From Pycnococcus provasolii (lineage: Eukaryota; Chlorophyta; Pseudoscourfieldiophyceae; Pseudoscourfieldiales; Pycnococcaceae), in NCBI GenBank assembly GCA_938743325.2, contig OW568861.1, positions 744,001-808,000 of the forward strand: a stretch of 64,000 nt of DNA, written 5' to 3'. The notes beneath the pieces were generated by a model. That model did no database searches. It saw nothing but the letters and a program-made list of their open reading frames with translations, and was not told where the DNA came from. A program made the translations under genes and the position numbers. Numbering within the stretch: the first letter of the stretch is position 1; every line of letters starts with the position of its first letter. This document shows, one piece after another, positions 1 through 64,000 of this stretch.

Positions 1-1769
1 GCAACCAACCTTTCGTGCAGTCGATCAAAGTCTCTTTCTGCCTCAGCAGCAAGTGAACCTCCCTCGACCGCGAGCGCGGCACGTAGCAGGTCTCTGCCTG
101 CGCCCATCCGCGCAACATCCACGGCGACCTCGCAAGCGCCGGCAATGTCTCGCAGCATCGACGGCGGCGCCTCGCCCTCGCGAAGAAGACGGACGACACG
201 ACTTGATGCGAGCAGTGGTCCATAGTTTGGGAGTGCTTCTTCACCTTGCAGTAGTGCAGTGCAAGACGCTCTCAAGGCTTGTGCTGCAGACTGGGATGGC
301 GGTCTAAGCAATATGCTGCTCATCCAGCCGAGGCACAGGGCTGGTGGCGCGACAGGAGAATTTTCCTTGCGCAACATGCTGCGTGCAAGACATGGGGACA
401 CGCCAGCTCCACCCGAGCCGTCAGTGGTTTGGTCTCCAGGAACCCACAAATTACGCAGGAGGCCGAGAGCTTCTGCCGTGGAGACATGCAGCGGCTTTGG
501 ACGTTTCGTGGTATCAACAGTTTCGGCGTATGGTATGATCTCCCACTCCTGTGCGGCGTCTGCCGTTGTCATGATCCGAGCACCGTCATCCTTGCCACCA
601 ACTCCGCCGAGTGCGTGTTCCTTTTCAAGCTCGACTTTCAAAATCTTAGCCATTTGTTCAGCCTGCACTTCTGCGCCGCCAAACCATTCCCATGGGGTGG
701 TATTATTGCGACTTTTTTTGATCATGCGCATTAGTGGACTGCTGTGATAATACCGCCTTGTGTCGTCCATGAACGAGCGATGTACGTAGAGCGGCGGCAC
801 ATGTCCCAGTGTCTCGATAAGACTTGTCGCCGCCGTCTCCGTGAGTCGATCCGAGATGTTAATGCGGCGACATTCCACATCAGCCGATAAATAAACGTAC
901 CCAGAGTGTGTTCTCCCGACAGCAACGAGCGGAGGCGCTTTCATGTCTAGCATTCCACTGTCAACGGCGTACTGATCCTCGTCCACAAGTCCGTGCGAGC
1001 GCAGTGGCTTCGCAGGCGTGACCACGTCCACGATAGCTCGCTCCTTACGGCTGCCTTTGTTTGAGTTCGGGAGCTCTTCGCATATCACCGCCTTGAATCC
1101 TTGCGAAGTCAGGTCACGGAGCGTACGGTGGAGGTTGGCGAGAGGGAAGCCAGCACGCGGCACGCCACGTCCCATAGGATTCAGGTTTGCCCACTCGACG
1201 AGACACACGGCATCTGTGCCCCACGTTTCGAAGAACTCTCCGACTTGAACGATGGCGATCTTGCGAGGATGTCGCCTCTTCACATTGCACGCGAATGTGT
1301 ACAGACTATTTTTCTCCGTGGAGATGCCCTTGGCGCTCGTATTCACGCCCATGATGTCCTCGTAGTTGATGTTTTGCATCATTTGGCGTGCAGATGGTTT
1401 CTGCACTTTTTCGAGCACCTTCGTCCAGTACTTGTGGCTATCTCTCTTTCCCCCGAGACCTGGAGGAGCGTTGTAATCCTCACTACTACTGTCTCTGCGT
1501 GTAGCCTGAGTGATTCCTTTTGCTAGCCGACTTTGTGCTTTCTCCGCCGCCTCCATCGCGGGCAGGCACGACCTCCATCGTCGGCACACCACAGTACTCG
1601 TACTAGTAGATACGCGATCGATGATACTCCACCCTGCGACCACACCACCACGAGACTTGGGAGGCACACAAGAGGACGACACGTGAATGTGAATGCGCCA
1701 CGGAGATGATGCTTTACCTCCAACTCCAACTGCTCCACCTCTGAGAGAGGCGGAGGAGAGAGGCGTCAT
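1..1769 (-). CDS. MSH1: Plant-type organellar MutS homologue MSH1 (partial, runs off left edge)
   Basis: About 589 N-terminal codons are visible and the frame stays open to the window edge, so the C-terminal half (MutS ATPase and the plant GIY-YIG domain, if present) lies outside. Residues about 171-186 (IVQVGEFFETWGTDAV) are the MutS domain I mismatch-recognition signature, with the Phe/Tyr-Glu pair in GEFFE. The following VEWANLNPMGRG...RAGFPL matches the block specific to plant MSH1 (consensus EYAGLNP...KAGCPV). The leader of roughly 100 residues, rich in Ser, Gly and Arg, is consistent with mitochondrial or plastid targeting. The family suppresses illegitimate recombination in organelle genomes. 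The start is the ATG at 1769-1767, the first after an in-frame stop near 1829. A second ATG at 1556 would remove the leader. No intron is needed. The family call is firm; the targeting is inferred. Confidence 0.85.
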   Translation of the reverse strand, partial: MTPLSSASLRGGAVGVGGKASSPWRIHIHVSSSCVPPKSRGGVVAGWSIIDRVSTSTSTVVCRRWRSCLPAMEAAEKAQSRLAKGITQATRRDSSSEDYNAPPGLGGKRDSHKYWTKVLEKVQKPSARQMMQNINYEDIMGVNTSAKGISTEKNSLYTFACNVKRRHPRKIAIVQVGEFFETWGTDAVCLVEWANLNPMGRGVPRAGFPLANLHRTLRDLTSQGFKAVICEELPNSNKGSRKERAIVDVVTPAKPLRSHGLVDEDQYAVDSGMLDMKAPPLVAVGRTHSGYVYLSADVECRRINISDRLTETAATSLIETLGHVPPLYVHRSFMDDTRRYYHSSPLMRMIKKSRNNTTPWEWFGGAEVQAEQMAKILKVELEKEHALGGVGGKDDGARIMTTADAAQEWEIIPYAETVDTTKRPKPLHVSTAEALGLLRNLWVPGDQTTDGSGGAGVSPCLARSMLRKENSPVAPPALCLGWMSSILLRPPSQSAAQALRASCTALLQGEEALPNYGPLLASSRVVRLLREGEAPPSMLRDIAGACEVAVDVARMGAGRDLLRAALAVEGGSLAAEAERDFDRLHERLV

Positions 1770-1934
1770 CCGATACACAGGGAGTATGTATATACACGCA
1801 CGCACAGCCCTGGATCGCGCGAGCACCTATGGAGGGTAGGTTGGAAAATGACAAGCCACGAAAAGTGTAAACGCGTCCCCTGCCAGCGAGACAAAAACAA
1901 AGCGGAAAAAAGCGGCGAGGAGGAGGGGCACGTG

Positions 1935-1949
1935 TAACCCTAACCCTAA
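1935..1949 (+). promoter_or_regulatory. Telomere-like CCCTAA repeat upstream of MSH1
   Basis: A perfect 15-base stretch, two and a half TAACCC units, lies about 166 bp upstream of the MSH1 ATG and about 240 bp upstream of the fucosyltransferase-like ATG, in the gap between the two divergent genes. The rest of the gap (1770-2190) is C-rich then T-rich and holds no credible gene. A telo-box-like promoter role is inferred from similar placements elsewhere in the window. Confidence 0.45.
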
Positions 1950-2190
1950 TCCATCCCCCCGGGGACTCTTCCCCCCGCCCCCGGGAGATGTTCAGATTTG
2001 TACCTATTTTGTCTTTGGCCGTCCCTTTTGGCAAGGCAAATGGTTTCAGCATTATATTTCCGACCGATCCGATAGACTATATCACACACACGCCAGGCCT
2101 GATTTTCGGTGGCCGCCGTCGCTCGTCATCGTGGCCGCCGCTTATTTGGCGTTTTTTCCGTGGTAAGGCAGTCTTTTTTTGTGCCTTTTT

Positions 2191-3525
2191 ATGTGCCGTG
2201 TCTTTATCTTAACTTTGCTATTAGCAGCGGATTTGCAACTTTGCTCCGCGTCGTCATGCACGCAGATTGAAGCCGACGCAGCTTGCAACACAGATGTGCT
2301 CGCTGTCGTCGGAAAAACAAACACCGAGTGCAAGCCAATCAGACACGTGCCCGTCTACAAACCACCGAAGGATATGCTAAGGCCGTGCGCAAGAGAACGC
2401 GACGACGCGAAGGCGGTGGAAAATCTTGTCAGAAACACGCAGTTCCCAAACGACGGAAGGTGTAAGCCTTCGAAACTACACGCCACAAAGGTACCACGCA
2501 ACGGGTTCGGTAGCAACCTGCTTGGTGTCGCGCACGCTCTCGACTACGCCGTGCACACCAAACGAGCAATGGATGCAAGCGCGATGTCGCTACCTGGATT
2601 CGCAGGCAAGACGTGCCAGTACACGTTCCAGTGCTTTCTCGAGCCTTTCTCGACGTGCTCACCGCACAAAGGAGGAGGGGGGGCAGCAGCGGCAGGCGAG
2701 TTGTCGTCGAAACGACGCTCGTCCTCGAGGCGCAGAGGGCGCGGTGGCGCGTCGTCAACGGCCAAGGCTCAGCCTCGACTGCACGGACGTGAGGCTGAGC
2801 CCGCACCCATAGGACTTTACATTCCAGGCAACTTTCGCTCGCGCGGCGATTTGTGGTGGAGCTCGCAGATGATCGCACATGTCTGGCGCCCAAATGCCGA
2901 ACTCGTGCAGAGAGCCTCTAGCGTGCTGTCCTCCGCAGGCTGGCCGGAGCAAGCGCAAGCTATTGGCGTTCACGTGCGCCGTGGTGACGCATGCGTGGAC
3001 AAACGCAACAATCGCAAGTGTTTTTCATGGCCAGATTACGCAGCGCACGTGAAGGAACTGGTGCGCGATTACGGCTTCAACGCAGTCTTCGTCGCCACGG
3101 ATGACGCAGAAACTGCCACCGCGGCACTCGCCGACGCCGATCTGAAGCAACTTGGCGTCACGGTGGCAATAGTGAATGCCGACCGTTCGTTCTATGGTAA
3201 GGTTACGAAGGGTGAGCGCATCGAACATCGCCTCGCGAAGGGTCAAGGTGACACGCTGAAGCTTGGTTGGGACGCAAGCGTGGACCTGGAACTTCTCGCG
3301 CAGTGCCAAGCATTCGTGGGAACTTTCTCGTCTACGCTAGGCCGGGCGGCATTCATGCTACAGGTTGCTCGGCTCGGGTACGTTCCACCGTTCGCGAGCC
3401 TTGACATAGCGTGGTGCTCTGCGTACCATGTCCCGAGAGGTGGCAAAGGTTTAAGCGCCAAAGTGAAAGAAGCTGCGAAAGTTCTGGACTCTGTGACTGG
3501 CCGCATGATCAATTATGACTGCTAA
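2191..3525 (+). CDS. GT23 (FUT8/NodZ-like) fucosyltransferase-like protein
   Basis: 444 residues from the ATG at 2191. The frame continues 12 bases further only through a TTG. Residues 1-20 (MCRVFILTLLLAADLQLCSA) form a signal peptide or type II anchor, so the enzyme should face the Golgi/ER lumen. GVHVRRGDAC near residue 259 is the donor-binding motif of the GT23/O-fucosyltransferase superfamily (HVRRTD in FUT8). VFVATDD near 300 and VGTFSSTLGRAA near 377 match the later conserved blocks of FUT8. A basic low-complexity insert (SSKRRSSSRRRGRGG) interrupts the protein near residue 175. The probable reaction is fucose transfer from GDP-fucose to a glycan; the acceptor cannot be told from sequence. 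It is divergent from MSH1 and convergent with the CbbY-like gene 87 bp downstream. Confidence 0.7.
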   Translation: MCRVFILTLLLAADLQLCSASSCTQIEADAACNTDVLAVVGKTNTECKPIRHVPVYKPPKDMLRPCARERDDAKAVENLVRNTQFPNDGRCKPSKLHATKVPRNGFGSNLLGVAHALDYAVHTKRAMDASAMSLPGFAGKTCQYTFQCFLEPFSTCSPHKGGGGAAAAGELSSKRRSSSRRRGRGGASSTAKAQPRLHGREAEPAPIGLYIPGNFRSRGDLWWSSQMIAHVWRPNAELVQRASSVLSSAGWPEQAQAIGVHVRRGDACVDKRNNRKCFSWPDYAAHVKELVRDYGFNAVFVATDDAETATAALADADLKQLGVTVAIVNADRSFYGKVTKGERIEHRLAKGQGDTLKLGWDASVDLELLAQCQAFVGTFSSTLGRAAFMLQVARLGYVPPFASLDIAWCSAYHVPRGGKGLSAKVKEAAKVLDSVTGRMINYDC

Positions 3526-3612
3526 GCTAAGTACAGAGCGGGTCATACATTATGTACATTGAAAAGTTGAAAAAAACCTTTACACTCAGCACGACTCACA
3601 CTCACAACCCCT

Positions 3613-4443
3613 TCATGCGTACACCTTGGCGCCCATATCGGCGACAGTGAACTGAGTCGCCTCTCCGAAGATTGCGTCTGCGCGGCTGAAGTCCTCATCC
3701 TCCGTGTACACGCTTTTCGTGACGAAGCACGTCATGCCAGCTTCCTTCGCAGCCGTGCAGCCGATGTGGCTATCCTCAACAACCGCACACTTGTCGGCGG
3801 GGATGCCAAGCTCCTTGCTCGCGAGCAGATAAATGTCCGGCGAGGGTTTCTTCTTCGGCACGACGTCGCCAGCAAAGACGGTAAACTTGTCGAAGTACTC
3901 CGGGAGCAGCTCGCGCACAACGGCGGTGACCGCACGTTCGTTGGACGTCGAGCACACGGCGACTGTGACACCGCTCTCCACCGCCTCCCTAACGAGCGGC
4001 TCGATGCCTGGTCTCAGTGGAAGTTCGCCCGCCTCGATCATTCCCACGAATATCTCAGTCTTGAGCTTGTGCAGCGCCTTGACCGTCTCTTGCTGCTTCT
4101 CCGGGTCGCCGCCGATGGACTCGGGCCAACCAACCTTATTCCAGTAGGCGGTCATGCGTTCCTTTCCTCCTCCCACCTTGAGCAGTTCTCCGTACTCGTC
4201 GACATCCCATACAGCGTCTATTCCCATTTCTTGAAACGCCTTGTTGAATGCGGGTCTGTGTCCGTCTCGTTCGGTCTCAACGAGCACGCCATCGCAGTCA
4301 AACAGCAAGGCGGCTGGGAGTTGTGCTCCTGACGCGGACGATGCGCGCACGGCGGAAGGACGCCTCCGAGCTGCATAAGCTGTCGTCGAGTGATAGCGCT
4401 TAGTGCAGGAGCGGCGCAGCGGTTGATTCCTGTGGGCCATCAT
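3613..4443 (-). CDS. CbbY-like HAD phosphatase, probably plastid (xylulose-1,5-bisphosphate phosphatase type)
   Basis: 276 residues. The first ~42 are Arg/Ser/Ala-rich and acid-free, as in a plastid transit peptide. HAD motif I, LFDCDGVLVETERDGHR, gives nucleophile Asp49 and acid/base Asp51; ETERDGHR is the form seen in plant and bacterial CbbY. Motif II is CSTSN near residue 165, motif III the Lys in VPKKKPSPD near 196, and motif IV EDSHIG near 225. The cap contains GGGKERM. Known plant CbbY removes xylulose-1,5-bisphosphate, an inhibitory Rubisco by-product; this is the most likely substrate here but a different sugar phosphate is possible. Two adjacent ATGs (4443 and 4440) begin the frame. 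Confidence 0.8.
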   Translation of the reverse strand: MMAHRNQPLRRSCTKRYHSTTAYAARRRPSAVRASSASGAQLPAALLFDCDGVLVETERDGHRPAFNKAFQEMGIDAVWDVDEYGELLKVGGGKERMTAYWNKVGWPESIGGDPEKQQETVKALHKLKTEIFVGMIEAGELPLRPGIEPLVREAVESGVTVAVCSTSNERAVTAVVRELLPEYFDKFTVFAGDVVPKKKPSPDIYLLASKELGIPADKCAVVEDSHIGCTAAKEAGMTCFVTKSVYTEDEDFSRADAIFGEATQFTVADMGAKVYA

Positions 4444-5223
4444 CGTACTCTACGATAGACTATCTATCGCACTGGAGCAATAAAGTGTGAGGCTGAGAAC
4501 CAGCGAAACCAAGATACGAAGATTAAAAACATCCAAATGAATGGGGGTTGGGAGATGTGATTGGGGGTTGAGGTTCGGGGTTGGTAAATTCGCATGATTT
4601 AGACCTTTTGTTCTAAGTGCCCTCCTCCACGGCTCCACGGCTCCTTGCACGGTTGCACCATGGCACCACCTCTTGGCACGCCTAGCTAGGTCTTGCTGCC
4701 TCGTACAGTCGTAGGTCGGCCTCGTGTCCAGAGTCGTCGAGTTGTCGTCGTGGACTCGTCGTCGTGGTCGATTTATAATATTCGATTAAGGTAGTTTCCT
4801 GCACGCATACAGTATGCGCTCATGCTTTTCCGCTTTTAGACCGGTCAGCCTTGCCTTGACTGCTTGACTGCTTGCCCGTTGCGCGTGGCGACGTTGCGCG
4901 TTGCCGGACCCGACGGCCTTGCCCCGAGCGACATCCATCCATGTTGGCTGGGCTGGGGAAACTGACCAGTGGGGTGTAAAAAGTTTTTACTTCCTGCGGT
5001 AAGTAAGTTGCGGTGCTTGATTTTAGACGGAGTCGAGTCACCTTGCCCCACTACTGTGTCGCTCCGGGCCCCCCAATCACTTCCCTCCCATCATCACTCC
5101 TTTCTCACGAATCCCGTCGGCTGTCTCCTTCATTGCAGTGCATCCTGAAGCTTAACTTTAAGCTGACGTCCCTCAAGCCTGGCTCAGCTCGCACGCACCG
5201 GCCTTCAGACGCATCACCGCGTC
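4444..5223. other. Gene-free stretch, divergent promoter region
   Basis: 780 bp between the CbbY-like gene and the next plus-strand gene. No frame has protein-like composition. It holds a degenerate G-rich tract of GGGTT-like words near 4544-4586, an AT-rich patch (TTTATAATATTCG) near 4769, and short direct repeats such as GTTGCGCGT (4877-4900) and CTTGACTG. Confidence 0.6.
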
Positions 5224-6483
5224 ATGGCGGACAGGGCTGCACCAGGTATGCAAGCAAAAACAGCGAAGGCATGGGTGCCTCCGCTGGCGTCCAAACTGCT
5301 CGAGGAGGCGAGGAGCGAGGCACAGTTCACCGGCAGCTTTTCGGACGGAGGCGTCACAGGACGCAAGGTTTACGTGAAAGCACAAGGCGACGGCGACTAC
5401 GCGCACAGACAACAATACACAAAAGGGATTCGTCAAGGGGGTAAGGCGAACAGAAGAAGAGCAAGGAAGCCGACGCTCACGCTCGAGTCGTCGCAAGTCT
5501 CAGTCGCGGCGTCGTCGCCGGGAACGGCGTACTACCAAAGTCGGCAGTATGGGTACAGCGCGGTAGACGTCATCTTGCAGAGATTTCAGGCGCAGGGTCA
5601 CGAGGTGATTTGTCCGCCGCACACAAGCGTCGAGCTTGGCTTTATGAGCCATAGCGACGTGCTCGGTGGGCGTGCGGAGTGGGCACGCAATATGGACATG
5701 CAGAAAGCAAGGGCACTTGAGGACCTGAGGAGGATGCACGCGCTGAATCAGCAGAGGCGTCCCATGAAGGGCTACGCAATGGCAGCCACAAGCTCGGGCA
5801 AGCCCAAGCCGACTCCTACGCCGACAACAATACCTCCGGCAAGGGAGCCCGTGCAGCGAGTCGTCAAGAAGGGCGGTCCACGCGCGCATGCGCCTCTTTA
5901 CATCGTGCCAAGCCGCCCGAGCCTCAGCCGTGGCGGGGGTGGTGGCTTCTCTGGGAAGCTTGGATCGCGCATAGGGTCTCAGTGGGTATCCGTGGGTGTA
6001 CATCTCGCATCTTCTGGGCCGGAATCACCGCACCGGCCTGAGACGCGGCACGGCAGCAGACTGCGCACCGCCCCCCCTCCGCCACAGCAGACGAGCTGGA
6101 GACACATAGACGCTGGTTCCCGGCCACGTGTTCCTTCTCCGAACAGGTCTGGGATCATCCCCGACGCGTCGATCGTGCTGGCGGAGCATGCCGCTAGGGA
6201 GCAGCGTACTCAATTCTCCAACGCCGCTCTTTCCCCCGGACGCTCTGCGGCTGACGCGATGCGTGCGCGTTCAAGCCACGAGGCGCACCGCTATACCGTC
6301 GAGGAGAACACCGGTTACCGTCGCCGGGAAAGCTGGCAGAAGGCGCCATCTTTGCGCTCCATGTCTTACATTCCGAGCCACCCGGGTATCGCTATAGACA
6401 GCGTGGCTGCATCTGAGGCGGCGGCGTTGGCCGAGGCGGAGCGGGAGATGCGCGCGCAAATCGAGTCACCCCGGGACTCTTGA
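5224..6483 (+). CDS. Unrecognised basic, largely disordered protein
   Basis: 419 residues from ATG 5224. I do not recognise a family. Residues ~95-185 look the most ordered: YYQSRQYGYSAVDVILQRFQ, HTSVELGFMSHSDVLGG, then a helical ARALEDLRRMHALNQQRR. The rest is rich in Pro, Ser, Arg and Gly (PKPTPTPTTIPP; GGGGGFSGKLGS). A second short motif, SWRHIDAGSRPRVPSPNRSG, near residue 295 resembles a linear docking or phosphorylation segment. The C-terminus is a charged Ala/Glu helix. The frame, its length and the clean ATG support a real gene. It lies upstream of the ketoacyl-CoA synthase on the same strand, 277 bp away, with no sign of co-function. Confidence 0.6.
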   Translation: MADRAAPGMQAKTAKAWVPPLASKLLEEARSEAQFTGSFSDGGVTGRKVYVKAQGDGDYAHRQQYTKGIRQGGKANRRRARKPTLTLESSQVSVAASSPGTAYYQSRQYGYSAVDVILQRFQAQGHEVICPPHTSVELGFMSHSDVLGGRAEWARNMDMQKARALEDLRRMHALNQQRRPMKGYAMAATSSGKPKPTPTPTTIPPAREPVQRVVKKGGPRAHAPLYIVPSRPSLSRGGGGGFSGKLGSRIGSQWVSVGVHLASSGPESPHRPETRHGSRLRTAPPPPQQTSWRHIDAGSRPRVPSPNRSGIIPDASIVLAEHAAREQRTQFSNAALSPGRSAADAMRARSSHEAHRYTVEENTGYRRRESWQKAPSLRSMSYIPSHPGIAIDSVAASEAAALAEAEREMRAQIESPRDS

Positions 6484-6760
6484 GAAAGTAAAAGCAAACG
6501 TAATGAAAACCGCTAAAATTCCTATGGCTGTCACGGATCTCTGTTTTGTATGGAACCATCTGAACCGTTAAAGCTCTCTTCCCCCCCCCCAATCCCGCCC
6601 CCCCCCAGGGGGGATCCGTCTCTTGAATGGGAAATGCTTGCTTCCCCCCGCCCCCTGTCAGCTGAAAATCTAATATCTCGCGGGCCTGCTTTATCGTCCG
6701 TCCGTCCAGTCAGTCATTTTTTCCTGCTTTTTTCCTGCTTTTTTGCGCAGATCACGAATA
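6484..6760. other. Intergenic promoter region with poly-C runs
   Basis: 277 bp containing two C-homopolymer runs of nine to ten bases (about 6582-6606) and a repeated TTTTTTCCTGC shortly before the ketoacyl-CoA synthase ATG. No gene seen. Confidence 0.5.
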
Positions 6761-8890
6761 ATGTCCGCAGCACCGGCGCCGGAAGTTCACCTGAATGGTG
6801 CTGCTGGGTTAACTTCACCAGGTGGTGGTATGGGCTTCCGCGTCGGATCGTACACGCGCCTCGACGAACAACACCCGCCGTCGTTCATCAAGGGATACCT
6901 CGCTGTGCTCGAAGACGTCGTGTCGCCACTGCGCGTGCCCATCTACGCGACGGCGATCGCCGCGGGCATCGTTGCCGTGGTCGCCGCGACGCAGGCGCTC
7001 GGAGGCGAGGCGCCGACCAACGCGGTGCCCATGACGCTGCGCCTGCTCGCGGCGGTCGCGAACGACGCGGCTGTCTGGGCGCAGAGGTTGGCCAAGGGCG
7101 TCGAGGATAACGGCGGGATCGTCGCCGCCGTGAAGGCGCACCCGCAGCTGACTGCCGTCGTGCTCGTCGTGCTCGCCATCTTGAGGAGGCTGATGAGCGC
7201 GCGAGGTAGGCGCGCACGCGTATTCCTCGTCGACTTCGAGGTGACCGACATGCACGCGCGCCCGGGAGACGACAAGGCGGTGTACGCGGCGTCGAAACTT
7301 GTTGGGCAGTGCAGCAACAAAAGGTTCGTGCAGAGCATCTTGGCGAGCCAAGTCTTCGACGAAGGCGCAATCAACTTCCAGGTGAAGGTGAGCGAGCGAA
7401 GTGGGCTGGGCGACGACACGTTCCTGCCTCGCTGCCTCTTCCTATCCGACGAGGCGGCGAACGAGTACGATCGCAATCCGAGCGAATCCCCAGAATTCAC
7501 GCCAAGTCAGAGTATCGACAAGGCGCGTGAGGAGTTCCTGCACCTTGTCGTTCCCACGTGCCGAAAACTGTTGGCTCGCTACGCTGCGCAGAAATTTCCT
7601 GCCCGATTTGTTTCGACGACGCACAGTGGCGATGCGAGCGGAGGAGCGCCCAAGGCACTCGACGGCGTTCCAGACGTGCCTCTCATCGGCGCGATCGTCA
7701 CGAACTGCAGCCTCTTCACACCCACGCCAAGCCTTTCGGCGATGCTTCTCAACGCGTTGCAGCTGCCGAATGGTGCTCACGTGCGCACCTACAGCCTCGG
7801 CGGCATGGGGTGTAGTGCTGGGCTGATCGCGCTCGACCTTGCCGATCAGCTGCTTCAGGCTGCTACGCAGCGTGGCGAGGTGCTGCGCGTGCTCGTCGTC
7901 TCCACCGAGAACATTACGCAGAATCTCTTCTACGGAAACGAAAGGTGCATGCTGCTTCCCAACGCGCTCTTCCGCTGTGGAGCTGCGTGCATCCTCATGT
8001 CGAACGAACCGCCCACCACCGCAGCTGGCGCGGCGTACGGCGCCGCGCGCGCTCTGCTTCGCATTGCCGCCGCATGCACAGGCACAGCCGCCGCGGGAGC
8101 GGCTCACCTTGTATCGGGTGGCTCTCGGGTGACGGCACGTGCACTGCTCGGTGCGCGCAGCCTGTTCTTGCCTTCACGTGGGCCGTCTGACAGCGCGCTC
8201 GCGCTGTACGAGCTGCGACACGCTGTCGTGCGTACGAACCTTGCGGCGGACGACAAGGCTTATCGCTGCGTGTGGCAAGGGGAGGATGGTGATGGAAATC
8301 TGGGCATACGCCTGGAGAAAAATCTCATGGCGGCAGCGGGCAAGGCGATGTCGCGCAACATTACCGAGCTAGGCCCGCTCGTGCTGCCCTGGAGCGAGCA
8401 GATACGGTACCTGATCAGCCTGGTACTGCTTTGGAACGAGAAGAGGCGTCGTCGTAGTCAGCTGAAAAAGAAGGCTGCTGTCGGAGAAGACAGTGCGACA
8501 GCCCATGCACCGACGAAGGAGGAGAAGAAGGTTGCCGTGCCGGATTTCACAACGGCGTTTCGCCACTTCTGCATCCACTGCGGTGGACGAGGCGTCCTTG
8601 ACGAGGTGGAGAAGCAGCTTAAGCTGAGCGAGGGCACAATGGCCGCAAGCCGCCTCACGCTGAAGAGTTTTGGAAACACGTCGAGTAGTTCCGTGTGGTA
8701 CTCGCTAGCCTGCCACGAATCGGGGGTTGCGGCGTCGGGACCGAGCGGCGATGGACGAGGCATCAGGCGAGGCGACGTTATTTGGCAGCTGGGTTTTGGA
8801 TCAGGATTCAAGGCGAACAGCGCGGTTTGGGTCGCGAGGCGAGACGTGCGACGTTTGCACTCCGCCTGGTCTGAGGTTGCGCAGCAGTGA
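6761..8890 (+). CDS. 3-ketoacyl-CoA synthase (FAE1/KCS type)
   Basis: 709 residues from the ATG at 6761; six further codons upstream begin only at a TTG. Two hydrophobic segments (~61-80 and ~128-145) match the paired N-terminal membrane helices of plant KCS enzymes. The condensing-enzyme triad is visible: Cys351 in YSLGGMGCSAGL, His606 in HFCIHCGGRGVLDE and Asn639 in KSFGNTSSSSVWY. VSTENITQNLFYGNERCMLLPNALFRCG is the usual KCS core. Plant homologues (~500 residues) condense malonyl-CoA with long-chain acyl-CoA in the ER to make very-long-chain fatty acids. This one is about 200 residues longer because of an Ala-rich insert (~420-470) and a Lys-rich insert (~560-590) placed between catalytic blocks. 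The family call is strong; chain-length preference is unknown. Confidence 0.92.
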   Translation: MSAAPAPEVHLNGAAGLTSPGGGMGFRVGSYTRLDEQHPPSFIKGYLAVLEDVVSPLRVPIYATAIAAGIVAVVAATQALGGEAPTNAVPMTLRLLAAVANDAAVWAQRLAKGVEDNGGIVAAVKAHPQLTAVVLVVLAILRRLMSARGRRARVFLVDFEVTDMHARPGDDKAVYAASKLVGQCSNKRFVQSILASQVFDEGAINFQVKVSERSGLGDDTFLPRCLFLSDEAANEYDRNPSESPEFTPSQSIDKAREEFLHLVVPTCRKLLARYAAQKFPARFVSTTHSGDASGGAPKALDGVPDVPLIGAIVTNCSLFTPTPSLSAMLLNALQLPNGAHVRTYSLGGMGCSAGLIALDLADQLLQAATQRGEVLRVLVVSTENITQNLFYGNERCMLLPNALFRCGAACILMSNEPPTTAAGAAYGAARALLRIAAACTGTAAAGAAHLVSGGSRVTARALLGARSLFLPSRGPSDSALALYELRHAVVRTNLAADDKAYRCVWQGEDGDGNLGIRLEKNLMAAAGKAMSRNITELGPLVLPWSEQIRYLISLVLLWNEKRRRRSQLKKKAAVGEDSATAHAPTKEEKKVAVPDFTTAFRHFCIHCGGRGVLDEVEKQLKLSEGTMAASRLTLKSFGNTSSSSVWYSLACHESGVAASGPSGDGRGIRRGDVIWQLGFGSGFKANSAVWVARRDVRRLHSAWSEVAQQ

Positions 8891-9029
8891 ATTCGTTGCA
8901 TCGTCATTGCTGCGTCATGTTTTATGTGTTGTAAGTTGAATGTTGCCAGGCAGCTATCCATAGGTGTAATTCCAACCAATCACTTGTTATCTTTTTTGAA
9001 ACATTTATCTTCTATTTACACAAATCGTA

Positions 9030-9760
9030 CTAGGATCCATTCAGGTCTAAAATGTCGGGCGCGTAGTGTGCTTCTGAAGCATTGCTGCGATGCGAAAGGA
9101 GCTCCGGACTCCGTGGAGGTGGTGTTGTGACCTCGGGGTCCTGAATCGCGGCGGCAAGATCAAGCTTGAAAGAGAAGGTCTCGTCATTCTCATCTTTCGT
9201 CTCAGCGTCATTTTCATTGTTGTTGTCGTCGTCATCTCCGCCATACCGTGCCATGAGTTTTTCGAGCGCTGCCATTCCATCGCCGGATGCACGCGAGCCG
9301 CAGCTTGATCGCAGCAGTGCACGTTCCTGAAGCAATCTGAGTGCCTCTGATCCATCCGCTGCTGCAATGGCCGCCGCGGCGTCAGCCTCAGCCTCTGCGG
9401 ACATCGAGGGCTCCGGTTCTGGTGCCGCATTGTAGCGGCGCGGCGGCTTTTCCTCCTTGGAAGTCTGTTGTGAACCCCAGCCGAGCCCGGCGATGACGTG
9501 CACGCGCACGTCCGTCTGCCTCGTTGTTGTCGCCGTCGCCGTCGCCGTTGTCTTGGCGCCGGTCTTCGCCTTCGTCGCCGCGGGCGACGCTATCTTACGA
9601 CTGCTTACGGCAGTCGCCGCAGCAGTAGGCGCAGGAGACCGTGCGGAAGGCTTTGGCGACGCCTTGGCCGCCGACGATTCCTTTATCTTGGCACGCGACG
9701 CGGACGTGGGCGCGGAAAGCGCGGCGACAGCGGCTTTTCTCGCGGAAGGTGGTCTGCGCT

Positions 9761-9791
<31 letters not shown>

Positions 9792-10280
9792 TGCATTTGT
9801 CGGCGGCGCGTGTGGCATATTTGGTCCAGCCCCCTTGAGTGCCGCTACGGATATGGCGACTCCAGCCTCGTCTGCCCTTGCTCTTGCTGCGAGTACCGCT
9901 GCTGTCTTTCTCTTCGCCGCCTCGATGGCACGGTCGGCTTTTTCTGCCTCTTCCATGAGTCTCTTGATCCGTGCAGCCGCCGCGGCCACTTCCTCCTCCT
10001 TTTGCTTTCTCGCGCTCTTCGCTCTCGCCAGCGAGGCTGCCGACGACGTTCCTGCGTGCCTAGGCACGACCGCCTTTGTTGGTTTCCCACTTCCCTTTGC
10101 ATTTTTATGATCCGTGTAGACATCCTTCATCAGCAAGGGTGCTGACTGAGCACTGGTGTTGTCCCTTAAGGTGGAAGATGCGCTTGCTAGTGATAAACCT
10201 GAAGTCCTTGCTAACGAGGACTTCTTCTTTCCATGAGCATGAGAGAGAACATCCATGCTTGATGAAGAGCCACCAAGCAT
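9030..10280 (-). CDS. Unrecognised Ala/Lys-rich, mostly disordered protein
   Basis: 416 residues, starting at ATG 10280 (MLGGSSSSMDVLSHAHGKKK). No family recognised. Residues ~85-135 form a likely coiled coil (RKQKEEEVAAAAARIKRLMEE followed by AEKADRAIEAAKRK). Then come a nine-residue poly-Thr run encoded by a GTC/GTT microsatellite (about 9764-9790), a long Ala/Thr/Lys-rich region like linker histones or cytoskeletal linkers, and a second helical block (EALRLLQERALLRSS ... MAALEKLMARYGG) followed by acidic DDDDNNNEND. The C-terminal FSFKLDLAAAIQDPE may be a conserved tail. It is convergent with the ketoacyl-CoA synthase, 139 bp from its stop. Confidence 0.6.
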
Positions 10281-10655
10281 AGTTAAGGTGGACCGAGCGA
10301 GCTTAAACTTAAAAAACTAAACTTGTACAGTAAACTAAAATGATGGCCCAAACGGGAACGGGAACAGGACCGGACGATGGATTTGAACCGAAATTTATGC
10401 CGCGGCCGCATCAAAGAAGAGGTTTCGCAGGTTTCGCAAGGGGCAGGTAAAACTTTACCTGAGCCATGCCTCCCTCCATGCCTCCCTCATGGGGGAGCCA
10501 CCGAAGCTCCTTCTGCTTGCCCCATCGCCATCGCATACTGTAGACGCATCGCATCAAAGCCCTCCCACAGTTGACAGTCCCACGGTAAAGTTTAATTTAG
10601 ACTACCCGGTAGTGGTAAACCTTGATCGTGGTCACGCTGAATTGTCCAGACAGTA
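10281..10655. other. Intergenic region, no gene seen
   Basis: 375 bp between the Ala/Lys-rich gene and the MITE-like element. It contains a CTACCCGGTAG word near 10602, which recurs at 46799-46836, and otherwise nothing recognisable. The TA at 10654-10655 abuts the element. Confidence 0.5.
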
Positions 10656-10944
10656 GAGTGTACTGGCAGAAGCGAAAAATCGGGATTTTTCGCTTATATA
10701 ACCAAAAAGCAAAAATATAAGAGAATCGGGATTTTCTTATATTAGCGAATCGCCAATATAAGAGAAACGTGTTTAAGCTTAAAATGAAGGGGGCCGGTAT
10801 TCGCCTCCGACCTATTACCCCGCCTTAATCGGTTTTATTCTGCCAGTACCATGCAAAAAGCAAGGCGATGTGCTAATTTTTTCGCTTATATAACCGTTTT
10901 CTACAAGCACAAAATATAACCACATCGCTTCTGCCAGTACACTC
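10656..10944. mobile_element. MITE-like non-autonomous DNA transposon with TA target duplication
   Basis: The ends are a perfect 19-bp terminal inverted repeat: GAGTGTACTGGCAGAAGCG at 10656-10674 and its exact reverse complement at 10926-10944. Both ends are flanked by TA (10654-10655 and 10945-10946), as in Tc1/mariner-type insertions. The 289-bp body has no coding capacity. It carries internal repeats: GCTTATATAACC twice, a self-complementary GCGAAAAATCGGGATTTTTCGC near 10672-10693, and an extra internal CTGCCAGTAC near 10840. Perfect ends suggest recent movement or strong selection on ends. The superfamily is inferred only from the TA duplication; no transposase is in this window. Confidence 0.8.
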
Positions 10945-10959
10945 TAGTGCCCCTGGAGG

Positions 10960-11038
10960 TCGAGCCAGGTGGTGGGCGAGCCAGGCGGTGGGCGAGCCAG
11001 GTGGTCGAGCCAGGTGGTGGGCGAGCCAGGTGGTCAAG
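10960..11038. repeat. GAGCCAGGTGGTGGGC minisatellite
   Basis: Five imperfect copies of a GAGCCAGGTGGT core, alternating 11- to 16-bp spacings, immediately follow the MITE-like element. The following 11050-11101 also holds two doublets (CACGAGTGTTC twice, GTTCCCGATGAGCAA twice). Confidence 0.75.
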
Positions 11039-11140
11039 CACCACCCAACCCACGAGTGTTCAACACGAGTGTTCCCGATGAGCAATGTTCCCGATGAGCA
11101 AAAAACAGGAGAACCCCTCTTGAGAACCCCTTGGGGTCTG

Positions 11141-11230
11141 AAACCCTAACCCCATAACCCTAACCTCCTCACCCTAACCTCCTCACCCTAACCCGAGCTC
11201 TGAGGTGACCCCCCTACCCTAAACCCTAAC
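11141..11230 (+). promoter_or_regulatory. Degenerate CCCTAA cluster upstream of the PPTase
   Basis: About six CCCTAA words in degenerate spacing, including two tandem copies of TAACCTCCTCACCC. It ends about 134 bp before the ATG at 11364. Placement resembles the perfect TTAGGG blocks near other start codons in this window. Confidence 0.5.
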
Positions 11231-11363
11231 ACACCCACCCTCGGGTCCAGGGGTGGTGTGTCCTGTGTCCTCCTCCCTCGTCCTTTTTTCCTCCCCCAAC
11301 GCCCATCCCTCCCCTGGTGGCCCGCATAGACTTATCATTTTGCGATCAGCACAGCAATTCAGC

Positions 11364-12887
11364 ATGTCCTCTCCTCTGTCTCCTTTGGGAGTGCGTGGTG
11401 GTCTTCATCGTGGGTCGTCGTTTTCAGGATTTCGCTCCATGGTGCCAGGCACGCTTCGGTGGACCGTCGACGTGTCGGCGTGGAACCCGCTTGGACTATT
11501 AGAAGGACCTGAGTGTTCATTTCTACTCTCCCTATTGGACGACGACGAACGGGCATCCGCAATCAGATACGTACAACCACCTGACCAGAAAAGGGCCATC
11601 ATAAGTCGGTTATTGGCAAAACGAGCGTCCAACGTATGCCTGGGCATAGAATTCTCCAATGTCGTCATCAGACGAACGAAGGGGAAAAAACCGTTCTGTG
11701 CGAACATGCACCGCGACATTCCCAGCGACGGGTCGCTCGACAACTTCAACTTCAACGCGAGCCACGAGGGGGACCTCGTCGTGCTCGCCGCGGAGGGGCG
11801 CGCGTGTGTGGTCGGCGTTGACTGCGCCGCGCCGCAGCAAATCAGGCAAATGCGAAGAAATACCAAGAGCTTCGAGGAGTTTGCGAAAAACTTCGACAAC
11901 GTGTTCACCGCCGAGGAGTGGTCCAAGGTGCACGGCGCCGGACCGCGCGACGACCAGAAGGAGGACAAGTTCAGGTTGCACTGGTCGTGCAAGGAGGCTT
12001 TCGTCAAGGCGCGTGGCGACGGACTTGGCTTCGACCTTGGCCGATGCTCGTTTCGGTGCGACGAAGTGCAGCTCGAAGACGGCGGTGCAGCTGACGAAGA
12101 CGACAGGTTCTTCCAGTGTAGACTGCTTGTCGACGGCGTGCAGCGCGATGACTGGATGCTCTTTTCGCACAGGCTGAAGGATGGACACTACTGCACAATA
12201 GCGCGCGGACCTCCGAGCGACATCATCGACGCTTGGGGAGAGTTCACGACAACGCTTCGGCGACTTCACTTTGATCAGGATGAGTGGCTTGAGGCGATCA
12301 CGGCACCCAGCCCGCCGTTCCAGGCAATCACAGTCGCCGACCTCGTGCCGAAGAACCTTCGGCAGATGTATGAGGAGGCTGGCGGGACCGAAAAGCCTAC
12401 AGGCATCGTGGATGTCGTGGAGGCTTGGCATCGCGCGCGGCGCAGTTCCAGCTACGACTTGGCATCGTGGGAAATGCAGTGCGAGGAAATGTTGTACGGG
12501 TCGCCAGCACCCGCTGACGAGGCGACAAGCGCACGCGATGAGGAGCTGACGGCTCGCCTGCACAACTTGGCGTTCGTGCTTGAGGAAGAAATCGAAGAAA
12601 CGGGCGACAGTCCTCCTGTGCTACCAGACAATGCATGTGAGACGTGGACGGAGGCATCGATTCGCGAATTCTACCGAACGCAAGGTGCATCCGGGCCGTC
12701 ATCGTCTAATACGAGTGCACGCCACGATGAGTTGACGGCTCGCCTGCGCAACTTGGCGTTCGTGCTTGAGGAAGAAATCGAAGAAACGGGCGACAGTCCT
12801 CCTGTGCTACCAGACAACGCATGTGAGACGTGGACGGAGGCATCGATTCGCGAATTCTACCGAACGCGAGGTGCCGGTGTTCCGTAG
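11364..12887 (+). CDS. 4'-phosphopantetheinyl transferase (Sfp/AASDHPPT type)
   Basis: 507 residues from ATG 11364; the frame extends 37 codons upstream only from a GTG. Core motifs of the Sfp/AASDHPPT family are present: FNFNASHEGDLVVLA, VVGVDCAAP with Mg-binding Asp153, and HWSCKEAFVKARGDGLGF with Trp207, Lys210 and Glu211. The enzyme moves phosphopantetheine from CoA to acyl-carrier domains (fatty-acid ACP, polyketide or lysine-pathway carriers). Position 155, usually acidic in bacterial Sfp, is Ala, as tolerated in eukaryotic members. The C-terminus is unusual: after the core, an acidic helical segment (LAFVLEEEIEETGDSPPVLP) is present twice through a 186-bp in-frame tandem duplication. 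That tail is not part of the known fold. A short Ser/Gly/Arg leader could be a transit peptide. Confidence 0.85.
   Translation: MSSPLSPLGVRGGLHRGSSFSGFRSMVPGTLRWTVDVSAWNPLGLLEGPECSFLLSLLDDDERASAIRYVQPPDQKRAIISRLLAKRASNVCLGIEFSNVVIRRTKGKKPFCANMHRDIPSDGSLDNFNFNASHEGDLVVLAAEGRACVVGVDCAAPQQIRQMRRNTKSFEEFAKNFDNVFTAEEWSKVHGAGPRDDQKEDKFRLHWSCKEAFVKARGDGLGFDLGRCSFRCDEVQLEDGGAADEDDRFFQCRLLVDGVQRDDWMLFSHRLKDGHYCTIARGPPSDIIDAWGEFTTTLRRLHFDQDEWLEAITAPSPPFQAITVADLVPKNLRQMYEEAGGTEKPTGIVDVVEAWHRARRSSSYDLASWEMQCEEMLYGSPAPADEATSARDEELTARLHNLAFVLEEEIEETGDSPPVLPDNACETWTEASIREFYRTQGASGPSSSNTSARHDELTARLRNLAFVLEEEIEETGDSPPVLPDNACETWTEASIREFYRTRGAGVP
12535..12880 (+). repeat. 186-bp in-frame tandem duplication in the PPTase 3' end
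   Basis: Two near-identical copies offset by exactly 186 bp (62 codons), for example GACGGCTCGCCTGC at 12548 and 12734. They differ at only a few bases, so the duplication is recent. Confidence 0.9.
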
Positions 12888-13210
12888 AACGCATTAGCAT
12901 CTTTCATCTTTCGCTTCTGAACAAGTTGAATGAAATGGAATTCTCTGTGTAATATAAACAAATCTGCTTTGCTAGACTACTAGTAATGGAATGTGCTTTA
13001 CTTAGTTCAACGGTTGTTCATTCACATTCATCATCCAGCCCATTTAATGGCGTCATTCCATTCACAGCGCGCTTTTACGTGGCGTTTTCTACTATGGCGC
13101 TTTTCGTTGGCGTCGTGACGATTGTGACATACATATACATGGGGAATGACAAACGTAGAAACGGCTTTAGTTGGTCAGTCAGTCTGTACAATACTTTACA
13201 ATACTTTATC
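12888..13210. other. Short convergent intergenic region
   Basis: 323 bp, AT-rich, between two convergent genes. A 111-codon frame (12986-13321) overlaps the end of the VPS13-like gene on the opposite strand and has one hydrophobic stretch, but lacks other support. Confidence 0.5.
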
Positions 13211-16200
13211 TCATTCATATATGTTGGCTTCCGCCAACTTCGACACTTCCTCCTCGTTCATCTTACTATCATCCACGAGTCTTACGCAAGCATCTCGTGC
13301 CTCCAGCAGTACAGCCTGTAAGCCACGGAGCACTTGCTCTGAGAAAACCTTACCATCCTGGTACCCTTTCATCAAAAATCCAATCGCATGTCCGAGTCGA
13401 GTTAAGTCGGTGGCTGCACTTGCGCTAGCCGCTTCCGCTGCAGCGGCACACATTGTCAACACAGCTGACACGTAGTGCGCCATGTCAGCAGGCGCGCCGG
13501 CTCGCAGGCCACGCTCGCACATATGCGCTGCAGCGTCAAATACGGAAGCAAGAGCTTGTGGATCAGCATTATCCGAAGTATTCGCATCCTCCAAATCTGC
13601 CGCCATGATTGCAACTGCCTCCCCCTCCTTTTCTTCCTCATCGGCGATGGCCGCTGCAGCCACATCAAGTCGTCGCCGCACGCTTTTGGCCTCGCCACCG
13701 AGACGAACAGAGCGGTGGCGAGATTTCTCGGCATCTCCACTTAAAATCGACGCATTTCCCTGCTCCAGGTACTCCTCCGTCTTCTCCTCCTCCGTCTTCA
13801 CGGCGTCGGCGCCAGCGTCGGCGCCAATCACATCACTCTCTTCCTCAGCAGAGTTTTCAGATGTGCCAGGCTTATCGGCGCTTTCCACCTGTGGCAGGAG
13901 AGTGAAGTCTTGCTTAAAGCTCATCAACTTCCTAACTTTGCCGTTATCCAGCAAATTGTCCGAATCGCCCTGCTTGTCACTTACACGACCTCCGAATCGC
14001 GCAATCATCTGTGCCGCGGCAGCATGAAGGAGCCGGTGCGCGTCACGCGCGTTGCAGCGAATCTGTCTATGCCAAGGCACCCTGACCCCGCCAAGTAATA
14101 TGGTGCGTGATGAATCGCCCGCGCGCACAACTCCCACACAAGCGCACATCCTCAGGTCAGGGACGCGCAGATGCATTTTTCCAACTTTCACGTTGCAGAG
14201 CAGATTTGTGGTCAAGGTCCTCTCGTTGCTGCTAACGAGTTGAGTATTCTTGTACTCGCTCGTCCAGATAACGCGGCGGTGAATGCTAAGCACGATAATT
14301 CGCTTGTCCGTGAAGAGAACTCCATTCACGCCTCGCGCCTGCCCAGTGGCGACGTATTCAAGTGGCGTGTCTCCCGCAAACTTTCCTGCACCTATTCGGA
14401 ACGCCAGCTCCGGCTTCCACGCCGCTACAATCGCGTCTGCGCTTGCTCCTGTCATGCCGCTTCGATTCGAGTAGCCTGAAGCCCTCGGCGGTGCAATGCG
14501 CTTGCGATGCTGGTCGCGTCGCCCAATGTCGTCACCGAGAGCCTGGATTCCCCCTCCAACAGATGAGGCTGTCTTCGCCGCAAATTCGAAGACGCCAGCA
14601 GCTGGCTTCATAGCCACACCCGCGATGCCGCTAATGAGTCCCTTCACGAAGCCTTTTAGGCCTTCGCGTTCGGCGCCGCGGATGGGATCGTACACAAGAC
14701 CAGTTACGCCCTGGATCAGGCCAAAACCAAGATCCTGTACACCGCGGAAGACCGATGCGTCGGCACTCGTCCGATTGGGCGCTTTTAGGTGCATGATGAA
14801 ATCGTCGTCCATGCTTAGAGCTGCCAAGCCCTTGCTCATGGATCCCGTCACCTTCGCTGCGGTATTAAAAACTCCGTACATCGAATTTCTCAAAAGGCTA
14901 ACGGTGCCTGAAGCCATGCCGCGCGCAAAATCCTCTGGCGACGACATGATGCCTCGAGCTGGATTCGCGAAGAAGTCTACCACACCCGTGCCCACTGAGG
15001 ATATGAGCGCCACCGGCGTGCCAAGAATATCCACCGTGCCCAAGATCTTGTAAAATTCGAATAAAATTGTCGATTTGACTGTTGTGAGAAGGCGCCGCTG
15101 GAGATCGCTGGTCATCTCGAAGAGATCTGCGTAATGTATCTCCGCAAGCCTCAGGGGCACGGCATTGACGTCCACAAGGTTTAACCCCATGACCGTGCTG
15201 AGGTGCCGCCGCTTACTCTCCGCACGTGGACTTCGAGTGAGTGTGAGATGCACCTGCAGCTCACGTACACAGAAGTCTCTGAAGTACAGCCAGCCAGCGC
15301 CTCTTGCTGCCGCCTCTCTGCTTTCCTTCCTGTCCAACGAGGTGATATCCAGGTGTGAATTGCGGAAGAAATCGCTTAGCACGAGACTAGGCTCCGTTGC
15401 CGCTGCCACGGCCGCCGCGTTGGCCGCCGCGATGCCGCTGGGACCGCCAAGCTCGTTTGCAACGGTTCGCCCGAACTCAACAGCGGTGAGGAGGAATTCC
15501 TCGTCCAGTTGCACGTCGATGGGCAAACAGTCAACAAGCAGCCTCTCAAAATGAGAGTTGCTCAACATCTGCACTTCGCAATAAAGAAGCGGCTTTGAGT
15601 GCTCGCCACGACTGTGTGCAGACTGGCTTGTCGACTCGCTCGCTGACGTACCAGCTCTGTCGTCTATGACGCCAGGTGTCAACGCTTCTTGAGATTCGAG
15701 ATACTTCTCGTGAATTCGCGTGAACGCATTGCTCTCCATGCCATGACAGATCGGGTCAAAGGAACATGTGTGAGCAAACGTGCTCGGACTTCGCAGAAGT
15801 GTGGCATCATCTACGTAGGCGTCAAGGTATTCGTGATCATTTTCGCCGAAGCCCTTGTATCCATAGAGACTGTCATCGTGCAGATGTGACACCGACATTC
15901 CAGTCGTCGAACGCCTGTTCTTGTCTCGCGATATGTCATACGAGCTGAGATCGTGGCGCGCAACCACAACGGGCTCTTGCGCACTTACCAGCTGGTTGTC
16001 AATCTGAGCTGACCCGAGCGCAAAGAAGAGTTGCTTCTTCGTCTTGTGCTCTCCAAGTGGAGAATTCTCCTGACGCGCGATCAAAGCCATGTCTTCGAGG
16101 AGAATGTGCATCCACTCGCGCTGTGTGCCAAGCTGCTGTCGCTCGAACAAGCTGATCCCGAACCCAGCGAAGCGTACTTGTGCCACCATCGCATTGGGGA

Positions 16201-19200
16201 CATCGACATCGCCACCTCCCAGCGCGACATCTGCATTCGTAATCCATTGAAGCCGTATGCGAAGCTCACCAACCTTACGCATGCGCCTTCGATCATTACT
16301 ATGCCTTGCAGGCCAACTGTCAGCTCTGCGCTGACTGCTGCCAGTCAGAGGCGATCCCCCACCGCTGCGAACGTCTTCAAAAATGGGAATCCATGCATAT
16401 ATCGGCTGGCCGCTCGTCAGCTCACGCAATCTAATACGCGATTTACCAAGCAAATGGTCTTTACCAACCTTGCGTGGCACGTACACGGCAATCTCGAGCG
16501 TGCCATTTGGATCCACCTTGTGGAGAACCTTATCCTCATTCCACACCGGATCACCTTGAAATCCTTGTACAACACCGGTGGCCTGCGTCTCCTCACGACC
16601 TTTGATTCCGAGGCGCACGTAGCACTCCACCGCTGCAGTGCTGGCATCAGCTCGAGCATCGACCGATCCTCGGGCCTCATGCGGTGCATCCGGGGTGACG
16701 GAAGGGTTTACTTCGCTGGCGTCCGGCAGTGAGCTGGCAGCGCGGCGTGTGCCTGACGGCATATGGGCAAAGTTCGAGACCAAGGTAGAACCCATCTTAT
16801 TGATTCCCAGAATAGCACGACTTAGTATGCCGTCGGGCTGGTGGCTTGGACCGATCAGGCCTCGCGCCGCAATCACACGGACCAGCACCTGGCCATTACG
16901 GCGTTTCGTCAAATTGTGGTCCCACACACCCCCGTTTAGCCCGGCATGATTTGAGCTATTGTCCGTGCGATTTACGAAGGAAGTATTCAGAACAAGTTCG
17001 TTTCTGCGCTCGTCGATTAGAAAGGGATTGCGAATTGCATGGTCACATCGATCGTCCGTGAGCTGCGCAATACGCTCGCGCTTCTCTTCTAGCGCACGCC
17101 TCTTGAGACGTAAAATAATCTTGTTTTGTTCCACAGGGTTGACGTTCCAGCTCAACGCGACATAAACGGACCCTTGCACTCGATCCTTAGCTGTGCGGCG
17201 AGAAAGCTGGTATTTGACTGGCAAGACTACCTTGTCCGGACGGGTATCGACGTCATTCAGGAAGATGTCCACCTCACCGAGGAACTCATCGTTGGTGAAA
17301 GGGCCGATTCTGCGATCCTTTGCGTAGAGGCTGACAACCAGCACATCATCACTGTGCACACTCGTGAACATCATCTCTCGCTTAAACGTAGGCGAGGCAC
17401 TCCGACGAATTACGGGCGTTCGCATCGTTCGCTCAACCCCCGGCTGCTTGTTGTCGTCGTGAGCATCCTCATCACTGCTCAAGATCGTGAGAATAGCGTA
17501 GGTGTCACACCTGGCGGATCGCTCCTTAGGCACAACATCTTCTCCGCGATCTAAGAAAACAATCAATTCGCCACCCTCCACAGCACCTGCCACAGAAGCA
17601 TTCGTGTCGTCTTCCGTGGTTGCTTTCGATGTCATCTCATCCTCATCGATTGGTTCGGTTGCGCCTGCGCTAGTTTGACTATCGTCTCTTGCGCTTAAAG
17701 TAGCAGCACGCATTGTGGCCGATCTCCGTTCGTTGTAGCTGCTCGCACGCCCGAATCTACTTCTCGTTGGCGTGGCGGCCGTTTCAGGCACCAATTGCTG
17801 CTCTTTCGTCTCTGGTGGCATGGATTTGGATGCCTTCATACTCTTCTTTGGGTTGAAAAGCGCGATGCCGAATCGTCGATTTTTTCTTGAATGGCTTTTT
17901 GCAAGCTGTGCTGCTCGAAATGACGGCGTTTTATTTGCGCCTTGTTCCGGGCTGTCATCGTCGCTTTCTTCGGAGTCAGCTGAATCTGTGCCTTTGTAAG
18001 AAATTGACCTCTTCCAGACCTGCGGTGTGAAAGTGAACTGATTGCGACTCTCCGTCTTGTCAACTTTGTCGCCGGCATTTGATCTTGTCGCTCCGATTGG
18101 TCGCGGAGATGGGACTGATGCTGTTCCGATCATGCTGTCTTGAAGCAGGGATCGCAGCTCGTCGTCCACAATTTGAAGTTGTCCCTCCACCCTGGCAATG
18201 GTTTTTGCCAACTTCTCCTCTTTCTCCTTCTCTGTTTCAAGGCGTGACTCATGCGTATCACTGAATCTCACGACGCGAGTTGACCCCTCTGCGGTGATGG
18301 TCATGTAGATAAGCTTACGACTACTGGAAGCGTCGTTTCGGTTATTCGCCGCAAAGAAAACGCTCTTCAGCCTCTGATACGTTGGCGTCTCAGTAGGACT
18401 TTCTCCACCCCCCGCCTCTTGAGTCGGCTCAACGGAGCGAGTCGAATCAGAAGTATGCGTGCTAGTGTGCACCACAATGCACTGAGTCTGATCGAAGGTG
18501 ATATTGTCGAGGACAAAGTCGCGCGGACCCAGAGAACCATCGGCAACGACGCGAAGCTTTTTCGTTCCAACGGACGGTTCGTCCCATGCGTAGTCTCTGC
18601 TCTCTCCCGGCGCCACCGAATCGTAAGCGCGAATATTTGTGAAATGCTCGGCAGAATCAGTTGCGGACTCTGCTTCAGTATCGCTTGGCAAAGGACCGCC
18701 ACGACCTGCCGCGCGCATGAATGCACGGCGAAAATCTTGCACAGCCGCCTCACGTTGCCAGTACACGAGTCGAACAGAGCTGTCGTTCACAATTTGGTAC
18801 GGCGGACACGTCGATCCATTAAGTATGGTCACCATCAAAGTTGTCTCCATGAGGCTCACGTCGACGATGAGTATCAGCTGTTGAGGCGTGCGACTCCTAT
18901 ACGTTTCGCCTTCCTCGCTGCTCATGATGCGCATACCGTATCTACCTTCCTTGTCGAGGCGAATACGGCCGCTCCATTTCCAGGTTCCAACAGCATCGTC
19001 AAGAGGACGCATCTGCAATTCCATTGGCTTTCTTGCATCATCCCAGTGATATGGCAAAACGGAATCAAGAGGAAGGCGGTGATTAAAGCCTACATCTGCA
19101 CCGCGCTGCCGTACCTCGAGCTCGATAGAAGAGCTGTTCCTGAGCACGATGCGATTCGAAACAATGATCACCTTTGTGAGATTGAAGGGCTCGGGTGCAT

Positions 19201-22200
19201 GGATGATCTGCACTCCAAAGTCGTGCCGCTGCTTTCGTCTCCAGTTACGCTTTCCAGCTCCGCCTTGAATTGTAGCTACGTTCGAAATCTGGCCGGATCG
19301 CCGCTTGCGACCATCGCTTAATAATCGCGACGAGCGTGGGGTCTCATTCACGGACTGCCCATCGCTGCGACCAGAAAGTCGCTGCGAGAATGCTTTTGCG
19401 ACAGAGACGGCTGACTTGACTGCAACGCGCACTCGCAGTCCCACAGAGTCGAACGAAACGCGCCTGCTCCAGGTCTTCCCATCAACGCTAAGCTTATTAT
19501 ACCCGGCGTAGCTCGAGCCCGAGTATATAGTTGGCGTATACCTGCCACGATCAAGGGAGGGGGGACTATGCTCTTCGGCGACTTCGCCTGAATCTTGGCG
19601 GTCGAGTCCAGGCGATGCAGCTCTCGCATTATAAGAAGGAAGAAATGCGCGTGCACTCCCGAATGCATCACGTACATGCAGGTTAGCACATGTGTTGTTG
19701 ATGATCCAGTACGGCGCCCACAAGCTTAGAGTGCGAAATGGCGGGCAACTGTCTGTATTTTCCGCACTCCGCGTCTCAAAGCGCACGCGAAGATTAGAGC
19801 TCCTGTTTGTTCCCGAAGCATCCTTTAAGCGCACCTCGGAACTGACTCGCAGCCCGGGTAAGTCGCTCAAAAGCGTTCGAGTCTTTCGCGCAAACCCATA
19901 CGTCATTCCTCGCGAATCTCTGTTGATCGGATGGTACACCTCTACATCTTTAGTACTTTGCCAGCTGCCAAGTTTGAGTTTCAGATTGATTGCCTTCTCC
20001 ATGTTAAACTCGTGCGACTCGGCACTCTGGCCGGCTTCGAGAAAGTAATTCTGCGAAATGTCACCCGAATGTAGGGTTATACTTACCGGAACAGGAAGGA
20101 GATTCATCAGTGCCATTGGTGGGCACAACTCCAGCTGGTAAATGTCAACGACCGGGCCATCGTCTAGGTCGTTTTCCATGGAACCCACGGCACCCGAAGT
20201 GTGCTCGGGAACGGACTCCTTTTTGACACGAAGAAAAAAGTTCAGGTCGTCCACATGGCTCAGTATTGCTGGACAGCTTATAATCCCCTCTTGCGAAGTC
20301 AACTTTCTCGGATTGAGGTCAATCACATCCTTTTCGGCCATCTTGTAGCCATCCGCGTGAACGTATAATCTACATCCTTTCTTGATACCCAGCGGCATTG
20401 GACAGACATCTCCAGGTTCGAACGGACCAAGAGTGAGTGTGTTTACGCCACCACTGCTAATGCTCCCTCTTCTCCCCCATTTCACACGTGCAGCCTCGCC
20501 ATCGTATGGTTCAGCTATCATCGATGATTGTCTTCGAGTGTTCAACAAGCTCTTCGTAGTGTTGCCGCTCACCTGACCGTGCCCCACATCACCCGGCAGA
20601 CGCATAATTAGATTCACGTCCGGGGATAATTCTGTGACACCTAGTGGCAGTGCATAGTCCAGCCGCACACGGGATGTGACCGTCAAGACTTTCTGGCGGC
20701 CATTGAGTTCAACCTCAAAAAGCACGGGAAACAGTCTATTCGAAATGGGTGAATTCGTGAGTGCGCCACGGTGCGAATATTCACTATTCGCGTAATGAAT
20801 CCATGCAGCGCATCGGCCAACTTTGTCAACTTGTACCCCATGGAGTGGTGCCCAGTCAGGATGATCGAAGGCGATACTGATGACCCGATGTTTCAAAGGC
20901 TTTTCCACATTAGGGTCCAACGTCTGCTGAGCTCCAGAGTTAGAGCTAGAGGATTGTGCCTTGCGCAGCTCTCCGATTGAAGAGTGCTTCATGTCAAGTG
21001 ATTCAGATGTCGGGATATCCTCAGGGGTTGTATACGGAGAGAAGAAGAGACGAATTCCAGTCTTATTTCGGATGCGATATAGCATCGTATGCTCGGAAGC
21101 TGCCGACGTTGAGCCGTGCCTTCTCTGCCTTGTGATTTCATCATTCAGAAGCGCATAACTGTCGGGAACACGCGTCACGCGCCTCTCTAACTTCGGTTCC
21201 TTTAAAGTTTTCTCAGATGTGATCATAGCGGGAAGGTAATACTGGCTAGAGGTGTCTTCAACGAGTCTCTCGAGCTCATCTGATTTTTCTCGCCACTGCC
21301 GGAGGAAGGCTTGGATGTCCTTGTACGCCTCAATTTGCGAGGGTCCAAACGACGCTTTCATCCGTTGCTTCGATAGTACATTCACATTCGCGGAAGATCC
21401 GAGCTTCACAAACTCTGCCTCAACTGGCCATTCTTCCACAGTGACATCCATCATATCATTGCTGGAATCAAGACAGTCAGCACCAAGCCGCGCTCTCACG
21501 CTAAGTTGTATTTGCATGTCAGGAGCTTCGCGCACGTCTTCGGAGGCTGTGCCTGTACCCCTCGAGAGAGTCGATGACTCGCCCGATGATGCGCCTGGAA
21601 GAGAATCGTTGCTGTCACTTCGCACCGGGTCTCTCAGTGTGGAACCGTCTTCATTCACCATCGGCTGCAAGTTCACGCTGTCGGCGCGTTGCGCTCTTGT
21701 TGCTGGAATTGAGCCGAAAGTTTCTTGCACAAGCGCGAGCTCGATATCATGGAGATAAGCGCGGAAGATGTCCAAACGAAATCCGTGTTCGCCGATTTTC
21801 TGCGATGGGGTCCGCAACGAACCGTAATCATTTGAGTGTATCGTCGCCTTGATTGGCGAATTAAAGGAACGCGCGAAACGAAGGGAATTCTTTGTATCCG
21901 CTTTCCTTTCATAGTCATCGTTAATGAGCGTGACGTGCACACCTTGCGCATTAAACTTCACATTTGTCACGCTTTTACGAGACGGCGAAGTATTCTCGTC
22001 AACTGCCGTTGGGGAATTGATTTTCTCGACCCCATCTTCGAGCTCTTCGCCATCGCCAGTATGTGATGCTGGCGTAACCGCACGCTTAATCACGTGCACA
22101 GCCTTCAGCATCGTACTAAGCGTATTGTGTGATAGGTCGATGTACAAATGGCCGATGCGCACACTCGCGTCGACCATCTTGGCAGAGTTTTGATCCGATT

Positions 22201-25200
22201 TTGGTACGTGAGTCTGCAAGGTCACGTCAGCGTGCAATGGGCGTAGCACTTCCGCGCGCATAGACTTCCCGTGGGAAGCTTCATAGACACAGTCCACCTT
22301 CAAGTCTCGCGCACCTACAACGAGCTCAACGTGGCCATCCCCACCCCAAAAGTAACCAACGCGCAAAGCATTCCATGCGAGCACAACCTCATCTTTCGTC
22401 TTCGCAATAAGGCTATCGCGCCAACTTGCCGGGCATGTGAGCGGGAGAGGCACATGCAGGTCAGAGCGTTCAATTACGACATTCACGTAGAACCAAGGAA
22501 TGCGCTCAAAATAAGCTGGCGGCAAATCCGGATAAGGCGAGCAGAAGGGTCGATACGTGTAGTTGCTGAAGACTTCCGAGATGTCTAAGATAAACTCGAA
22601 GTCAGTTTCATAAGGCCAGCAAAGCGTCGTTTCCTCGAGCTTGATTTCAATCACGTGCGGGCCGGATTCGCCGTCGATAGCTTGTATCACGTAGTCGAGC
22701 ATGAAAGCACGCTCATCCGAAGAGAAAGGCTCCCAGTTGTTCGTCACCGCAGGAGACGTGGGGAAGCGGCTCACTTTCTCGTCCGCAACGTAGGACGAAT
22801 TCAAGGCGTCTATGATTCCTCGCATCACACCGTGGCTTTCAGCCAATCTCGTGTCCGATATCTTCACGCCACGCGAGAAAACGCGAATACGAATAGATCG
22901 ACACTCATACGCTCCTCCCACAATCACGACAAGTTCCTTTAGGTCGACGAGACCAAGAGGCAAGCCGACACCGTTGTCGTGCATGACATTTCCAACAGAA
23001 CCTTTCTCGACGGCAATCAATGCGTCCGGAACTCGGGCGACAATTTCCCACCACGGCATTGCGCTGGATTCAAGACCAAGGACCTTTGGTGCTAGCGGTG
23101 GAACTGGTAGGGGGAACCCAGGTCGCGGCGTTGCTCGTGGCGGATCCTTGAACGTGCAAGGCTCGCAGCTGTTGTCGTATATCAGGCCCATCAGCAGATT
23201 GTACTGAATTTCGCCAAACACCGCGCTTAAGTAAGGGAAATCTGTCAGAAGGCGGAAATTAGGGCTGAAGTACATGCCGACAACAGCGTCGCCTGGATCG
23301 ATCACCTTGCGAACCTGCGATCGTTCTTGAGTCTCGGAACTAGGGTCTAGCATCATCCAGTAAATGCTCCAGCTCTGCAGCTCCGCAACGATGTCGAACG
23401 GTTTCTGAGACGATTTTAGCGTCGTCTCAGTACGATCATCATCAGATTGTTTATATTGATGGCCAAACAATACAGCGTCGTCCATTTGCGGTAAGTCGGC
23501 AAACATATCACACGTGCCTGCCTGGTCGTGACTCGCGGACCCGTCGTTAACCGACAGATCGTGAGCGCATGTCGCGGATCGGATGAAGGGTCCCATTTCT
23601 GGTATCCGCACGCGCAGGCTTGAAGATGATGTTGTCCTACGCGCCGATGATTTCTCACACGCACGCTCGTAAAACGCGCACGGCGCGGGTAGGTGCATAA
23701 TAGCTTGATTCGCGACAAGTCTGTACTTCTCAGTTGATAGACTATTGAGCGGCATATCCACCTGAACGCGAATTGCGCGAATTCGAAATTTCGGCTCTCC
23801 CACATCAACGGGATTTTTTACCGGCTCATGTGTCCTCGATGCATCCGAACTTTCGCCAAGACCGTCTGAGGCCTTCTTGGGTGTCTCAAAAAGCGCATGC
23901 ACGGAAGCCTCTTCTGCACTGAGCTCCTTCATCGTGTCAAGCAGTGAATTTGCAAAGAAGCGCACATCCTTGATGAAACGCAGCAGCACAAAAACCTGCA
24001 CGGCATTTAACGTCACGACAGTCTCGGGTGATCTTGGCGAAATTTCCTTCAGCCTAGACATGCGACGCAACCGATCTTCAGGAGTGTCGGTAACGCGGCT
24101 TCTCGAGCGAATCACGTCGTGAATTTCCATATCAGTCTCAAGAGCGACGTCATTGCGAATTTCGTGAACATCCTGTCCGCAGTTTACACCATGTGTTGTG
24201 TCTTTCTTGGGTGCGCAATCTTCGCTTGCTTCACTAGCTGGCACGTACGTATGATGAGCAAAGCGAATGGCCGGAAAATCATCGTTCGTATCACACGTGA
24301 TAATGTGTCGATATGGCTCCAGAATCTCCACAGGTTCAGAGGTGGAAAGGAGATAGAGGACGGCGATGCTCTCCAAGCTTCCTATCACATGCGACGCGAC
24401 ATCTCCACTGTTGGATGAATTTGGATAGGTCTCTCTTTCGAACCGCATATCCTCGACAACAGATGAGAGGAAAGGTCGCTCATTCATCCAGACGAAAAGA
24501 CGAGCACACGCCATATGCAGCTGTACACGGGTGCGCACCTTCTTTCTCCGCAAACCTGTGTTTCCTGCTGATGTCCGCATCGGAGGGGAATCATCAAACG
24601 ACAAGCGAGCGCCTTCATCTCTTGGCGAGACGAGGGATTCTGCGGATGACGCGGCGATGGCCACACGAAACTTACCAAACGTTCGCAGCAAGTCCTGAAG
24701 GACATCTATGCTAAGGCTGAGGCTAAGGATACTGACGTGGTTCACAACTGTGAGCTCGTTGATGTCGCTTTGAAAGTTCACCAGGCCACCAAACTGCGGG
24801 TTAGAGTCGTCAAGCATCTTGCGAAGCCACGCCTGCCCTTTCCTGGAACGGACCTTCTTTGTAAGCAGCACTCTTCGCCACACTTTGAACGAACAGAAGA
24901 GACGACTCCGAGGCGATGGATAAGCTCGTTTCAGCAGTCGCATGGGAAGCTGGGGACAGATGCTTCGCGGGCTCCACTTGCCGAAAGAAGTCGCGCCGTC
25001 TGCTTCAGAGCTCTCTGCGAAACTTGACTGCAAAGAGTCCAAGTCGACTGAATCTGCGCTCGTCGCATCGCTTATGCCTGAATCGTATCGATGCAGCATG
25101 CGACTTCTCTCGTCTGTCAATGGGCGCATTTCACCCTGGTGCACGACAATGCTTTCCACGGAATAGCTAAGCTCCCATCCAGCATCGCGACTCACCAAGC

Positions 25201-28200
25201 TAGCCATCGCGCGGCGAAGTTCCAACGTGGCTATTGCAGCCATGGAAGCATCCTCCGAGCGCAGCGAGAATCGCAGGCGAGGTAATGAGCACCGAAGTGA
25301 TATCACTTTTTTAAAACTCCTTCTGACAACCTTGTAGGCTTCCACCTCGCTGCGGCTTAGATGTTGAAGCTTCGAGGTGGTCACGAGGCCTTTGAGGCTT
25401 TGTACTAAGGCAGACATGTTGCGCACAGCCTGCGGACTCAGCGTAAGGGCAATCAAGGAACGAATGTTAAGCTTGGCGAGTGAAACTTGGTAGATCGTTG
25501 GCCCGCTGTCCTCGTTGAACACCGCTTCATTATACTGGCAAAGCGTCAGCGATAGTGGCGTGCGTTCGAGCACAGCTTCACACCGACATTTATCGCCAAT
25601 CGACCACAGCGAGACGTCCGTGACTATCGACAGATTCTGGCTGAATCTTGTGCCGACGTCGTGCGCGTTATCCTCTCGATCTTGTGTGAATCGCTCATCA
25701 TCACCGTCAACATTATTGAGATTGTACGAGCTTAGCAAGATAGTATTGCCGAGCACCATGACAAGCGATGGGCTCTTTGACACCTGTGCCGTGCTCGTGC
25801 GTGAGGCGTAAGAATAGGTGTTGCTGGCAGCGCCAACACCTCTTTCCGCCTCGGCTGGTCTACACGGCAAAATCAGGCAGACTTCGCCCAGCTGCGTGCG
25901 CACAACTGTGTTGGTCAGCCTTGCGCGTGCCAACATCAGCCGTGCGCTCTTGCTGAAGCATTTCCTCTCGCGAGATTCTGATCGCCTCGTCGCGCTGAGG
26001 ATGTCTTCGCCGACGGTGTCCACTGTATTGCGTCTTGCCAACTGGGCAATTGCAAGGCTTGGCGTGGCAAAGGATACTATCTTGCTGAACCAGGCGTGCG
26101 AGAATAGCACGTCCATTGCATCCGTTTCAAGTGACAGCTGTGTGGATCGGCATGACTGAAAGGGTGGCACCTTGTACCTAAGCGTGAAAAAGTGGCGGGA
26201 AGCTTCCTCCTTCCCATTTGCCGCATCGACCGACTCGCGCCGCAATGACGAAGCGACCGAAGATGAAGGCGAATCCTTTCCCTTTTCGCTCGGAGACTCC
26301 GGCGCAGGCGGCTCTTCAGCCACGCGCGGAACCCACGGCCGCTCTCCTTGCGGGGGACACTGAACAAGCCATGCATCAGGAAGCGACTCGTCGCTTCGAG
26401 GTGTAACGAACAGGCCTCTGCTGATGACCTCGGCATCAAGCGCACCGGCGCCGCTCACCACGTCCTCGTCTTCGTCTTTTCGACCTATCACGACAGTCAC
26501 CCCCACATCGATTGCGCTCACCTCCAGAGTATCCTTTTCACTGAAGTGAAATACCGCACTGATCTTAGGGCACTCGGCGCTCATGTACATCGCAACCTTG
26601 CGCTTGCGACCACTTGCCAGATGTCCAGCCGCATTGATGATCTTCTGCACGCTGCTGAACTTAGCCAGCTTCACACCGCGTCCAACGCCATGCTCTGCCC
26701 AGTGCCACCATCGGAATAGCGCAGCAGTTTCGATTCCCAGCGAGTCCTCGAGCTGTGCAAGTTCCGCGATTCCTTGACCCGTCGACAACACCGAAGCGTA
26801 CAGCCCGGCGTGCTCGATGCGCTTTCTCCGCCGCTCGGCTAGGTCAGCTAGCGGCACCTCCGTTCGATTGCGAAACAACGCTTTTCGCTCGTCAAGGACG
26901 CAGTGAATTGCATGACGCCACCACGCTTCTGGCGAGGCGGCGACGTCGTCTACAGGCCGCAGCCGGCGGAAGCGCCAGTGGCGATTGACGAGAGCGATGC
27001 CCGCCGCTTGCTCTGCAAGCACCCTGCAGCTGAGCGGCGTGGCATGGACGATGAGCGCCGTCGCCTCGGCATGCACGTCGAGCACAGCCGAATCTCGGGA
27101 GGAGCAGGTTCCTCTCTTCATAAGCCTTGGGCGGCGCAGCGCGGCACCGCGCCATACGACGTTCACCGATGCGCCCCATCGGTGTACGACGGGTTGCTCT
27201 TTCATGCCTGGAGTACCCACGAAGAGCTTGAGGCCTTTGACGTGCGCTTTTAAGTTGACGGCAGCGAGGCGCTCCTGCTGCTCCCCACGCAAAGCGTGGC
27301 GCACGCCAACTTCTCCGACGGAAAGCCGCACGTAAGGGGCAACTGCTTCGTCCCCCTTGCAAGCCCCACGACTTATCAACTTGACACTGAAGTCCGTCAC
27401 CTCGACATCAAAGAGCGACACGGCGCAGAATATCGCCGCATTGGTGACAGCCTCCGCGGCTCGCGCCGCAATCGTGCTGACATCCGTGTCCCACAGCAGA
27501 CTTTCGACAGCGTGCAACTGCGACGTGTGCACGAGCCTAGCTTTCCGCTGAACGCGTGCGTTATGCAAGGCTCGGCTGATTGGTGGCGGCGCGACTGCGT
27601 GGCACAGCTTCACCGTGACTTGCTCGAGTTTGACGTATAGGCGCCAGCGTCGTATTGCGACGTGCACGGCGGCGATGTGTAGTCTTTGGATGGCGACGGG
27701 CAGGCTTAGCTTGTGGAGAAGCGCGTGCGTGACGTTGACTTCCGTAAAGGTGAACGTGTGTTGGTTCCCTGCGTCGTCGCACCGGCCGATGTTAAGTTCC
27801 TTGAACTCCAGAACGTTTGCTGTTGCATACGCCAAGGCGTGGTTGCAAAGGTTCACGAGCGCACGCTTGGCTTGTGTCGATTGTATGGCGAGGCGCAGTA
27901 GTAGTACAGAGAGAGCTAGAAGCAGCAGTTTGTGGGCCAGCATAGGTTGCGTCACATAGAGCACGGCTGCGAGGAGGACGGTGTACATAGCAACGCTATA
28001 AGAGGCGTGTGACCCAAGGCTGCTACCTCTTACAGGCGGTGCGGCTGAGGCGTCGCGCGGCCATGACGCGCCACCTCCCACCGGGCCCATGGGCATGGGG
28101 GTGGTGGTGGTCATGCTCGTCGGGAACTTTCCGGGTACAATGAAGAGCCTCCTGAGCGGGCGAATCAACTTATTTACCCAATGCAAGAATGCAAAAATGC

Positions 28201-28237
28201 CATGCAAAACTGCGACGAGAAGAATATTATGCGACAT
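13211..28237 (-). CDS. VPS13-like bridge-type lipid transfer protein, 5008 residues, no intron
   Basis: A single open frame of 15,027 bp. C-terminal architecture is typical of VPS13: adaptor-binding (VAB/SHR-BD) repeats from about residue 2834 (RTLSLWAPYWIINNTCANLHV) and 3026 (VSNRIVLRNSSSIELEV), an ATG2_C/VPS13_C segment about 4392-4566 (ILGTVDILGTPVALISSVGTG ... GSMSKGLAAL), and a PH-like domain about 4612-4745. Two C2 domains are inserted at about 3554-3675 and 3779-3936, the first containing NDEFLGEVDIFL. The long middle is consistent with repeating-beta-groove bridge segments. Residues 4-20, 81-95 and 98-115 are strongly hydrophobic, unlike the soluble chorein start of VPS13 (no MLES-type opening). 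The C-terminal tail is acidic and helical. Such proteins move bulk lipid at organelle contacts. Start: ATG 28237; later ATGs would remove the first hydrophobic segment. Confidence 0.85.
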   Translation of the reverse strand: MSHNILLVAVLHGIFAFLHWVNKLIRPLRRLFIVPGKFPTSMTTTTPMPMGPVGGGASWPRDASAAPPVRGSSLGSHASYSVAMYTVLLAAVLYVTQPMLAHKLLLLALSVLLLRLAIQSTQAKRALVNLCNHALAYATANVLEFKELNIGRCDDAGNQHTFTFTEVNVTHALLHKLSLPVAIQRLHIAAVHVAIRRWRLYVKLEQVTVKLCHAVAPPPISRALHNARVQRKARLVHTSQLHAVESLLWDTDVSTIAARAAEAVTNAAIFCAVSLFDVEVTDFSVKLISRGACKGDEAVAPYVRLSVGEVGVRHALRGEQQERLAAVNLKAHVKGLKLFVGTPGMKEQPVVHRWGASVNVVWRGAALRRPRLMKRGTCSSRDSAVLDVHAEATALIVHATPLSCRVLAEQAAGIALVNRHWRFRRLRPVDDVAASPEAWWRHAIHCVLDERKALFRNRTEVPLADLAERRRKRIEHAGLYASVLSTGQGIAELAQLEDSLGIETAALFRWWHWAEHGVGRGVKLAKFSSVQKIINAAGHLASGRKRKVAMYMSAECPKISAVFHFSEKDTLEVSAIDVGVTVVIGRKDEDEDVVSGAGALDAEVISRGLFVTPRSDESLPDAWLVQCPPQGERPWVPRVAEEPPAPESPSEKGKDSPSSSVASSLRRESVDAANGKEEASRHFFTLRYKVPPFQSCRSTQLSLETDAMDVLFSHAWFSKIVSFATPSLAIAQLARRNTVDTVGEDILSATRRSESRERKCFSKSARLMLARARLTNTVVRTQLGEVCLILPCRPAEAERGVGAASNTYSYASRTSTAQVSKSPSLVMVLGNTILLSSYNLNNVDGDDERFTQDREDNAHDVGTRFSQNLSIVTDVSLWSIGDKCRCEAVLERTPLSLTLCQYNEAVFNEDSGPTIYQVSLAKLNIRSLIALTLSPQAVRNMSALVQSLKGLVTTSKLQHLSRSEVEAYKVVRRSFKKVISLRCSLPRLRFSLRSEDASMAAIATLELRRAMASLVSRDAGWELSYSVESIVVHQGEMRPLTDERSRMLHRYDSGISDATSADSVDLDSLQSSFAESSEADGATSFGKWSPRSICPQLPMRLLKRAYPSPRSRLFCSFKVWRRVLLTKKVRSRKGQAWLRKMLDDSNPQFGGLVNFQSDINELTVVNHVSILSLSLSIDVLQDLLRTFGKFRVAIAASSAESLVSPRDEGARLSFDDSPPMRTSAGNTGLRRKKVRTRVQLHMACARLFVWMNERPFLSSVVEDMRFERETYPNSSNSGDVASHVIGSLESIAVLYLLSTSEPVEILEPYRHIITCDTNDDFPAIRFAHHTYVPASEASEDCAPKKDTTHGVNCGQDVHEIRNDVALETDMEIHDVIRSRSRVTDTPEDRLRRMSRLKEISPRSPETVVTLNAVQVFVLLRFIKDVRFFANSLLDTMKELSAEEASVHALFETPKKASDGLGESSDASRTHEPVKNPVDVGEPKFRIRAIRVQVDMPLNSLSTEKYRLVANQAIMHLPAPCAFYERACEKSSARRTTSSSSLRVRIPEMGPFIRSATCAHDLSVNDGSASHDQAGTCDMFADLPQMDDAVLFGHQYKQSDDDRTETTLKSSQKPFDIVAELQSWSIYWMMLDPSSETQERSQVRKVIDPGDAVVGMYFSPNFRLLTDFPYLSAVFGEIQYNLLMGLIYDNSCEPCTFKDPPRATPRPGFPLPVPPLAPKVLGLESSAMPWWEIVARVPDALIAVEKGSVGNVMHDNGVGLPLGLVDLKELVVIVGGAYECRSIRIRVFSRGVKISDTRLAESHGVMRGIIDALNSSYVADEKVSRFPTSPAVTNNWEPFSSDERAFMLDYVIQAIDGESGPHVIEIKLEETTLCWPYETDFEFILDISEVFSNYTYRPFCSPYPDLPPAYFERIPWFYVNVVIERSDLHVPLPLTCPASWRDSLIAKTKDEVVLAWNALRVGYFWGGDGHVELVVGARDLKVDCVYEASHGKSMRAEVLRPLHADVTLQTHVPKSDQNSAKMVDASVRIGHLYIDLSHNTLSTMLKAVHVIKRAVTPASHTGDGEELEDGVEKINSPTAVDENTSPSRKSVTNVKFNAQGVHVTLINDDYERKADTKNSLRFARSFNSPIKATIHSNDYGSLRTPSQKIGEHGFRLDIFRAYLHDIELALVQETFGSIPATRAQRADSVNLQPMVNEDGSTLRDPVRSDSNDSLPGASSGESSTLSRGTGTASEDVREAPDMQIQLSVRARLGADCLDSSNDMMDVTVEEWPVEAEFVKLGSSANVNVLSKQRMKASFGPSQIEAYKDIQAFLRQWREKSDELERLVEDTSSQYYLPAMITSEKTLKEPKLERRVTRVPDSYALLNDEITRQRRHGSTSAASEHTMLYRIRNKTGIRLFFSPYTTPEDIPTSESLDMKHSSIGELRKAQSSSSNSGAQQTLDPNVEKPLKHRVISIAFDHPDWAPLHGVQVDKVGRCAAWIHYANSEYSHRGALTNSPISNRLFPVLFEVELNGRQKVLTVTSRVRLDYALPLGVTELSPDVNLIMRLPGDVGHGQVSGNTTKSLLNTRRQSSMIAEPYDGEAARVKWGRRGSISSGGVNTLTLGPFEPGDVCPMPLGIKKGCRLYVHADGYKMAEKDVIDLNPRKLTSQEGIISCPAILSHVDDLNFFLRVKKESVPEHTSGAVGSMENDLDDGPVVDIYQLELCPPMALMNLLPVPVSITLHSGDISQNYFLEAGQSAESHEFNMEKAINLKLKLGSWQSTKDVEVYHPINRDSRGMTYGFARKTRTLLSDLPGLRVSSEVRLKDASGTNRSSNLRVRFETRSAENTDSCPPFRTLSLWAPYWIINNTCANLHVRDAFGSARAFLPSYNARAASPGLDRQDSGEVAEEHSPPSLDRGRYTPTIYSGSSYAGYNKLSVDGKTWSRRVSFDSVGLRVRVAVKSAVSVAKAFSQRLSGRSDGQSVNETPRSSRLLSDGRKRRSGQISNVATIQGGAGKRNWRRKQRHDFGVQIIHAPEPFNLTKVIIVSNRIVLRNSSSIELEVRQRGADVGFNHRLPLDSVLPYHWDDARKPMELQMRPLDDAVGTWKWSGRIRLDKEGRYGMRIMSSEEGETYRSRTPQQLILIVDVSLMETTLMVTILNGSTCPPYQIVNDSSVRLVYWQREAAVQDFRRAFMRAAGRGGPLPSDTEAESATDSAEHFTNIRAYDSVAPGESRDYAWDEPSVGTKKLRVVADGSLGPRDFVLDNITFDQTQCIVVHTSTHTSDSTRSVEPTQEAGGGESPTETPTYQRLKSVFFAANNRNDASSSRKLIYMTITAEGSTRVVRFSDTHESRLETEKEKEEKLAKTIARVEGQLQIVDDELRSLLQDSMIGTASVPSPRPIGATRSNAGDKVDKTESRNQFTFTPQVWKRSISYKGTDSADSEESDDDSPEQGANKTPSFRAAQLAKSHSRKNRRFGIALFNPKKSMKASKSMPPETKEQQLVPETAATPTRSRFGRASSYNERRSATMRAATLSARDDSQTSAGATEPIDEDEMTSKATTEDDTNASVAGAVEGGELIVFLDRGEDVVPKERSARCDTYAILTILSSDEDAHDDNKQPGVERTMRTPVIRRSASPTFKREMMFTSVHSDDVLVVSLYAKDRRIGPFTNDEFLGEVDIFLNDVDTRPDKVVLPVKYQLSRRTAKDRVQGSVYVALSWNVNPVEQNKIILRLKRRALEEKRERIAQLTDDRCDHAIRNPFLIDERRNELVLNTSFVNRTDNSSNHAGLNGGVWDHNLTKRRNGQVLVRVIAARGLIGPSHQPDGILSRAILGINKMGSTLVSNFAHMPSGTRRAASSLPDASEVNPSVTPDAPHEARGSVDARADASTAAVECYVRLGIKGREETQATGVVQGFQGDPVWNEDKVLHKVDPNGTLEIAVYVPRKVGKDHLLGKSRIRLRELTSGQPIYAWIPIFEDVRSGGGSPLTGSSQRRADSWPARHSNDRRRMRKVGELRIRLQWITNADVALGGGDVDVPNAMVAQVRFAGFGISLFERQQLGTQREWMHILLEDMALIARQENSPLGEHKTKKQLFFALGSAQIDNQLVSAQEPVVVARHDLSSYDISRDKNRRSTTGMSVSHLHDDSLYGYKGFGENDHEYLDAYVDDATLLRSPSTFAHTCSFDPICHGMESNAFTRIHEKYLESQEALTPGVIDDRAGTSASESTSQSAHSRGEHSKPLLYCEVQMLSNSHFERLLVDCLPIDVQLDEEFLLTAVEFGRTVANELGGPSGIAAANAAAVAAATEPSLVLSDFFRNSHLDITSLDRKESREAAARGAGWLYFRDFCVRELQVHLTLTRSPRAESKRRHLSTVMGLNLVDVNAVPLRLAEIHYADLFEMTSDLQRRLLTTVKSTILFEFYKILGTVDILGTPVALISSVGTGVVDFFANPARGIMSSPEDFARGMASGTVSLLRNSMYGVFNTAAKVTGSMSKGLAALSMDDDFIMHLKAPNRTSADASVFRGVQDLGFGLIQGVTGLVYDPIRGAEREGLKGFVKGLISGIAGVAMKPAAGVFEFAAKTASSVGGGIQALGDDIGRRDQHRKRIAPPRASGYSNRSGMTGASADAIVAAWKPELAFRIGAGKFAGDTPLEYVATGQARGVNGVLFTDKRIIVLSIHRRVIWTSEYKNTQLVSSNERTLTTNLLCNVKVGKMHLRVPDLRMCACVGVVRAGDSSRTILLGGVRVPWHRQIRCNARDAHRLLHAAAAQMIARFGGRVSDKQGDSDNLLDNGKVRKLMSFKQDFTLLPQVESADKPGTSENSAEEESDVIGADAGADAVKTEEEKTEEYLEQGNASILSGDAEKSRHRSVRLGGEAKSVRRRLDVAAAAIADEEEKEGEAVAIMAADLEDANTSDNADPQALASVFDAAAHMCERGLRAGAPADMAHYVSAVLTMCAAAAEAASASAATDLTRLGHAIGFLMKGYQDGKVFSEQVLRGLQAVLLEARDACVRLVDDSKMNEEEVSKLAEANIYE

Positions 28238-28928
28238 CGTGATAGCCTGATCACTGTCAAGTCTGTAATGTGTCGCGTAAACTTTTTACCACTTGAAAAA
28301 CCATTCTCATACTTCGTACAACACACACACCTCTCTCTGCAACACCATGTTCACCATGTTCACCATGTTCACATGTTGATGTCAATGTCAATATGTTGGT
28401 GGAAGGCACGCACGGTACTGATCGATGCCTGCCAATATGTACTTGCCCTAATACTGTATGTAAGATGAAAATGCGAATATTGGCCAGAAGGAGGAATGGG
28501 ATCCCAGGCCATCAACGGACGTCATCCGGCTCCTCCGACTTCTCGTCCTGCTCCTGCTCTTTCTCCACCTGAAACAACTGCCTGATCATCTTCGGCTTCG
28601 GCTTCGTCTACATACCTCTTCGTTGAACTCGTCCTCGTGCCTGACTGCCTCCCTTGTCTGCAACTCGTCCTGACTTCCTGCAACGATGCGGAACGTGAGC
28701 ACACGCGGTCTGGTTGTTTTTCACGTTTTCTGGCCGTTGGTTCAAGCCTTCAAGGTATGTACAACACGCACAACCAACATGGGGATAGGTTCATAAGTAC
28801 TAGCTACCGTAGGGGACCGGGTTAGGGTTAGGGTTAGGGTTAGGGTTCGCGGTTCGTGGTTGGTATCTCCTCCGGTGTCTCCGGAGCTCTGGATTCTCCT
28901 CTCGCATTTTTGATTTATTTCGCAGACG
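28238..28928. other. Divergent promoter region with tandem repeats
   Basis: 691 bp between the VPS13-like gene and the FKBP-like gene. It holds three tandem ACCATGTTC units (about 28345-28374) and a TTAGGG array at 28819-28847. Small frames here lack protein-like features. Confidence 0.55.
28819..28847 (+). promoter_or_regulatory. TTAGGG array upstream of the FKBP-like gene
   Basis: Four full perfect TTAGGG units plus partial ends, finishing about 82 bp before the ATG at 28929. It is far from any visible chromosome end. A promoter (telo-box-like) role is inferred from recurrence at other starts. Confidence 0.6.
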
Positions 28929-29717
28929 ATGATGGGCACTCCGATGGAGTCACGTGTTCGTTGTGCCTCTCGTGTCTTATCATATAGGCGTCCACCATCT
29001 AACAAGAGCCGGCGCGGACTGCGGATGGCCCGACGTCTTCCCGTCGCCGTCGCAGCATCTCCAGTTGAGGCGTCTCTCTCTAAGCCGCCAGTCTTTGCCA
29101 GTGCCTCTCCTGCTATCGAAGTCACTGAGGTTGCCCAGCCGCTTGATGACGAAGATGTCAGTAACTTGGAAGACGACGACATCAAAGACTTTCCAGGAGG
29201 CTTGCTTGTTCGCGACACGATCGTGGGAAACGGTGATGTCATCGGAACGGGTGACGCGGTCGTCATGAGAGTGAAAGGATTCTTTCGCGTGCCACGATAC
29301 AAGGCAATTCCGCTTCCCAACCAGGAGCTCGACGAAGTCATGTATCTCAACACGGGTGGAGAGGGTGAGGGTGTCGACCAACCTGTGCTCGAGCAGGTGG
29401 GCTTGGAAACGTTCTGGATGCCGGAGCGGTTATGGGACGGCTTGAGCGGAATGCGCTTTGGAGGAAGGCGATCCGTGGTGTTGCCCACGGGAGCTGGCCA
29501 AACGCCGCCGCAGCTGTCGGGCTTGTTTGGAAGAGCGAGCGATGAAGACCGCCCACTCGTCACAAGTCCGCCGGCTATGGAGGACGTCCTATTAGACGTC
29601 GAGATACTGCGTTGTGTGGACGATGAAGGCCGAACGGCGGAAGGAAAGAACCGAACGAGTGACCCAGTGTTGTGCTGCTCTCAAGCTCTGTTCCCGTGCA
29701 ACACAAACACAGACTAA
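28929..29717 (+). CDS. FKBP-like peptidyl-prolyl isomerase domain protein, probably plastid
   Basis: 262 residues. The first ~55 are Arg/Ser/Ala-rich with few acids, as in a transit peptide. From about residue 90, GLLVRDTIVGNGDVIGTGDAV follows the FKBP opening (consensus I..G.G..... G..V.V.Y). WDGLSGMRFGGRRSVVLPTG near 168-187 follows the FKBP ending (W..GL.GM..GG.R...IP). Between them the active-site loop is replaced by VKGFFRVPRYKAIPLPNQEL and an acidic-Gly insert, so the usual Phe-Asp and Val-Ile contacts are not recognisable. It may be catalytically weak or act as a chaperone. The tail after ~215 has no similarity I can name. Convergent with the UIM gene 80 bp away. Confidence 0.6.
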   Translation: MMGTPMESRVRCASRVLSYRRPPSNKSRRGLRMARRLPVAVAASPVEASLSKPPVFASASPAIEVTEVAQPLDDEDVSNLEDDDIKDFPGGLLVRDTIVGNGDVIGTGDAVVMRVKGFFRVPRYKAIPLPNQELDEVMYLNTGGEGEGVDQPVLEQVGLETFWMPERLWDGLSGMRFGGRRSVVLPTGAGQTPPQLSGLFGRASDEDRPLVTSPPAMEDVLLDVEILRCVDDEGRTAEGKNRTSDPVLCCSQALFPCNTNTD

Positions 29718-29797
29718 ATGCAATAACGTGTAAAGTACAAGTGCTACATTACAGTACAAAACCATCGTTGCGTCAATCAAAGAAGGCAGAAGCTGCT

Positions 29798-30361
29798 TCA
29801 ACTCTTCGCCTTCCTCGTCTTCTTCCTCTTAGGCAAAACGGCCTGCTCCACGTCGGCGAGCATGTTTGCGATGTCGCTCGCGTCCAACCTCACGCCGTCG
29901 AGGTTCGCGTGCTGCACGGCTTGCAAAGCGTCCACAGAGAAAGTTCCAGCGTCACGACACGCGATTGCATACGCAACCATGAGGTTTGCGTTCGCCGGGT
30001 CGTCAGCGATAACGCCAAGTCCGCACTGGCGTGCCGCGTTGATTAGGTGTTGCGCCATCACACCTCCGACGCCTTCACCACCGCGCATGAGCTTGAGCAT
30101 CTTTCGTGCCTCCTCGGCGTGTGCTGCGTCCGCAGCTCTCGAGGGCGCGGACGTGCTCGGCGCATCACTTGTGCAGTTGACTAAAGAAAGTGCGATGGCG
30201 CGCTCGAGTTCTTCTTCGTCGTCTGGGTTGTCTTCTTCTTCGTCGTCGTCGTCGTCGAGCACGACAAAAGCGGCAGGTCGCTCAGGTTGTTCCGTGGTAA
30301 AGCTTTGGCGTCGCGCCTGCCTTTTTGCGACGAGCTCGGGCGACGGCATGGGAGGGGACAT
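29798..30361 (-). CDS. Small protein with ubiquitin-interacting motif and SUMO-interaction-like motif
   Basis: 187 residues from the ATG at 30361; the longer frame begins only with TTG. Residues 31-42, AAFVVLDDDDDEEED, have the hydrophobic-core-plus-acid form of a SUMO-interacting motif. Residues ~48-64, DDEEELERAIALSLVN, fit the ubiquitin-interacting motif (acidic patch, then Ala and Ser in AIALSL). After a Ser/Ala linker, residues ~85-180 are helical (EEARKMLKLMRGGEGVGGVMAQHLINAAR; VAYAIACRDAGTFSVDALQAVQHANLDG). The last residues, PKRKKTRKAKS, form a nuclear localisation-like tail. No catalytic domain is seen, so an adaptor reading ubiquitin/SUMO marks in the nucleus is plausible. The helical domain is not recognised. 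Confidence 0.65.
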   Translation of the reverse strand: MSPPMPSPELVAKRQARRQSFTTEQPERPAAFVVLDDDDDEEEDNPDDEEELERAIALSLVNCTSDAPSTSAPSRAADAAHAEEARKMLKLMRGGEGVGGVMAQHLINAARQCGLGVIADDPANANLMVAYAIACRDAGTFSVDALQAVQHANLDGVRLDASDIANMLADVEQAVLPKRKKTRKAKS

Positions 30362-30586
30362 TGTGAGTTGTGATCCCAGCCTTCGGCAAGGGGAGTGAAA
30401 CCTTCCCGGGAAAAATGGGAGGAAAATTGGACCGAAGTCGGCGCCTTCCAAGTCCAGGGGAATCAAGGAGGTTTCTCAAGGTAAAATACTTACACGTTCA
30501 AAGCACAGACACTATGACTGGATACATGGCCACAGCCATGGCACCTCATCAAGCACGACACTATCCACATAACATAACATAACATG

Positions 30587-30916
30587 TTATGTGGACTTGG
30601 ACGGAGGAGGTTGAGGTTTCGCTGCTGCTGCTGCTTTCCCTATGCTTTCTGCCGTTGACGATGACGACGACGATGATGACGACTTCGGCAGCTCGTGAGA
30701 TGCTGCTGCTGCTCCCGATTCCATCCAAGCCTTGACGTGCTTGGCGTTTCGAGAGAACATGTTTAACGACGACTTCATGTCGTACCGCATCGCCGCGCCG
30801 ACACCTGTGATAACAGCTAACGTCACCAGCACGTTCGTCATCGTCATCTTTCGCGAGCGAGAAAAAAGTTTACTTCGGAATGAGGGGAGGGGAGACGGAC
30901 AGAGCAATAAGGCCAT
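30587..30916 (-). CDS. Small single-pass membrane protein
   Basis: 109 residues from ATG 30916, or 86 from the ATG at 30847 (MTMTNVLVTLAVITGVGAAM), which I think more likely because it puts the membrane helix at the N-terminus. After the helix comes YDMKSSLNMFSRNAKHVKAWM, an amphipathic segment resembling small plant membrane proteins with a conserved KxWxE-like turn. A nine-Ser run and a Pro-rich tail follow. No function assigned. It is head-to-head with the plastid NTF2-like gene across 170 bp that contains a CCCTAA array. Confidence 0.5.
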   Translation of the reverse strand: MALLLCPSPLPSFRSKLFSRSRKMTMTNVLVTLAVITGVGAAMRYDMKSSLNMFSRNAKHVKAWMESGAAAASHELPKSSSSSSSSSTAESIGKAAAAAKPQPPPSKST

Positions 30917-30952
30917 AAGGGTTAACCCGAACTGCTAAACCCGAACTACTGC

Positions 30953-30974
30953 TAACCCTAACCCTAACCCTAAC
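30953..30974 (+). promoter_or_regulatory. CCCTAA array in a bidirectional promoter
   Basis: Three and a half perfect TAACCC units lie 37 bp from the upstream ATG of the small membrane protein (minus strand) and 112 bp from the ATG of the plastid NTF2-like gene (plus strand). Degenerate copies (GGGTTAACCC, TAAACCCG) flank it at 30918-30945. Confidence 0.6.
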
Positions 30975-31086
30975 CTCCCTAGGATTTCGGGACCCGTCTG
31001 TTCTGTTTGCGGCTGAGATCGCTCCTCCACCTCTTTGAGATAGTCTATATCATCATTCTCAACAAGTCACTCGGATTGTCGTCGTC

Positions 31087-31908
31087 ATGGGCGTCGTCAT
31101 GGGCGTACGTGTTTCTTTACCTGTGTGCTGCAGTGCCGGCTGTGGAAGCAGTCGTGTGTCAGGGGCATTTCCTCTTCAATTTCGTCTCTCTCCTTACTCC
31201 AGCGTCAGGCTCTCAGGTGCACGTCATCGTCACAACTCCTCTTATGGAAAAGGTGCTTCGAGGTGCTTGGCGACCTCCGGGAACGGAGAGTCGTCCTCCT
31301 TCAAGCAGATGTTGTCAGCGGAACAAATCCTGGAAATTCCTATCGAACGACGCAGAAGAACTACCGCCGAAGAGTGCCCGTTCTGTGCAGACGCACCCAT
31401 CAAGGAGAACGACTCGAGGTGCCTGGGTATCTGCCGACTGCCAACGAATGTAAGCAACCCGCCGCAGTACTTCCCGCACGAACTTCAGGACTGTGCGGAC
31501 GCGGTGAACCTGCAGCTCAAGGCAATGCGTGACATCAACGATCCAAGAAAAGACCACGGCGTGCAGGTACTCTACGAATTTGCCGTCGACGCGGGAACAA
31601 TGGAGAGATCAAGATACTTTGGTTTCAGCTCGGACATGTATCATTACGACCATTTCCAGGGAAAGGCGCTCAACCACATGAACGGACTGGTATCTTGCCA
31701 GTCTTGGGAAATTGAAGAGGAGTTCGTACGAGACGACGGACGCACGCAGTGTCACGTAAAGGTTTTGGACAAGGCTGGAAAGGAACGCTTCTTCATATTC
31801 ATCATGGTCGTGCGCTCGTTCGGGAAGTGGGAGAACTGTTGGAACACGCACAGACTATTTGAGACGGAGGATGCCGAGTACAACTCCAAGTACCTTCAAT
31901 TCGTGTAA
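31087..31908 (+). CDS. Plastid NTF2-like (DUF4864-like) protein
   Basis: 273 residues. The N-terminal ~70 residues are Ser/Arg/Gly/Val-rich without acids, as in a plastid transit peptide. A Cys-rich stretch follows, CPFCADAPIKENDSRCLGIC (~97-116), with spacing that could bind metal or form disulphides. The domain from ~130 to 265 (LQDCADAVNLQLKAM ... VLYEFAVDAGTMERSRYFG ... HMNGLVSCQSWEI ... FIMVVRSFGKWENCWNTHRL) has the helix-then-curved-sheet layout of the NTF2-like fold and resembles DUF4864 plastid proteins. No catalytic residues are known. The family is inferred by pattern only. Confidence 0.55.
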   Translation: MGVVMGVRVSLPVCCSAGCGSSRVSGAFPLQFRLSPYSSVRLSGARHRHNSSYGKGASRCLATSGNGESSSFKQMLSAEQILEIPIERRRRTTAEECPFCADAPIKENDSRCLGICRLPTNVSNPPQYFPHELQDCADAVNLQLKAMRDINDPRKDHGVQVLYEFAVDAGTMERSRYFGFSSDMYHYDHFQGKALNHMNGLVSCQSWEIEEEFVRDDGRTQCHVKVLDKAGKERFFIFIMVVRSFGKWENCWNTHRLFETEDAEYNSKYLQFV

Positions 31909-32122
31909 GTTCAACCATTCCCACCCTTTTATGAAACACAAACACAGGAGGAGTAAGTTGCATAGTCTAACATCATCATGTCATCATCAAACACATAGCG
32001 CTGCAAAGCGTTTCACAAAATATATAATTTGTTCAGACAAAACACCGTAGCAGTACGAAGCTATGTATACACCTTCCGGCACCCATATCGGTTGCTGTTA
32101 AGGAAGCCCCCCTAAAAAAAAC

Positions 32123-32644
32123 TTACTTGCCGTCGATGCTGAAGCGACCAGGACCGGCAACTAAGAGGTACAGGAAAATCGCAAAGTATAGCGCAGCCGC
32201 CTCGTACGCGTATGCGTGATTTTCAACGACAGCGAGCGGAAAGCCTTCAAGGCCTGACTGCTGGATGTGGAAATAGACGGCGGCACCCATCGTTCCGAGC
32301 AGCGCAAGAGCGGCTGGTCGCGTCAGGAAGCCAAGCACGAGCAGGACGGGGCATGCGATTTCCGCACCGGCGGCGAGATATGTGAGAAGCACCGGTTCAG
32401 GAAGGTGAAGGTACGGTTCGACGACGAACTTCGCGAAGCCCTCTGGGTCTGCCAGTTTGTCGAGACCGTTGTGCACCATCAGGGACGACGCCGTGAGTCG
32501 CAGGCCGAGCGCGCCAATATCGTTCGTCACTTCCGCGCGCGCCTTGACGCTGGAGCGCAAGTTTCGTCGGCCACCTCCTATGGCGGGGAGGCCACGTGCA
32601 CCACCACGTGCACTAAGGAGGGAGGTGGAGCGAGACATGAGCAT
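32123..32644 (-). CDS. DoxX-family membrane protein, probably plastid
   Basis: 173 residues from ATG 32644 (MLMSRSTSLLSARGG); the longer frame begins only with GTG. Residues 1-38 are a basic Ser/Gly/Arg leader. Then GLRLTASSLMVHNGLDKLADPEGFAKF (first helix with the conserved hxG..Kl), VLLTYLAAGAEIACPVLLVLGFLTRPAALALLGTMGAAVYF and the final AYEAAALYFAIFLYLLVAGPGRFSIDGK give the four-helix DoxX pattern, with the family's ending GPGr.SlD. Family members are small membrane subunits of oxidoreductase systems or redox homeostasis factors; the partner here is unknown. Confidence 0.8.
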   Translation of the reverse strand: MLMSRSTSLLSARGGARGLPAIGGGRRNLRSSVKARAEVTNDIGALGLRLTASSLMVHNGLDKLADPEGFAKFVVEPYLHLPEPVLLTYLAAGAEIACPVLLVLGFLTRPAALALLGTMGAAVYFHIQQSGLEGFPLAVVENHAYAYEAAALYFAIFLYLLVAGPGRFSIDGK

Positions 32645-33026
32645 TACGATACGACAATAAGTGACTTGACGAGGTAAACGAGGTTGACGATGCGATGGAG
32701 AATCGGAATGCCACACACACACACTGCATGCACTGCCACGGGGGCGCAGCACAACACCCGATAACTAAAAAGGGGAGACAAAAAAAAGATAAGAACTAAG
32801 ATTTTACCACTCTAGCTAGATTTTTACATACTTTGGGAGAAGTGGCACGTGCACGAATGGTCGGGGTTAGATATTAGATTCGGGGTTAGATATTGCATTA
32901 GGGGTTTGGGTTCGAGGTTCGGGCTAGGGGTTTGAGGTTTAGGGGTTTGGGCAAAAATATCCAGCAACCGGCCTCTCAGAGGTGGCGTCTTCCCAGCCAC
33001 ACACAAGACGAAAAAAAATATCAAAG
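32645..33026. other. Divergent promoter region with degenerate GGGTTT tract
   Basis: 382 bp between DoxX and the methyltransferase. A G-rich tract (about 32869-32950) repeats GGGGTTTG/GGGGTTAG-like words, resembling a decayed telomere-type repeat. A-rich patches flank it. No gene. Confidence 0.5.
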
Positions 33027-33923
33027 ATGTCCGTCGTCATGCAACGACAACAACATGGAAGCGTGATGAGAAGAAGAAGCACACCACGCACGTCAGTGAG
33101 CACGCGCGCCTCCTCCTCCTCCTCCTCCAACAACAACAACAACAATAGTCCTGCGGTCCTGCGACGTACGCTCGACGGACCCGCCATGACCAAGCTCGAC
33201 CCGGGCGACGACCGGAACTTCTATGCCGTGCCCAGAATGGTCAAGCACGTCGACGACACGTTCCTCGCGCAAGTCACGGAACTGTACCGCCAACGAATCC
33301 CAACGGAGGAGGCTGCCGTCTTCGACATGTGCTCGTCATGGGTGAGCCACCTTCCGTCGGAACGAGACTACTCTTTTGTCGCAGCGCATGGCATGAACGC
33401 CGCCGAGCTCGCAGCCAACAGACAACTTGACCAGTTCTTCGTTCGTAACCTGAACAAGGATCGATCGCCGTTCCCGCACGAGGACAATACCTTTGACGCT
33501 GTGCTGTGCTGCGTGAGCATACAGTACATGCAATATCCGGAGGAAGTGCTTGCAGAGTGCCTACGGATCCTGAAACCTGGTGGATGCGTGATCATTACAT
33601 TCTCAAATCGCCTTTTTTACCAAAAGGCGGTCGCCGCGTGGCGAGATGCGACTGGGTATGCCAGGTGTCAGCTCGTGTGTTCGTATTTGCGCAATGTGAA
33701 AGGCTACACGGAACCAGAAACCATCTTGGAGGTTCCTCTTGGGGATGGACCACTCCTTCCATCAGCGTTACAAAATGCGCCGTCAGCGTTGCAGCAAGCA
33801 TACCTGTCCGCGATGGACACACCCGTGGGAAAGGCGATTCGTCGACTCGCTGAACGCAGTGCGAATGATCCATTTTATGCCATCGTCTCCTACAAGTCAT
33901 TCAAACGCATCGACGACGAGTAA
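33027..33923 (+). CDS. SAM-dependent methyltransferase (type 11-like), probably plastid
   Basis: 298 residues from ATG 33027; the longer frame begins only with GTG. The first ~50 residues are a basic Ser/Thr-rich leader followed by poly-Ser and poly-Asn microsatellite-encoded runs. FYAVPRMVKHVDDTFLAQVTELYRQ leads into DMCSSWVSHLPSE near residue 101, which replaces the usual glycine-rich motif I in a plant/algal plastid methyltransferase subfamily. GMNAAELAANRQLDQFFVRNLN, FDAVLCCVSIQYM, LRILKPGGCVIITFSNRLFYQKA and a final PFYAIVSYK complete the class I fold. The substrate is unknown. It ends 97 bp before the convergent helicase gene. Confidence 0.8.
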   Translation: MSVVMQRQQHGSVMRRRSTPRTSVSTRASSSSSSNNNNNNSPAVLRRTLDGPAMTKLDPGDDRNFYAVPRMVKHVDDTFLAQVTELYRQRIPTEEAAVFDMCSSWVSHLPSERDYSFVAAHGMNAAELAANRQLDQFFVRNLNKDRSPFPHEDNTFDAVLCCVSIQYMQYPEEVLAECLRILKPGGCVIITFSNRLFYQKAVAAWRDATGYARCQLVCSYLRNVKGYTEPETILEVPLGDGPLLPSALQNAPSALQQAYLSAMDTPVGKAIRRLAERSANDPFYAIVSYKSFKRIDDE

Positions 33924-34019
33924 TTGAAATTTTTTTGTCTATTGTTGTTTCTCTTAGTTTTCCATATCACGTCAATCAATTACAATAGAAAAGAATGAAT
34001 TGAATGCACATTCCACCGG

Positions 34020-35789
34020 CTACCACCTCCTACCGCCGCCGCCGCCGCCGCCACCACCGCGCCAGTTGCCGCCACCGCCGCCGCCGCCGCCACGTCCACC
34101 ACGGAAGCCGCCGCCGCCGCCGCCGCGTCCACCGCGGAAGCCGCCGCCGCCTCGTCCACCTCCTCCATAACGCGAGTTCTTCTTACCCTTGCTCACCGCT
34201 GCCAGCTGTGCGAGCTCCTCGGGGATCGTCACCTTTGCTTCGCGAAGCAGGTTGCAGAACTCCTTTGCATTATCGGCGTTGTTGCGCGTGAAAAAGCAGA
34301 AAGCCTTGCCAGTCGCGCCAGCACGGCCCGTGCGCCCAATGCGGTGCACGTAGTCCTCCGTGCTGCCGGGAAAGTCGTAGACAAAAACCGCGCGCACGCC
34401 CGGGATGTCGAGTCCTCGTGCTGCCACGTCCGTCGCCACGAGCAGTGGGCGATTGCCGTCCTTGAAGTGCTTCAGCGCCGCTTCGCGCTCCCACTGCAGC
34501 TTGTCTCCGTGGATGGCGCCCGCGCTTCGGAAGCCCTTGCGTGTGAGCTCGCGGTTGAGGTCCTCGCAGCGTCGCTTCGTTCCCGCAAAAACAATGGCGC
34601 GTTCCGTTGTGCCACATTCCTGGCGCATGAGCTCAACGAGGCGATCCATCTTCGCATCCTCGCGAATGAATTCAATAGTCTGCTCGACGCTGGGGTTGCA
34701 CACGAGCTTCTGGCTCGAGTCTCCGATGAACAGTTGTGCATGGCCAGGCGACGTGAACTTCCGCGCGATGGCCTGCACAGCCTTGGGCCACGTTGCGCTA
34801 AACATGAGTGTCTGCCGCTCGCCCACTGGCGGACATTCGCCGAGAATCGTCTTGATCGACGGCTCGAATCCCATGTCCAGCATGCGGTCCGCCTCGTCGA
34901 GCACCACGTACTTCGCCTTGTTTACGCGGATGAGCGGATCGCGGCCATTTTTCGGATAGAGGAAGTCTTCGAGACGTCCGGGCGTGGCGACGACGACATC
35001 CGCGCCCTGCGCCATGGCGCGCATTTGCTCCATCTTCGGCGCGCCTCCGAACAGCACGACGACCCTGGCTTTCGCCGCACCGGTGAACTTGACAGCCTCC
35101 TCTCCAATCTGCTGAGCGAGCTCGCGCGTGGGTGCGAGCACGAGAACGCTAGGTTCCACAGCCTCCGTGCGCCAGTATCCTTCCTGCGAGCGGTACCCCT
35201 TAGGCGGGGGTGCGACACCCTCTTGAACGATTCTCTGCAGTGCGGGCATCATGAATCCGCACGTCTTTCCCGAACCTGTCTTCGCGACGGCGACGAGGTC
35301 TCTTCCGTTGAGCGCGACGGGCCACGCCTGCGCCTGAATGGGCGTGGGGTTGAGGTACCCCTGCTTTTTGAGGGCGTCGTACAGAGGTGGCTGGAAGTTG
35401 GCATCCTCGAATGTCTGGAACGGCTCCTCGACGCTGCTGTCGACGCGTATGTCGTGCGTCTTGCGGTACTCCGCGGACGTCATGACTTCCGCAGTCTTCG
35501 TGACGACCGCCTCCGCGACATCTTGCTTCTCGAGTGTTTTCTGCAGCTTACTAGCTAACAAGTTCTTGAGGTTCTCCGAAGATGGCGACGGCGTGACATC
35601 GACATCGACATCAGAGTCTGATGGGGGTGAGGTTGACCGCTTACGTTTCTTCTCCTCCTTCTCGGACTTCTTTTCTTCTTTCTTTAAAGCTTTCGCAGCA
35701 CGGCGTTCCGCCTTAAGGGCTTTGCGTGCAGCACGGTCCTCAGGAGAAGCAGGAGCATCTGTATTAGCGAGCATGGGGGATGTGGACAT
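34020..35789 (-). CDS. DEAD-box RNA helicase, DDX5/DBP2-like, with RGG tail
   Basis: 589 residues. The Q motif is near 124-155 (FQTFEDANFQPPLYDALKKQG ... PTPIQAQAWP), motif I is AKTGSGKT near 170, Ia PTRELAQQ, II LDEADRMLDMGF near 300, III SATWP near 331, IV FAGTKRR, V RGLDIPGV and VI HRIGRTGRAG near 487. All catalytic residues are intact. The N-terminus is Lys/Glu-rich with RKRSTSPPSDSD. The C-terminal ~50 residues are almost only Gly and Arg with RGGRGG units, encoded by a GCC/GCG-rich repeat. DBP2-type helicases act in mRNP remodelling, transcription and rRNA processing. Start is the ATG at 35789; the neighbouring protease frame opens divergently within 150 bp. Confidence 0.92.
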   Translation of the reverse strand: MSTSPMLANTDAPASPEDRAARKALKAERRAAKALKKEEKKSEKEEKKRKRSTSPPSDSDVDVDVTPSPSSENLKNLLASKLQKTLEKQDVAEAVVTKTAEVMTSAEYRKTHDIRVDSSVEEPFQTFEDANFQPPLYDALKKQGYLNPTPIQAQAWPVALNGRDLVAVAKTGSGKTCGFMMPALQRIVQEGVAPPPKGYRSQEGYWRTEAVEPSVLVLAPTRELAQQIGEEAVKFTGAAKARVVVLFGGAPKMEQMRAMAQGADVVVATPGRLEDFLYPKNGRDPLIRVNKAKYVVLDEADRMLDMGFEPSIKTILGECPPVGERQTLMFSATWPKAVQAIARKFTSPGHAQLFIGDSSQKLVCNPSVEQTIEFIREDAKMDRLVELMRQECGTTERAIVFAGTKRRCEDLNRELTRKGFRSAGAIHGDKLQWEREAALKHFKDGNRPLLVATDVAARGLDIPGVRAVFVYDFPGSTEDYVHRIGRTGRAGATGKAFCFFTRNNADNAKEFCNLLREAKVTIPEELAQLAAVSKGKKNSRYGGGGRGGGGFRGGRGGGGGGFRGGRGGGGGGGGNWRGGGGGGGGGRRW

Positions 35790-35936
35790 ATTAAAGAGAG
35801 AATGATGAAAGGCGGCGGCTGGGGGGAAAGAACCGAGAAAGGACGGGACGTGGGAGGGCAGGGCAGGGTGGCGGCGGCGACGGGGAAAGGAAAGAATCGG
35901 TCGGGTCCCCGATTCATTCTGGTCCCCTGATTTTCA

Positions 35937-37335
35937 GACGGGAGGCACGAGCGGACAGGCTGTGTGCACGGGAACACTGCTCACCACGCAGGATAGCACG
36001 AAGCAGTACGTCATCACCGCGCACCACTGCCTCGGCGACTCGGGCGGGCAGAGCGTCGACTACTGGGGATTCCTCTTCAATTACGAGCGTGAGTGCAGCC
36101 GCTTCGCCGCACCGCGCCGCTTCGACGAGTTTGTGCAGGGTGCGCGTCTGCTGTTCGCGGATCGACCGAGCGACACCATCTTGCTTGAAATCACGAGCCC
36201 GATTCCGAGCCACTACCGTCCATACTACCAAAGATGGGATACGGAGGTGGACAACATGCCCCAGAGCAGCTTCGCAATCCACCATCCCAGCAGCGACTAC
36301 AAGAAGATCAGCCTCGATCGCCACCGCGCGTCTCTCACAACGTGCACGTTCTGCGACCGCGTGCCGAACACGCACTTCCTCGTCAGTGGGTGGGACGACG
36401 GCACCACGGAGCGCGGCAGCTCGGGATGCGGACTGCTTGACGCCACGACGAAGCGTCTCGTGGCCGTGCTCAGCGGAGGTAGCGCGAGCTGCCCCGACAA
36501 CAACGGATACGACTTCTTCGGGCGTCTCAGCCGCGCGTACGACAGCGGGCTTGGAAGGTGGCTGATGCCCGTGAACACCGGCGTGCGCAAGATGGACGCG
36601 CGAGATGGTTCGTCGACGTACGCCGTGAACTCCGTTGCATCGTCGACGCCAGCCATGACCGCAGATCGCCTGCTTGCTCTGTCACCCGACGGGTCGGGTG
36701 CGGGAGTCGTCACCACGGAGGGTGGCTCCGCGGGACTGGTGCAGGTGAAGCTGAATGCGTGGCCCGAGGGTGCGCGCACCGTGGAGGTGATTGTGGCCAC
36801 CTCCGATACGACCGAGGGCCAGGTGTCGTGCATGGGAATGGCGGGTGGTCTGGCGCTCAGTGACACGAGCGTGCGCCTTTCGGACGAGAGCGCCCTTGCC
36901 GCGCAGCTCGGTGGCACGACCTTTTCGGAGCGGTGCACGCTTCGCTTCACGTCGTCGACGTCGTCGCGCCAGTTTGCGGGCGGCGTGACGAACGGCGCGG
37001 CGTGGTACCCTGCGAGTGGAACTTTGCAGGACGCCCTGTACGCGTCGACGGGCGCGCTCGAAATGACGATTGAGGTGAGCGACACGAAAGCTCCGTCGGC
37101 ACACCAGCTCGATCGCATGGCTGCGGACCACGAGCGTGCGCTATCAGGCTTTGTGATGCGAGCTGCGGGTGCGAGCGGCGCGCTCGCGGGACGTTCTCTG
37201 ATGGAAGCGGTTCCGTGTCAACAAAAGAAAAAGCAAACTTCTCAAGATATTCGTTACTGTTGTTGTTTTTTCCCACCACGCGTGATTTCCCTGCTCACAT
37301 CGTTTCGACCTACCCTATTCTTTCTTTGCAGCTGA
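35937..37335 (+). CDS. Trypsin-like (lysyl-endopeptidase-like) serine protease, 5' end not found
   Basis: The frame is open from 35809 but has no ATG before the protease domain. CTGATTTTCAG at 35926-35936 could be a splice acceptor, so I start the feature there. The triad is visible: His in VITAHHCLG, Asp in RPSDTILLEI and Ser in GTTERGSSGCGLLD, where GSSG replaces GDSG. The layout, with paired Cys and the sequence SGGSASC later, resembles bacterial lysyl endopeptidase (S1). A ~150-residue beta-rich domain (VEVIVATSDTTEGQVSCMGM ... RCTLRFTSS) follows. A signal peptide and propeptide are missing. The last ~25 codons are low-quality sequence and the stop overlaps the end of the Myb gene by 21 bp. 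It may be a gene with a short upstream exon or a fragment. Confidence 0.6.
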
Positions 37336-39536
37336 TGCATGTGGTGTTTGTTTGTCAGCCATCGGCGTCGCCGGTGGTGGTATCGCCACAACAAGCGGCG
37401 TCACGTGCTGATGGTGGTTATGGTAATGCTGAAACGCGTTGCCTTGGTAGGCAGGTGGTGCATCGCCATGCCCGAGGTGGGGAGTCGCCACTTCGTTGTT
37501 GAAGACAGAGCGATCGCCGTGAGTGAAGACACCCCCTGTCGTCGGCGTGTTCATGTACGGTAGTGACGGTAGAGGCCATGCGAACGGGACGAACATGAGT
37601 TGGTTGGCATAGTGGGCTGGCTGTCCGTCCGCAACGTTGCTGGTGTCGTCTTCAGGCTGACGACGCTTCACACCCGTCAGCGGTGTCCACGACGACGGAG
37701 AAGCCGCAGGCGCCGCAGCAACAGCAACAACGGGCAATCCCGCAGAGTTTTCCAGCCTCCCATCTTCGGCGAGTTTCTGCTGCTTTGCCCGGTTAAGCGC
37801 GACTTTCCAGCGTTCCCTCACAGCACTGTCCAACCGGTTGCTGCCCAGCGCATGCGCGATCTTCGACCACCGGTTGCCGAGCTCTCGCTGTAGTGCGATA
37901 ATCTTCGCATCTTCGTCACGCGAAAAAGGCTCGCGATTCACGCCTGTGTCAAGGTGATCAAGCCATCGCTGACGGCAGCCCTTGGCATTGCGCTCCCCAC
38001 CCATCTTCAGGGAGATGCCGTCCCAGTCTTTCGCGCCGTGCGTTTGCACAAGCTCACGAAGGTTGCTGTCCTCCTCGTCCGTCCAACGCACGTACCTTTG
38101 ACCCTTGCAGTCAGCCAGTTGGACGTTCGATGTGTCGATGTCCCTGCCCAATTGTTGCCGTAGATCCAATTTGCTGTGCTGCAGATTCGGACACGCAGCC
38201 GCCACTTCACCACTTACGAGCACGGCGGGTGGCAATGATGGATGACCAGCGGCAGGTGGTGATGTTGTATCTTCGGCGAGTTTGTGCTGCTTTGCCGGGT
38301 TAAGCGCGACTTTCCAGCGATCCCTCACAGCATTGTCCAACCGGTTGCTGCCCAGCGCATGCGCGATCTTCGACCACCGGTTGCCGAGCTCTCGCTGTAG
38401 TGCGATAATCTTCGCATCTTCGTCACGCGAAAAAGGCTCGCGATTCACCCCTGTGGCAAGGTGATTAAGCCATCGCTGACGGCAGCTCTTGCCATCGCGC
38501 TCCACACCCATCTTCAATGAGATGCCGTCCCAGTCTTTCGCGCCGTGCGTTTGCACAAGCTCACGAAGTTTGCTGTCCTCCTCGTCCGTCCAACGCACGT
38601 GCCTTTGACCCTTGCAGTCAGCCAGTTGGACGTTCGATGTGTCGATGTCCCTGCCCAATTGTTGCCGTAGATCCAATTTGCTGTGCTGCAGATTCGGACA
38701 CGCAGCCGCCACTTCACCACTTTCGAGCACGGCGGGTGGCAATGATGGATGACCAGCGGCAGGTGGTGATGTTGTATCTTCGGCGAGTTTGTGCTGCTTT
38801 GCCGGGTTAAGCGCGACTTTCCAGCGATCCCTCACAGCATTGTCCAACCGGTTGTTGCCCAGCGCATGCGCGATCTTCGACCACCGGTTGCCGAGCTCTC
38901 GCTGTAGTGCGATAATCTTCGCATCTTCGTCACGCGAAAAAGGCTCGCGATTCACCCCTGTGGCAAGGTGATTAAGCCATCGCTGACGGCAGCTCTTGCC
39001 ATCGCGCTCCACACCCATCTTCAATGAGATGCCGTCCCAGTCTTTCGCGCCGTGCGTTTGCACAAGCTCACGAAGTTTGCTGTCCTCCTCGTCCGTAAAC
39101 GGATGACAACGACGAGGACCACCATCATTATCATCAATATCATCACGGAGATGATCCTCCTCCTCGGACTCGGAGGACATGATTGACCGATTACCACGAG
39201 CCTCATGAGCATCATCAGCAAGAGGGTTCGCCGGTAGCTGCTGGTGCACCGCTAGGTAGTGAACGAGCACGACGTCGTCCGTGGCGGTGGTCACGGCGCC
39301 TGGCGAGTCGCCGTCGCCGCCTGACTGCGTGGTAATCATCGGCGGTTCCAGCAGCCAATAGCATCTTCGCCGGAGTTGCGACGGCGCCTCGGCGTGCGCG
39401 TAGTAGCAGTTCAGGCAGTCTTTGTTAAGCACCTGGAGTTTTTCGTGCGTCTCCTTGACTGTTTTCCCATCCTTCTTCTTCTGCCAGTTGTGCCCGTCAC
39501 GTCGGAAGTTGCGCTGCTCCTTACGATTCACAAGGT
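37315..39536 (-). CDS. CG-1 domain fused to three R2R3 Myb pairs (5' end incomplete)
   Basis: About 740 codons. The first ~65 residues match the CG-1 DNA-binding domain of CAMTA factors: NRKEQRNFRRDGHNWQKKKD, GKTVKETHEKLQVLNKDCLN, CYYAHAEAPSQLRRRCYW, and after a short insert DDVVLVHYLAV. The first ~45 residues of a normal CG-1 domain are absent. Upstream there is no ATG and an in-frame TGA occurs, with an AG at 39538-39537 that could be an acceptor. After an acidic linker come six Myb repeats as three R2R3-like pairs, about 169 residues each. R2-like: TDEEDSKLRELVQTHGAKDW ... GKSCRQRWLNHL. R3-like: FSRDEDAKIIALQRELGNRW ... AVRDRWKVAL. The tail is Pro/His-rich. The first ATG after CG-1 (MSSESEEED) could start a Myb-only protein. 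A nuclear transcription factor is likely. Confidence 0.75.
37780..39100 (-). repeat. 507-bp coding tandem repeat (three Myb pairs)
   Basis: GAGATGCCG landmarks occur at 38012, 38519 and 39026, so the period is exactly 507 bp (169 codons). The two units nearest the N-terminus differ at only a few residues; the C-terminal unit is more diverged (GGERNAKGCRQRWLDHLDTG). This shows an old pair followed by a recent unit duplication. Confidence 0.92.
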
Positions 39537-40008
39537 CTATTCACTTGCAAGTGTGACGGCAACCAAGGGTTGCTAAGAGGTGTAAGGTAACGACCGTCTT
39601 CGTTACACAACTTACACACACACGCACGCGTACACGAGAGGGAAGAGTGAAGTATATATACGTTGACGGGGTGACGTCGACACCGGGAACCTCACCTAGA
39701 GGTCTAAGAGGTAAGTAGTTCTAGTGTAAAGGGAAGACACCTGGGGCAAAGCTTGAGGGGATAAGGAACGGTACCGAAGAGGTATCCTCTTCGGAGGAGG
39801 TATCCTCAAGACATAAAGTCCGAGACTGTTCTCCAACCAATACCCTTGTAGGTAGAGGATTAGGTCCTAGGATTAGGGTTTCCACTCACACCATGCGGTT
39901 GGTCGGGAAAAAGCAAAACCCTACCGGACAGCTCGTCCTCCCGAAAAGGGGGGAGTGAACTCCCCAGTGTTATTTCCCCTTGATATAAAGCCTTATATTA
40001 GATTATAT
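39537..40008. other. Upstream region of the CG-1/Myb gene
   Basis: No gene seen. TATATATA at 39653-39660 reads as a possible TATA box for the minus-strand gene, about 120 bp from the visible coding start. The reverse strand between this box and the CG-1 coding region has no ATG. Short telomere-like words (GGATTAGGGTTT) lie near 39870. Confidence 0.45.
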
Positions 40009-40536
40009 ACCACCTCCATTTCAGAAAATTTTGGAAACCCCTTTCCCGACAAGATCCCCGTTTGGGGGGGTGGTAATTGGTAATTTGTTTTTCCCCCGCC
40101 CTAATCCCACGTAATTTCTATGACGTAGTTCTATCAACCCCCCTCCCCCCGGCAACTCCCCCGGGAGAATTTGAGAATTTTCCCCGACCAACTTGGTCGG
40201 GGAGGAATTCCCGGGGGGGCAGGGGGGAGGGTTTCCAAAATTTTCTGAAACGGAGGGATGGTAGGTGATATATTTTATGGCGTACCATCCCTCCGTTTCA
40301 GAAAATTTTGGAAACCCTCCCCCCTGCCCCCCCGGGAATTCCTCCCCGACCAAGTTGGTCGGGGGAAATTCTCAAATTCTCCCGGGGGAGTTGCCGGGGG
40401 GAGGGGGGTTGATAGAACTACGTCATAGAAATTACGTGGGATTAGGGCGGGGGAAAAAACAATTACCAATTACCACCCCCCCAAACGGGGATCTTGTCGG
40501 GAAAGGGTTTCCAAAATTTTCTGAAATGGAGGTGGT
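40009..40536. mobile_element. 528-bp near-perfect palindrome with nested inverted repeats (foldback/MITE-like)
   Basis: Two arms of about 254 bp (40009-40263 and 40283-40536) are reverse complements with only a few differences, around a ~19-bp AT-rich spacer. Each arm is itself bounded by short inverted repeats (TTTCAGAAAATTTTGGAAACC at the outer end, its complement at the inner end). Each also contains a smaller hairpin, CCCCGACCAACTTGGTCGGGG. The outer ends read ACCACCTCC and GGAGGTGGT. It is best read as two copies of a ~250-bp MITE inserted head to head, or one foldback element. Its frames are palindrome artefacts. No clear target duplication is seen. High arm identity suggests a recent event or gene-conversion upkeep. 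Confidence 0.8.
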
Positions 40537-40901
40537 AGGCACTAGGCAAGGCGTAGGCAAAATATTTTTATATTGCCATGGGGGGGGTGTTTTTCCCCCA
40601 AACCCCGAATTTTTCTTGACTAAACTCTTACGCTCCAAGACGGAATCCACGTCTGCAATCTTCTTGTTCAGCGCGCCTAACCCTAATACACCCGTGTGTT
40701 CGTTTCGGAACCTTCGAATTTATATACATCCTAACTCCGGCCTTACACTTTACAGTCCTTAAAGGCGTTTCAGGCGTGTGTATCGTAGTACTAATATTAC
40801 TTAAGTGTTGAGGCCTCAAAGAAGAAGAATGGCCTCACGTTAAGATCTATCAATATTCCACGTCACTAAGGAACCCTTAACTTTCTCTCGTTCAAAGAAA
40901 T
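40537..40901. other. Promoter region of the WD40 gene
   Basis: 365 bp with no gene. It contains a G-run (about 40579-40586), a CCTAACCCTAA word near 40677 and AT-rich TTTATATACATCC near 40719. Confidence 0.45.
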
Positions 40902-43900
40902 ATGCAGCATCAGCAGCTGCAGCAGCACAGTGATGTTGATAGTGATGTTGATCTTGGTGATGTTGATGTCGAACCTTTTTCTTCTGGGACGTCTCTCCAA
41001 CGGCCTCTGACTTCTTTTCTTGTTAAGAAGTCAGCTCCTCCCCATACGGCCCTTCGTGATGTTGACGATGATGAACACACCTCCTCCTTGAGTTCACCGG
41101 TGGACCTCAGTCACCACAACAAGGTTCTGCACGCAGATTCAACTTCCGAAGAGTCGTCGTCGTCTGAGCCTGACCCTGACAAGGTGAATCATATTTCTCA
41201 GGAGCATCAGCCGCTCTTAACGGACTTTCCATCCTTCGACGGACACGTCACGTCAGGACCTCTCGCGGGAACACGCGTGCGCGTCGTCGGGAAGCGGGGG
41301 CCGCAGTGGCGTATCGCCATCCTAGACACGTTCGGAGTCGGACTCACGCCTGACCTCGTGGGACAGACGAGGTTCCTTCACGCCAGACTAGTGGCGAAAG
41401 GAGACCCGCCAGCTGAACTGAAAGAAAGATACGCCTTCTCGGAAGAGTCGGCGAGACGGCGAAAGGCGAACAAAGCGCAAGACGAGGCGGCACGTGACGC
41501 AATAAACAGAGAAAAAGACCGCGCAAAAAATGCCGAGAGCGAAAGGATCGTACAGGCGGAGAAGGAGGCGAGACGCGCAAGGGCAGCGCAGGAGGCGGCG
41601 GCGGCGGTGCGCGATGGACGCAACTTTCGCATCGTTGCAGACGCTGCGCCCGTCTTCAACATGCCGAGCATTCACGCGACGCAGCTGGGAATCAAAAAGA
41701 AGCTCACGAGCGTGAGGTGCTCGGACGAGGAAGTGCGCGACGAAGACGGGAACCTGCAGTGGATCAAGCTGGCGTCGTGGACGTATGATACGGACGCGTG
41801 GATGCTCGTCGACGGTTCGTGCTTTGGCAAAGGCGTGCTCGCGCAGGCGCATAGGCCTCTTGGCCTCGTCGTCGACGGGGCATCAGGTGTGAGCGCGGCG
41901 GAGAAGACGCTTGCGGCAAACCACTACAGCGCCGGCACTGCGCGAGAACGTCTTGAGCGCCTTGTCGCGTTTCAGGAGAAGCTGCAGGAGGAGGATCGTC
42001 TTCGCGAGCTTGAGGATGAAAAGAAGTTGAAAGAAGTGGAGGAAATAACACAACAGCAGGAAACAACAGCGACCACGAAGAGTCCAACGATGCCACCACC
42101 GCCGCCACCTCCAGCCGTTGCGCAGCCTCTGGAGGATTTGCTGTACCAGAACGAGCAGCAGCAACAGCAGCTTATTGCAGCTCAGCCGAAGATGATGCAA
42201 TCTAGCGACGAACGGCTTGCAGCTGCGCGCGCGCGCCTTGCAACGGCTGAGGTTGTCCTCGCAGATCGTGAGGATGAATTGGACAATCGACTTTCACGCC
42301 TGAATTTCAAGCGTAGCTTGCACGAGGAGATTATTGAAGTGCAGGGCGAGGGCCAAGATCATCACATCAGGAAGGAGATTGCTGGACACGAGGAGCGGGT
42401 GGATGCTGCACGAGAAAGGCTTGTTCAAGCGCGTGACGAGCTAAAGCTTGTACGTGACGACATTCGTGATCTCGAGCAGGTTGCGAAAAAAGAGGCTCTG
42501 CGTGCCGCCTTCCGCCTCGAGCCGGCGGGAGCGGATGAAGATAGCGAATGCAATGCCGACGACGATTGTAGCAGCGAGCACCCAATGCATCCACAGGCTG
42601 TGGAGCGATTGCGCGAGCTTGTACGGCTCAGGAAGCTTTTGATCGAGGCGAAGAAGAGCTCCTCGAAGGAGAGCTCCGTCGAGGAGGTCACGAAGCCGTC
42701 ATCGGCACGACGACTGTCAGCTCGCGAACGGCTTGAGCTGCACCGCCAGCGCGTTACAAAGGCGGGCAACGAATGCCAGGCTGCTGCGCAGCGCGCGGCA
42801 TTCTCCGAGTCACATGCTGCCAGTCTACCAGCGGAGGCGGCAAGTGTGCACGCACAGAATACGTTGGCATCCCGCGTCAGATCTCTGGAGGAGGAGATCA
42901 GACGTGAGTGGATCGGAGCTGGAAGGCCGCTTCCCACAAACGTGCTTGATGGCGGAGAGGAGGGCTCCAACGCTGTGACATATCTTCGCAAGTGCGACGC
43001 CAGAAAGGCGGCACTTAAGAAAAGTCAGCCTGAAGCTTCACCTGGTACCGCGACGACGACGTCGTCCGAGCGCCGCCTTCTCTGCCATCCACATTGGCTG
43101 TATCGCTTCAGCCAGTCGGACGACAATGGTGCCTACCATGGCAGTGACGATTTCGTGAACGTCTACAACGCGCCAACGAGTGTAGCACCTGGAATGGCGT
43201 ACACGTACCAAGGAGAGCCGGTGGAGTCTGGCGTGACTCAGGGAGAGGGCGCTCCGCCGGCAAGCTTTGCGTGCTGTGCAAGAACGAATCGCGTCTTTGT
43301 TGGATTTGACAAGACAATGGAGCGCGATCGTTCCCGCGCACCTGTTCTCGTATACGACGTCGAGTCCGGGAAGATGATTGGACGCTGTCGCGGCGGACGA
43401 GGCGGAGAGGAGATGCCGGAATTGCAGCACGTCAAGGCCCTCGCGCTGCACAGGCTGACACGTGACGAGAAGGATCGTGAACTTCTCCTTGCGCTGGGTG
43501 CGGATCGCACGGTGCTTGTTTGGGATGCCTCCACCCTTCAGTTCCTGAGCTTCATCAGCGCCGGCGCTGAGGGCTTCGCGCGCGTGAGCGGGGTATTCGA
43601 TGCCGAGACGCACTCCTACAAAAGCCCGGTGACATGTCAATCACTGCATCTCGACGTGCTCCCCGCTTCGTTCAACGGCGCAGAGAGCGAGCGCCTCGTG
43701 GTGTTTGCGTCAAGTCTGGGCAAGCAGCGCACCGATGCGACCTCGTGGGACATCACGCAAGCGGTTGCCGACGCTGTGAGCCACGTTGATTCCGCGTCAG
43801 GCATGTTAACCGGCGAGGCGCGGTACGTGCAGTCGTTCGTTGGGCAGCATGCCAAGCACGTGACCTGCGTCTCGACAATTGTTCTAGCTGCGGAGGATGA

Positions 43901-44516
43901 GCACCTGCTTTTCACGGGCGGGATGGATGCGCTGATTATTCAGTGGAATGCTAGAACTGGCGTAGCGGAGCGCCGCTTTGCACAAGACCACGCCGGCTCC
44001 ATACGCTTTCTGGCGACGGACGGCGCTTTTGCACGCGGGGACGGGATTCGCACGGCGGCATCACGTGCTGACGCCGCGATTTACTCATGCGGCGCCGATA
44101 ACACGATTCGGCGGTGGAGCGTGTTCGACGGCCGCTGCACACGTGTTTTCGAGGGCGGGCATGACAGCCCGTGCACGTCATTCCACGTTTCAGACGACGG
44201 TCGAACGCTTGTGACGTCGTGGAGTGGCTACTTCGGCTTTGCAACGGTCAAGGTGTGGCACCTCCGCTCCCCCGGCGTGCGCGACGCGCCAGCGCGTCGC
44301 AGCGAGGGCACAGTGCTTCACGTGCTCAGCCACATTCCGTACATCGAGCAGCGCGGTTATGCCGCATGCGGCTGCGATGCAAGCGCGCAGTATATTTACG
44401 TGGGTGCTGCTGATGGCACTCTTTCGTGTTGGCGTGTGGCTGAAAATCAGGTTGCGACACGTGGTGGCCGTTCGAAGCTCTTCTCTTTCGAAGGTTTTTC
44501 GAATCGTAAGAACTAA
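40902..44516 (+). CDS. Large coiled-coil WD40-repeat protein
   Basis: 1204 residues from ATG 40902. Residues 1-120 are acidic, Ser-rich and disordered (repeated DSDVDLGDVDVE). Residues ~126-165 hold a small beta-rich module (GTRVRVVGKRGPQWRIAILD). Long charged coiled coils cover ~180-245, 340-390, 430-560 and 610-690. An SH3-like stretch lies between the first two (~250-330, RIVADAAPVFNMPSIHATQL). From ~745 to the end are WD40 blades, with typical endings such as LLLALGADRTVLVWDAST, LLFTGGMDALIIQWNARTG, IYSCGADNTIRRWSVFDG and TLVTSWSGYFGFATVKVW. The propeller probably binds partners; a scaffold role is inferred. No named orthologue recognised. Confidence 0.75.
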   Translation: MQHQQLQQHSDVDSDVDLGDVDVEPFSSGTSLQRPLTSFLVKKSAPPHTALRDVDDDEHTSSLSSPVDLSHHNKVLHADSTSEESSSSEPDPDKVNHISQEHQPLLTDFPSFDGHVTSGPLAGTRVRVVGKRGPQWRIAILDTFGVGLTPDLVGQTRFLHARLVAKGDPPAELKERYAFSEESARRRKANKAQDEAARDAINREKDRAKNAESERIVQAEKEARRARAAQEAAAAVRDGRNFRIVADAAPVFNMPSIHATQLGIKKKLTSVRCSDEEVRDEDGNLQWIKLASWTYDTDAWMLVDGSCFGKGVLAQAHRPLGLVVDGASGVSAAEKTLAANHYSAGTARERLERLVAFQEKLQEEDRLRELEDEKKLKEVEEITQQQETTATTKSPTMPPPPPPPAVAQPLEDLLYQNEQQQQQLIAAQPKMMQSSDERLAAARARLATAEVVLADREDELDNRLSRLNFKRSLHEEIIEVQGEGQDHHIRKEIAGHEERVDAARERLVQARDELKLVRDDIRDLEQVAKKEALRAAFRLEPAGADEDSECNADDDCSSEHPMHPQAVERLRELVRLRKLLIEAKKSSSKESSVEEVTKPSSARRLSARERLELHRQRVTKAGNECQAAAQRAAFSESHAASLPAEAASVHAQNTLASRVRSLEEEIRREWIGAGRPLPTNVLDGGEEGSNAVTYLRKCDARKAALKKSQPEASPGTATTTSSERRLLCHPHWLYRFSQSDDNGAYHGSDDFVNVYNAPTSVAPGMAYTYQGEPVESGVTQGEGAPPASFACCARTNRVFVGFDKTMERDRSRAPVLVYDVESGKMIGRCRGGRGGEEMPELQHVKALALHRLTRDEKDRELLLALGADRTVLVWDASTLQFLSFISAGAEGFARVSGVFDAETHSYKSPVTCQSLHLDVLPASFNGAESERLVVFASSLGKQRTDATSWDITQAVADAVSHVDSASGMLTGEARYVQSFVGQHAKHVTCVSTIVLAAEDEHLLFTGGMDALIIQWNARTGVAERRFAQDHAGSIRFLATDGAFARGDGIRTAASRADAAIYSCGADNTIRRWSVFDGRCTRVFEGGHDSPCTSFHVSDDGRTLVTSWSGYFGFATVKVWHLRSPGVRDAPARRSEGTVLHVLSHIPYIEQRGYAACGCDASAQYIYVGAADGTLSCWRVAENQVATRGGRSKLFSFEGFSNRKN

Positions 44517-44788
44517 GAGGCTGCCGTGTACAGTAAGGACTACATACATACATACTTCTGCCTGCCACATTGTAAACTACATACTGTAGTCCTACAGTAG
44601 ACTAAACTTTACAGTACATAAGTTCTGTGACCCCCTACCTTCCCCTGAAACCAAAAACAAATGTGGCTGTTGAGAGTAGGAAGGAGAGGTGGTCCAGGCC
44701 AGGTGGAGGTGGAGGTTGTGTTCTGTTCCGAAGAACCTTACTCCCCGAATTGAAAACCTTGCTTTCCCTCGCATTCTGCGCTCCGCCG

Positions 44789-45829
44789 ATGCTGACGGCG
44801 TCAAGCCGTGCAAGCCCGCGCGCACTTGCGCTCGTCGGCGGCGTGCTTCCGTCCGTGCACGCGCGCTTGCTGACCTTGCTTGCGTCCGTTCCCGCCGACG
44901 AAGCCTTCCCAGACTATGCGCAGCTTGCGTTCTTGGCACGCAACCACGACCATCATCAGCAGCAGGAGAATCTCTCCAGTCATGCGCTTTTGACTGCGGA
45001 GATGGCGATGGCGATCCACGCGAATGAGACGACGGCGCGCGTGAAGCGCACGCACAGGGAACACTACGAGAGACGCGCACAAGATCTCCGCCGTTTCATC
45101 GAGGACGGTGTATCACTGCGTGAGCTGAGCAGGGAGCACAACGTGCCGCCTTGCGTGCTAGCGCGGCTCCTACTGGAGGCGATTGGGCTGCGCAAGGACG
45201 ACGTCAAGGCGGTGCTCAGGGATGTGTGCACCGAGCTGCCACGACGCGCTGCGCAGTTGCCGCACGCTCCGCATCCCGAGGCACTCGAACGACTGGCGTT
45301 GGACATCCAGGGTGCGGTTGACCACGGAGGGCACGGCAGCCCGGGTGCTGACGTCGCACGTCGAGCCGTCGGGCTTGCGCACGAGGCGCTGTTGTACGAG
45401 CGCCTGCGAATGCTCGGCGTCGCGTTCGAAACGGAGGATGACCTTCGCCTCCGCGAGGAGGAGAAGACGCCTGATGCGAAGCTTGCCACGCCTTTGCTGC
45501 TCCGCTGGCGGGACAGCCGCGGGCGTACTGTCGAGCGATTCGTGCACTGGGTGGACTCGAAGGCGTCGTTCTGTGACCACGACTCGTTCCAAAGCGCTTG
45601 CATTACGCAGTTCGACACGTACGCTCGTCGCTTTGGGCCAGGGCTTGCCGTGCACTGGTTTGGCTACGTGAGCGGCGTGGTTGAGCACCACGCGGCGGCG
45701 GGCGAGCATGACACGCGTCGTGCTGCAAGCTCCGTGCTGGTGTCGGATGACTTTCCACCCAAGGGTGTGGAGCTCGTGCAGCTCGAAGTGGACGTGCAGG
45801 CTCATATGCGCCAATGCTCTAAAACATGA
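44789..45829 (+). CDS. CDIN1: CDIN1/C15orf41-like TPD-domain protein (predicted nuclease fold)
   Basis: 346 residues from ATG 44789; the longer frame begins only with GTG. The N-terminal half is helical, with RRFIEDGVSLRELSREHNVPPCVLARLLLEA being the helix-turn-helix-like part seen in the family. The defining TPD motif, KTPDAKLATPLLLRW, is near residue 227, followed by VHWVDSKASFCDHDSF near 252, which corresponds to the PD-(D/E)XK nuclease core (Asp and Lys in VDSK). QFDTYARRFGPGLAVHWFGYV matches the closing strand and helix. The human homologue binds codanin-1 and is linked to dyserythropoietic anaemia; a role in histone or chromatin handling is suggested there but unproven. It starts 272 bp after the WD40 gene. 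Confidence 0.85.
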   Translation: MLTASSRASPRALALVGGVLPSVHARLLTLLASVPADEAFPDYAQLAFLARNHDHHQQQENLSSHALLTAEMAMAIHANETTARVKRTHREHYERRAQDLRRFIEDGVSLRELSREHNVPPCVLARLLLEAIGLRKDDVKAVLRDVCTELPRRAAQLPHAPHPEALERLALDIQGAVDHGGHGSPGADVARRAVGLAHEALLYERLRMLGVAFETEDDLRLREEEKTPDAKLATPLLLRWRDSRGRTVERFVHWVDSKASFCDHDSFQSACITQFDTYARRFGPGLAVHWFGYVSGVVEHHAAAGEHDTRRAASSVLVSDDFPPKGVELVQLEVDVQAHMRQCSKT

Positions 45830-45865
45830 TTGTGTGTCATAGTACAATATGTAACATTATTTCAA

Positions 45866-46651
45866 CTACGTGGAGAGATAGTGCGTCGATTCGGTCACAA
45901 CTTCGTTGACGACGATGTCGTGTTCCCCACGTGGCACCTCGTCAACTACTTGAACGTCGAAGCACAACCCGAGCGTGCGCGGCGGCGCGTGCTTCGCATG
46001 CTTTGCCATACGGCACAGAAACGCGTCGTAGAATCCGCCGCCACGACCTAGGCGTCCTCCACTGCGGTCGAACGCGACGCCGGGGCACACGACGAGGTGC
46101 AGAGGCGGTGCGTCTTCGTCCTCGACGTCCGGTCGTGGCGTGATACCGTCGCTTAGTGTCGTCGAAGGTTCCTCGAGCTTCAGGGTGGACGTTTCGTCCG
46201 CAGCTTCGATCTCGTCCATGCGCGTCACTTCCAGCATACGCATCGTCGCCGTGCCTGCGGCGAAGTCGCCGACGACGCGTGGCAGGTAGACGCGTTTTCC
46301 GAGCGCGAGTGCGTTTGCGATGGCGTCACGTGTCGGCACCTCTCTGAGTCTTTCGCTGGCGACGTACAGTGCTATGGTAGTTGCAGACTGGAACGCTTGC
46401 GTTTGTGCTAACCTGAAGGATGCGTTTGCGCCTAATTTAGTGAATGCGTCATCATGGTCCAAAGTTTTGAGTGCTTTTTTGATATTTTTGCGTATGAGAG
46501 ACTTTTCAGCGTTGAGTTTCGACGACGACGACGAGGAGGAGGAGGAGGAGGAGGAAGGAGCATGAGCTTTTGATGACGACGCCATCATCATCACCACCGA
46601 TGATGATGATGATTTGTTGATGTTTTTCAAGTTGGGATAGCGACGCAGCAT
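45866..46651 (-). CDS. 5-formyltetrahydrofolate cyclo-ligase, copy 1
   Basis: 261 residues from ATG 46651; the longer frame starts only with TTG. A basic leader followed by a twelve-Ser run (GAC/GAG microsatellite on the plus strand) precedes the enzyme. The family motifs are EKSLIRKNIKKALKTL (phosphate-binding Lys), YVASERLREVPTRDAI, GKRVYLPRV, LVVCPGVAFDRSGGRLGRGGGFYDAFL (nucleotide and folate loop) and the end DEVPRGEHDIVVNEVVTES. It makes 5,10-methenyl-THF from 5-formyl-THF with ATP. A second copy of the 3' end lies at 63861-64000. Confidence 0.9.
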   Translation of the reverse strand: MLRRYPNLKNINKSSSSSVVMMMASSSKAHAPSSSSSSSSSSSSKLNAEKSLIRKNIKKALKTLDHDDAFTKLGANASFRLAQTQAFQSATTIALYVASERLREVPTRDAIANALALGKRVYLPRVVGDFAAGTATMRMLEVTRMDEIEAADETSTLKLEEPSTTLSDGITPRPDVEDEDAPPLHLVVCPGVAFDRSGGRLGRGGGFYDAFLCRMAKHAKHAPPRTLGLCFDVQVVDEVPRGEHDIVVNEVVTESTHYLST

Positions 46652-46798
46652 CAATCTTTTCCGAGCCAATTTACCCTACCGCGTCAATTGTGACGTCGGG
46701 GATCGAAATCGGAACTCCCCTCGGACCAGGCAGTCCAGGTGTCAGGTCAGGTGTTTCCATTACGGCCCCGCAAGCAACCCCTGTGAGTCTCAAAACAC

Positions 46799-46836
46799 CT
46801 ACCCGGTACCCGGTAGTTTATCCCCTACCCGGTACA
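46799..46836. repeat. TACCCGGTA direct repeats
   Basis: Three ACCCGGTA words (CTACCCGGTACCCGGTAG and CTACCCGGTAC) in the gap between the cyclo-ligase and peptidase C69. CTACCCGGTAG also occurs near 10602. The word is self-complementary and could bind a dimeric factor. Confidence 0.5.
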
Positions 46837-46892
46837 GAAATTTCGATTATTGGAATTTCTCAAACTGTCATTCTTCTCCACGTGACCCATCC

Positions 46893-48746
46893 ATGGCCAT
46901 GGCGCACTCTCATTCTCATTCTCTCATGTGTGTTCGAGTCTTTAAGTTTAGTTTTGTAATGGCACTGGTTTCTCCTTGGGTTCTTTCACCTGGTGGTGGT
47001 GGTGGATTTCAGGGTGCGTTGGCGTGCACGGTTCTCTTCGCAGGTCGGTCAGCTACACAAGACGGATCTGTCATGGCGAGTCACTCCGACGACGGAGAAG
47101 GTGACTCTGACCCGCGTGTCGTTCGGGTGGACGCCAAGAAGTTTCCATCCAAGACGTCGTACCCGAGGAGAATTCCTAACAGTCAACAAAACCTTCGCAA
47201 CATAAGGCCGGATGTCGAGACGTTCCCGAGGTTCGTCGGAAGCGGATACGGAGAGACGTACGAGCCTACGCAGCCGTGGAACGCAAAGTACAAACCAACC
47301 ACGCCCGTCGGGTCCATTGAACAGGTCGATAGCACGTACGCATACTACGATGCCAACTACGGCATCATGAACGAAAAACAGCTTGGCATGGGCGAAAGCA
47401 CTTGCTCCGCCCGCATCGCTGTGCCGGCGCCGTGGAGGCCTGGAGGCGAGGCAATGTTCTGCATCAACGAACTCAGCCGCATCGCCATGGAACGATGCGA
47501 CACTGCGAGGTGTGCAGTTCAGCTGATGGGCCAGCTCGCGGAAGACCACGGATACTACGGCGCGTCGGCGGGCATCGAGGGAAGCGGCGAAAGCTTGGTG
47601 GTGCACGACAAGAACGAAGGGTGGGTGTTCCACATCCTGCCCAGCGACCCGAAGCGCACGAAGACGAGTGCCAACTGGGTCGCGCAGCGTATCCCCGAAG
47701 ACCACGTGCTGGTTATCGCGAACATGTACGTCATCCGTCACGTCGACTTCACCGATACGGCAAACTTCATGTTTTCGAAAAACCTTGTCGTGGACGCCAT
47801 CGCCGGCGGATGGTATACGCCAAAGACTCCCGGAGACTACAGCGACTTCGACTTCACCGCGGCGTACAGCGACGGCGAGTACAACCACAAGTTCTACACA
47901 GGTCGAAGGGTGTGGGGAGCATACCGCCTTCTCGCAAGCCAACTCAATCTTCCGGCTGACTACCATAACCTGCGAGATGATGCGCCGTATCCGTTTTCTG
48001 CTCGTCCTGATCGCAAGGTGACGGCGCAGGACTTCTTCCGTGTTCACCGCGACTGGTACGAGAACACGCCGTTCGACATGAGCAAGCACCTTGCGGCTGG
48101 CGCGTTTGGCGTTCCCGATCGCTACATGACGGAGGGTACGACGGGCGTGAAAGGTGCATGGGAGCGCAGCATCGCGCTGTTCCGCACGGCATACTCGCAT
48201 ATCACCGTGAGCCGCAGCTGGCTTCCCGATTCCGTCGGAGGTGTCGTGTGGCTTGGCCAGGGTGCGGCTCACGGAACCTCGTACGTTCCCCTGTTTGCAG
48301 GTGCGAACCGCATATCTTGGGCGCACTCCATTGGCGACCCGTCGTCGTTGAACCGCACGTCGGTTTGGTGGAGTCACCGGTATGCGCTGAATGTCGCCAG
48401 AGGCATGCGGTTCATGGATTCGCACAAGTTCATCGCGGCGACGCAGTCTAAGCTGGAGTCTGACGCCGCGGACCTCGTGAGCCGAGTGTCAACATCCGGC
48501 GATCCTCCGACCGGCGACTCTCTGGCGCAGCTGTCGGAAGATCACGTGAATCGCGTGCGAGATGCGTGGTGGAGTCTTGTGGACACGGTCGTCGTGACGT
48601 TCGCGGATGGTTGGCACACGACCACGTCGCAGGTTGGAGCTGCGCTGGGATACCCGTCGTGGTGGCTTGAGACGGTGGGTTACGAGAATGGCCCACCACC
48701 TCCTCACCCTCACGACAACAAGGAGGAGGAAATTTCTGTTTCCTAG
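46893..48746 (+). CDS. Peptidase C69 (dipeptidase/secernin-like Ntn hydrolase)
   Basis: 617 residues. The N-terminus, containing CVRVFKFSFVMALVSPWVL, is a signal-peptide-like leader; three ATGs (residues 1, 3, 23) are possible starts. ALACTVLFAGRSATQDGSVM places the catalytic Cys near residue 45, which would be exposed by autocleavage as in C69 enzymes (consensus C....g..at.dgs....). YDANYGIMNEKQLGMGESTC, EDHGYYGASAGIEGSGESL, EGWVFHILPSDPKRTKTSANWVAQRIPEDHV and a C-terminal GGVVWLGQGAAHGTSYVPLFAG match the family closely. The enzyme should hydrolyse dipeptides in a secretory or lysosome-like compartment. Length slightly exceeds bacterial PepD. Confidence 0.88.
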   Translation: MAMAHSHSHSLMCVRVFKFSFVMALVSPWVLSPGGGGGFQGALACTVLFAGRSATQDGSVMASHSDDGEGDSDPRVVRVDAKKFPSKTSYPRRIPNSQQNLRNIRPDVETFPRFVGSGYGETYEPTQPWNAKYKPTTPVGSIEQVDSTYAYYDANYGIMNEKQLGMGESTCSARIAVPAPWRPGGEAMFCINELSRIAMERCDTARCAVQLMGQLAEDHGYYGASAGIEGSGESLVVHDKNEGWVFHILPSDPKRTKTSANWVAQRIPEDHVLVIANMYVIRHVDFTDTANFMFSKNLVVDAIAGGWYTPKTPGDYSDFDFTAAYSDGEYNHKFYTGRRVWGAYRLLASQLNLPADYHNLRDDAPYPFSARPDRKVTAQDFFRVHRDWYENTPFDMSKHLAAGAFGVPDRYMTEGTTGVKGAWERSIALFRTAYSHITVSRSWLPDSVGGVVWLGQGAAHGTSYVPLFAGANRISWAHSIGDPSSLNRTSVWWSHRYALNVARGMRFMDSHKFIAATQSKLESDAADLVSRVSTSGDPPTGDSLAQLSEDHVNRVRDAWWSLVDTVVVTFADGWHTTTSQVGAALGYPSWWLETVGYENGPPPPHPHDNKEEEISVS

Positions 48747-49553
48747 TTGATTTCGTAGCAGGAGTACTGTAGTACTTTTTTTTGTCTGTACGGGTAGTTG
48801 TAAACGCACAGTTTGCTTACGTGTGATTAAAAAAATCTTCACGCCCCTCACCTCCTCCGTCAAGTCGCTTAAGGATAACCTTACCACACCTTACCTTTAA
48901 GGTTATCCTTCGCCGGCCGGAAGCCACCTCAATACGGCGTGCAAATAAGCGTACTTACCATAAGGTAGTCCATAGACTAAGGTGAGGAAAGGCGATATGA
49001 TTTGGGCGCGGCGGTTCTGATATTTTTTTCTTCCGGAACGATCGTGACGCGCCGAGAGGCAAGCGAAGGAAAGGACGGTGTGAGAGGAGGGAAGGAGGTT
49101 GACCACGCGCTCCCTCCACGACGCGGTACGGTACCACACCCCAGGTATGTATGTAAAGGTATGTCCTTTACATACCGTACCACCACCACCACCACCACCA
49201 CCACCACCACCACATGACCACCTACCTAGCGCAAAACAGAGTCCGAGGAAGTTTCGGCCCCTTGTTTTGGGTTTGAATCAAGAGTTCGTATTTTCGCACG
49301 AACTAAACACGGTGGTTCCGTACCACCCATTCGTCAAAAATATCACCACCGTTAACCACCGTTAACTTTTTTCCCAAGGGCCCTTTTACAACGAAGGGAT
49401 GGGGAAGGAGGTTGCAAAAAAGTGTCCCGGGAAAGTGCCCAAGTGCGAAGGTGCCAGAAAAAACCAACACGCTTCGTCAAGCTTCTTGTCACGTCAACAC
49501 GCGCCTTCCCAGCAATCATCCGATTCATTCTTCGAATCTCATTCATCTTTCTC
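48747..49553. other. Gene-poor region with hairpins and a CCA microsatellite
   Basis: 807 bp. AAGGATAACCTTA at 48871-48883 and its exact complement at 48898-48910 form a 13-bp hairpin. TATGTAAAGG/CCTTTACATA form another near 49150-49175. An (ACC)n run of about 12 units spans 49180-49213. Small frames here are low complexity. Confidence 0.6.
48871..48910. repeat. Perfect 13-bp inverted repeat, 14-base loop
   Basis: Lies about 125 bp after the peptidase C69 stop codon. It could be a 3'-end RNA structure or a trace of a small element. Related AAGGTAACCTTAAG and CCTTAAGG words occur near 54975-55000. Confidence 0.6.
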
Positions 49554-49967
49554 ATGGCGTGCCCTCTCTGCTGGTCGCTCATGCTTACCCAGGCGGCGCC
49601 TGTTATCACAGGAGTGCTTTCCGCTGCCACACTTACGTCGGCAACCCGTGTGTGGGCTTCAAGGCGCGGTGCTTCGGAAGGTATTCGCGATAATGATGAG
49701 GATGGGGAAACACATGATTTCGGCGTGGCTCGTGACAACACTGCGTGTGAAAATAATGCGCCAAACAACTTCAACGTCGGGCGGGCGGAGAACCACGTGC
49801 AGACACTCAGGATGCATACAAAAATCAACAGGGAGGACTCGCAGCCACATCCTCGCAGAGATGCAACGACCACACGTGCCGTGCGTATGCCAAAACAGGC
49901 AAAGCGTGGTGCAAGTGTGTTTCGCACGAAAATGCGAGTGAAGACTACGACGCGGTTTGTGATGTAG
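49554..49967 (+). CDS. Possible small protein with hydrophobic N-terminus (doubtful)
   Basis: 138 codons from ATG 49554. Residues 1-25 (MACPLCWSLMLTQAAPVITG) could be a signal peptide, and the remainder is polar and basic with no recognised motif. A competing 233-codon frame on the minus strand (49352-50053) begins only at TTG. Neither is supported by homology. It is convergent with USB1, 61 bp apart. Confidence 0.25.
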   Translation: MACPLCWSLMLTQAAPVITGVLSAATLTSATRVWASRRGASEGIRDNDEDGETHDFGVARDNTACENNAPNNFNVGRAENHVQTLRMHTKINREDSQPHPRRDATTTRAVRMPKQAKRGASVFRTKMRVKTTTRFVM

Positions 49968-50028
49968 GTGTGTGTTTTTTGAAAGTTTTTCTTTAATGGA
50001 TGGTTGATTTTCCTTTTAACATGATGAA

Positions 50029-50943
50029 CTATGATATAACGTGAACGTGACAACCAACCTGAAGACGTACTCGACGCACAACGAAGCGCACGCTGGCGCT
50101 GGCGATAGCGTGAGCAGCATCAAGACTAGCACGCGACACCTTGTGCAGCGCGCCTTCGACGGTATCGGACGACGTAAGCACGTAGCGAGCAACGCTGACG
50201 TGGTAGATGGGTTCCGCGTGCTCCTCGCCGCCGCCATAACGCGGTAGCCCCAGCAGAGACACGACGCCGTCGACTGCCGCGGCAAGCGGTGCGAGGTTGC
50301 CGCTAGCCTGGCTCGTTATGGGCAGAGATAGGAACACAGAGCGACCATCCGAACTTGGAAGTGCCAGTGCATTGGACGGAGAAACGGCGAACGTGCAGTC
50401 TGGACTTGCGCCTCGTCGCCGTCTGCGAACGCGTCTCCTCAGCTCGTCAACGAGGGGTTGAATCTGCGCACGGGATATACCTGTCGAGCGTGACAGGCTC
50501 ACGTGCAGTCCCAATGCCTTCACACCTTCCGACGTCCCTCCGTCAGGCCAAGGCAGAGCTTCGAGTCGCCCGCCATAGCGTTGCTTGAACTGGTCACAAG
50601 CACGGTCGACAAACTGTCTGAGGAGCTGACAAGACTGAGTTGACGTTGAGGGCTGCACGGATGCGTACACGAACGATAGATACCGCCCTTCGATACCCAT
50701 ACCACTCTGAGATTCCACTTCGCCATGTAGGGAAGCCATACCCAACCTAACGGAGCCATCCGTCACGACGCGTTCTGCCTCCGCAATCAACGCCTCCGCA
50801 TCAATTTCAGACGACGACTTCTCTTGAGCTTCAGACTTCTCCTCCTCCACCTCTGACGAAGATGAAGACGACGAGTCTGAAGAGCTCGCGTACGCCAACG
50901 CCAGTGACGACAACGCGCCACCACCACACCCCGCCGCCGCCAT
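50029..50943 (-). CDS. USB1: U6 snRNA phosphodiesterase USB1/Mpn1-like
   Basis: 304 residues from ATG 50943; the longer frame starts only with TTG. Both HxS catalytic motifs of the 2H phosphoesterase fold are present: LHVSLSRSTG with His147 and YHVSVARYVL with His248. Spacing (~100 residues) and surroundings fit USB1. The first ~70 residues are Ser/Glu-rich and disordered, as in other USB1 proteins. The enzyme trims the 3' oligo(U) tail of U6 snRNA and leaves a terminal phosphate, protecting it from decay. A TTAGGG array lies 71 bp upstream. Confidence 0.85.
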   Translation of the reverse strand: MAAAGCGGGALSSLALAYASSSDSSSSSSSEVEEEKSEAQEKSSSEIDAEALIAEAERVVTDGSVRLGMASLHGEVESQSGMGIEGRYLSFVYASVQPSTSTQSCQLLRQFVDRACDQFKQRYGGRLEALPWPDGGTSEGVKALGLHVSLSRSTGISRAQIQPLVDELRRRVRRRRRGASPDCTFAVSPSNALALPSSDGRSVFLSLPITSQASGNLAPLAAAVDGVVSLLGLPRYGGGEEHAEPIYHVSVARYVLTSSDTVEGALHKVSRASLDAAHAIASASVRFVVRRVRLQVGCHVHVIS

Positions 50944-51013
50944 AAGGGAACCACGGCACAAACTCACGGATGGCGCAAGGGCGCAGGGCGCAGGACTGCG
51001 ACTCAAGGGGAAG

Positions 51014-51059
51014 GATTAGGGTTAGGGTTAGAGCTCTAGGGTTAGGGTTAGGGTTAGGG
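51014..51059 (+). promoter_or_regulatory. TTAGGG double array upstream of USB1
   Basis: Two blocks of perfect TTAGGG (2-3 units and 3-4 units) are split by AGCTCT, itself palindromic with its flanks (TTAGAGCTCTAGGG). It lies 71 bp before the USB1 ATG and about 120 bp beyond the convergent end of the CNBD gene. Confidence 0.6.
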
Positions 51060-51179
51060 CGCCGACGGCTTATTTAGTTATTCGCAGAATGTTTTTTTAA
51101 GGAAATAAGTAGTTACGGTAGTTACTTTATGTTTAGCTTTTGTTTTATGTACATATTAAAATATGGTAGTCTAAGGTCC

Positions 51180-54100
51180 TTAGCTCAGCGCGCCCATCGT
51201 CCCTTTCGAAATGACGCCACTCAAGACTTCCGCACGCGAACGAGGTGTCAATATCAGCTCGCGTCCCGACAAGCCTCTCGGGCTCTTGAGGATCTTCGTT
51301 GCAAGGTTGCGGTATGGACTCATCGAACGGAAGACGCCAGGACCAGGTGTAAAGCGGTAAACCACATTGGATCCTACCGAGCTCCGCTTGCTGTTCTCGC
51401 TTTCATCGTTGAGTATGCCCGCGTACAGCTCTGGCGAAATGCTACTGCCCGCCCTAACGCGTGCTGAATTCTTGCGCGTCAGCGTTGCCCTCTTCCGTGC
51501 AGTCTCCTGTGGAGATGGTGGAGCGGTGCATGATTTCGAAGATCCAAATACAACTGAGTGACCCAGACGGTATCTTTCAGCCGGATGCTGGATTTTCGGC
51601 TTGGAGTCGCCCCTTGCACTCAGCAGGTCCTTCTGCCAAATCATAAACTCCATCTCGTCATCCTCGAGCATCGCGGGACTCGATAGAAGACGCATGTTCA
51701 GCTTAGGCACGCGTGAGCGCTCCTCCGCTCGCGCCATCTTCCGCGTCATCTTCTCCGCGCGCACCTTCTCCGCCTGAGCCGCCGCACGCTCGTACATGGC
51801 TGGGTCCGCCTCGATGTGCCACGAGGTGTTCACCAATTCCGAAATTTCGTCATTTTGCTGAACATCGGCAGATTCAGGAGCTGTGATCGGGCTCGGGGCT
51901 GTTGGGATTGTGTGGTCGATCTGCATCACATTCACATTCTTTTCGCTCTGCTGTTCGTCACGCGTGCGCAGCAACGTTGCTGATGGGACTTCGCGCTTCT
52001 CGGAAAGCAGAGGTGGAACTGGGATCACCTTGAGTGGCGCCACATTTGATGCAGAAACGGGACGATCGTGGAAGTCACGACCTGGGACGACGACGTGTGG
52101 AGTAGTCTCAGGTGCACCTCGTGGCACGGCACCCAGAAGCATATGCGAAGGCTGAAAGTTTTTCGCCACCGGCGGTGTCGTGCGACGCTGCATCTGGACC
52201 ACCGGAGTGGATGACGACTCTGACGGTGCCGTGTATGGCCGCCTCTCTGGGACGCCATCCTTCACCACCGCTGCGGTCACCTTCCCCACATACGGCGCTG
52301 GCGGCGCTGGCGATGCGGCATGCCTAGATATCGACGTCGAGGCAATCGTTGATGCTGTTGTGCTGATGCGCGACGTGCCCTCGAGCAGTTCACGCACACG
52401 CTCCTCTCGATATCGGCGTCGCTTGCGCGCCACGAGCAGTATCGCTTCCTGCGTGCGACCACTCAGGCGCGAGATTTCGCCCGCCGTGAACACGAGCATG
52501 GTCGTGGGTTTTTCTGCAATAGCAGAGCAAAGCGCACGCCACTTGTCTACGTCGCCCTTGCGCTTCTGCTGCTCGTCCCAGATCAGCAGACTCTCCTCGC
52601 CGATGTAGCCATTTTCGCCCACGACAGCAAGCTCGAAGCGCCGAAAGGACTGCTGCGACTTTCTCTGGACCCAAAATTTGTTCGTCGTGCCCGTGGTGCG
52701 CACCGCCGTGAAGGTTTTCGGAGCCTTGGGCACAAAATCAGGAGAAAGATTGGCAAAGGCGGCGTTGCCGCGAGCTGCAAGATCGCGAAGGTCGGTGCCC
52801 GGCGATTTGCTCGTCGCCGTTATTGCCAATGTTTTCTGCTGAGTGGATTCTGCCACCGACATAGTATGCATGAGCTTCACATCGCCAGCCGAAATGAGTC
52901 TAACCTTATCCAGGCTGTCACCCTGGCTGAAAATCTTTTCGCCTCTCTGACGTGACTGCGGCTTGAGTGCGTAGATGATGCGCGTAAGCTCCTCTCCCGA
53001 GAGCGAGTCGAGCAGTGTGACGCGCCGTAGAATGACCATCTGGCTCTCCCACTCTCGCTGCTGAATGTCGCGCAGATGCAGGTTGTAGTCCTCACGTGAG
53101 ATGCAAAGAAGAGTGGTCTCCTCCTGCGCGTACACGCTTGCTGACCTCCTCGCGTGCGCGTTCTGCAGAGCCAGTTCCCCGAAGCTCATTCCTCGCGTGC
53201 ATCTCTGCACTCTTTTACCAAAGCGCCGCTCCACGTCTTCCGTCGAGATATCCTTTCTCGACACATCGTCGCCGTTGTTCGAGCGTGATAACTTTTGCGA
53301 TCGTGCCATTGCTCTTGCGGCGATGAAGGCAGCGCTCATCCTGCGGCCGCCCGCGCCCTTTTGCTTGGGTGTGGCACCAGGCGTTGACGCTGTGGAGGCC
53401 GACTTGGCTGCAGCCGCCGTCTCATCTGCCGCGCTCTTCTTCATGCCGCCAGCCTCCTTTACGTGCACGCTCACGGAGCCGTCGAGGATGATGTACATGC
53501 AATTTCCCACGTCGCCGTCGACGCAGATCATGCTTCGCTTCGGTGCTACCTGAAAGTCAAGCACGCGGCCAAGCATAATGCGCTGACTTTTTGGCAACTT
53601 CCCCACAAGCCCCGCGCGCATGCACGTTTCCAGCTTGAGCAGCTGCACGTGCGTCCGCTCGTCGCCCTCAAGTTCGAGGATACGCGTCATTGCCTGCTTC
53701 GTGTAGATGATGGATCCCGTATTGCTGTCCTGCGATGTGGAGATGAGTGGCTGCGGTGCGCCGCTGCTGCTGGTACGCATCACACCGTCGCGACTAGTGC
53801 GTTTTTTCATGGAGATTGGTGATTTGGCACCACCTCTTGGTGATTTGCCACTCTGGCCAGCAATATCACTGTCGTCGGTGAGGAGTCGCTGAAAAGCCTG
53901 CCGCTCAACAAGCAAAAGCTCCAGATCCGTAGCAGCTTCTGCGGTGTGAGGATTCCTCGTATCGAATCCGAAGAGCACACTTTCACAGACAGCATCTCCA
54001 ACATTGGCAACTTCGCACATCTCTCCCTCAGGCAGACGAGGGCTCGTCGGCGCACCTGCCGTCGCCGACCTTGGCCTCTGCTGCGTCGGCGTCGGCGTCG

Positions 54101-54872
54101 GCAAGCTCAAGCTCAGTCGATGCCGCGGGCTTATGGGTGGAGTGTCAGATACGTGCTTCTCAAGCGACGCATCCTTGCACCACAGGTTGCACGTTCCGCT
54201 GAGAATGACGAACGCCATTCCCGCTGTTCCATCCTCCTGCGCGAACACCTCCCCTGCTGTCACGGTCGTGAGGCGCAAGCTTGAACACAGGTTCAGCCTG
54301 CATTCCGGTCGCAGTTCGTCGAAGAAGGTGAGCGGCGCAACGAAGGCTGATATCGCCTCCAGGTCGTCATCTGTGCGTTCAAAGAAGCGTTTTTGCAGCG
54401 CGGCTCGTGCCGCCACCTCCGCAAGTGCCGCTTTCCTTTCAAGTTCCTGTTGCCGTGGCTCGTCGGCGGATACTTCGCTGTTCCTGTTCGAGTCTCCTTC
54501 CCCGGAAATCTGTATCGGTAGCACTTCGCCAAGGTCTTCGTTGACGTTTGTCGTGTCTAGCTTGTCAAGGTTAGATGCGACCGACCCCGCAGGCGAGCGG
54601 AACGACACGGCGCGGGAGACACCTGCAAAGCTGAGTGACGGCGTGCCCGTGTTTGACCTCGGGTCCCGGGTATTCATGTCGCCGTTGATGGAGGTTGACG
54701 GCGACCTGTTCTGAACTGACGACGGAGGAGACCTTGAAGGGGAAGCTAAAAGAGAGGCGGCCGACGTTAAAAGCGACGCTGACGAACCCGAGCCTGCTGC
54801 GTTCAGAGAGAGGAGATTATTACTGGATGACGAGCGCGAAACGTGACCAGAGACATGCGGGGAACTTGACAT
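51180..54872 (-). CDS. Protein with three cyclic-nucleotide-binding domains
   Basis: 1230 residues. After a disordered Ser-rich ~170 residues, CNBD1 (~181-321) has AGEVFAQEDGTAGMAFVILSG but lacks a recognisable phosphate-binding cassette. CNBD2 (~418-590) has SMICVDGDVGNCMYIILDGS and MSFGELALQNAHARRSASVYA, which matches the phosphate cassette FGE(L)AL...R.A.V, so it may bind cAMP or cGMP. An insert of ~75 residues, Ala/Ser-rich, splits it. CNBD3 (~615-810) has GEKIFSQGDSLDKVRLISAG and GENGYIGEESLL, less canonical. No channel, kinase or GEF domain follows. The remainder is Ser/Pro/Thr-rich, with EDDEMEFMIWQKDLLSARG near 1085. It may be a regulatory scaffold, possibly ciliary or cytosolic; this is inference. 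Confidence 0.75.
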   Translation of the reverse strand: MSSSPHVSGHVSRSSSSNNLLSLNAAGSGSSASLLTSAASLLASPSRSPPSSVQNRSPSTSINGDMNTRDPRSNTGTPSLSFAGVSRAVSFRSPAGSVASNLDKLDTTNVNEDLGEVLPIQISGEGDSNRNSEVSADEPRQQELERKAALAEVAARAALQKRFFERTDDDLEAISAFVAPLTFFDELRPECRLNLCSSLRLTTVTAGEVFAQEDGTAGMAFVILSGTCNLWCKDASLEKHVSDTPPISPRHRLSLSLPTPTPTQQRPRSATAGAPTSPRLPEGEMCEVANVGDAVCESVLFGFDTRNPHTAEAATDLELLLVERQAFQRLLTDDSDIAGQSGKSPRGGAKSPISMKKRTSRDGVMRTSSSGAPQPLISTSQDSNTGSIIYTKQAMTRILELEGDERTHVQLLKLETCMRAGLVGKLPKSQRIMLGRVLDFQVAPKRSMICVDGDVGNCMYIILDGSVSVHVKEAGGMKKSAADETAAAAKSASTASTPGATPKQKGAGGRRMSAAFIAARAMARSQKLSRSNNGDDVSRKDISTEDVERRFGKRVQRCTRGMSFGELALQNAHARRSASVYAQEETTLLCISREDYNLHLRDIQQREWESQMVILRRVTLLDSLSGEELTRIIYALKPQSRQRGEKIFSQGDSLDKVRLISAGDVKLMHTMSVAESTQQKTLAITATSKSPGTDLRDLAARGNAAFANLSPDFVPKAPKTFTAVRTTGTTNKFWVQRKSQQSFRRFELAVVGENGYIGEESLLIWDEQQKRKGDVDKWRALCSAIAEKPTTMLVFTAGEISRLSGRTQEAILLVARKRRRYREERVRELLEGTSRISTTASTIASTSISRHAASPAPPAPYVGKVTAAVVKDGVPERRPYTAPSESSSTPVVQMQRRTTPPVAKNFQPSHMLLGAVPRGAPETTPHVVVPGRDFHDRPVSASNVAPLKVIPVPPLLSEKREVPSATLLRTRDEQQSEKNVNVMQIDHTIPTAPSPITAPESADVQQNDEISELVNTSWHIEADPAMYERAAAQAEKVRAEKMTRKMARAEERSRVPKLNMRLLSSPAMLEDDEMEFMIWQKDLLSARGDSKPKIQHPAERYRLGHSVVFGSSKSCTAPPSPQETARKRATLTRKNSARVRAGSSISPELYAGILNDESENSKRSSVGSNVVYRFTPGPGVFRSMSPYRNLATKILKSPRGLSGRELILTPRSRAEVLSGVISKGTMGALS

Positions 54873-55095
54873 AGTTTATAAAATCACACACTCACTCCCA
54901 AAGACACACAGAACACAGAAAAGAAATGACAGGTCCAATCACTCACTCACTCAATCAATCAATCACGAGAAAAAGGTAACCTTAAGAATTCACCTTAAGG
55001 CGGAATGATATTCTATGATATGATGAGGCGAAATGGAATGAGAATAATTATGATGGCCAATGCCGGCCGGGTCCCAAGCAAGAAGGGGAGCGAGA

Positions 55096-55147
55096 GACCA
55101 GTGGTACCAGTGGTACGGTACCAGTGATGACCAGTGACCAGTGGGGT
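55096..55147 (+). repeat. ACCAGTG(GT) short tandem repeat
   Basis: About six imperfect copies of CCAGTGGTA/CCAGTGA in roughly 50 bp, between two divergent genes. Confidence 0.65.
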
Positions 55148-55648
55148 GGGACGACTTCCGACCGGACGACGACGACTTCCGACCCGAACAGGTGACACTT
55201 CGCAGTCCGTTGTTAGTCTACTAACAACGCCTGGCCTTGGGGACAGGTCGGCGAAACCGGTCGGTGTCGGTGGGGAAATAAATGGGTGAATTAGGTCGGG
55301 GTACCTTAAGTCAACGAAAGGTGGTATCCTTTTCCTTGCCTTATGAGACTTGCCAGTTGCACTTGTCCGGTGCACCGTTCTCATCACCGAGCAAGGACGC
55401 CCTCCGGAAATGAAAAAGTCAACACCATCCCTCCCTTTGTTTGTTTGTTGTGTTTTTATTTGGGCACGCCTGATGATTCTCCCGTGATGGTTCGTCTTCG
55501 AGTTCTCAGACAGTCAGAGCTGATGTGCGTGCGTCGACCATCCCTCCAGCCTCCAGGCTCCGACCAGTTCGCTGCTGTGGGGATACACTGCTGATACGTA
55601 TAACTGCTTCATCCGTAGAAGGGACGACTCCGGCACGTCACGTCCCGG

Positions 55649-55680
55649 GTCCCAAGTCCCAAGTCCCAAGTCCCAAGCCC
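55649..55680 (+). repeat. AAGTCCC heptamer tandem repeat
   Basis: Four head-to-tail heptamers; the first and last are slightly varied (GGGTCCC and AAGCCC). Confidence 0.8.
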
Positions 55681-55834
55681 ATACCAAGGTTCCGGCACGT
55701 AGCGATGGCCACCGACAGGCCTGGTTGTTGATCAATGGTCTTGATTATGCAACGAAGAGGAGTGGTGAGGATTTCTTAGGCTTTACGAAGGTAACAGGGG
55801 ATTTGATTGTAACAACATTGTATGTATGTAAAGT

Positions 55835-57334
55835 TCACTCTTGCAGCGTCCTCTTGGCTTCCTGCTTAGCTTTCTCTATGAAAAGGGCAATCGTCAATTC
55901 GTACGCGTCAGGATTTACGTTTTCGTGACCAACCACGAGATCATTGGCAAGCAGATACTTGAGCGCGTCATTGAAGTCCTCAGCCAATCTCTGGAAATTC
56001 CGAGTCAAGCTGTTCGCATCCGATAGCTGACGCTCGAGCTCCGCCTCTTTTGCCGTCTTGCCCTCCTTCTTCTCTTCCACGGGAGCCATATCCACATCCG
56101 CTTTCACAGCAGCCTGCTCGTCGCTGCGGGTGACTGGCTGACTGACAACCGTCATCGCCGCGGCTCCCAGCGGCCCACCGCCAAGCTCGACGGAGTCACT
56201 CACCGCGGGAGGCTGTGGGGCATTCAGCACGCTTTGCCGCGAGACGGGAAGCTGCCAATGCGACGGATTGAGACCGAGCTGGTGCAACTCGGCATCAATC
56301 ACCTCCCAAGAACGTCCCGGGTGCCGCACGCAGCATCGTTCCGCGTCCGCCTCGGTGACGACACGCTTGCTTCCTTGCACCTCGAGCGCCCATGCGAAGA
56401 GCGTCTTAATGTACTCCGACCAGCCGTTCGGCGTTCCCCACTTCGGCTGAGGTGCGAAGCCGCGCTCCGGTCCTCCCTTGCCAAACGTCGCGTCTAGGAA
56501 AGAACGAATCTCCTCCTCGCTGATGCGGTTCTCCGCATTCTCCACCAGAGAGTGGCTTTTAGGAATGAGCTTCATGATGATGCGCAGGAGTTGGCGCATG
56601 TTGTCCATCGGCCCACGACCACGTCTCGACTTCTTCTTTGGTGGCGGTGGCAGTCGTTCGAGCTCTGTATTGCTCGCGTGGTTCGTTGTCGCAGGCTCGT
56701 AGGGCTCCCGTGGACGTTTCTCTTTGCATGCCGTGCTTCCTGCACATGCACCTGCACCTGCACCAGCACCGCCTTTTGACCGCATGGTGGTGTGCTTGGA
56801 CATGTTGAGAAGGTCCAGCGCGATGTTGTTTGCGTCCTCGTCTTCGTCATCCTCGGTGGCGTCGGAGTTGGACGGCGCCGCCTTGGCATGGTCAGCGGTG
56901 GAGGGATGAGCATCCTCGAGGTTTTGCTCCTGGCTTTTTGCCAGCGTCGTTTCTGTGCGTTCGTCGTCGTCGACGTGTGTTTCTGCGGGTTGCCGGTCGT
57001 CTGTGTTTGGCATATCATTTGCGGATTTGTGCTGAGCATCACTCGGCAGAGTTTCTTGTGCATCCTTGACGTAGTAGGTTGCATCCGAACCTGCTCCTGC
57101 GGGTTCCAGGGCATCCAAGGCACCCTTTGCTGCTGCAGGTGGTGGTGGTGTTGAAGAAGCAGGGGGTGGTGTTGAAGCAACTGGTTTTTCATCAACAGCA
57201 AGTGCAACAACTGCAGGTACTGCAGGTACGAAGGGTGGTGTAACATTCGTGATCGTGAGCGCGTCTGGGAGCATCGGCACACCAGCTAAGACACTAGATG
57301 AGTTATTCACAGGAGGATTAACCTCACCGTTCAT
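55835..57334 (-). CDS. Unrecognised nuclear-like protein with a central compact domain
   Basis: 499 residues from ATG 57334. Residues 1-215 are Pro/Ala/acid-rich and disordered. RLPPPPKKKSRRGRG near 225 is a clear nuclear localisation-type signal. Residues ~235-362 look like a folded mostly helical domain: MDNMRQLLRIIMKLIPKSHS, ENRISEEEIRSFLDATFG, WSEYIKTLFAWALEVQGSKR and GRSWEVIDAELHQLGLNPSHW. I cannot assign it. The C-terminus (~425-499) is a coiled coil (KEAELERQLSDANSLTRNFQ) ending in helical YELTIALFIEKAKQEAKRTL. It could be a chromatin or transcription adaptor. It is divergent from IPI1 across 290 bp. Confidence 0.65.
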   Translation of the reverse strand: MNGEVNPPVNNSSSVLAGVPMLPDALTITNVTPPFVPAVPAVVALAVDEKPVASTPPPASSTPPPPAAAKGALDALEPAGAGSDATYYVKDAQETLPSDAQHKSANDMPNTDDRQPAETHVDDDERTETTLAKSQEQNLEDAHPSTADHAKAAPSNSDATEDDEDEDANNIALDLLNMSKHTTMRSKGGAGAGAGACAGSTACKEKRPREPYEPATTNHASNTELERLPPPPKKKSRRGRGPMDNMRQLLRIIMKLIPKSHSLVENAENRISEEEIRSFLDATFGKGGPERGFAPQPKWGTPNGWSEYIKTLFAWALEVQGSKRVVTEADAERCCVRHPGRSWEVIDAELHQLGLNPSHWQLPVSRQSVLNAPQPPAVSDSVELGGGPLGAAAMTVVSQPVTRSDEQAAVKADVDMAPVEEKKEGKTAKEAELERQLSDANSLTRNFQRLAEDFNDALKYLLANDLVVGHENVNPDAYELTIALFIEKAKQEAKRTLQE

Positions 57335-57623
57335 TTATCGAATGTTGTAAAACGCAACTTGTAAAATAAAATAAAAATGGAGGGCCTGGCAGCGCAGCAG
57401 GAACAGCAGGCAAAGCACCGGAGCAAAGCAGGGGGGGGGGGGGTTGTGGGAGTCCCCACCAACCTGGAGGGGGCTGGAGGGGAGGCATTGAAATCCAAAC
57501 CCCCAATTCTAACCCCCAAATGGTATTTTTGATTTTAGGGGTTTGGTTTCGGGGTTTGGATTTTTTGTTTTTTCGTGTTTTTTAGTTTTTCTTTGGTTTT
57601 TGGTTTAGCATTATAGTCCAATC
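57335..57623. other. Divergent promoter between the nuclear-like protein and IPI1
   Basis: 289 bp. It contains a G12 run near 57430, CCCCCAATTCTAACCCCC (about 57500-57520), a GGGGTTTGG tract (57536-57560) and T-rich sequence just before the IPI1 ATG. Confidence 0.5.
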
Positions 57624-59657
57624 ATGGCTCCTGCTGGCGGCGGCGGCGCTGGCGGCAACAGTGGCGGCTCCAATGGCGGCAAGAAGCGTAAAGGCGCTTT
57701 GAAGGACTTTTCGAAGGTGAAGCAGAAAATCGGACGCAAGTTGAAACCGTCCGCGAACGAAACGTCAACCGCATTCAAGGCTGCGCGCATAAGCATACCC
57801 TCGCAGTTACAGCACACTACAGTTGGAGCTTCGGACGACGTTGATAATGACGCTCACGAGCCTCTTGACAATAATAAATCGGGAGATCCTGCCTCGCGTT
57901 CTCTTTCGTCGCGTTCTTCGATTTCGTCGAAGAGATGCGCGAGAGATTTAGCACTCGCCTTCCCCCTGCTCGGACACTCCACGCCAGCCGCGCGCAGAAA
58001 CGCACTCGCGTCCATACGCGAAATCGTCTCTCAAGACAAACGCGTGCTCAAGGCGCACGCGACGACCATCGTCGTTGCCGCCGCCGCGGCATGCGCCGAC
58101 GGTGACGCGTCCGTGCGCAAAGCGGCGCTCGAACTTCTCAGAAGCGAAGGGATACGAGGCGTCGCGCCTGAGGCTTTGAAGCCGTGCGTGCACGTCGTCG
58201 TCGCACACGCGAAACGGGCTATGGCTTCAGACGTTGGCGCAATTTCCAAAAGTGGACGTGAGCTCGTCGAGAGCATGTGCGACGCATTCCCCAGAGCGCT
58301 GCAGGCACATCGCGACGACATTTTTGGCGCGTACGCCGACGTGCTCGAAAGGCGAGGAGACAGCGCGCTCGCACCAATGTCCGCACGGTCGCTGGAGGCG
58401 GGAGAGGCGATGTTCGCCGCGGCTGCACGCTTCGCTGATGCTTTCATGCACGAAGAAGGCTACGCCGCATCGTTGTCGAAAGACAGGCGCGACGACAACA
58501 AAGGCCTCGTCGTGAATGCATTTGCCTGCGCCGAACGCCTGTCCACTCGTTGGGGCATACGACTGGATCGATCGGCGGTGGCGGCGTCGCCAACGCCGCC
58601 TTCGGAAGTTGTCAGCTCCGATTACGGCATAAACACTGAAGGGAATGTCGGCGCGTCACGCCTCGCGTCGCATGCCGTACGATTCATCGCCCACGAGTGC
58701 CTTCGAGGCTTGAGTGCTGAGCAGAAAGATGATGATGCGAAGGCACACGCCAACGCCGCCGCATCCGCCACCTTGCATGCCGCGTGGCTGCTGTGCACAC
58801 TGCCCCACGGCGCACTGGCCATGGCAGATTGGCGAGCAATCGAGAGCGTTTTGACGCGCACCTTTCCACTCGTGAGCACGAAAGGAAGCTTGGCAGAGGA
58901 GGCAAATGCCGCGCTGCTTGCGGTTCTCGGTCGTGCTTGGCACCGTGGCGGTGGCTGCGGCCGTCGTGGTCGTTGTCCGCCGCAGGAGCTGCTTGTTCGA
59001 CTGCTTTCGTTTGCCGAGACATATCTAGCAAAGCATGGTGAGACAAAGCCTTCTTCAGCAGCCAGCCGACCTACGGCTTCGCGTACCCCCATGATGGATA
59101 GCACATTCGTCGAAGGCGTCCGCATCCTCGCCGAGGTGGACGAGCTGTGGCCACCTGGCGATACGAACGCAACACGCCGCGCGAAGCTGCTGCAGTGCGT
59201 TGAAGCGCTCGCTTTCGACGCGCCACGATCAGCCATGGGCAGGGGTGTTCTGCTATCTCTATGCCATCGATGGTTGGTAGTCGTGGGCAAGTGGCACAAC
59301 GCCGAGGCGCGCGTCGCGCTGAGCGCTCTCGCCGAGCGACACGCCGCAGGTTTTCCCAGGGCGCTGCATCGCCTCGGTACGACGGACGTTGCGCTGAGTT
59401 CAACGGTTCTTGGCGCTCTGTTAAACATTTGCGCAGCCGTTCCTGTTCCGTCAAATTTGGAGGACGCGCTTGTGCCGCTCTTTGCGGTTGAGCTGGATGC
59501 TGGGCGCGTCGCATATGGACCATTCGCGAGATGGCCTGCGCAGCTGCAGGAAACAGCATGTGCGGTGGCACAGAGAGCTGTTGCTGGCGACGATGGCGCT
59601 GGTGAGCTTGCGAAGGCCGTAAATCTCGCGGCACTGAGGATTGGCACGCGTTCATAG
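57624..59657 (+). CDS. IPI1: IPI1/TEX10-like pre-rRNA processing protein
   Basis: 677 residues from ATG 57624. After a Gly-rich start, KKRKGALKDFSKVKQKIGRK and PSANETSTAFKAARISIPSQ match the IPI1/TEX10 signature (K..F.KvK.KvGkk ... T.FK...I..p.Q). Helical ARM/HEAT-like repeats follow (LLGHSTPAARRNALASIREI; AAAACADGDASVRKAALELL; CVHVVVAHAKRAMASDVGAI). IPI1 belongs to the Rix1 (PELP1-TEX10) complex, which works with the Rea1/MDN1 ATPase on maturing 60S subunits in the nucleus. The C-terminal half is divergent but keeps helical repeats. No targeting leader is expected. Confidence 0.75.
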   Translation: MAPAGGGGAGGNSGGSNGGKKRKGALKDFSKVKQKIGRKLKPSANETSTAFKAARISIPSQLQHTTVGASDDVDNDAHEPLDNNKSGDPASRSLSSRSSISSKRCARDLALAFPLLGHSTPAARRNALASIREIVSQDKRVLKAHATTIVVAAAAACADGDASVRKAALELLRSEGIRGVAPEALKPCVHVVVAHAKRAMASDVGAISKSGRELVESMCDAFPRALQAHRDDIFGAYADVLERRGDSALAPMSARSLEAGEAMFAAAARFADAFMHEEGYAASLSKDRRDDNKGLVVNAFACAERLSTRWGIRLDRSAVAASPTPPSEVVSSDYGINTEGNVGASRLASHAVRFIAHECLRGLSAEQKDDDAKAHANAAASATLHAAWLLCTLPHGALAMADWRAIESVLTRTFPLVSTKGSLAEEANAALLAVLGRAWHRGGGCGRRGRCPPQELLVRLLSFAETYLAKHGETKPSSAASRPTASRTPMMDSTFVEGVRILAEVDELWPPGDTNATRRAKLLQCVEALAFDAPRSAMGRGVLLSLCHRWLVVVGKWHNAEARVALSALAERHAAGFPRALHRLGTTDVALSSTVLGALLNICAAVPVPSNLEDALVPLFAVELDAGRVAYGPFARWPAQLQETACAVAQRAVAGDDGAGELAKAVNLAALRIGTRS

Positions 59658-60818
59658 TTTTTTTTTGTATGTGTAACATTATGTGATAACAGAAGTTCCT
59701 GCCATCCGTCGTGGAAGCTGTGTCGCCTGTAATCGCGTTCGTTGCCCACCCTTGAGTCCCGCGGGATATCTCGCCTGGTTTAAGGTTCGTGTGCGCCCGG
59801 CGCGTACGTAAGTGTCACAAGACATGATCGAGTTCCCTCTCTAGGATTTATGGGTGGTAAGGCAAAATTCTTGCGTGACGTGACGTCACGAAGTAATTAA
59901 GTATTTAAGTCTGTTGTTTCTCCCAGGACCCATTTGCTTGCTTGCGTGAGTGCTTGCTTGGTTGAATGCCTTTTCAAGCACAACGATAGGGTTATGTCCT
60001 TCTATGGATTCCTTCGATGGTACAGTAGTACTACAGTGCATAGCAGTGTTCCTGTCTTCGCCGAGGAAGTGCCGTACCAAGAGGCCGGTGATCGGCCGTG
60101 CCACAAGACACCCAGCCAGAGCTACCTGCCAGAGCTACCTGCTGATCGTCTGCTTGACCTGGCCGATGCTTGGGGCCCAGGCACCCACGGGCACAACCCA
60201 CCACCGACGCCCACCTGTGCACATGGTCGATGCTTGCCAGCTCGAAGGTGATCGGCGCTTCCTCTGGAGCCGTGTCCGTGATCTGGTCGCCGGTGGTCCT
60301 CTGGTCGCCGATGGTCGTCACGAGGAGGATCGGAGCCATACAGTCGGGCAATACAGCCATCATGAACGTCGAGGCCCATCATTCCGTCGAGTGGTCGAGG
60401 CCCATAAAGGTAGAATCATGAAAACGTTCCGTCGGGGCCCATCATTCCAGTATTCCGTTGCGTAGCGTTGATCGGCGCACTCAAGGCTCCACTCCGCTCA
60501 CTGAACTCCACTCCGAACTTCGCTGATCAGTGGTCTCGGCCGAAGTCACTTCATGCAGTCGCCCAATCGCCCATCCCCTCCCATCTTTCGGGGGCCATTC
60601 CAAACCAAAAACCAAACCTTCCCCGAGTCCAAAAGTCGGCTTTCATCATTTCACTCACCGTTCGGCTCATCATCATCGTCTTAAAAAAGAATTGCTCGCT
60701 CAATCAAGAAGTGGTGGTGGTCTCGCCGGCCCTTTGGCGTATTGTGGTTACGCTCGGTTAGCCTTGTTAGTTAAGCTTCTTAAGGTCTACGATAGTGTAT
60801 TGTTTTGGGGTTCATTCC
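59658..60818. other. Gene-free region with short direct repeats
   Basis: 1.16 kb. TGCTTGCTTG words (59936-59960), AGAGCTACCTGCC twice (60118-60143) and GAGGCCCATCATTCC-like words three times (60370-60450) are seen. A 171-codon frame (59950-60465) starts with GTG and is made mostly of these repeats, so I do not call it. Confidence 0.55.
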
Positions 60819-63722
60819 ATGGGATGCAAGTCGTCGCGCGTCGTGCCCCAGAGCGGCGCGCCCAACTCCAGCTTCACACCCGCGTGGGCCAAGTACGACC
60901 CCGAGAAGGAACTGTCCAGGCAGAAGCTCGCGAACGAAGTCAGGCAGAAAACGTACGCGGAAATGTACGGAGCTATCGACAACTTGAAGAGACGCGGAGA
61001 CCTGTACGAGGCGAACTTGCTGAAGCGCATCGTCGAGGACGCTGAGAGAAAGCTCACCCCGCGCAACTACAACACTCCGCTACCGCTCAACGGCTACTCG
61101 CGCGGCGCTTCAACGTGGGGAGCTCAGGACGTCGCGCAGGAAAAGGAACTTATGGCCGACTTACCAGTAGCGATGCCCTCGCAGGTAACACCTGCCGCTT
61201 CTGCACCACACAAGCCAAAGCCAACGCCAAAACAAGAGAAAAGACCGGCGTGGGCAGAGTCGCCCGAACCCGACGAGCTTCTCAAAGATTTTGAGAAAGA
61301 GCAGGATATGCGCGAGAAGGAGAGTGCCGTCAAGATACAAACGGTATACAGGGGCTACGAGGCACGAAGGGAAGTGCAGAAGATGCGCGCCGAGGCAGAG
61401 GTGCGCCGCTACCTAGAGTCAGTCGACCAGCCTAAGAGCTCTGCACCCGTCCCACCCATCAGATCGCTAGAGCCTCAAGTGAGAACGAACAGATTTCCAG
61501 CGGCCAGTGGGGCGGCAAGCGGGGCGGCTAGCGCTAGGGGAAGCGCTAGGATGGAAAGGATCGAATACAATGCAGCAAGCGCCTACGAACGCGACCAGTT
61601 CATGTACGCGAGTGCGAAGAAGCATAATAATGATCCGGTAACTGCCAAGAGGGCGCTACAGCTTTCCAATGACCTGGAGGCAGCAGCTACAAATATGGAT
61701 GCCATGGCGGCTGAGGGACACGCGATGCTTGTGCGCATGGCTCAGGAGCAACAGACGCGTGAGCGAAGTGTAAAGGCTCGCGAGCAGGTAAGGACTATTC
61801 GCGAGGAAGAGGACAAGCGGCGTGAAATCGAGGCGGAGGAAGCGGCGGCGGCGGCGGAGGCGGAGGCGGCTAGGTTGATCCAGGCACGTGTGCGAGGTGC
61901 AAAGGCTCGTGAGCAGGTGCAGGTTATGCGCGAGGAAGCGCAGCGTCAAAAAGAGGCGGCGGAAGCGGCGGAGGCGGAGGCGGCTAGGTTGATCCAGGCA
62001 CGTGTGCGGGGTGCAAAGGCTCGTGAGCAGGTGCAGGCTATTCGCGAGGAAGCGCAGCGTGAAATGGATGCGGCGGAAGCGGCGGAGGCGGAGGCGGCTA
62101 GATTGATCCAGGCACGTGTGCGAGGTGCAAAGGCTCGCGAGCAGGTGCAGGCTATGCGCGAGGAAGCGCAGCGTGAAATGGAGGCGGCAGAGATAATTGA
62201 GGGCGACGAGGCGGAAGAGGCGGCGGCGCTGATGATTCAGGCCCATGTGCGAGGTGCAAAGGCTCGCGAGCAGGTGGAGGCAATGCGCGAGGAAGCGCAG
62301 CGTGAAATGGAGGCGGCAGAACTTGCCGAGGCGGCGGTAGAAGAGGAGGCGGCTAGATTAATTCAGGCACGTGTGCGAGGTGCAAAGGCTCGCGAGCAGG
62401 TGCAGGCTATGCGTGAGGAAAGCAGTCAAAAAGCGGCAGACACAGCGGATGAAGTGGACGTGAACGAAGCCAAAGAGTTGCGACTTGACGAACTTCAGAA
62501 AGAAGTCAAATACACGGAGAGTGCTGCTCAGGAAGAGGAGCAGGAGGCCATCGCGCTTCGCAACGAGTTTGATGAACTTCAGCAGGACATCATGGCAGTA
62601 GGTTCGCCCAGGCCAGAGGCTATGGCGGAGACTCGCAACCACAGTTCGTTATCATACCGGCGTTCGCAGATACTGCCGAGCGATGCGTTGGACGGCTTGG
62701 ACTTGCCTGGCCTTGATGACGACGAGGACAACGATGCTGTGGCTCTTCCTCCTGCTGCTGAAGAAGAGGGGGAGGAACAGGGTAGCGCAGAGCTACTCAG
62801 GAAGATGTCGTCTGCGACGGAGGCGGTGGAGGAAGCTATTGCATCGGCAATCGATGCTGCGATGGTGGAAACCCCGCGCGTATCTGAAGTTGCAGTTGCG
62901 CCGCCCACTGAAGATGCGGAGGTTGCCGAAGTACCACAGCCATCTGAGTCCGCCGAAGATCTACAGCAACAGGCGGATACGGAGGGGGCAGACGAAGTCT
63001 TGGAAATGCTGCTGAGCGAGGTTGTCGATTCGAGTGGAAGGGAATCAAAGGATCCAGATGCTGAAATTGAGATTATACAGCGCGAGCTTGACGACGAGAT
63101 GTCCAAGGTTATGGAAGCTGAAGTTGGGTCTCTGTCGGAGGAGGAAGTCCAGGCCGCCAAGAATCTTTTCGAGGATGCTGACGCAGATAACAGCGGCGCG
63201 CTGGACATCAAGGAGCTGCATGTGGTGCTTGAAAGGCTCGGCATCCACATCGATCCCGCCACGGTTTTTGTTTACGTGCAGATGCTATTGAAGGACTTCG
63301 ACGCGAACGATAATGAAAAAATGGAATGGGATGAGTTTATCATCTTTTACGAAAAGTCTCTGCGCACGGAGGCGGTGCGCGCTCGCTACGCTCGCAAGGT
63401 GACAAAAATGATGGAGGCGGCGCACATGGAGGAGAGCAAACGGTGGTTTGAAAAGTACGATGCTGACCAAAACGGCTTTATCGATCTTGAGGAGCTCGAG
63501 TCTCTGCTCAAGGAGAGCTTAAGCTTGAACATGGAGGAGGAGAAGTTCAAGCACTTTGTTGCTGACGTGTTCCAGAAGGCTGACACGGACAATAGTGGGA
63601 CGATCGACGAGGAGGAGTTCGTAATCCTGTTCCGCGAGTGCTTGGCGAACGAGGATGTAGTGCGTGAGTACGAGGAGCGTGTTCGCATTCGCTATTCGAA
63701 TGGGCAGTGGACGGCGAGATGA
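60819..63722 (+). CDS. N-acylated IQ-motif / EF-hand protein
   Basis: 967 residues from the ATG at 60819. This start, and not the upstream GTG frame, gives MGCKSS, a classic N-myristoylation site with a palmitoylatable Cys3, so membrane anchoring is likely. Residues ~165-190 hold an IQ motif (AVKIQTVYRGYEARREVQKM). Residues ~345-535 hold five more in a tandem array (ARLIQARVRGAKAREQVQ units every 38-43 residues). An acidic region follows. Four EF-hands end the protein: DADADNSGALDIKE, DANDNEKMEWDE, DADQNGFIDLEE and DTDNSGTIDEEE; all have Asp at position 1 and Glu at 12. IQ motifs bind calmodulin, while the EF-hand module itself looks calmodulin-like. The combination suggests a Ca2+ sensor with its own target helices; flagellar or cortical function is possible. 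Confidence 0.85.
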   Translation: MGCKSSRVVPQSGAPNSSFTPAWAKYDPEKELSRQKLANEVRQKTYAEMYGAIDNLKRRGDLYEANLLKRIVEDAERKLTPRNYNTPLPLNGYSRGASTWGAQDVAQEKELMADLPVAMPSQVTPAASAPHKPKPTPKQEKRPAWAESPEPDELLKDFEKEQDMREKESAVKIQTVYRGYEARREVQKMRAEAEVRRYLESVDQPKSSAPVPPIRSLEPQVRTNRFPAASGAASGAASARGSARMERIEYNAASAYERDQFMYASAKKHNNDPVTAKRALQLSNDLEAAATNMDAMAAEGHAMLVRMAQEQQTRERSVKAREQVRTIREEEDKRREIEAEEAAAAAEAEAARLIQARVRGAKAREQVQVMREEAQRQKEAAEAAEAEAARLIQARVRGAKAREQVQAIREEAQREMDAAEAAEAEAARLIQARVRGAKAREQVQAMREEAQREMEAAEIIEGDEAEEAAALMIQAHVRGAKAREQVEAMREEAQREMEAAELAEAAVEEEAARLIQARVRGAKAREQVQAMREESSQKAADTADEVDVNEAKELRLDELQKEVKYTESAAQEEEQEAIALRNEFDELQQDIMAVGSPRPEAMAETRNHSSLSYRRSQILPSDALDGLDLPGLDDDEDNDAVALPPAAEEEGEEQGSAELLRKMSSATEAVEEAIASAIDAAMVETPRVSEVAVAPPTEDAEVAEVPQPSESAEDLQQQADTEGADEVLEMLLSEVVDSSGRESKDPDAEIEIIQRELDDEMSKVMEAEVGSLSEEEVQAAKNLFEDADADNSGALDIKELHVVLERLGIHIDPATVFVYVQMLLKDFDANDNEKMEWDEFIIFYEKSLRTEAVRARYARKVTKMMEAAHMEESKRWFEKYDADQNGFIDLEELESLLKESLSLNMEEEKFKHFVADVFQKADTDNSGTIDEEEFVILFRECLANEDVVREYEERVRIRYSNGQWTAR
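61830..62430 (+). repeat. IQ-motif coding tandem repeat (5 units)
   Basis: Units begin near 61870, 61984, 62098, 62227 and 62353 (periods 114, 114, 129, 126 bp). The first three are almost identical at DNA level; the last two have inserted GAG/GCG codons. Confidence 0.85.
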
Positions 63723-63860
63723 ACCTCAATACATACCAACTAAAATTCTGTAAATTACGAATAAAAACTAAAAACCAACTAAGGTTAGACTTATTTATAC
63801 ATTGATTTCAGGAAATATGTACAGTGCGTTTTTTTCCATGTACACGCGTCGAATTCTTGC

Positions 63861-64000
63861 TCATTTCGTGGAGAGGTAGTGCGTCGAATCGGTCACAACT
63901 TCGCCCATGACGATGTCGTATTCCCCACGTGGCACCTCGTCAACTACTTGAATGTCGAAGCACAACCCGAGCGTGCGCGGCGGCGCGTGCTTCGCATGCT
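63861..64000 (-). CDS. 5-formyltetrahydrofolate cyclo-ligase, copy 2 (partial, runs off right edge)
   Basis: The last ~46 codons of a second cyclo-ligase gene. The 3' coding region matches the copy at 45866-46651 almost base for base up to the window edge. Protein ends: TLGLCFDIQVVDEVPRGEYD and IVMGEVVTDSTHYLSTK, with one extra residue at the end and six or so substitutions from copy 1. Most DNA changes are in the last ~60 bases. The 3' flanks are unrelated, so the duplicated block ends at or just after the stop. Confidence 0.85.
   Translation of the reverse strand, partial: HAKHAPPRTLGLCFDIQVVDEVPRGEYDIVMGEVVTDSTHYLSTK

What the first reader, a model, noticed from the sequence alone, without database searches (positions are those of the whole stretch)
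37315..39536. CG-1 (CAMTA) DNA-binding domain joined in frame to three R2R3 Myb pairs
Seen: one frame carries the NRKEQRNFRRDGHNWQKKKD / CYYAHAEAP / VLVHY blocks of CG-1, then six Myb repeats. Known: CAMTA factors normally follow CG-1 with TIG, ankyrin and IQ parts, and R2R3 Myb proteins have one pair. I know of no described family combining them. If real, it is a transcription factor with two unrelated DNA-binding systems and a high-valency Myb array.
Basis: partly seen in the sequence, partly recalled or inferred. Interest (0 to 1): 0.8.

Follow-up and report, generated by a model that had tools for sequence, protein, structure and literature searches.

The report
Six-repeat Myb gene beside broken CG-1
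One open reading frame really does hold most of a CG-1 DNA-binding domain followed by six Myb repeats, but the CG-1 part lacks its first third and any start codon, so the cell most likely makes only the Myb protein and the two-domain fusion is unproven.

Summary
The minus-strand ORF 39540-37315 (741 codons) carries a genuine CG-1 segment (Pfam 88.9 bits) and six Myb repeats (264.7 bits) in one frame. The interpretation, a working two-system transcription factor, is only partly supported. The CG-1 match covers profile positions 41-105 of 116. A TGA sits directly upstream, and my searches of the DNA up to the divergent gene did not find the missing third. No in-frame ATG precedes residue 68. The lost third includes a tryptophan needed for DNA binding in Arabidopsis CAMTA3 (PMC10417383). 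The ATG at 39180, between CG-1 and the Mybs, has an excellent local start context: no lower than any of 20 window starts, reached by 1 of 310 internal Mets. Most likely the present protein is a six-repeat Myb factor starting there, and the CG-1 piece is a remnant of a CG-1 gene or former fusion. A spliced fusion (about 0.27) or a misjoin near 39540 (0.13) remain possible. Three R2R3 pairs on a 507-bp unit are a new arrangement of a known kind: brown algae have a 6R-MYB with doubled R1R2R3 (PMC8854648).

The parts
37315..39540 (-). Stop-to-stop open reading frame of 741 codons (coordinates include the stop codon)
39247..39534 (-). CG-1 domain, C-terminal two-thirds (Pfam best stretch residues 3-67 = 39534-39340, profile 41-105/116; the VVLVHYLAV block follows after an insert of about 20 residues relative to the recalled CAMTAs)
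39541..39543 (-). TGA stop directly upstream of the ORF, at the point where CG-1 homology breaks off
   Evidence: (sequence)
39181..39246 (-). 22-codon linker between CG-1 and the probable start of the Myb protein; codon usage nearly neutral (+1.8 bits in the ORF frame; -1.6 and -22.1 in the others)
39178..39180 (-). Probable start codon of the Myb protein (context AATC-ATG-TCC; residue 121 of the ORF)
   Evidence: scores no lower than any of 20 window starts (those scored leave-one-out); 1 of 310 internal Met codons scores as high
38806..39105 (-). Myb pair 1 (R2-like + R3-like repeats)
38299..38598 (-). Myb pair 2; its 507-base unit differs from unit 1 at 3 bases
37792..38091 (-). Myb pair 3, diverged in the recognition helices (KSCRQRWLNHL to KGCRQRWLDHL; DNAVRDRW to DSAVRERW)
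37318..37791 (-). C-terminal tail rich in P, H and Q; no Pfam family assigned to it
39537..39615 (-). Candidate 5' intron with a consensus donor near the CG-1 edge (GTAAGT...AG, 79 nt, phase 1). Splicing adds 3.3 bits to the CG-1 match, but the open stretch before it has no ATG and does not match the CG-1 N-third. Doubtful
40008..40537 (.). Foldback element in the upstream gap (245-nt arms 96% complementary; TA at both outer edges), probably a Stowaway/mariner-like MITE
   Evidence: the element class is recalled/inferred

Best explanation
The locus is a probably intron-less R2R3-Myb gene whose DNA-binding pair was amplified in place by tandem duplication of a 507-bp unit, giving six repeats in three pairs. 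It is most likely translated from the ATG at 39180 into a protein of 621 residues: an acidic N-terminus, three Myb pairs separated by linkers of about 70 residues, and a P/H/Q-rich tail. It would act as a nuclear DNA-binding regulator whose repeated pairs raise affinity for clustered sites; pair 3 has changed recognition-helix residues and may bind other DNA or none. The CG-1 segment just upstream and in frame is real CG-1 coding sequence, broken at about 39540 so that its first third and start codon are gone. It is most likely a recent remnant of a CG-1 gene or of a CG-1-Myb fusion that lost its 5' end, and not a working second DNA-binding domain. Shown: domain homology, the truncation of the match, failure to find the missing third in the upstream gap, start-codon context, repeat structure. 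Inferred: actual translation start, function, remnant status.
For: CG-1 match begins at profile position 41, with a TGA immediately upstream. CG-1 N-third not found upstream: best of 182 donor-anchored candidates scores 15, against 64 for the human-Arabidopsis control, and unrelated parts of the window reach 42; Pfam lists nothing at E<=10 for the three upstream minus-strand frames. Codon-usage windows centred 39550-40810 are negative in all three minus-strand frames, and the signal turns positive in the ORF frame from the window centred 39490. First in-frame ATG is residue 68. ATG 39180 has a start context no lower than any of 20 local starts; 1 of 310 internal Mets reaches it. No intron was confirmed in the window: the two GTAAGT sites at coding ends that I followed up are ordinary stop codons, and several Pfam domains lie nearly whole in single ORFs (DEAD 1-166/167, Helicase_C 2-110/110, 5-FTHF ligase 1-186/186, HAD hydrolase 3-191/191). 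The residue equivalent to CAMTA3 W26, whose mutant lost DNA binding, is in the lost part (PMC10417383, passages; mapping). Myb units 1-2: 3 nonsynonymous, 0 synonymous differences; units 2-3: pN 0.044, pS 0.042.
Against: The CG-1 piece does not look decayed: 30 of 36 columns identical between the two recalled CAMTAs are kept, no stop in 98 codons, coding-like codon usage, and it ends at the natural domain end before an open in-frame linker. A remnant must therefore be young. A near-ideal start at 39180 sits awkwardly with a recently broken fusion unless that start was already in use. One upstream segment of 24 codons (40677-40606, minus) scores 10.0 bits of coding signal, and a short or divergent exon could escape my tests. 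The intron survey was not exhaustive, and some domains are covered only in part by their best stretch (USB1-like 36-241/242, peptidase C69 85-386/402, cNMP 42-81/89). Introns in intron-poor genomes cluster at 5' ends (recalled), which is where one would be needed. The start model rests on 20 first-ATG guesses, 8 of which score below zero when left out.
Confidence: 0.53

Rival explanations
1. A real CG-1-Myb fusion is expressed: one or more short 5' exons upstream of 39536 carry the start codon and a divergent or complete CG-1 N-third, spliced in phase 1 to the acceptor ATAG|ACC.
For: CG-1 frame, codon usage and conserved residues are intact; an AG lies at the homology edge in a usable phase; a GTAAGT...AG candidate of 79 nt adds 3.3 bits (96.5 to 99.8); the gap from 39180 to the WD40-like gene, 1721 bp, is the second longest of 20 listed gaps, though 530 bp of it is the foldback element.
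Against: No upstream segment was found to resemble the CG-1 N-third; coding signal there is negative in windows, with one 10-bit segment as the exception; none of the 7 consensus-like donors in 39557-41300 follows an open stretch with a Met; no intron was confirmed elsewhere in the window (partial survey); a strong start lies downstream.
Confidence: 0.27
2. Assembly misjoin at about 39540: the true genome has an intact CG-1-Myb (or CG-1) ORF continuing upstream, and the contig was joined to unrelated DNA.
For: Coding signal and homology stop abruptly in mid-domain; an inverted repeat of the kind that can mislead assemblers lies nearby.
Against: The foldback begins about 470 bp away from the break, not at it; no reads or second assembly to test with; no whole genome held.
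Confidence: 0.13
3. Both are made: a short Myb-only protein from 39180 and a rarer long form with the partial CG-1.
For: Consistent with both the good start context and the preserved CG-1 frame.
Against: Needs the unproven upstream exon as well.
Confidence: 0.05

Closest known systems
[quoted passage not shown]
   Same: C-terminal two-thirds of CG-1, 53% and 51% identical to recalled Arabidopsis CAMTA3 and human CAMTA1 segments. Of the five CAMTA3 mutated sites that abolished DNA binding, four are present (W75, H88, Y102/Y103, Y132), as is W118, whose mutant still bound weakly
   Different: First third with W26 missing; no TIG, ankyrin or IQ family listed; followed by Myb repeats
R2R3-MYB proteins
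   Same: Each 507-bp unit encodes an R2-R3-like pair; best solved relative c-Myb 1h88, E 5.7e-25
   Different: Three pairs per protein, and R3 recognition helix NAVRDRW in place of c-Myb NAIKNHW (alignment)
6R-MYB of brown algae (PMC8854648)
   Same: Six Myb repeats in one protein
   Different: [quoted passage not shown] here a tripled R2R3 pair with near-identical copies

Membership tests
CAMTA family | Complete CG-1 domain | tested here: not met
   Profile 41-105 of 116 only; N-third not found upstream
CAMTA family | TIG, ankyrin repeats, IQ motifs after CG-1 | tested here: not met
   No such Pfam family listed at E<=0.01
CAMTA family | Residues whose mutation abolished CG-1 DNA binding in CAMTA3 (W26, W75, H88, Y102/Y103, Y132) | tested here: not met
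   W26 position absent, the others present (PMC10417383, passages)
CAMTA family | Calmodulin binding | not testable with these tools
   Needs protein
R2R3-type MYB | Two adjacent Myb repeats of R2 and R3 type | tested here: met
   Six stretches; solved Myb proteins align best to pair 1, 2 or 3 (best stretches 147-245, 316-414, 485-584)
R2R3-type MYB | Only one pair per protein | tested here: not met
   Three pairs
6R-MYB of brown algae | Doubled R1R2R3 | tested here: not met
   Unit of duplication is one pair, 507 bp

The most novel reading that the evidence does not exclude
A spliced transcription factor that joins a CG-1 domain to an amplified array of three R2R3 Myb pairs, reading calcium-linked CGCG-type sites and Myb sites with one protein, in an intron-poor protist.
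Probability: 0.25. Interest if true: 0.62.

Novelty: new variant of a known kind. Interest (0 to 1): 0.36.

Why it matters
If the fusion were real it would be the first CG-1+Myb architecture in the literature that I could search, and a case of CG-1 working without the TIG/ankyrin/IQ apparatus. On the likelier reading it is still a clear case of a DNA-binding pair amplified within one gene, with near-identical copies and a third copy changing in its recognition helices at a nonsynonymous/synonymous ratio near 1. It is also a warning that a same-frame domain pair in raw sequence need not be one protein.

Tried and rejected
Frameshift or sequencing error hiding the CG-1 N-third: a frame-shifted stretch just upstream (LCNEDGRYLTPLSNPWLPSHLQVNR) looks faintly CG-1-like by eye, but joining it adds only 1.4 bits (97.9 against 96.5), codon usage there is negative, and skipping the 13 bases it needs fits no GT-AG intron (read from the sequence). 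Rejected.

Intron evidence elsewhere: GTAAGT at 31905(+) and 32126(-) lie at ends of coding segments but are ordinary stop codons (V-stop, K-stop). Other donor-like sites listed were not followed up one by one.

Relatives: viral contigs and genome contigs gave no relative by tblastn; these collections are viral and prokaryotic, so this says little. The foldback end sequence is absent from viral contigs (exact pattern).

Structure: single-sequence AlphaFold models were poor (mean pLDDT 40.1 and 40.4), so no fold search was made. No CG-1 chain appeared among the 34 solved sequences matched by the ORF at E<=0.01. tRNA and Rfam (gathering) scans of the window were empty.

Literature: listings (20 of 48 papers listed; 0; 8; 0; 0; 0; 12 of 40; 12 of 47; 10 of 11). 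Passages only, no whole paper: PMC6873476, PMC8591267, PMC8428840, PMC10417383, PMC4222949, PMC7744605, PMC4827209, PMC8854648. PMC4222949 names CAMTA among families of stramenopiles that follow traits; the main text of PMC4827209 on microalgal factors holds neither CAMTA nor CG-1.

Full report
What is there. The finding lies on the minus strand. A 741-codon stop-to-stop ORF, 39540-37315, carries CG-1 (PF03859, 88.9 bits, best stretch residues 3-67 = profile 41-105 of 116) and six Myb repeats (264.7 bits); TIG, ankyrin and IQ families are not listed at E<=0.01. The CG-1 segment is 53% and 51% identical to recalled Arabidopsis CAMTA3 and human CAMTA1 segments and keeps 30 of the 36 columns those two share. 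Its VVLVHYLAV end follows an insert of about 20 residues. Codon usage trained on 14 window genes favours the ORF frame over the CG-1 part (+20.9 bits against -38.5 and -19.4); the 22-codon linker after it is nearly neutral (+1.8, against -1.6 and -22.1).

What is missing. CG-1 homology starts only at profile position 41, and a TGA lies directly before the ORF. I looked for the first third in four ways: local alignment of six-frame translations to the recalled CAMTA segments (nothing upstream stood out from the rest of the window); Pfam on the three upstream minus-strand frames (nothing listed at E<=10); codon usage (all windows centred 39550-40810 negative; best upstream segment 10.0 bits over 24 codons at 40677-40606, not CG-1-like by eye; its significance was not tested); and all 182 GT donors in 39557-42500 spliced in phase 1 to the acceptor at 39536 (best 15, control 64; unrelated parts of the window reach 42). 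None found it, though a short or divergent exon could escape. A 79-nt GTAAGT...AG candidate intron raises the CG-1 score from 96.5 to 99.8 bits, but the open stretch before it has no Met and does not match the CG-1 N-third. In CAMTA3 the W26A mutant in that missing third lost DNA binding (PMC10417383, passages). The other five mutated sites are present in the window.

Where translation starts. The ORF has no Met before residue 68. I compared the context of the first ATG of 20 window ORFs with 310 internal Mets. Met121 (39180, AATC-ATG-TCC) scores 5.49, no lower than any of the 20 starts scored with themselves left out; 1 of 310 internal Mets is as high. Met68 scores -3.16. The pattern A at -3 with TC after the ATG is found in 6 of 20 starts and 5 of 310 internal Mets. 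Limits: the starts are first-ATG guesses, and 8 of the 20 score below zero. No intron was confirmed in the window, in a survey that was not exhaustive: two consensus donors at coding ends turned out to be stop codons, and several domains lie nearly whole in one ORF (for example DEAD 1-166/167, 5-FTHF ligase 1-186/186), while others are matched in part only (for example USB1-like 36-241/242; peptidase C69 85-386/402, whose N-terminus I read by eye in the same frame).

The Myb array. Three 507-bp units, the third incomplete: units 1 and 2 differ at 3 of 507 bases, all nonsynonymous; units 2 and 3 differ by 11 nonsynonymous and 3 synonymous changes over 321 bases (pN 0.044, pS 0.042). Pair 3 has changed recognition-helix residues; that these contact DNA is recalled from c-Myb work. 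The near-identity means copy number could vary between strains or be misassembled; the divergence of unit 3 argues that at least two copies are real. A 6R-MYB made of doubled R1R2R3 is reported in brown algae (PMC8854648, passages), so six repeats are not new in themselves; tripled R2R3 is a variant.

Weighing. Same-frame continuity is weak evidence: about 15% by chance (0.44 times one in three). The intact CG-1 frame argues for recent function. The missing third, missing start, downstream start and lack of confirmed introns argue against a CG-1-Myb protein being made now. I put Myb-only plus remnant at 0.53, spliced fusion at 0.27, misjoin at 0.13, both forms at 0.05. The organism was not identified; no whole genome is held; eukaryotic origin is inferred from the genes (VPS13-like, DEAD-box, USB1-like), and algal origin was not shown.

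Print. Searches of open-access full text, seen as listings (three of them capped) and passages of selected papers, showed no CG-1+Myb protein; most subscription papers and eukaryotic protein databases were not searchable.

Noticed in passing
40008-40537: A nearly perfect foldback (245-nt arms, 96% complementary, 5-nt centre) with TA at both outer edges, like a Stowaway/mariner-type MITE (class recalled); its end motif has 4 matches in the window, all inside it.
   Followed up: partly
13214-28285 (-): A single 5024-codon ORF for a VPS13-like giant protein (VPS13_VAB and C2 domains in its second half).
   Followed up: partly
whole window: Start-codon habit: A at -3 and TC after ATG in 6 of 20 first-ATG starts against 5 of 310 internal Mets.
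   Followed up: yes
37315-37335: The trypsin-like ORF 35809-37335 (+) and the Myb ORF (-) converge and overlap by 21 bases at their stop codons.
   Followed up: no
39526-39544 (-): GTGAAT occurs twice 13 bases apart at the CG-1 break (sequence), which could be a scar of a small rearrangement.
   Followed up: partly
6674-8887: A FAE1-type ketoacyl-CoA synthase-like protein matched in 3 stretches over 738 residues, which suggests large inserts between conserved blocks, like the insert in the CG-1 segment.
   Followed up: no
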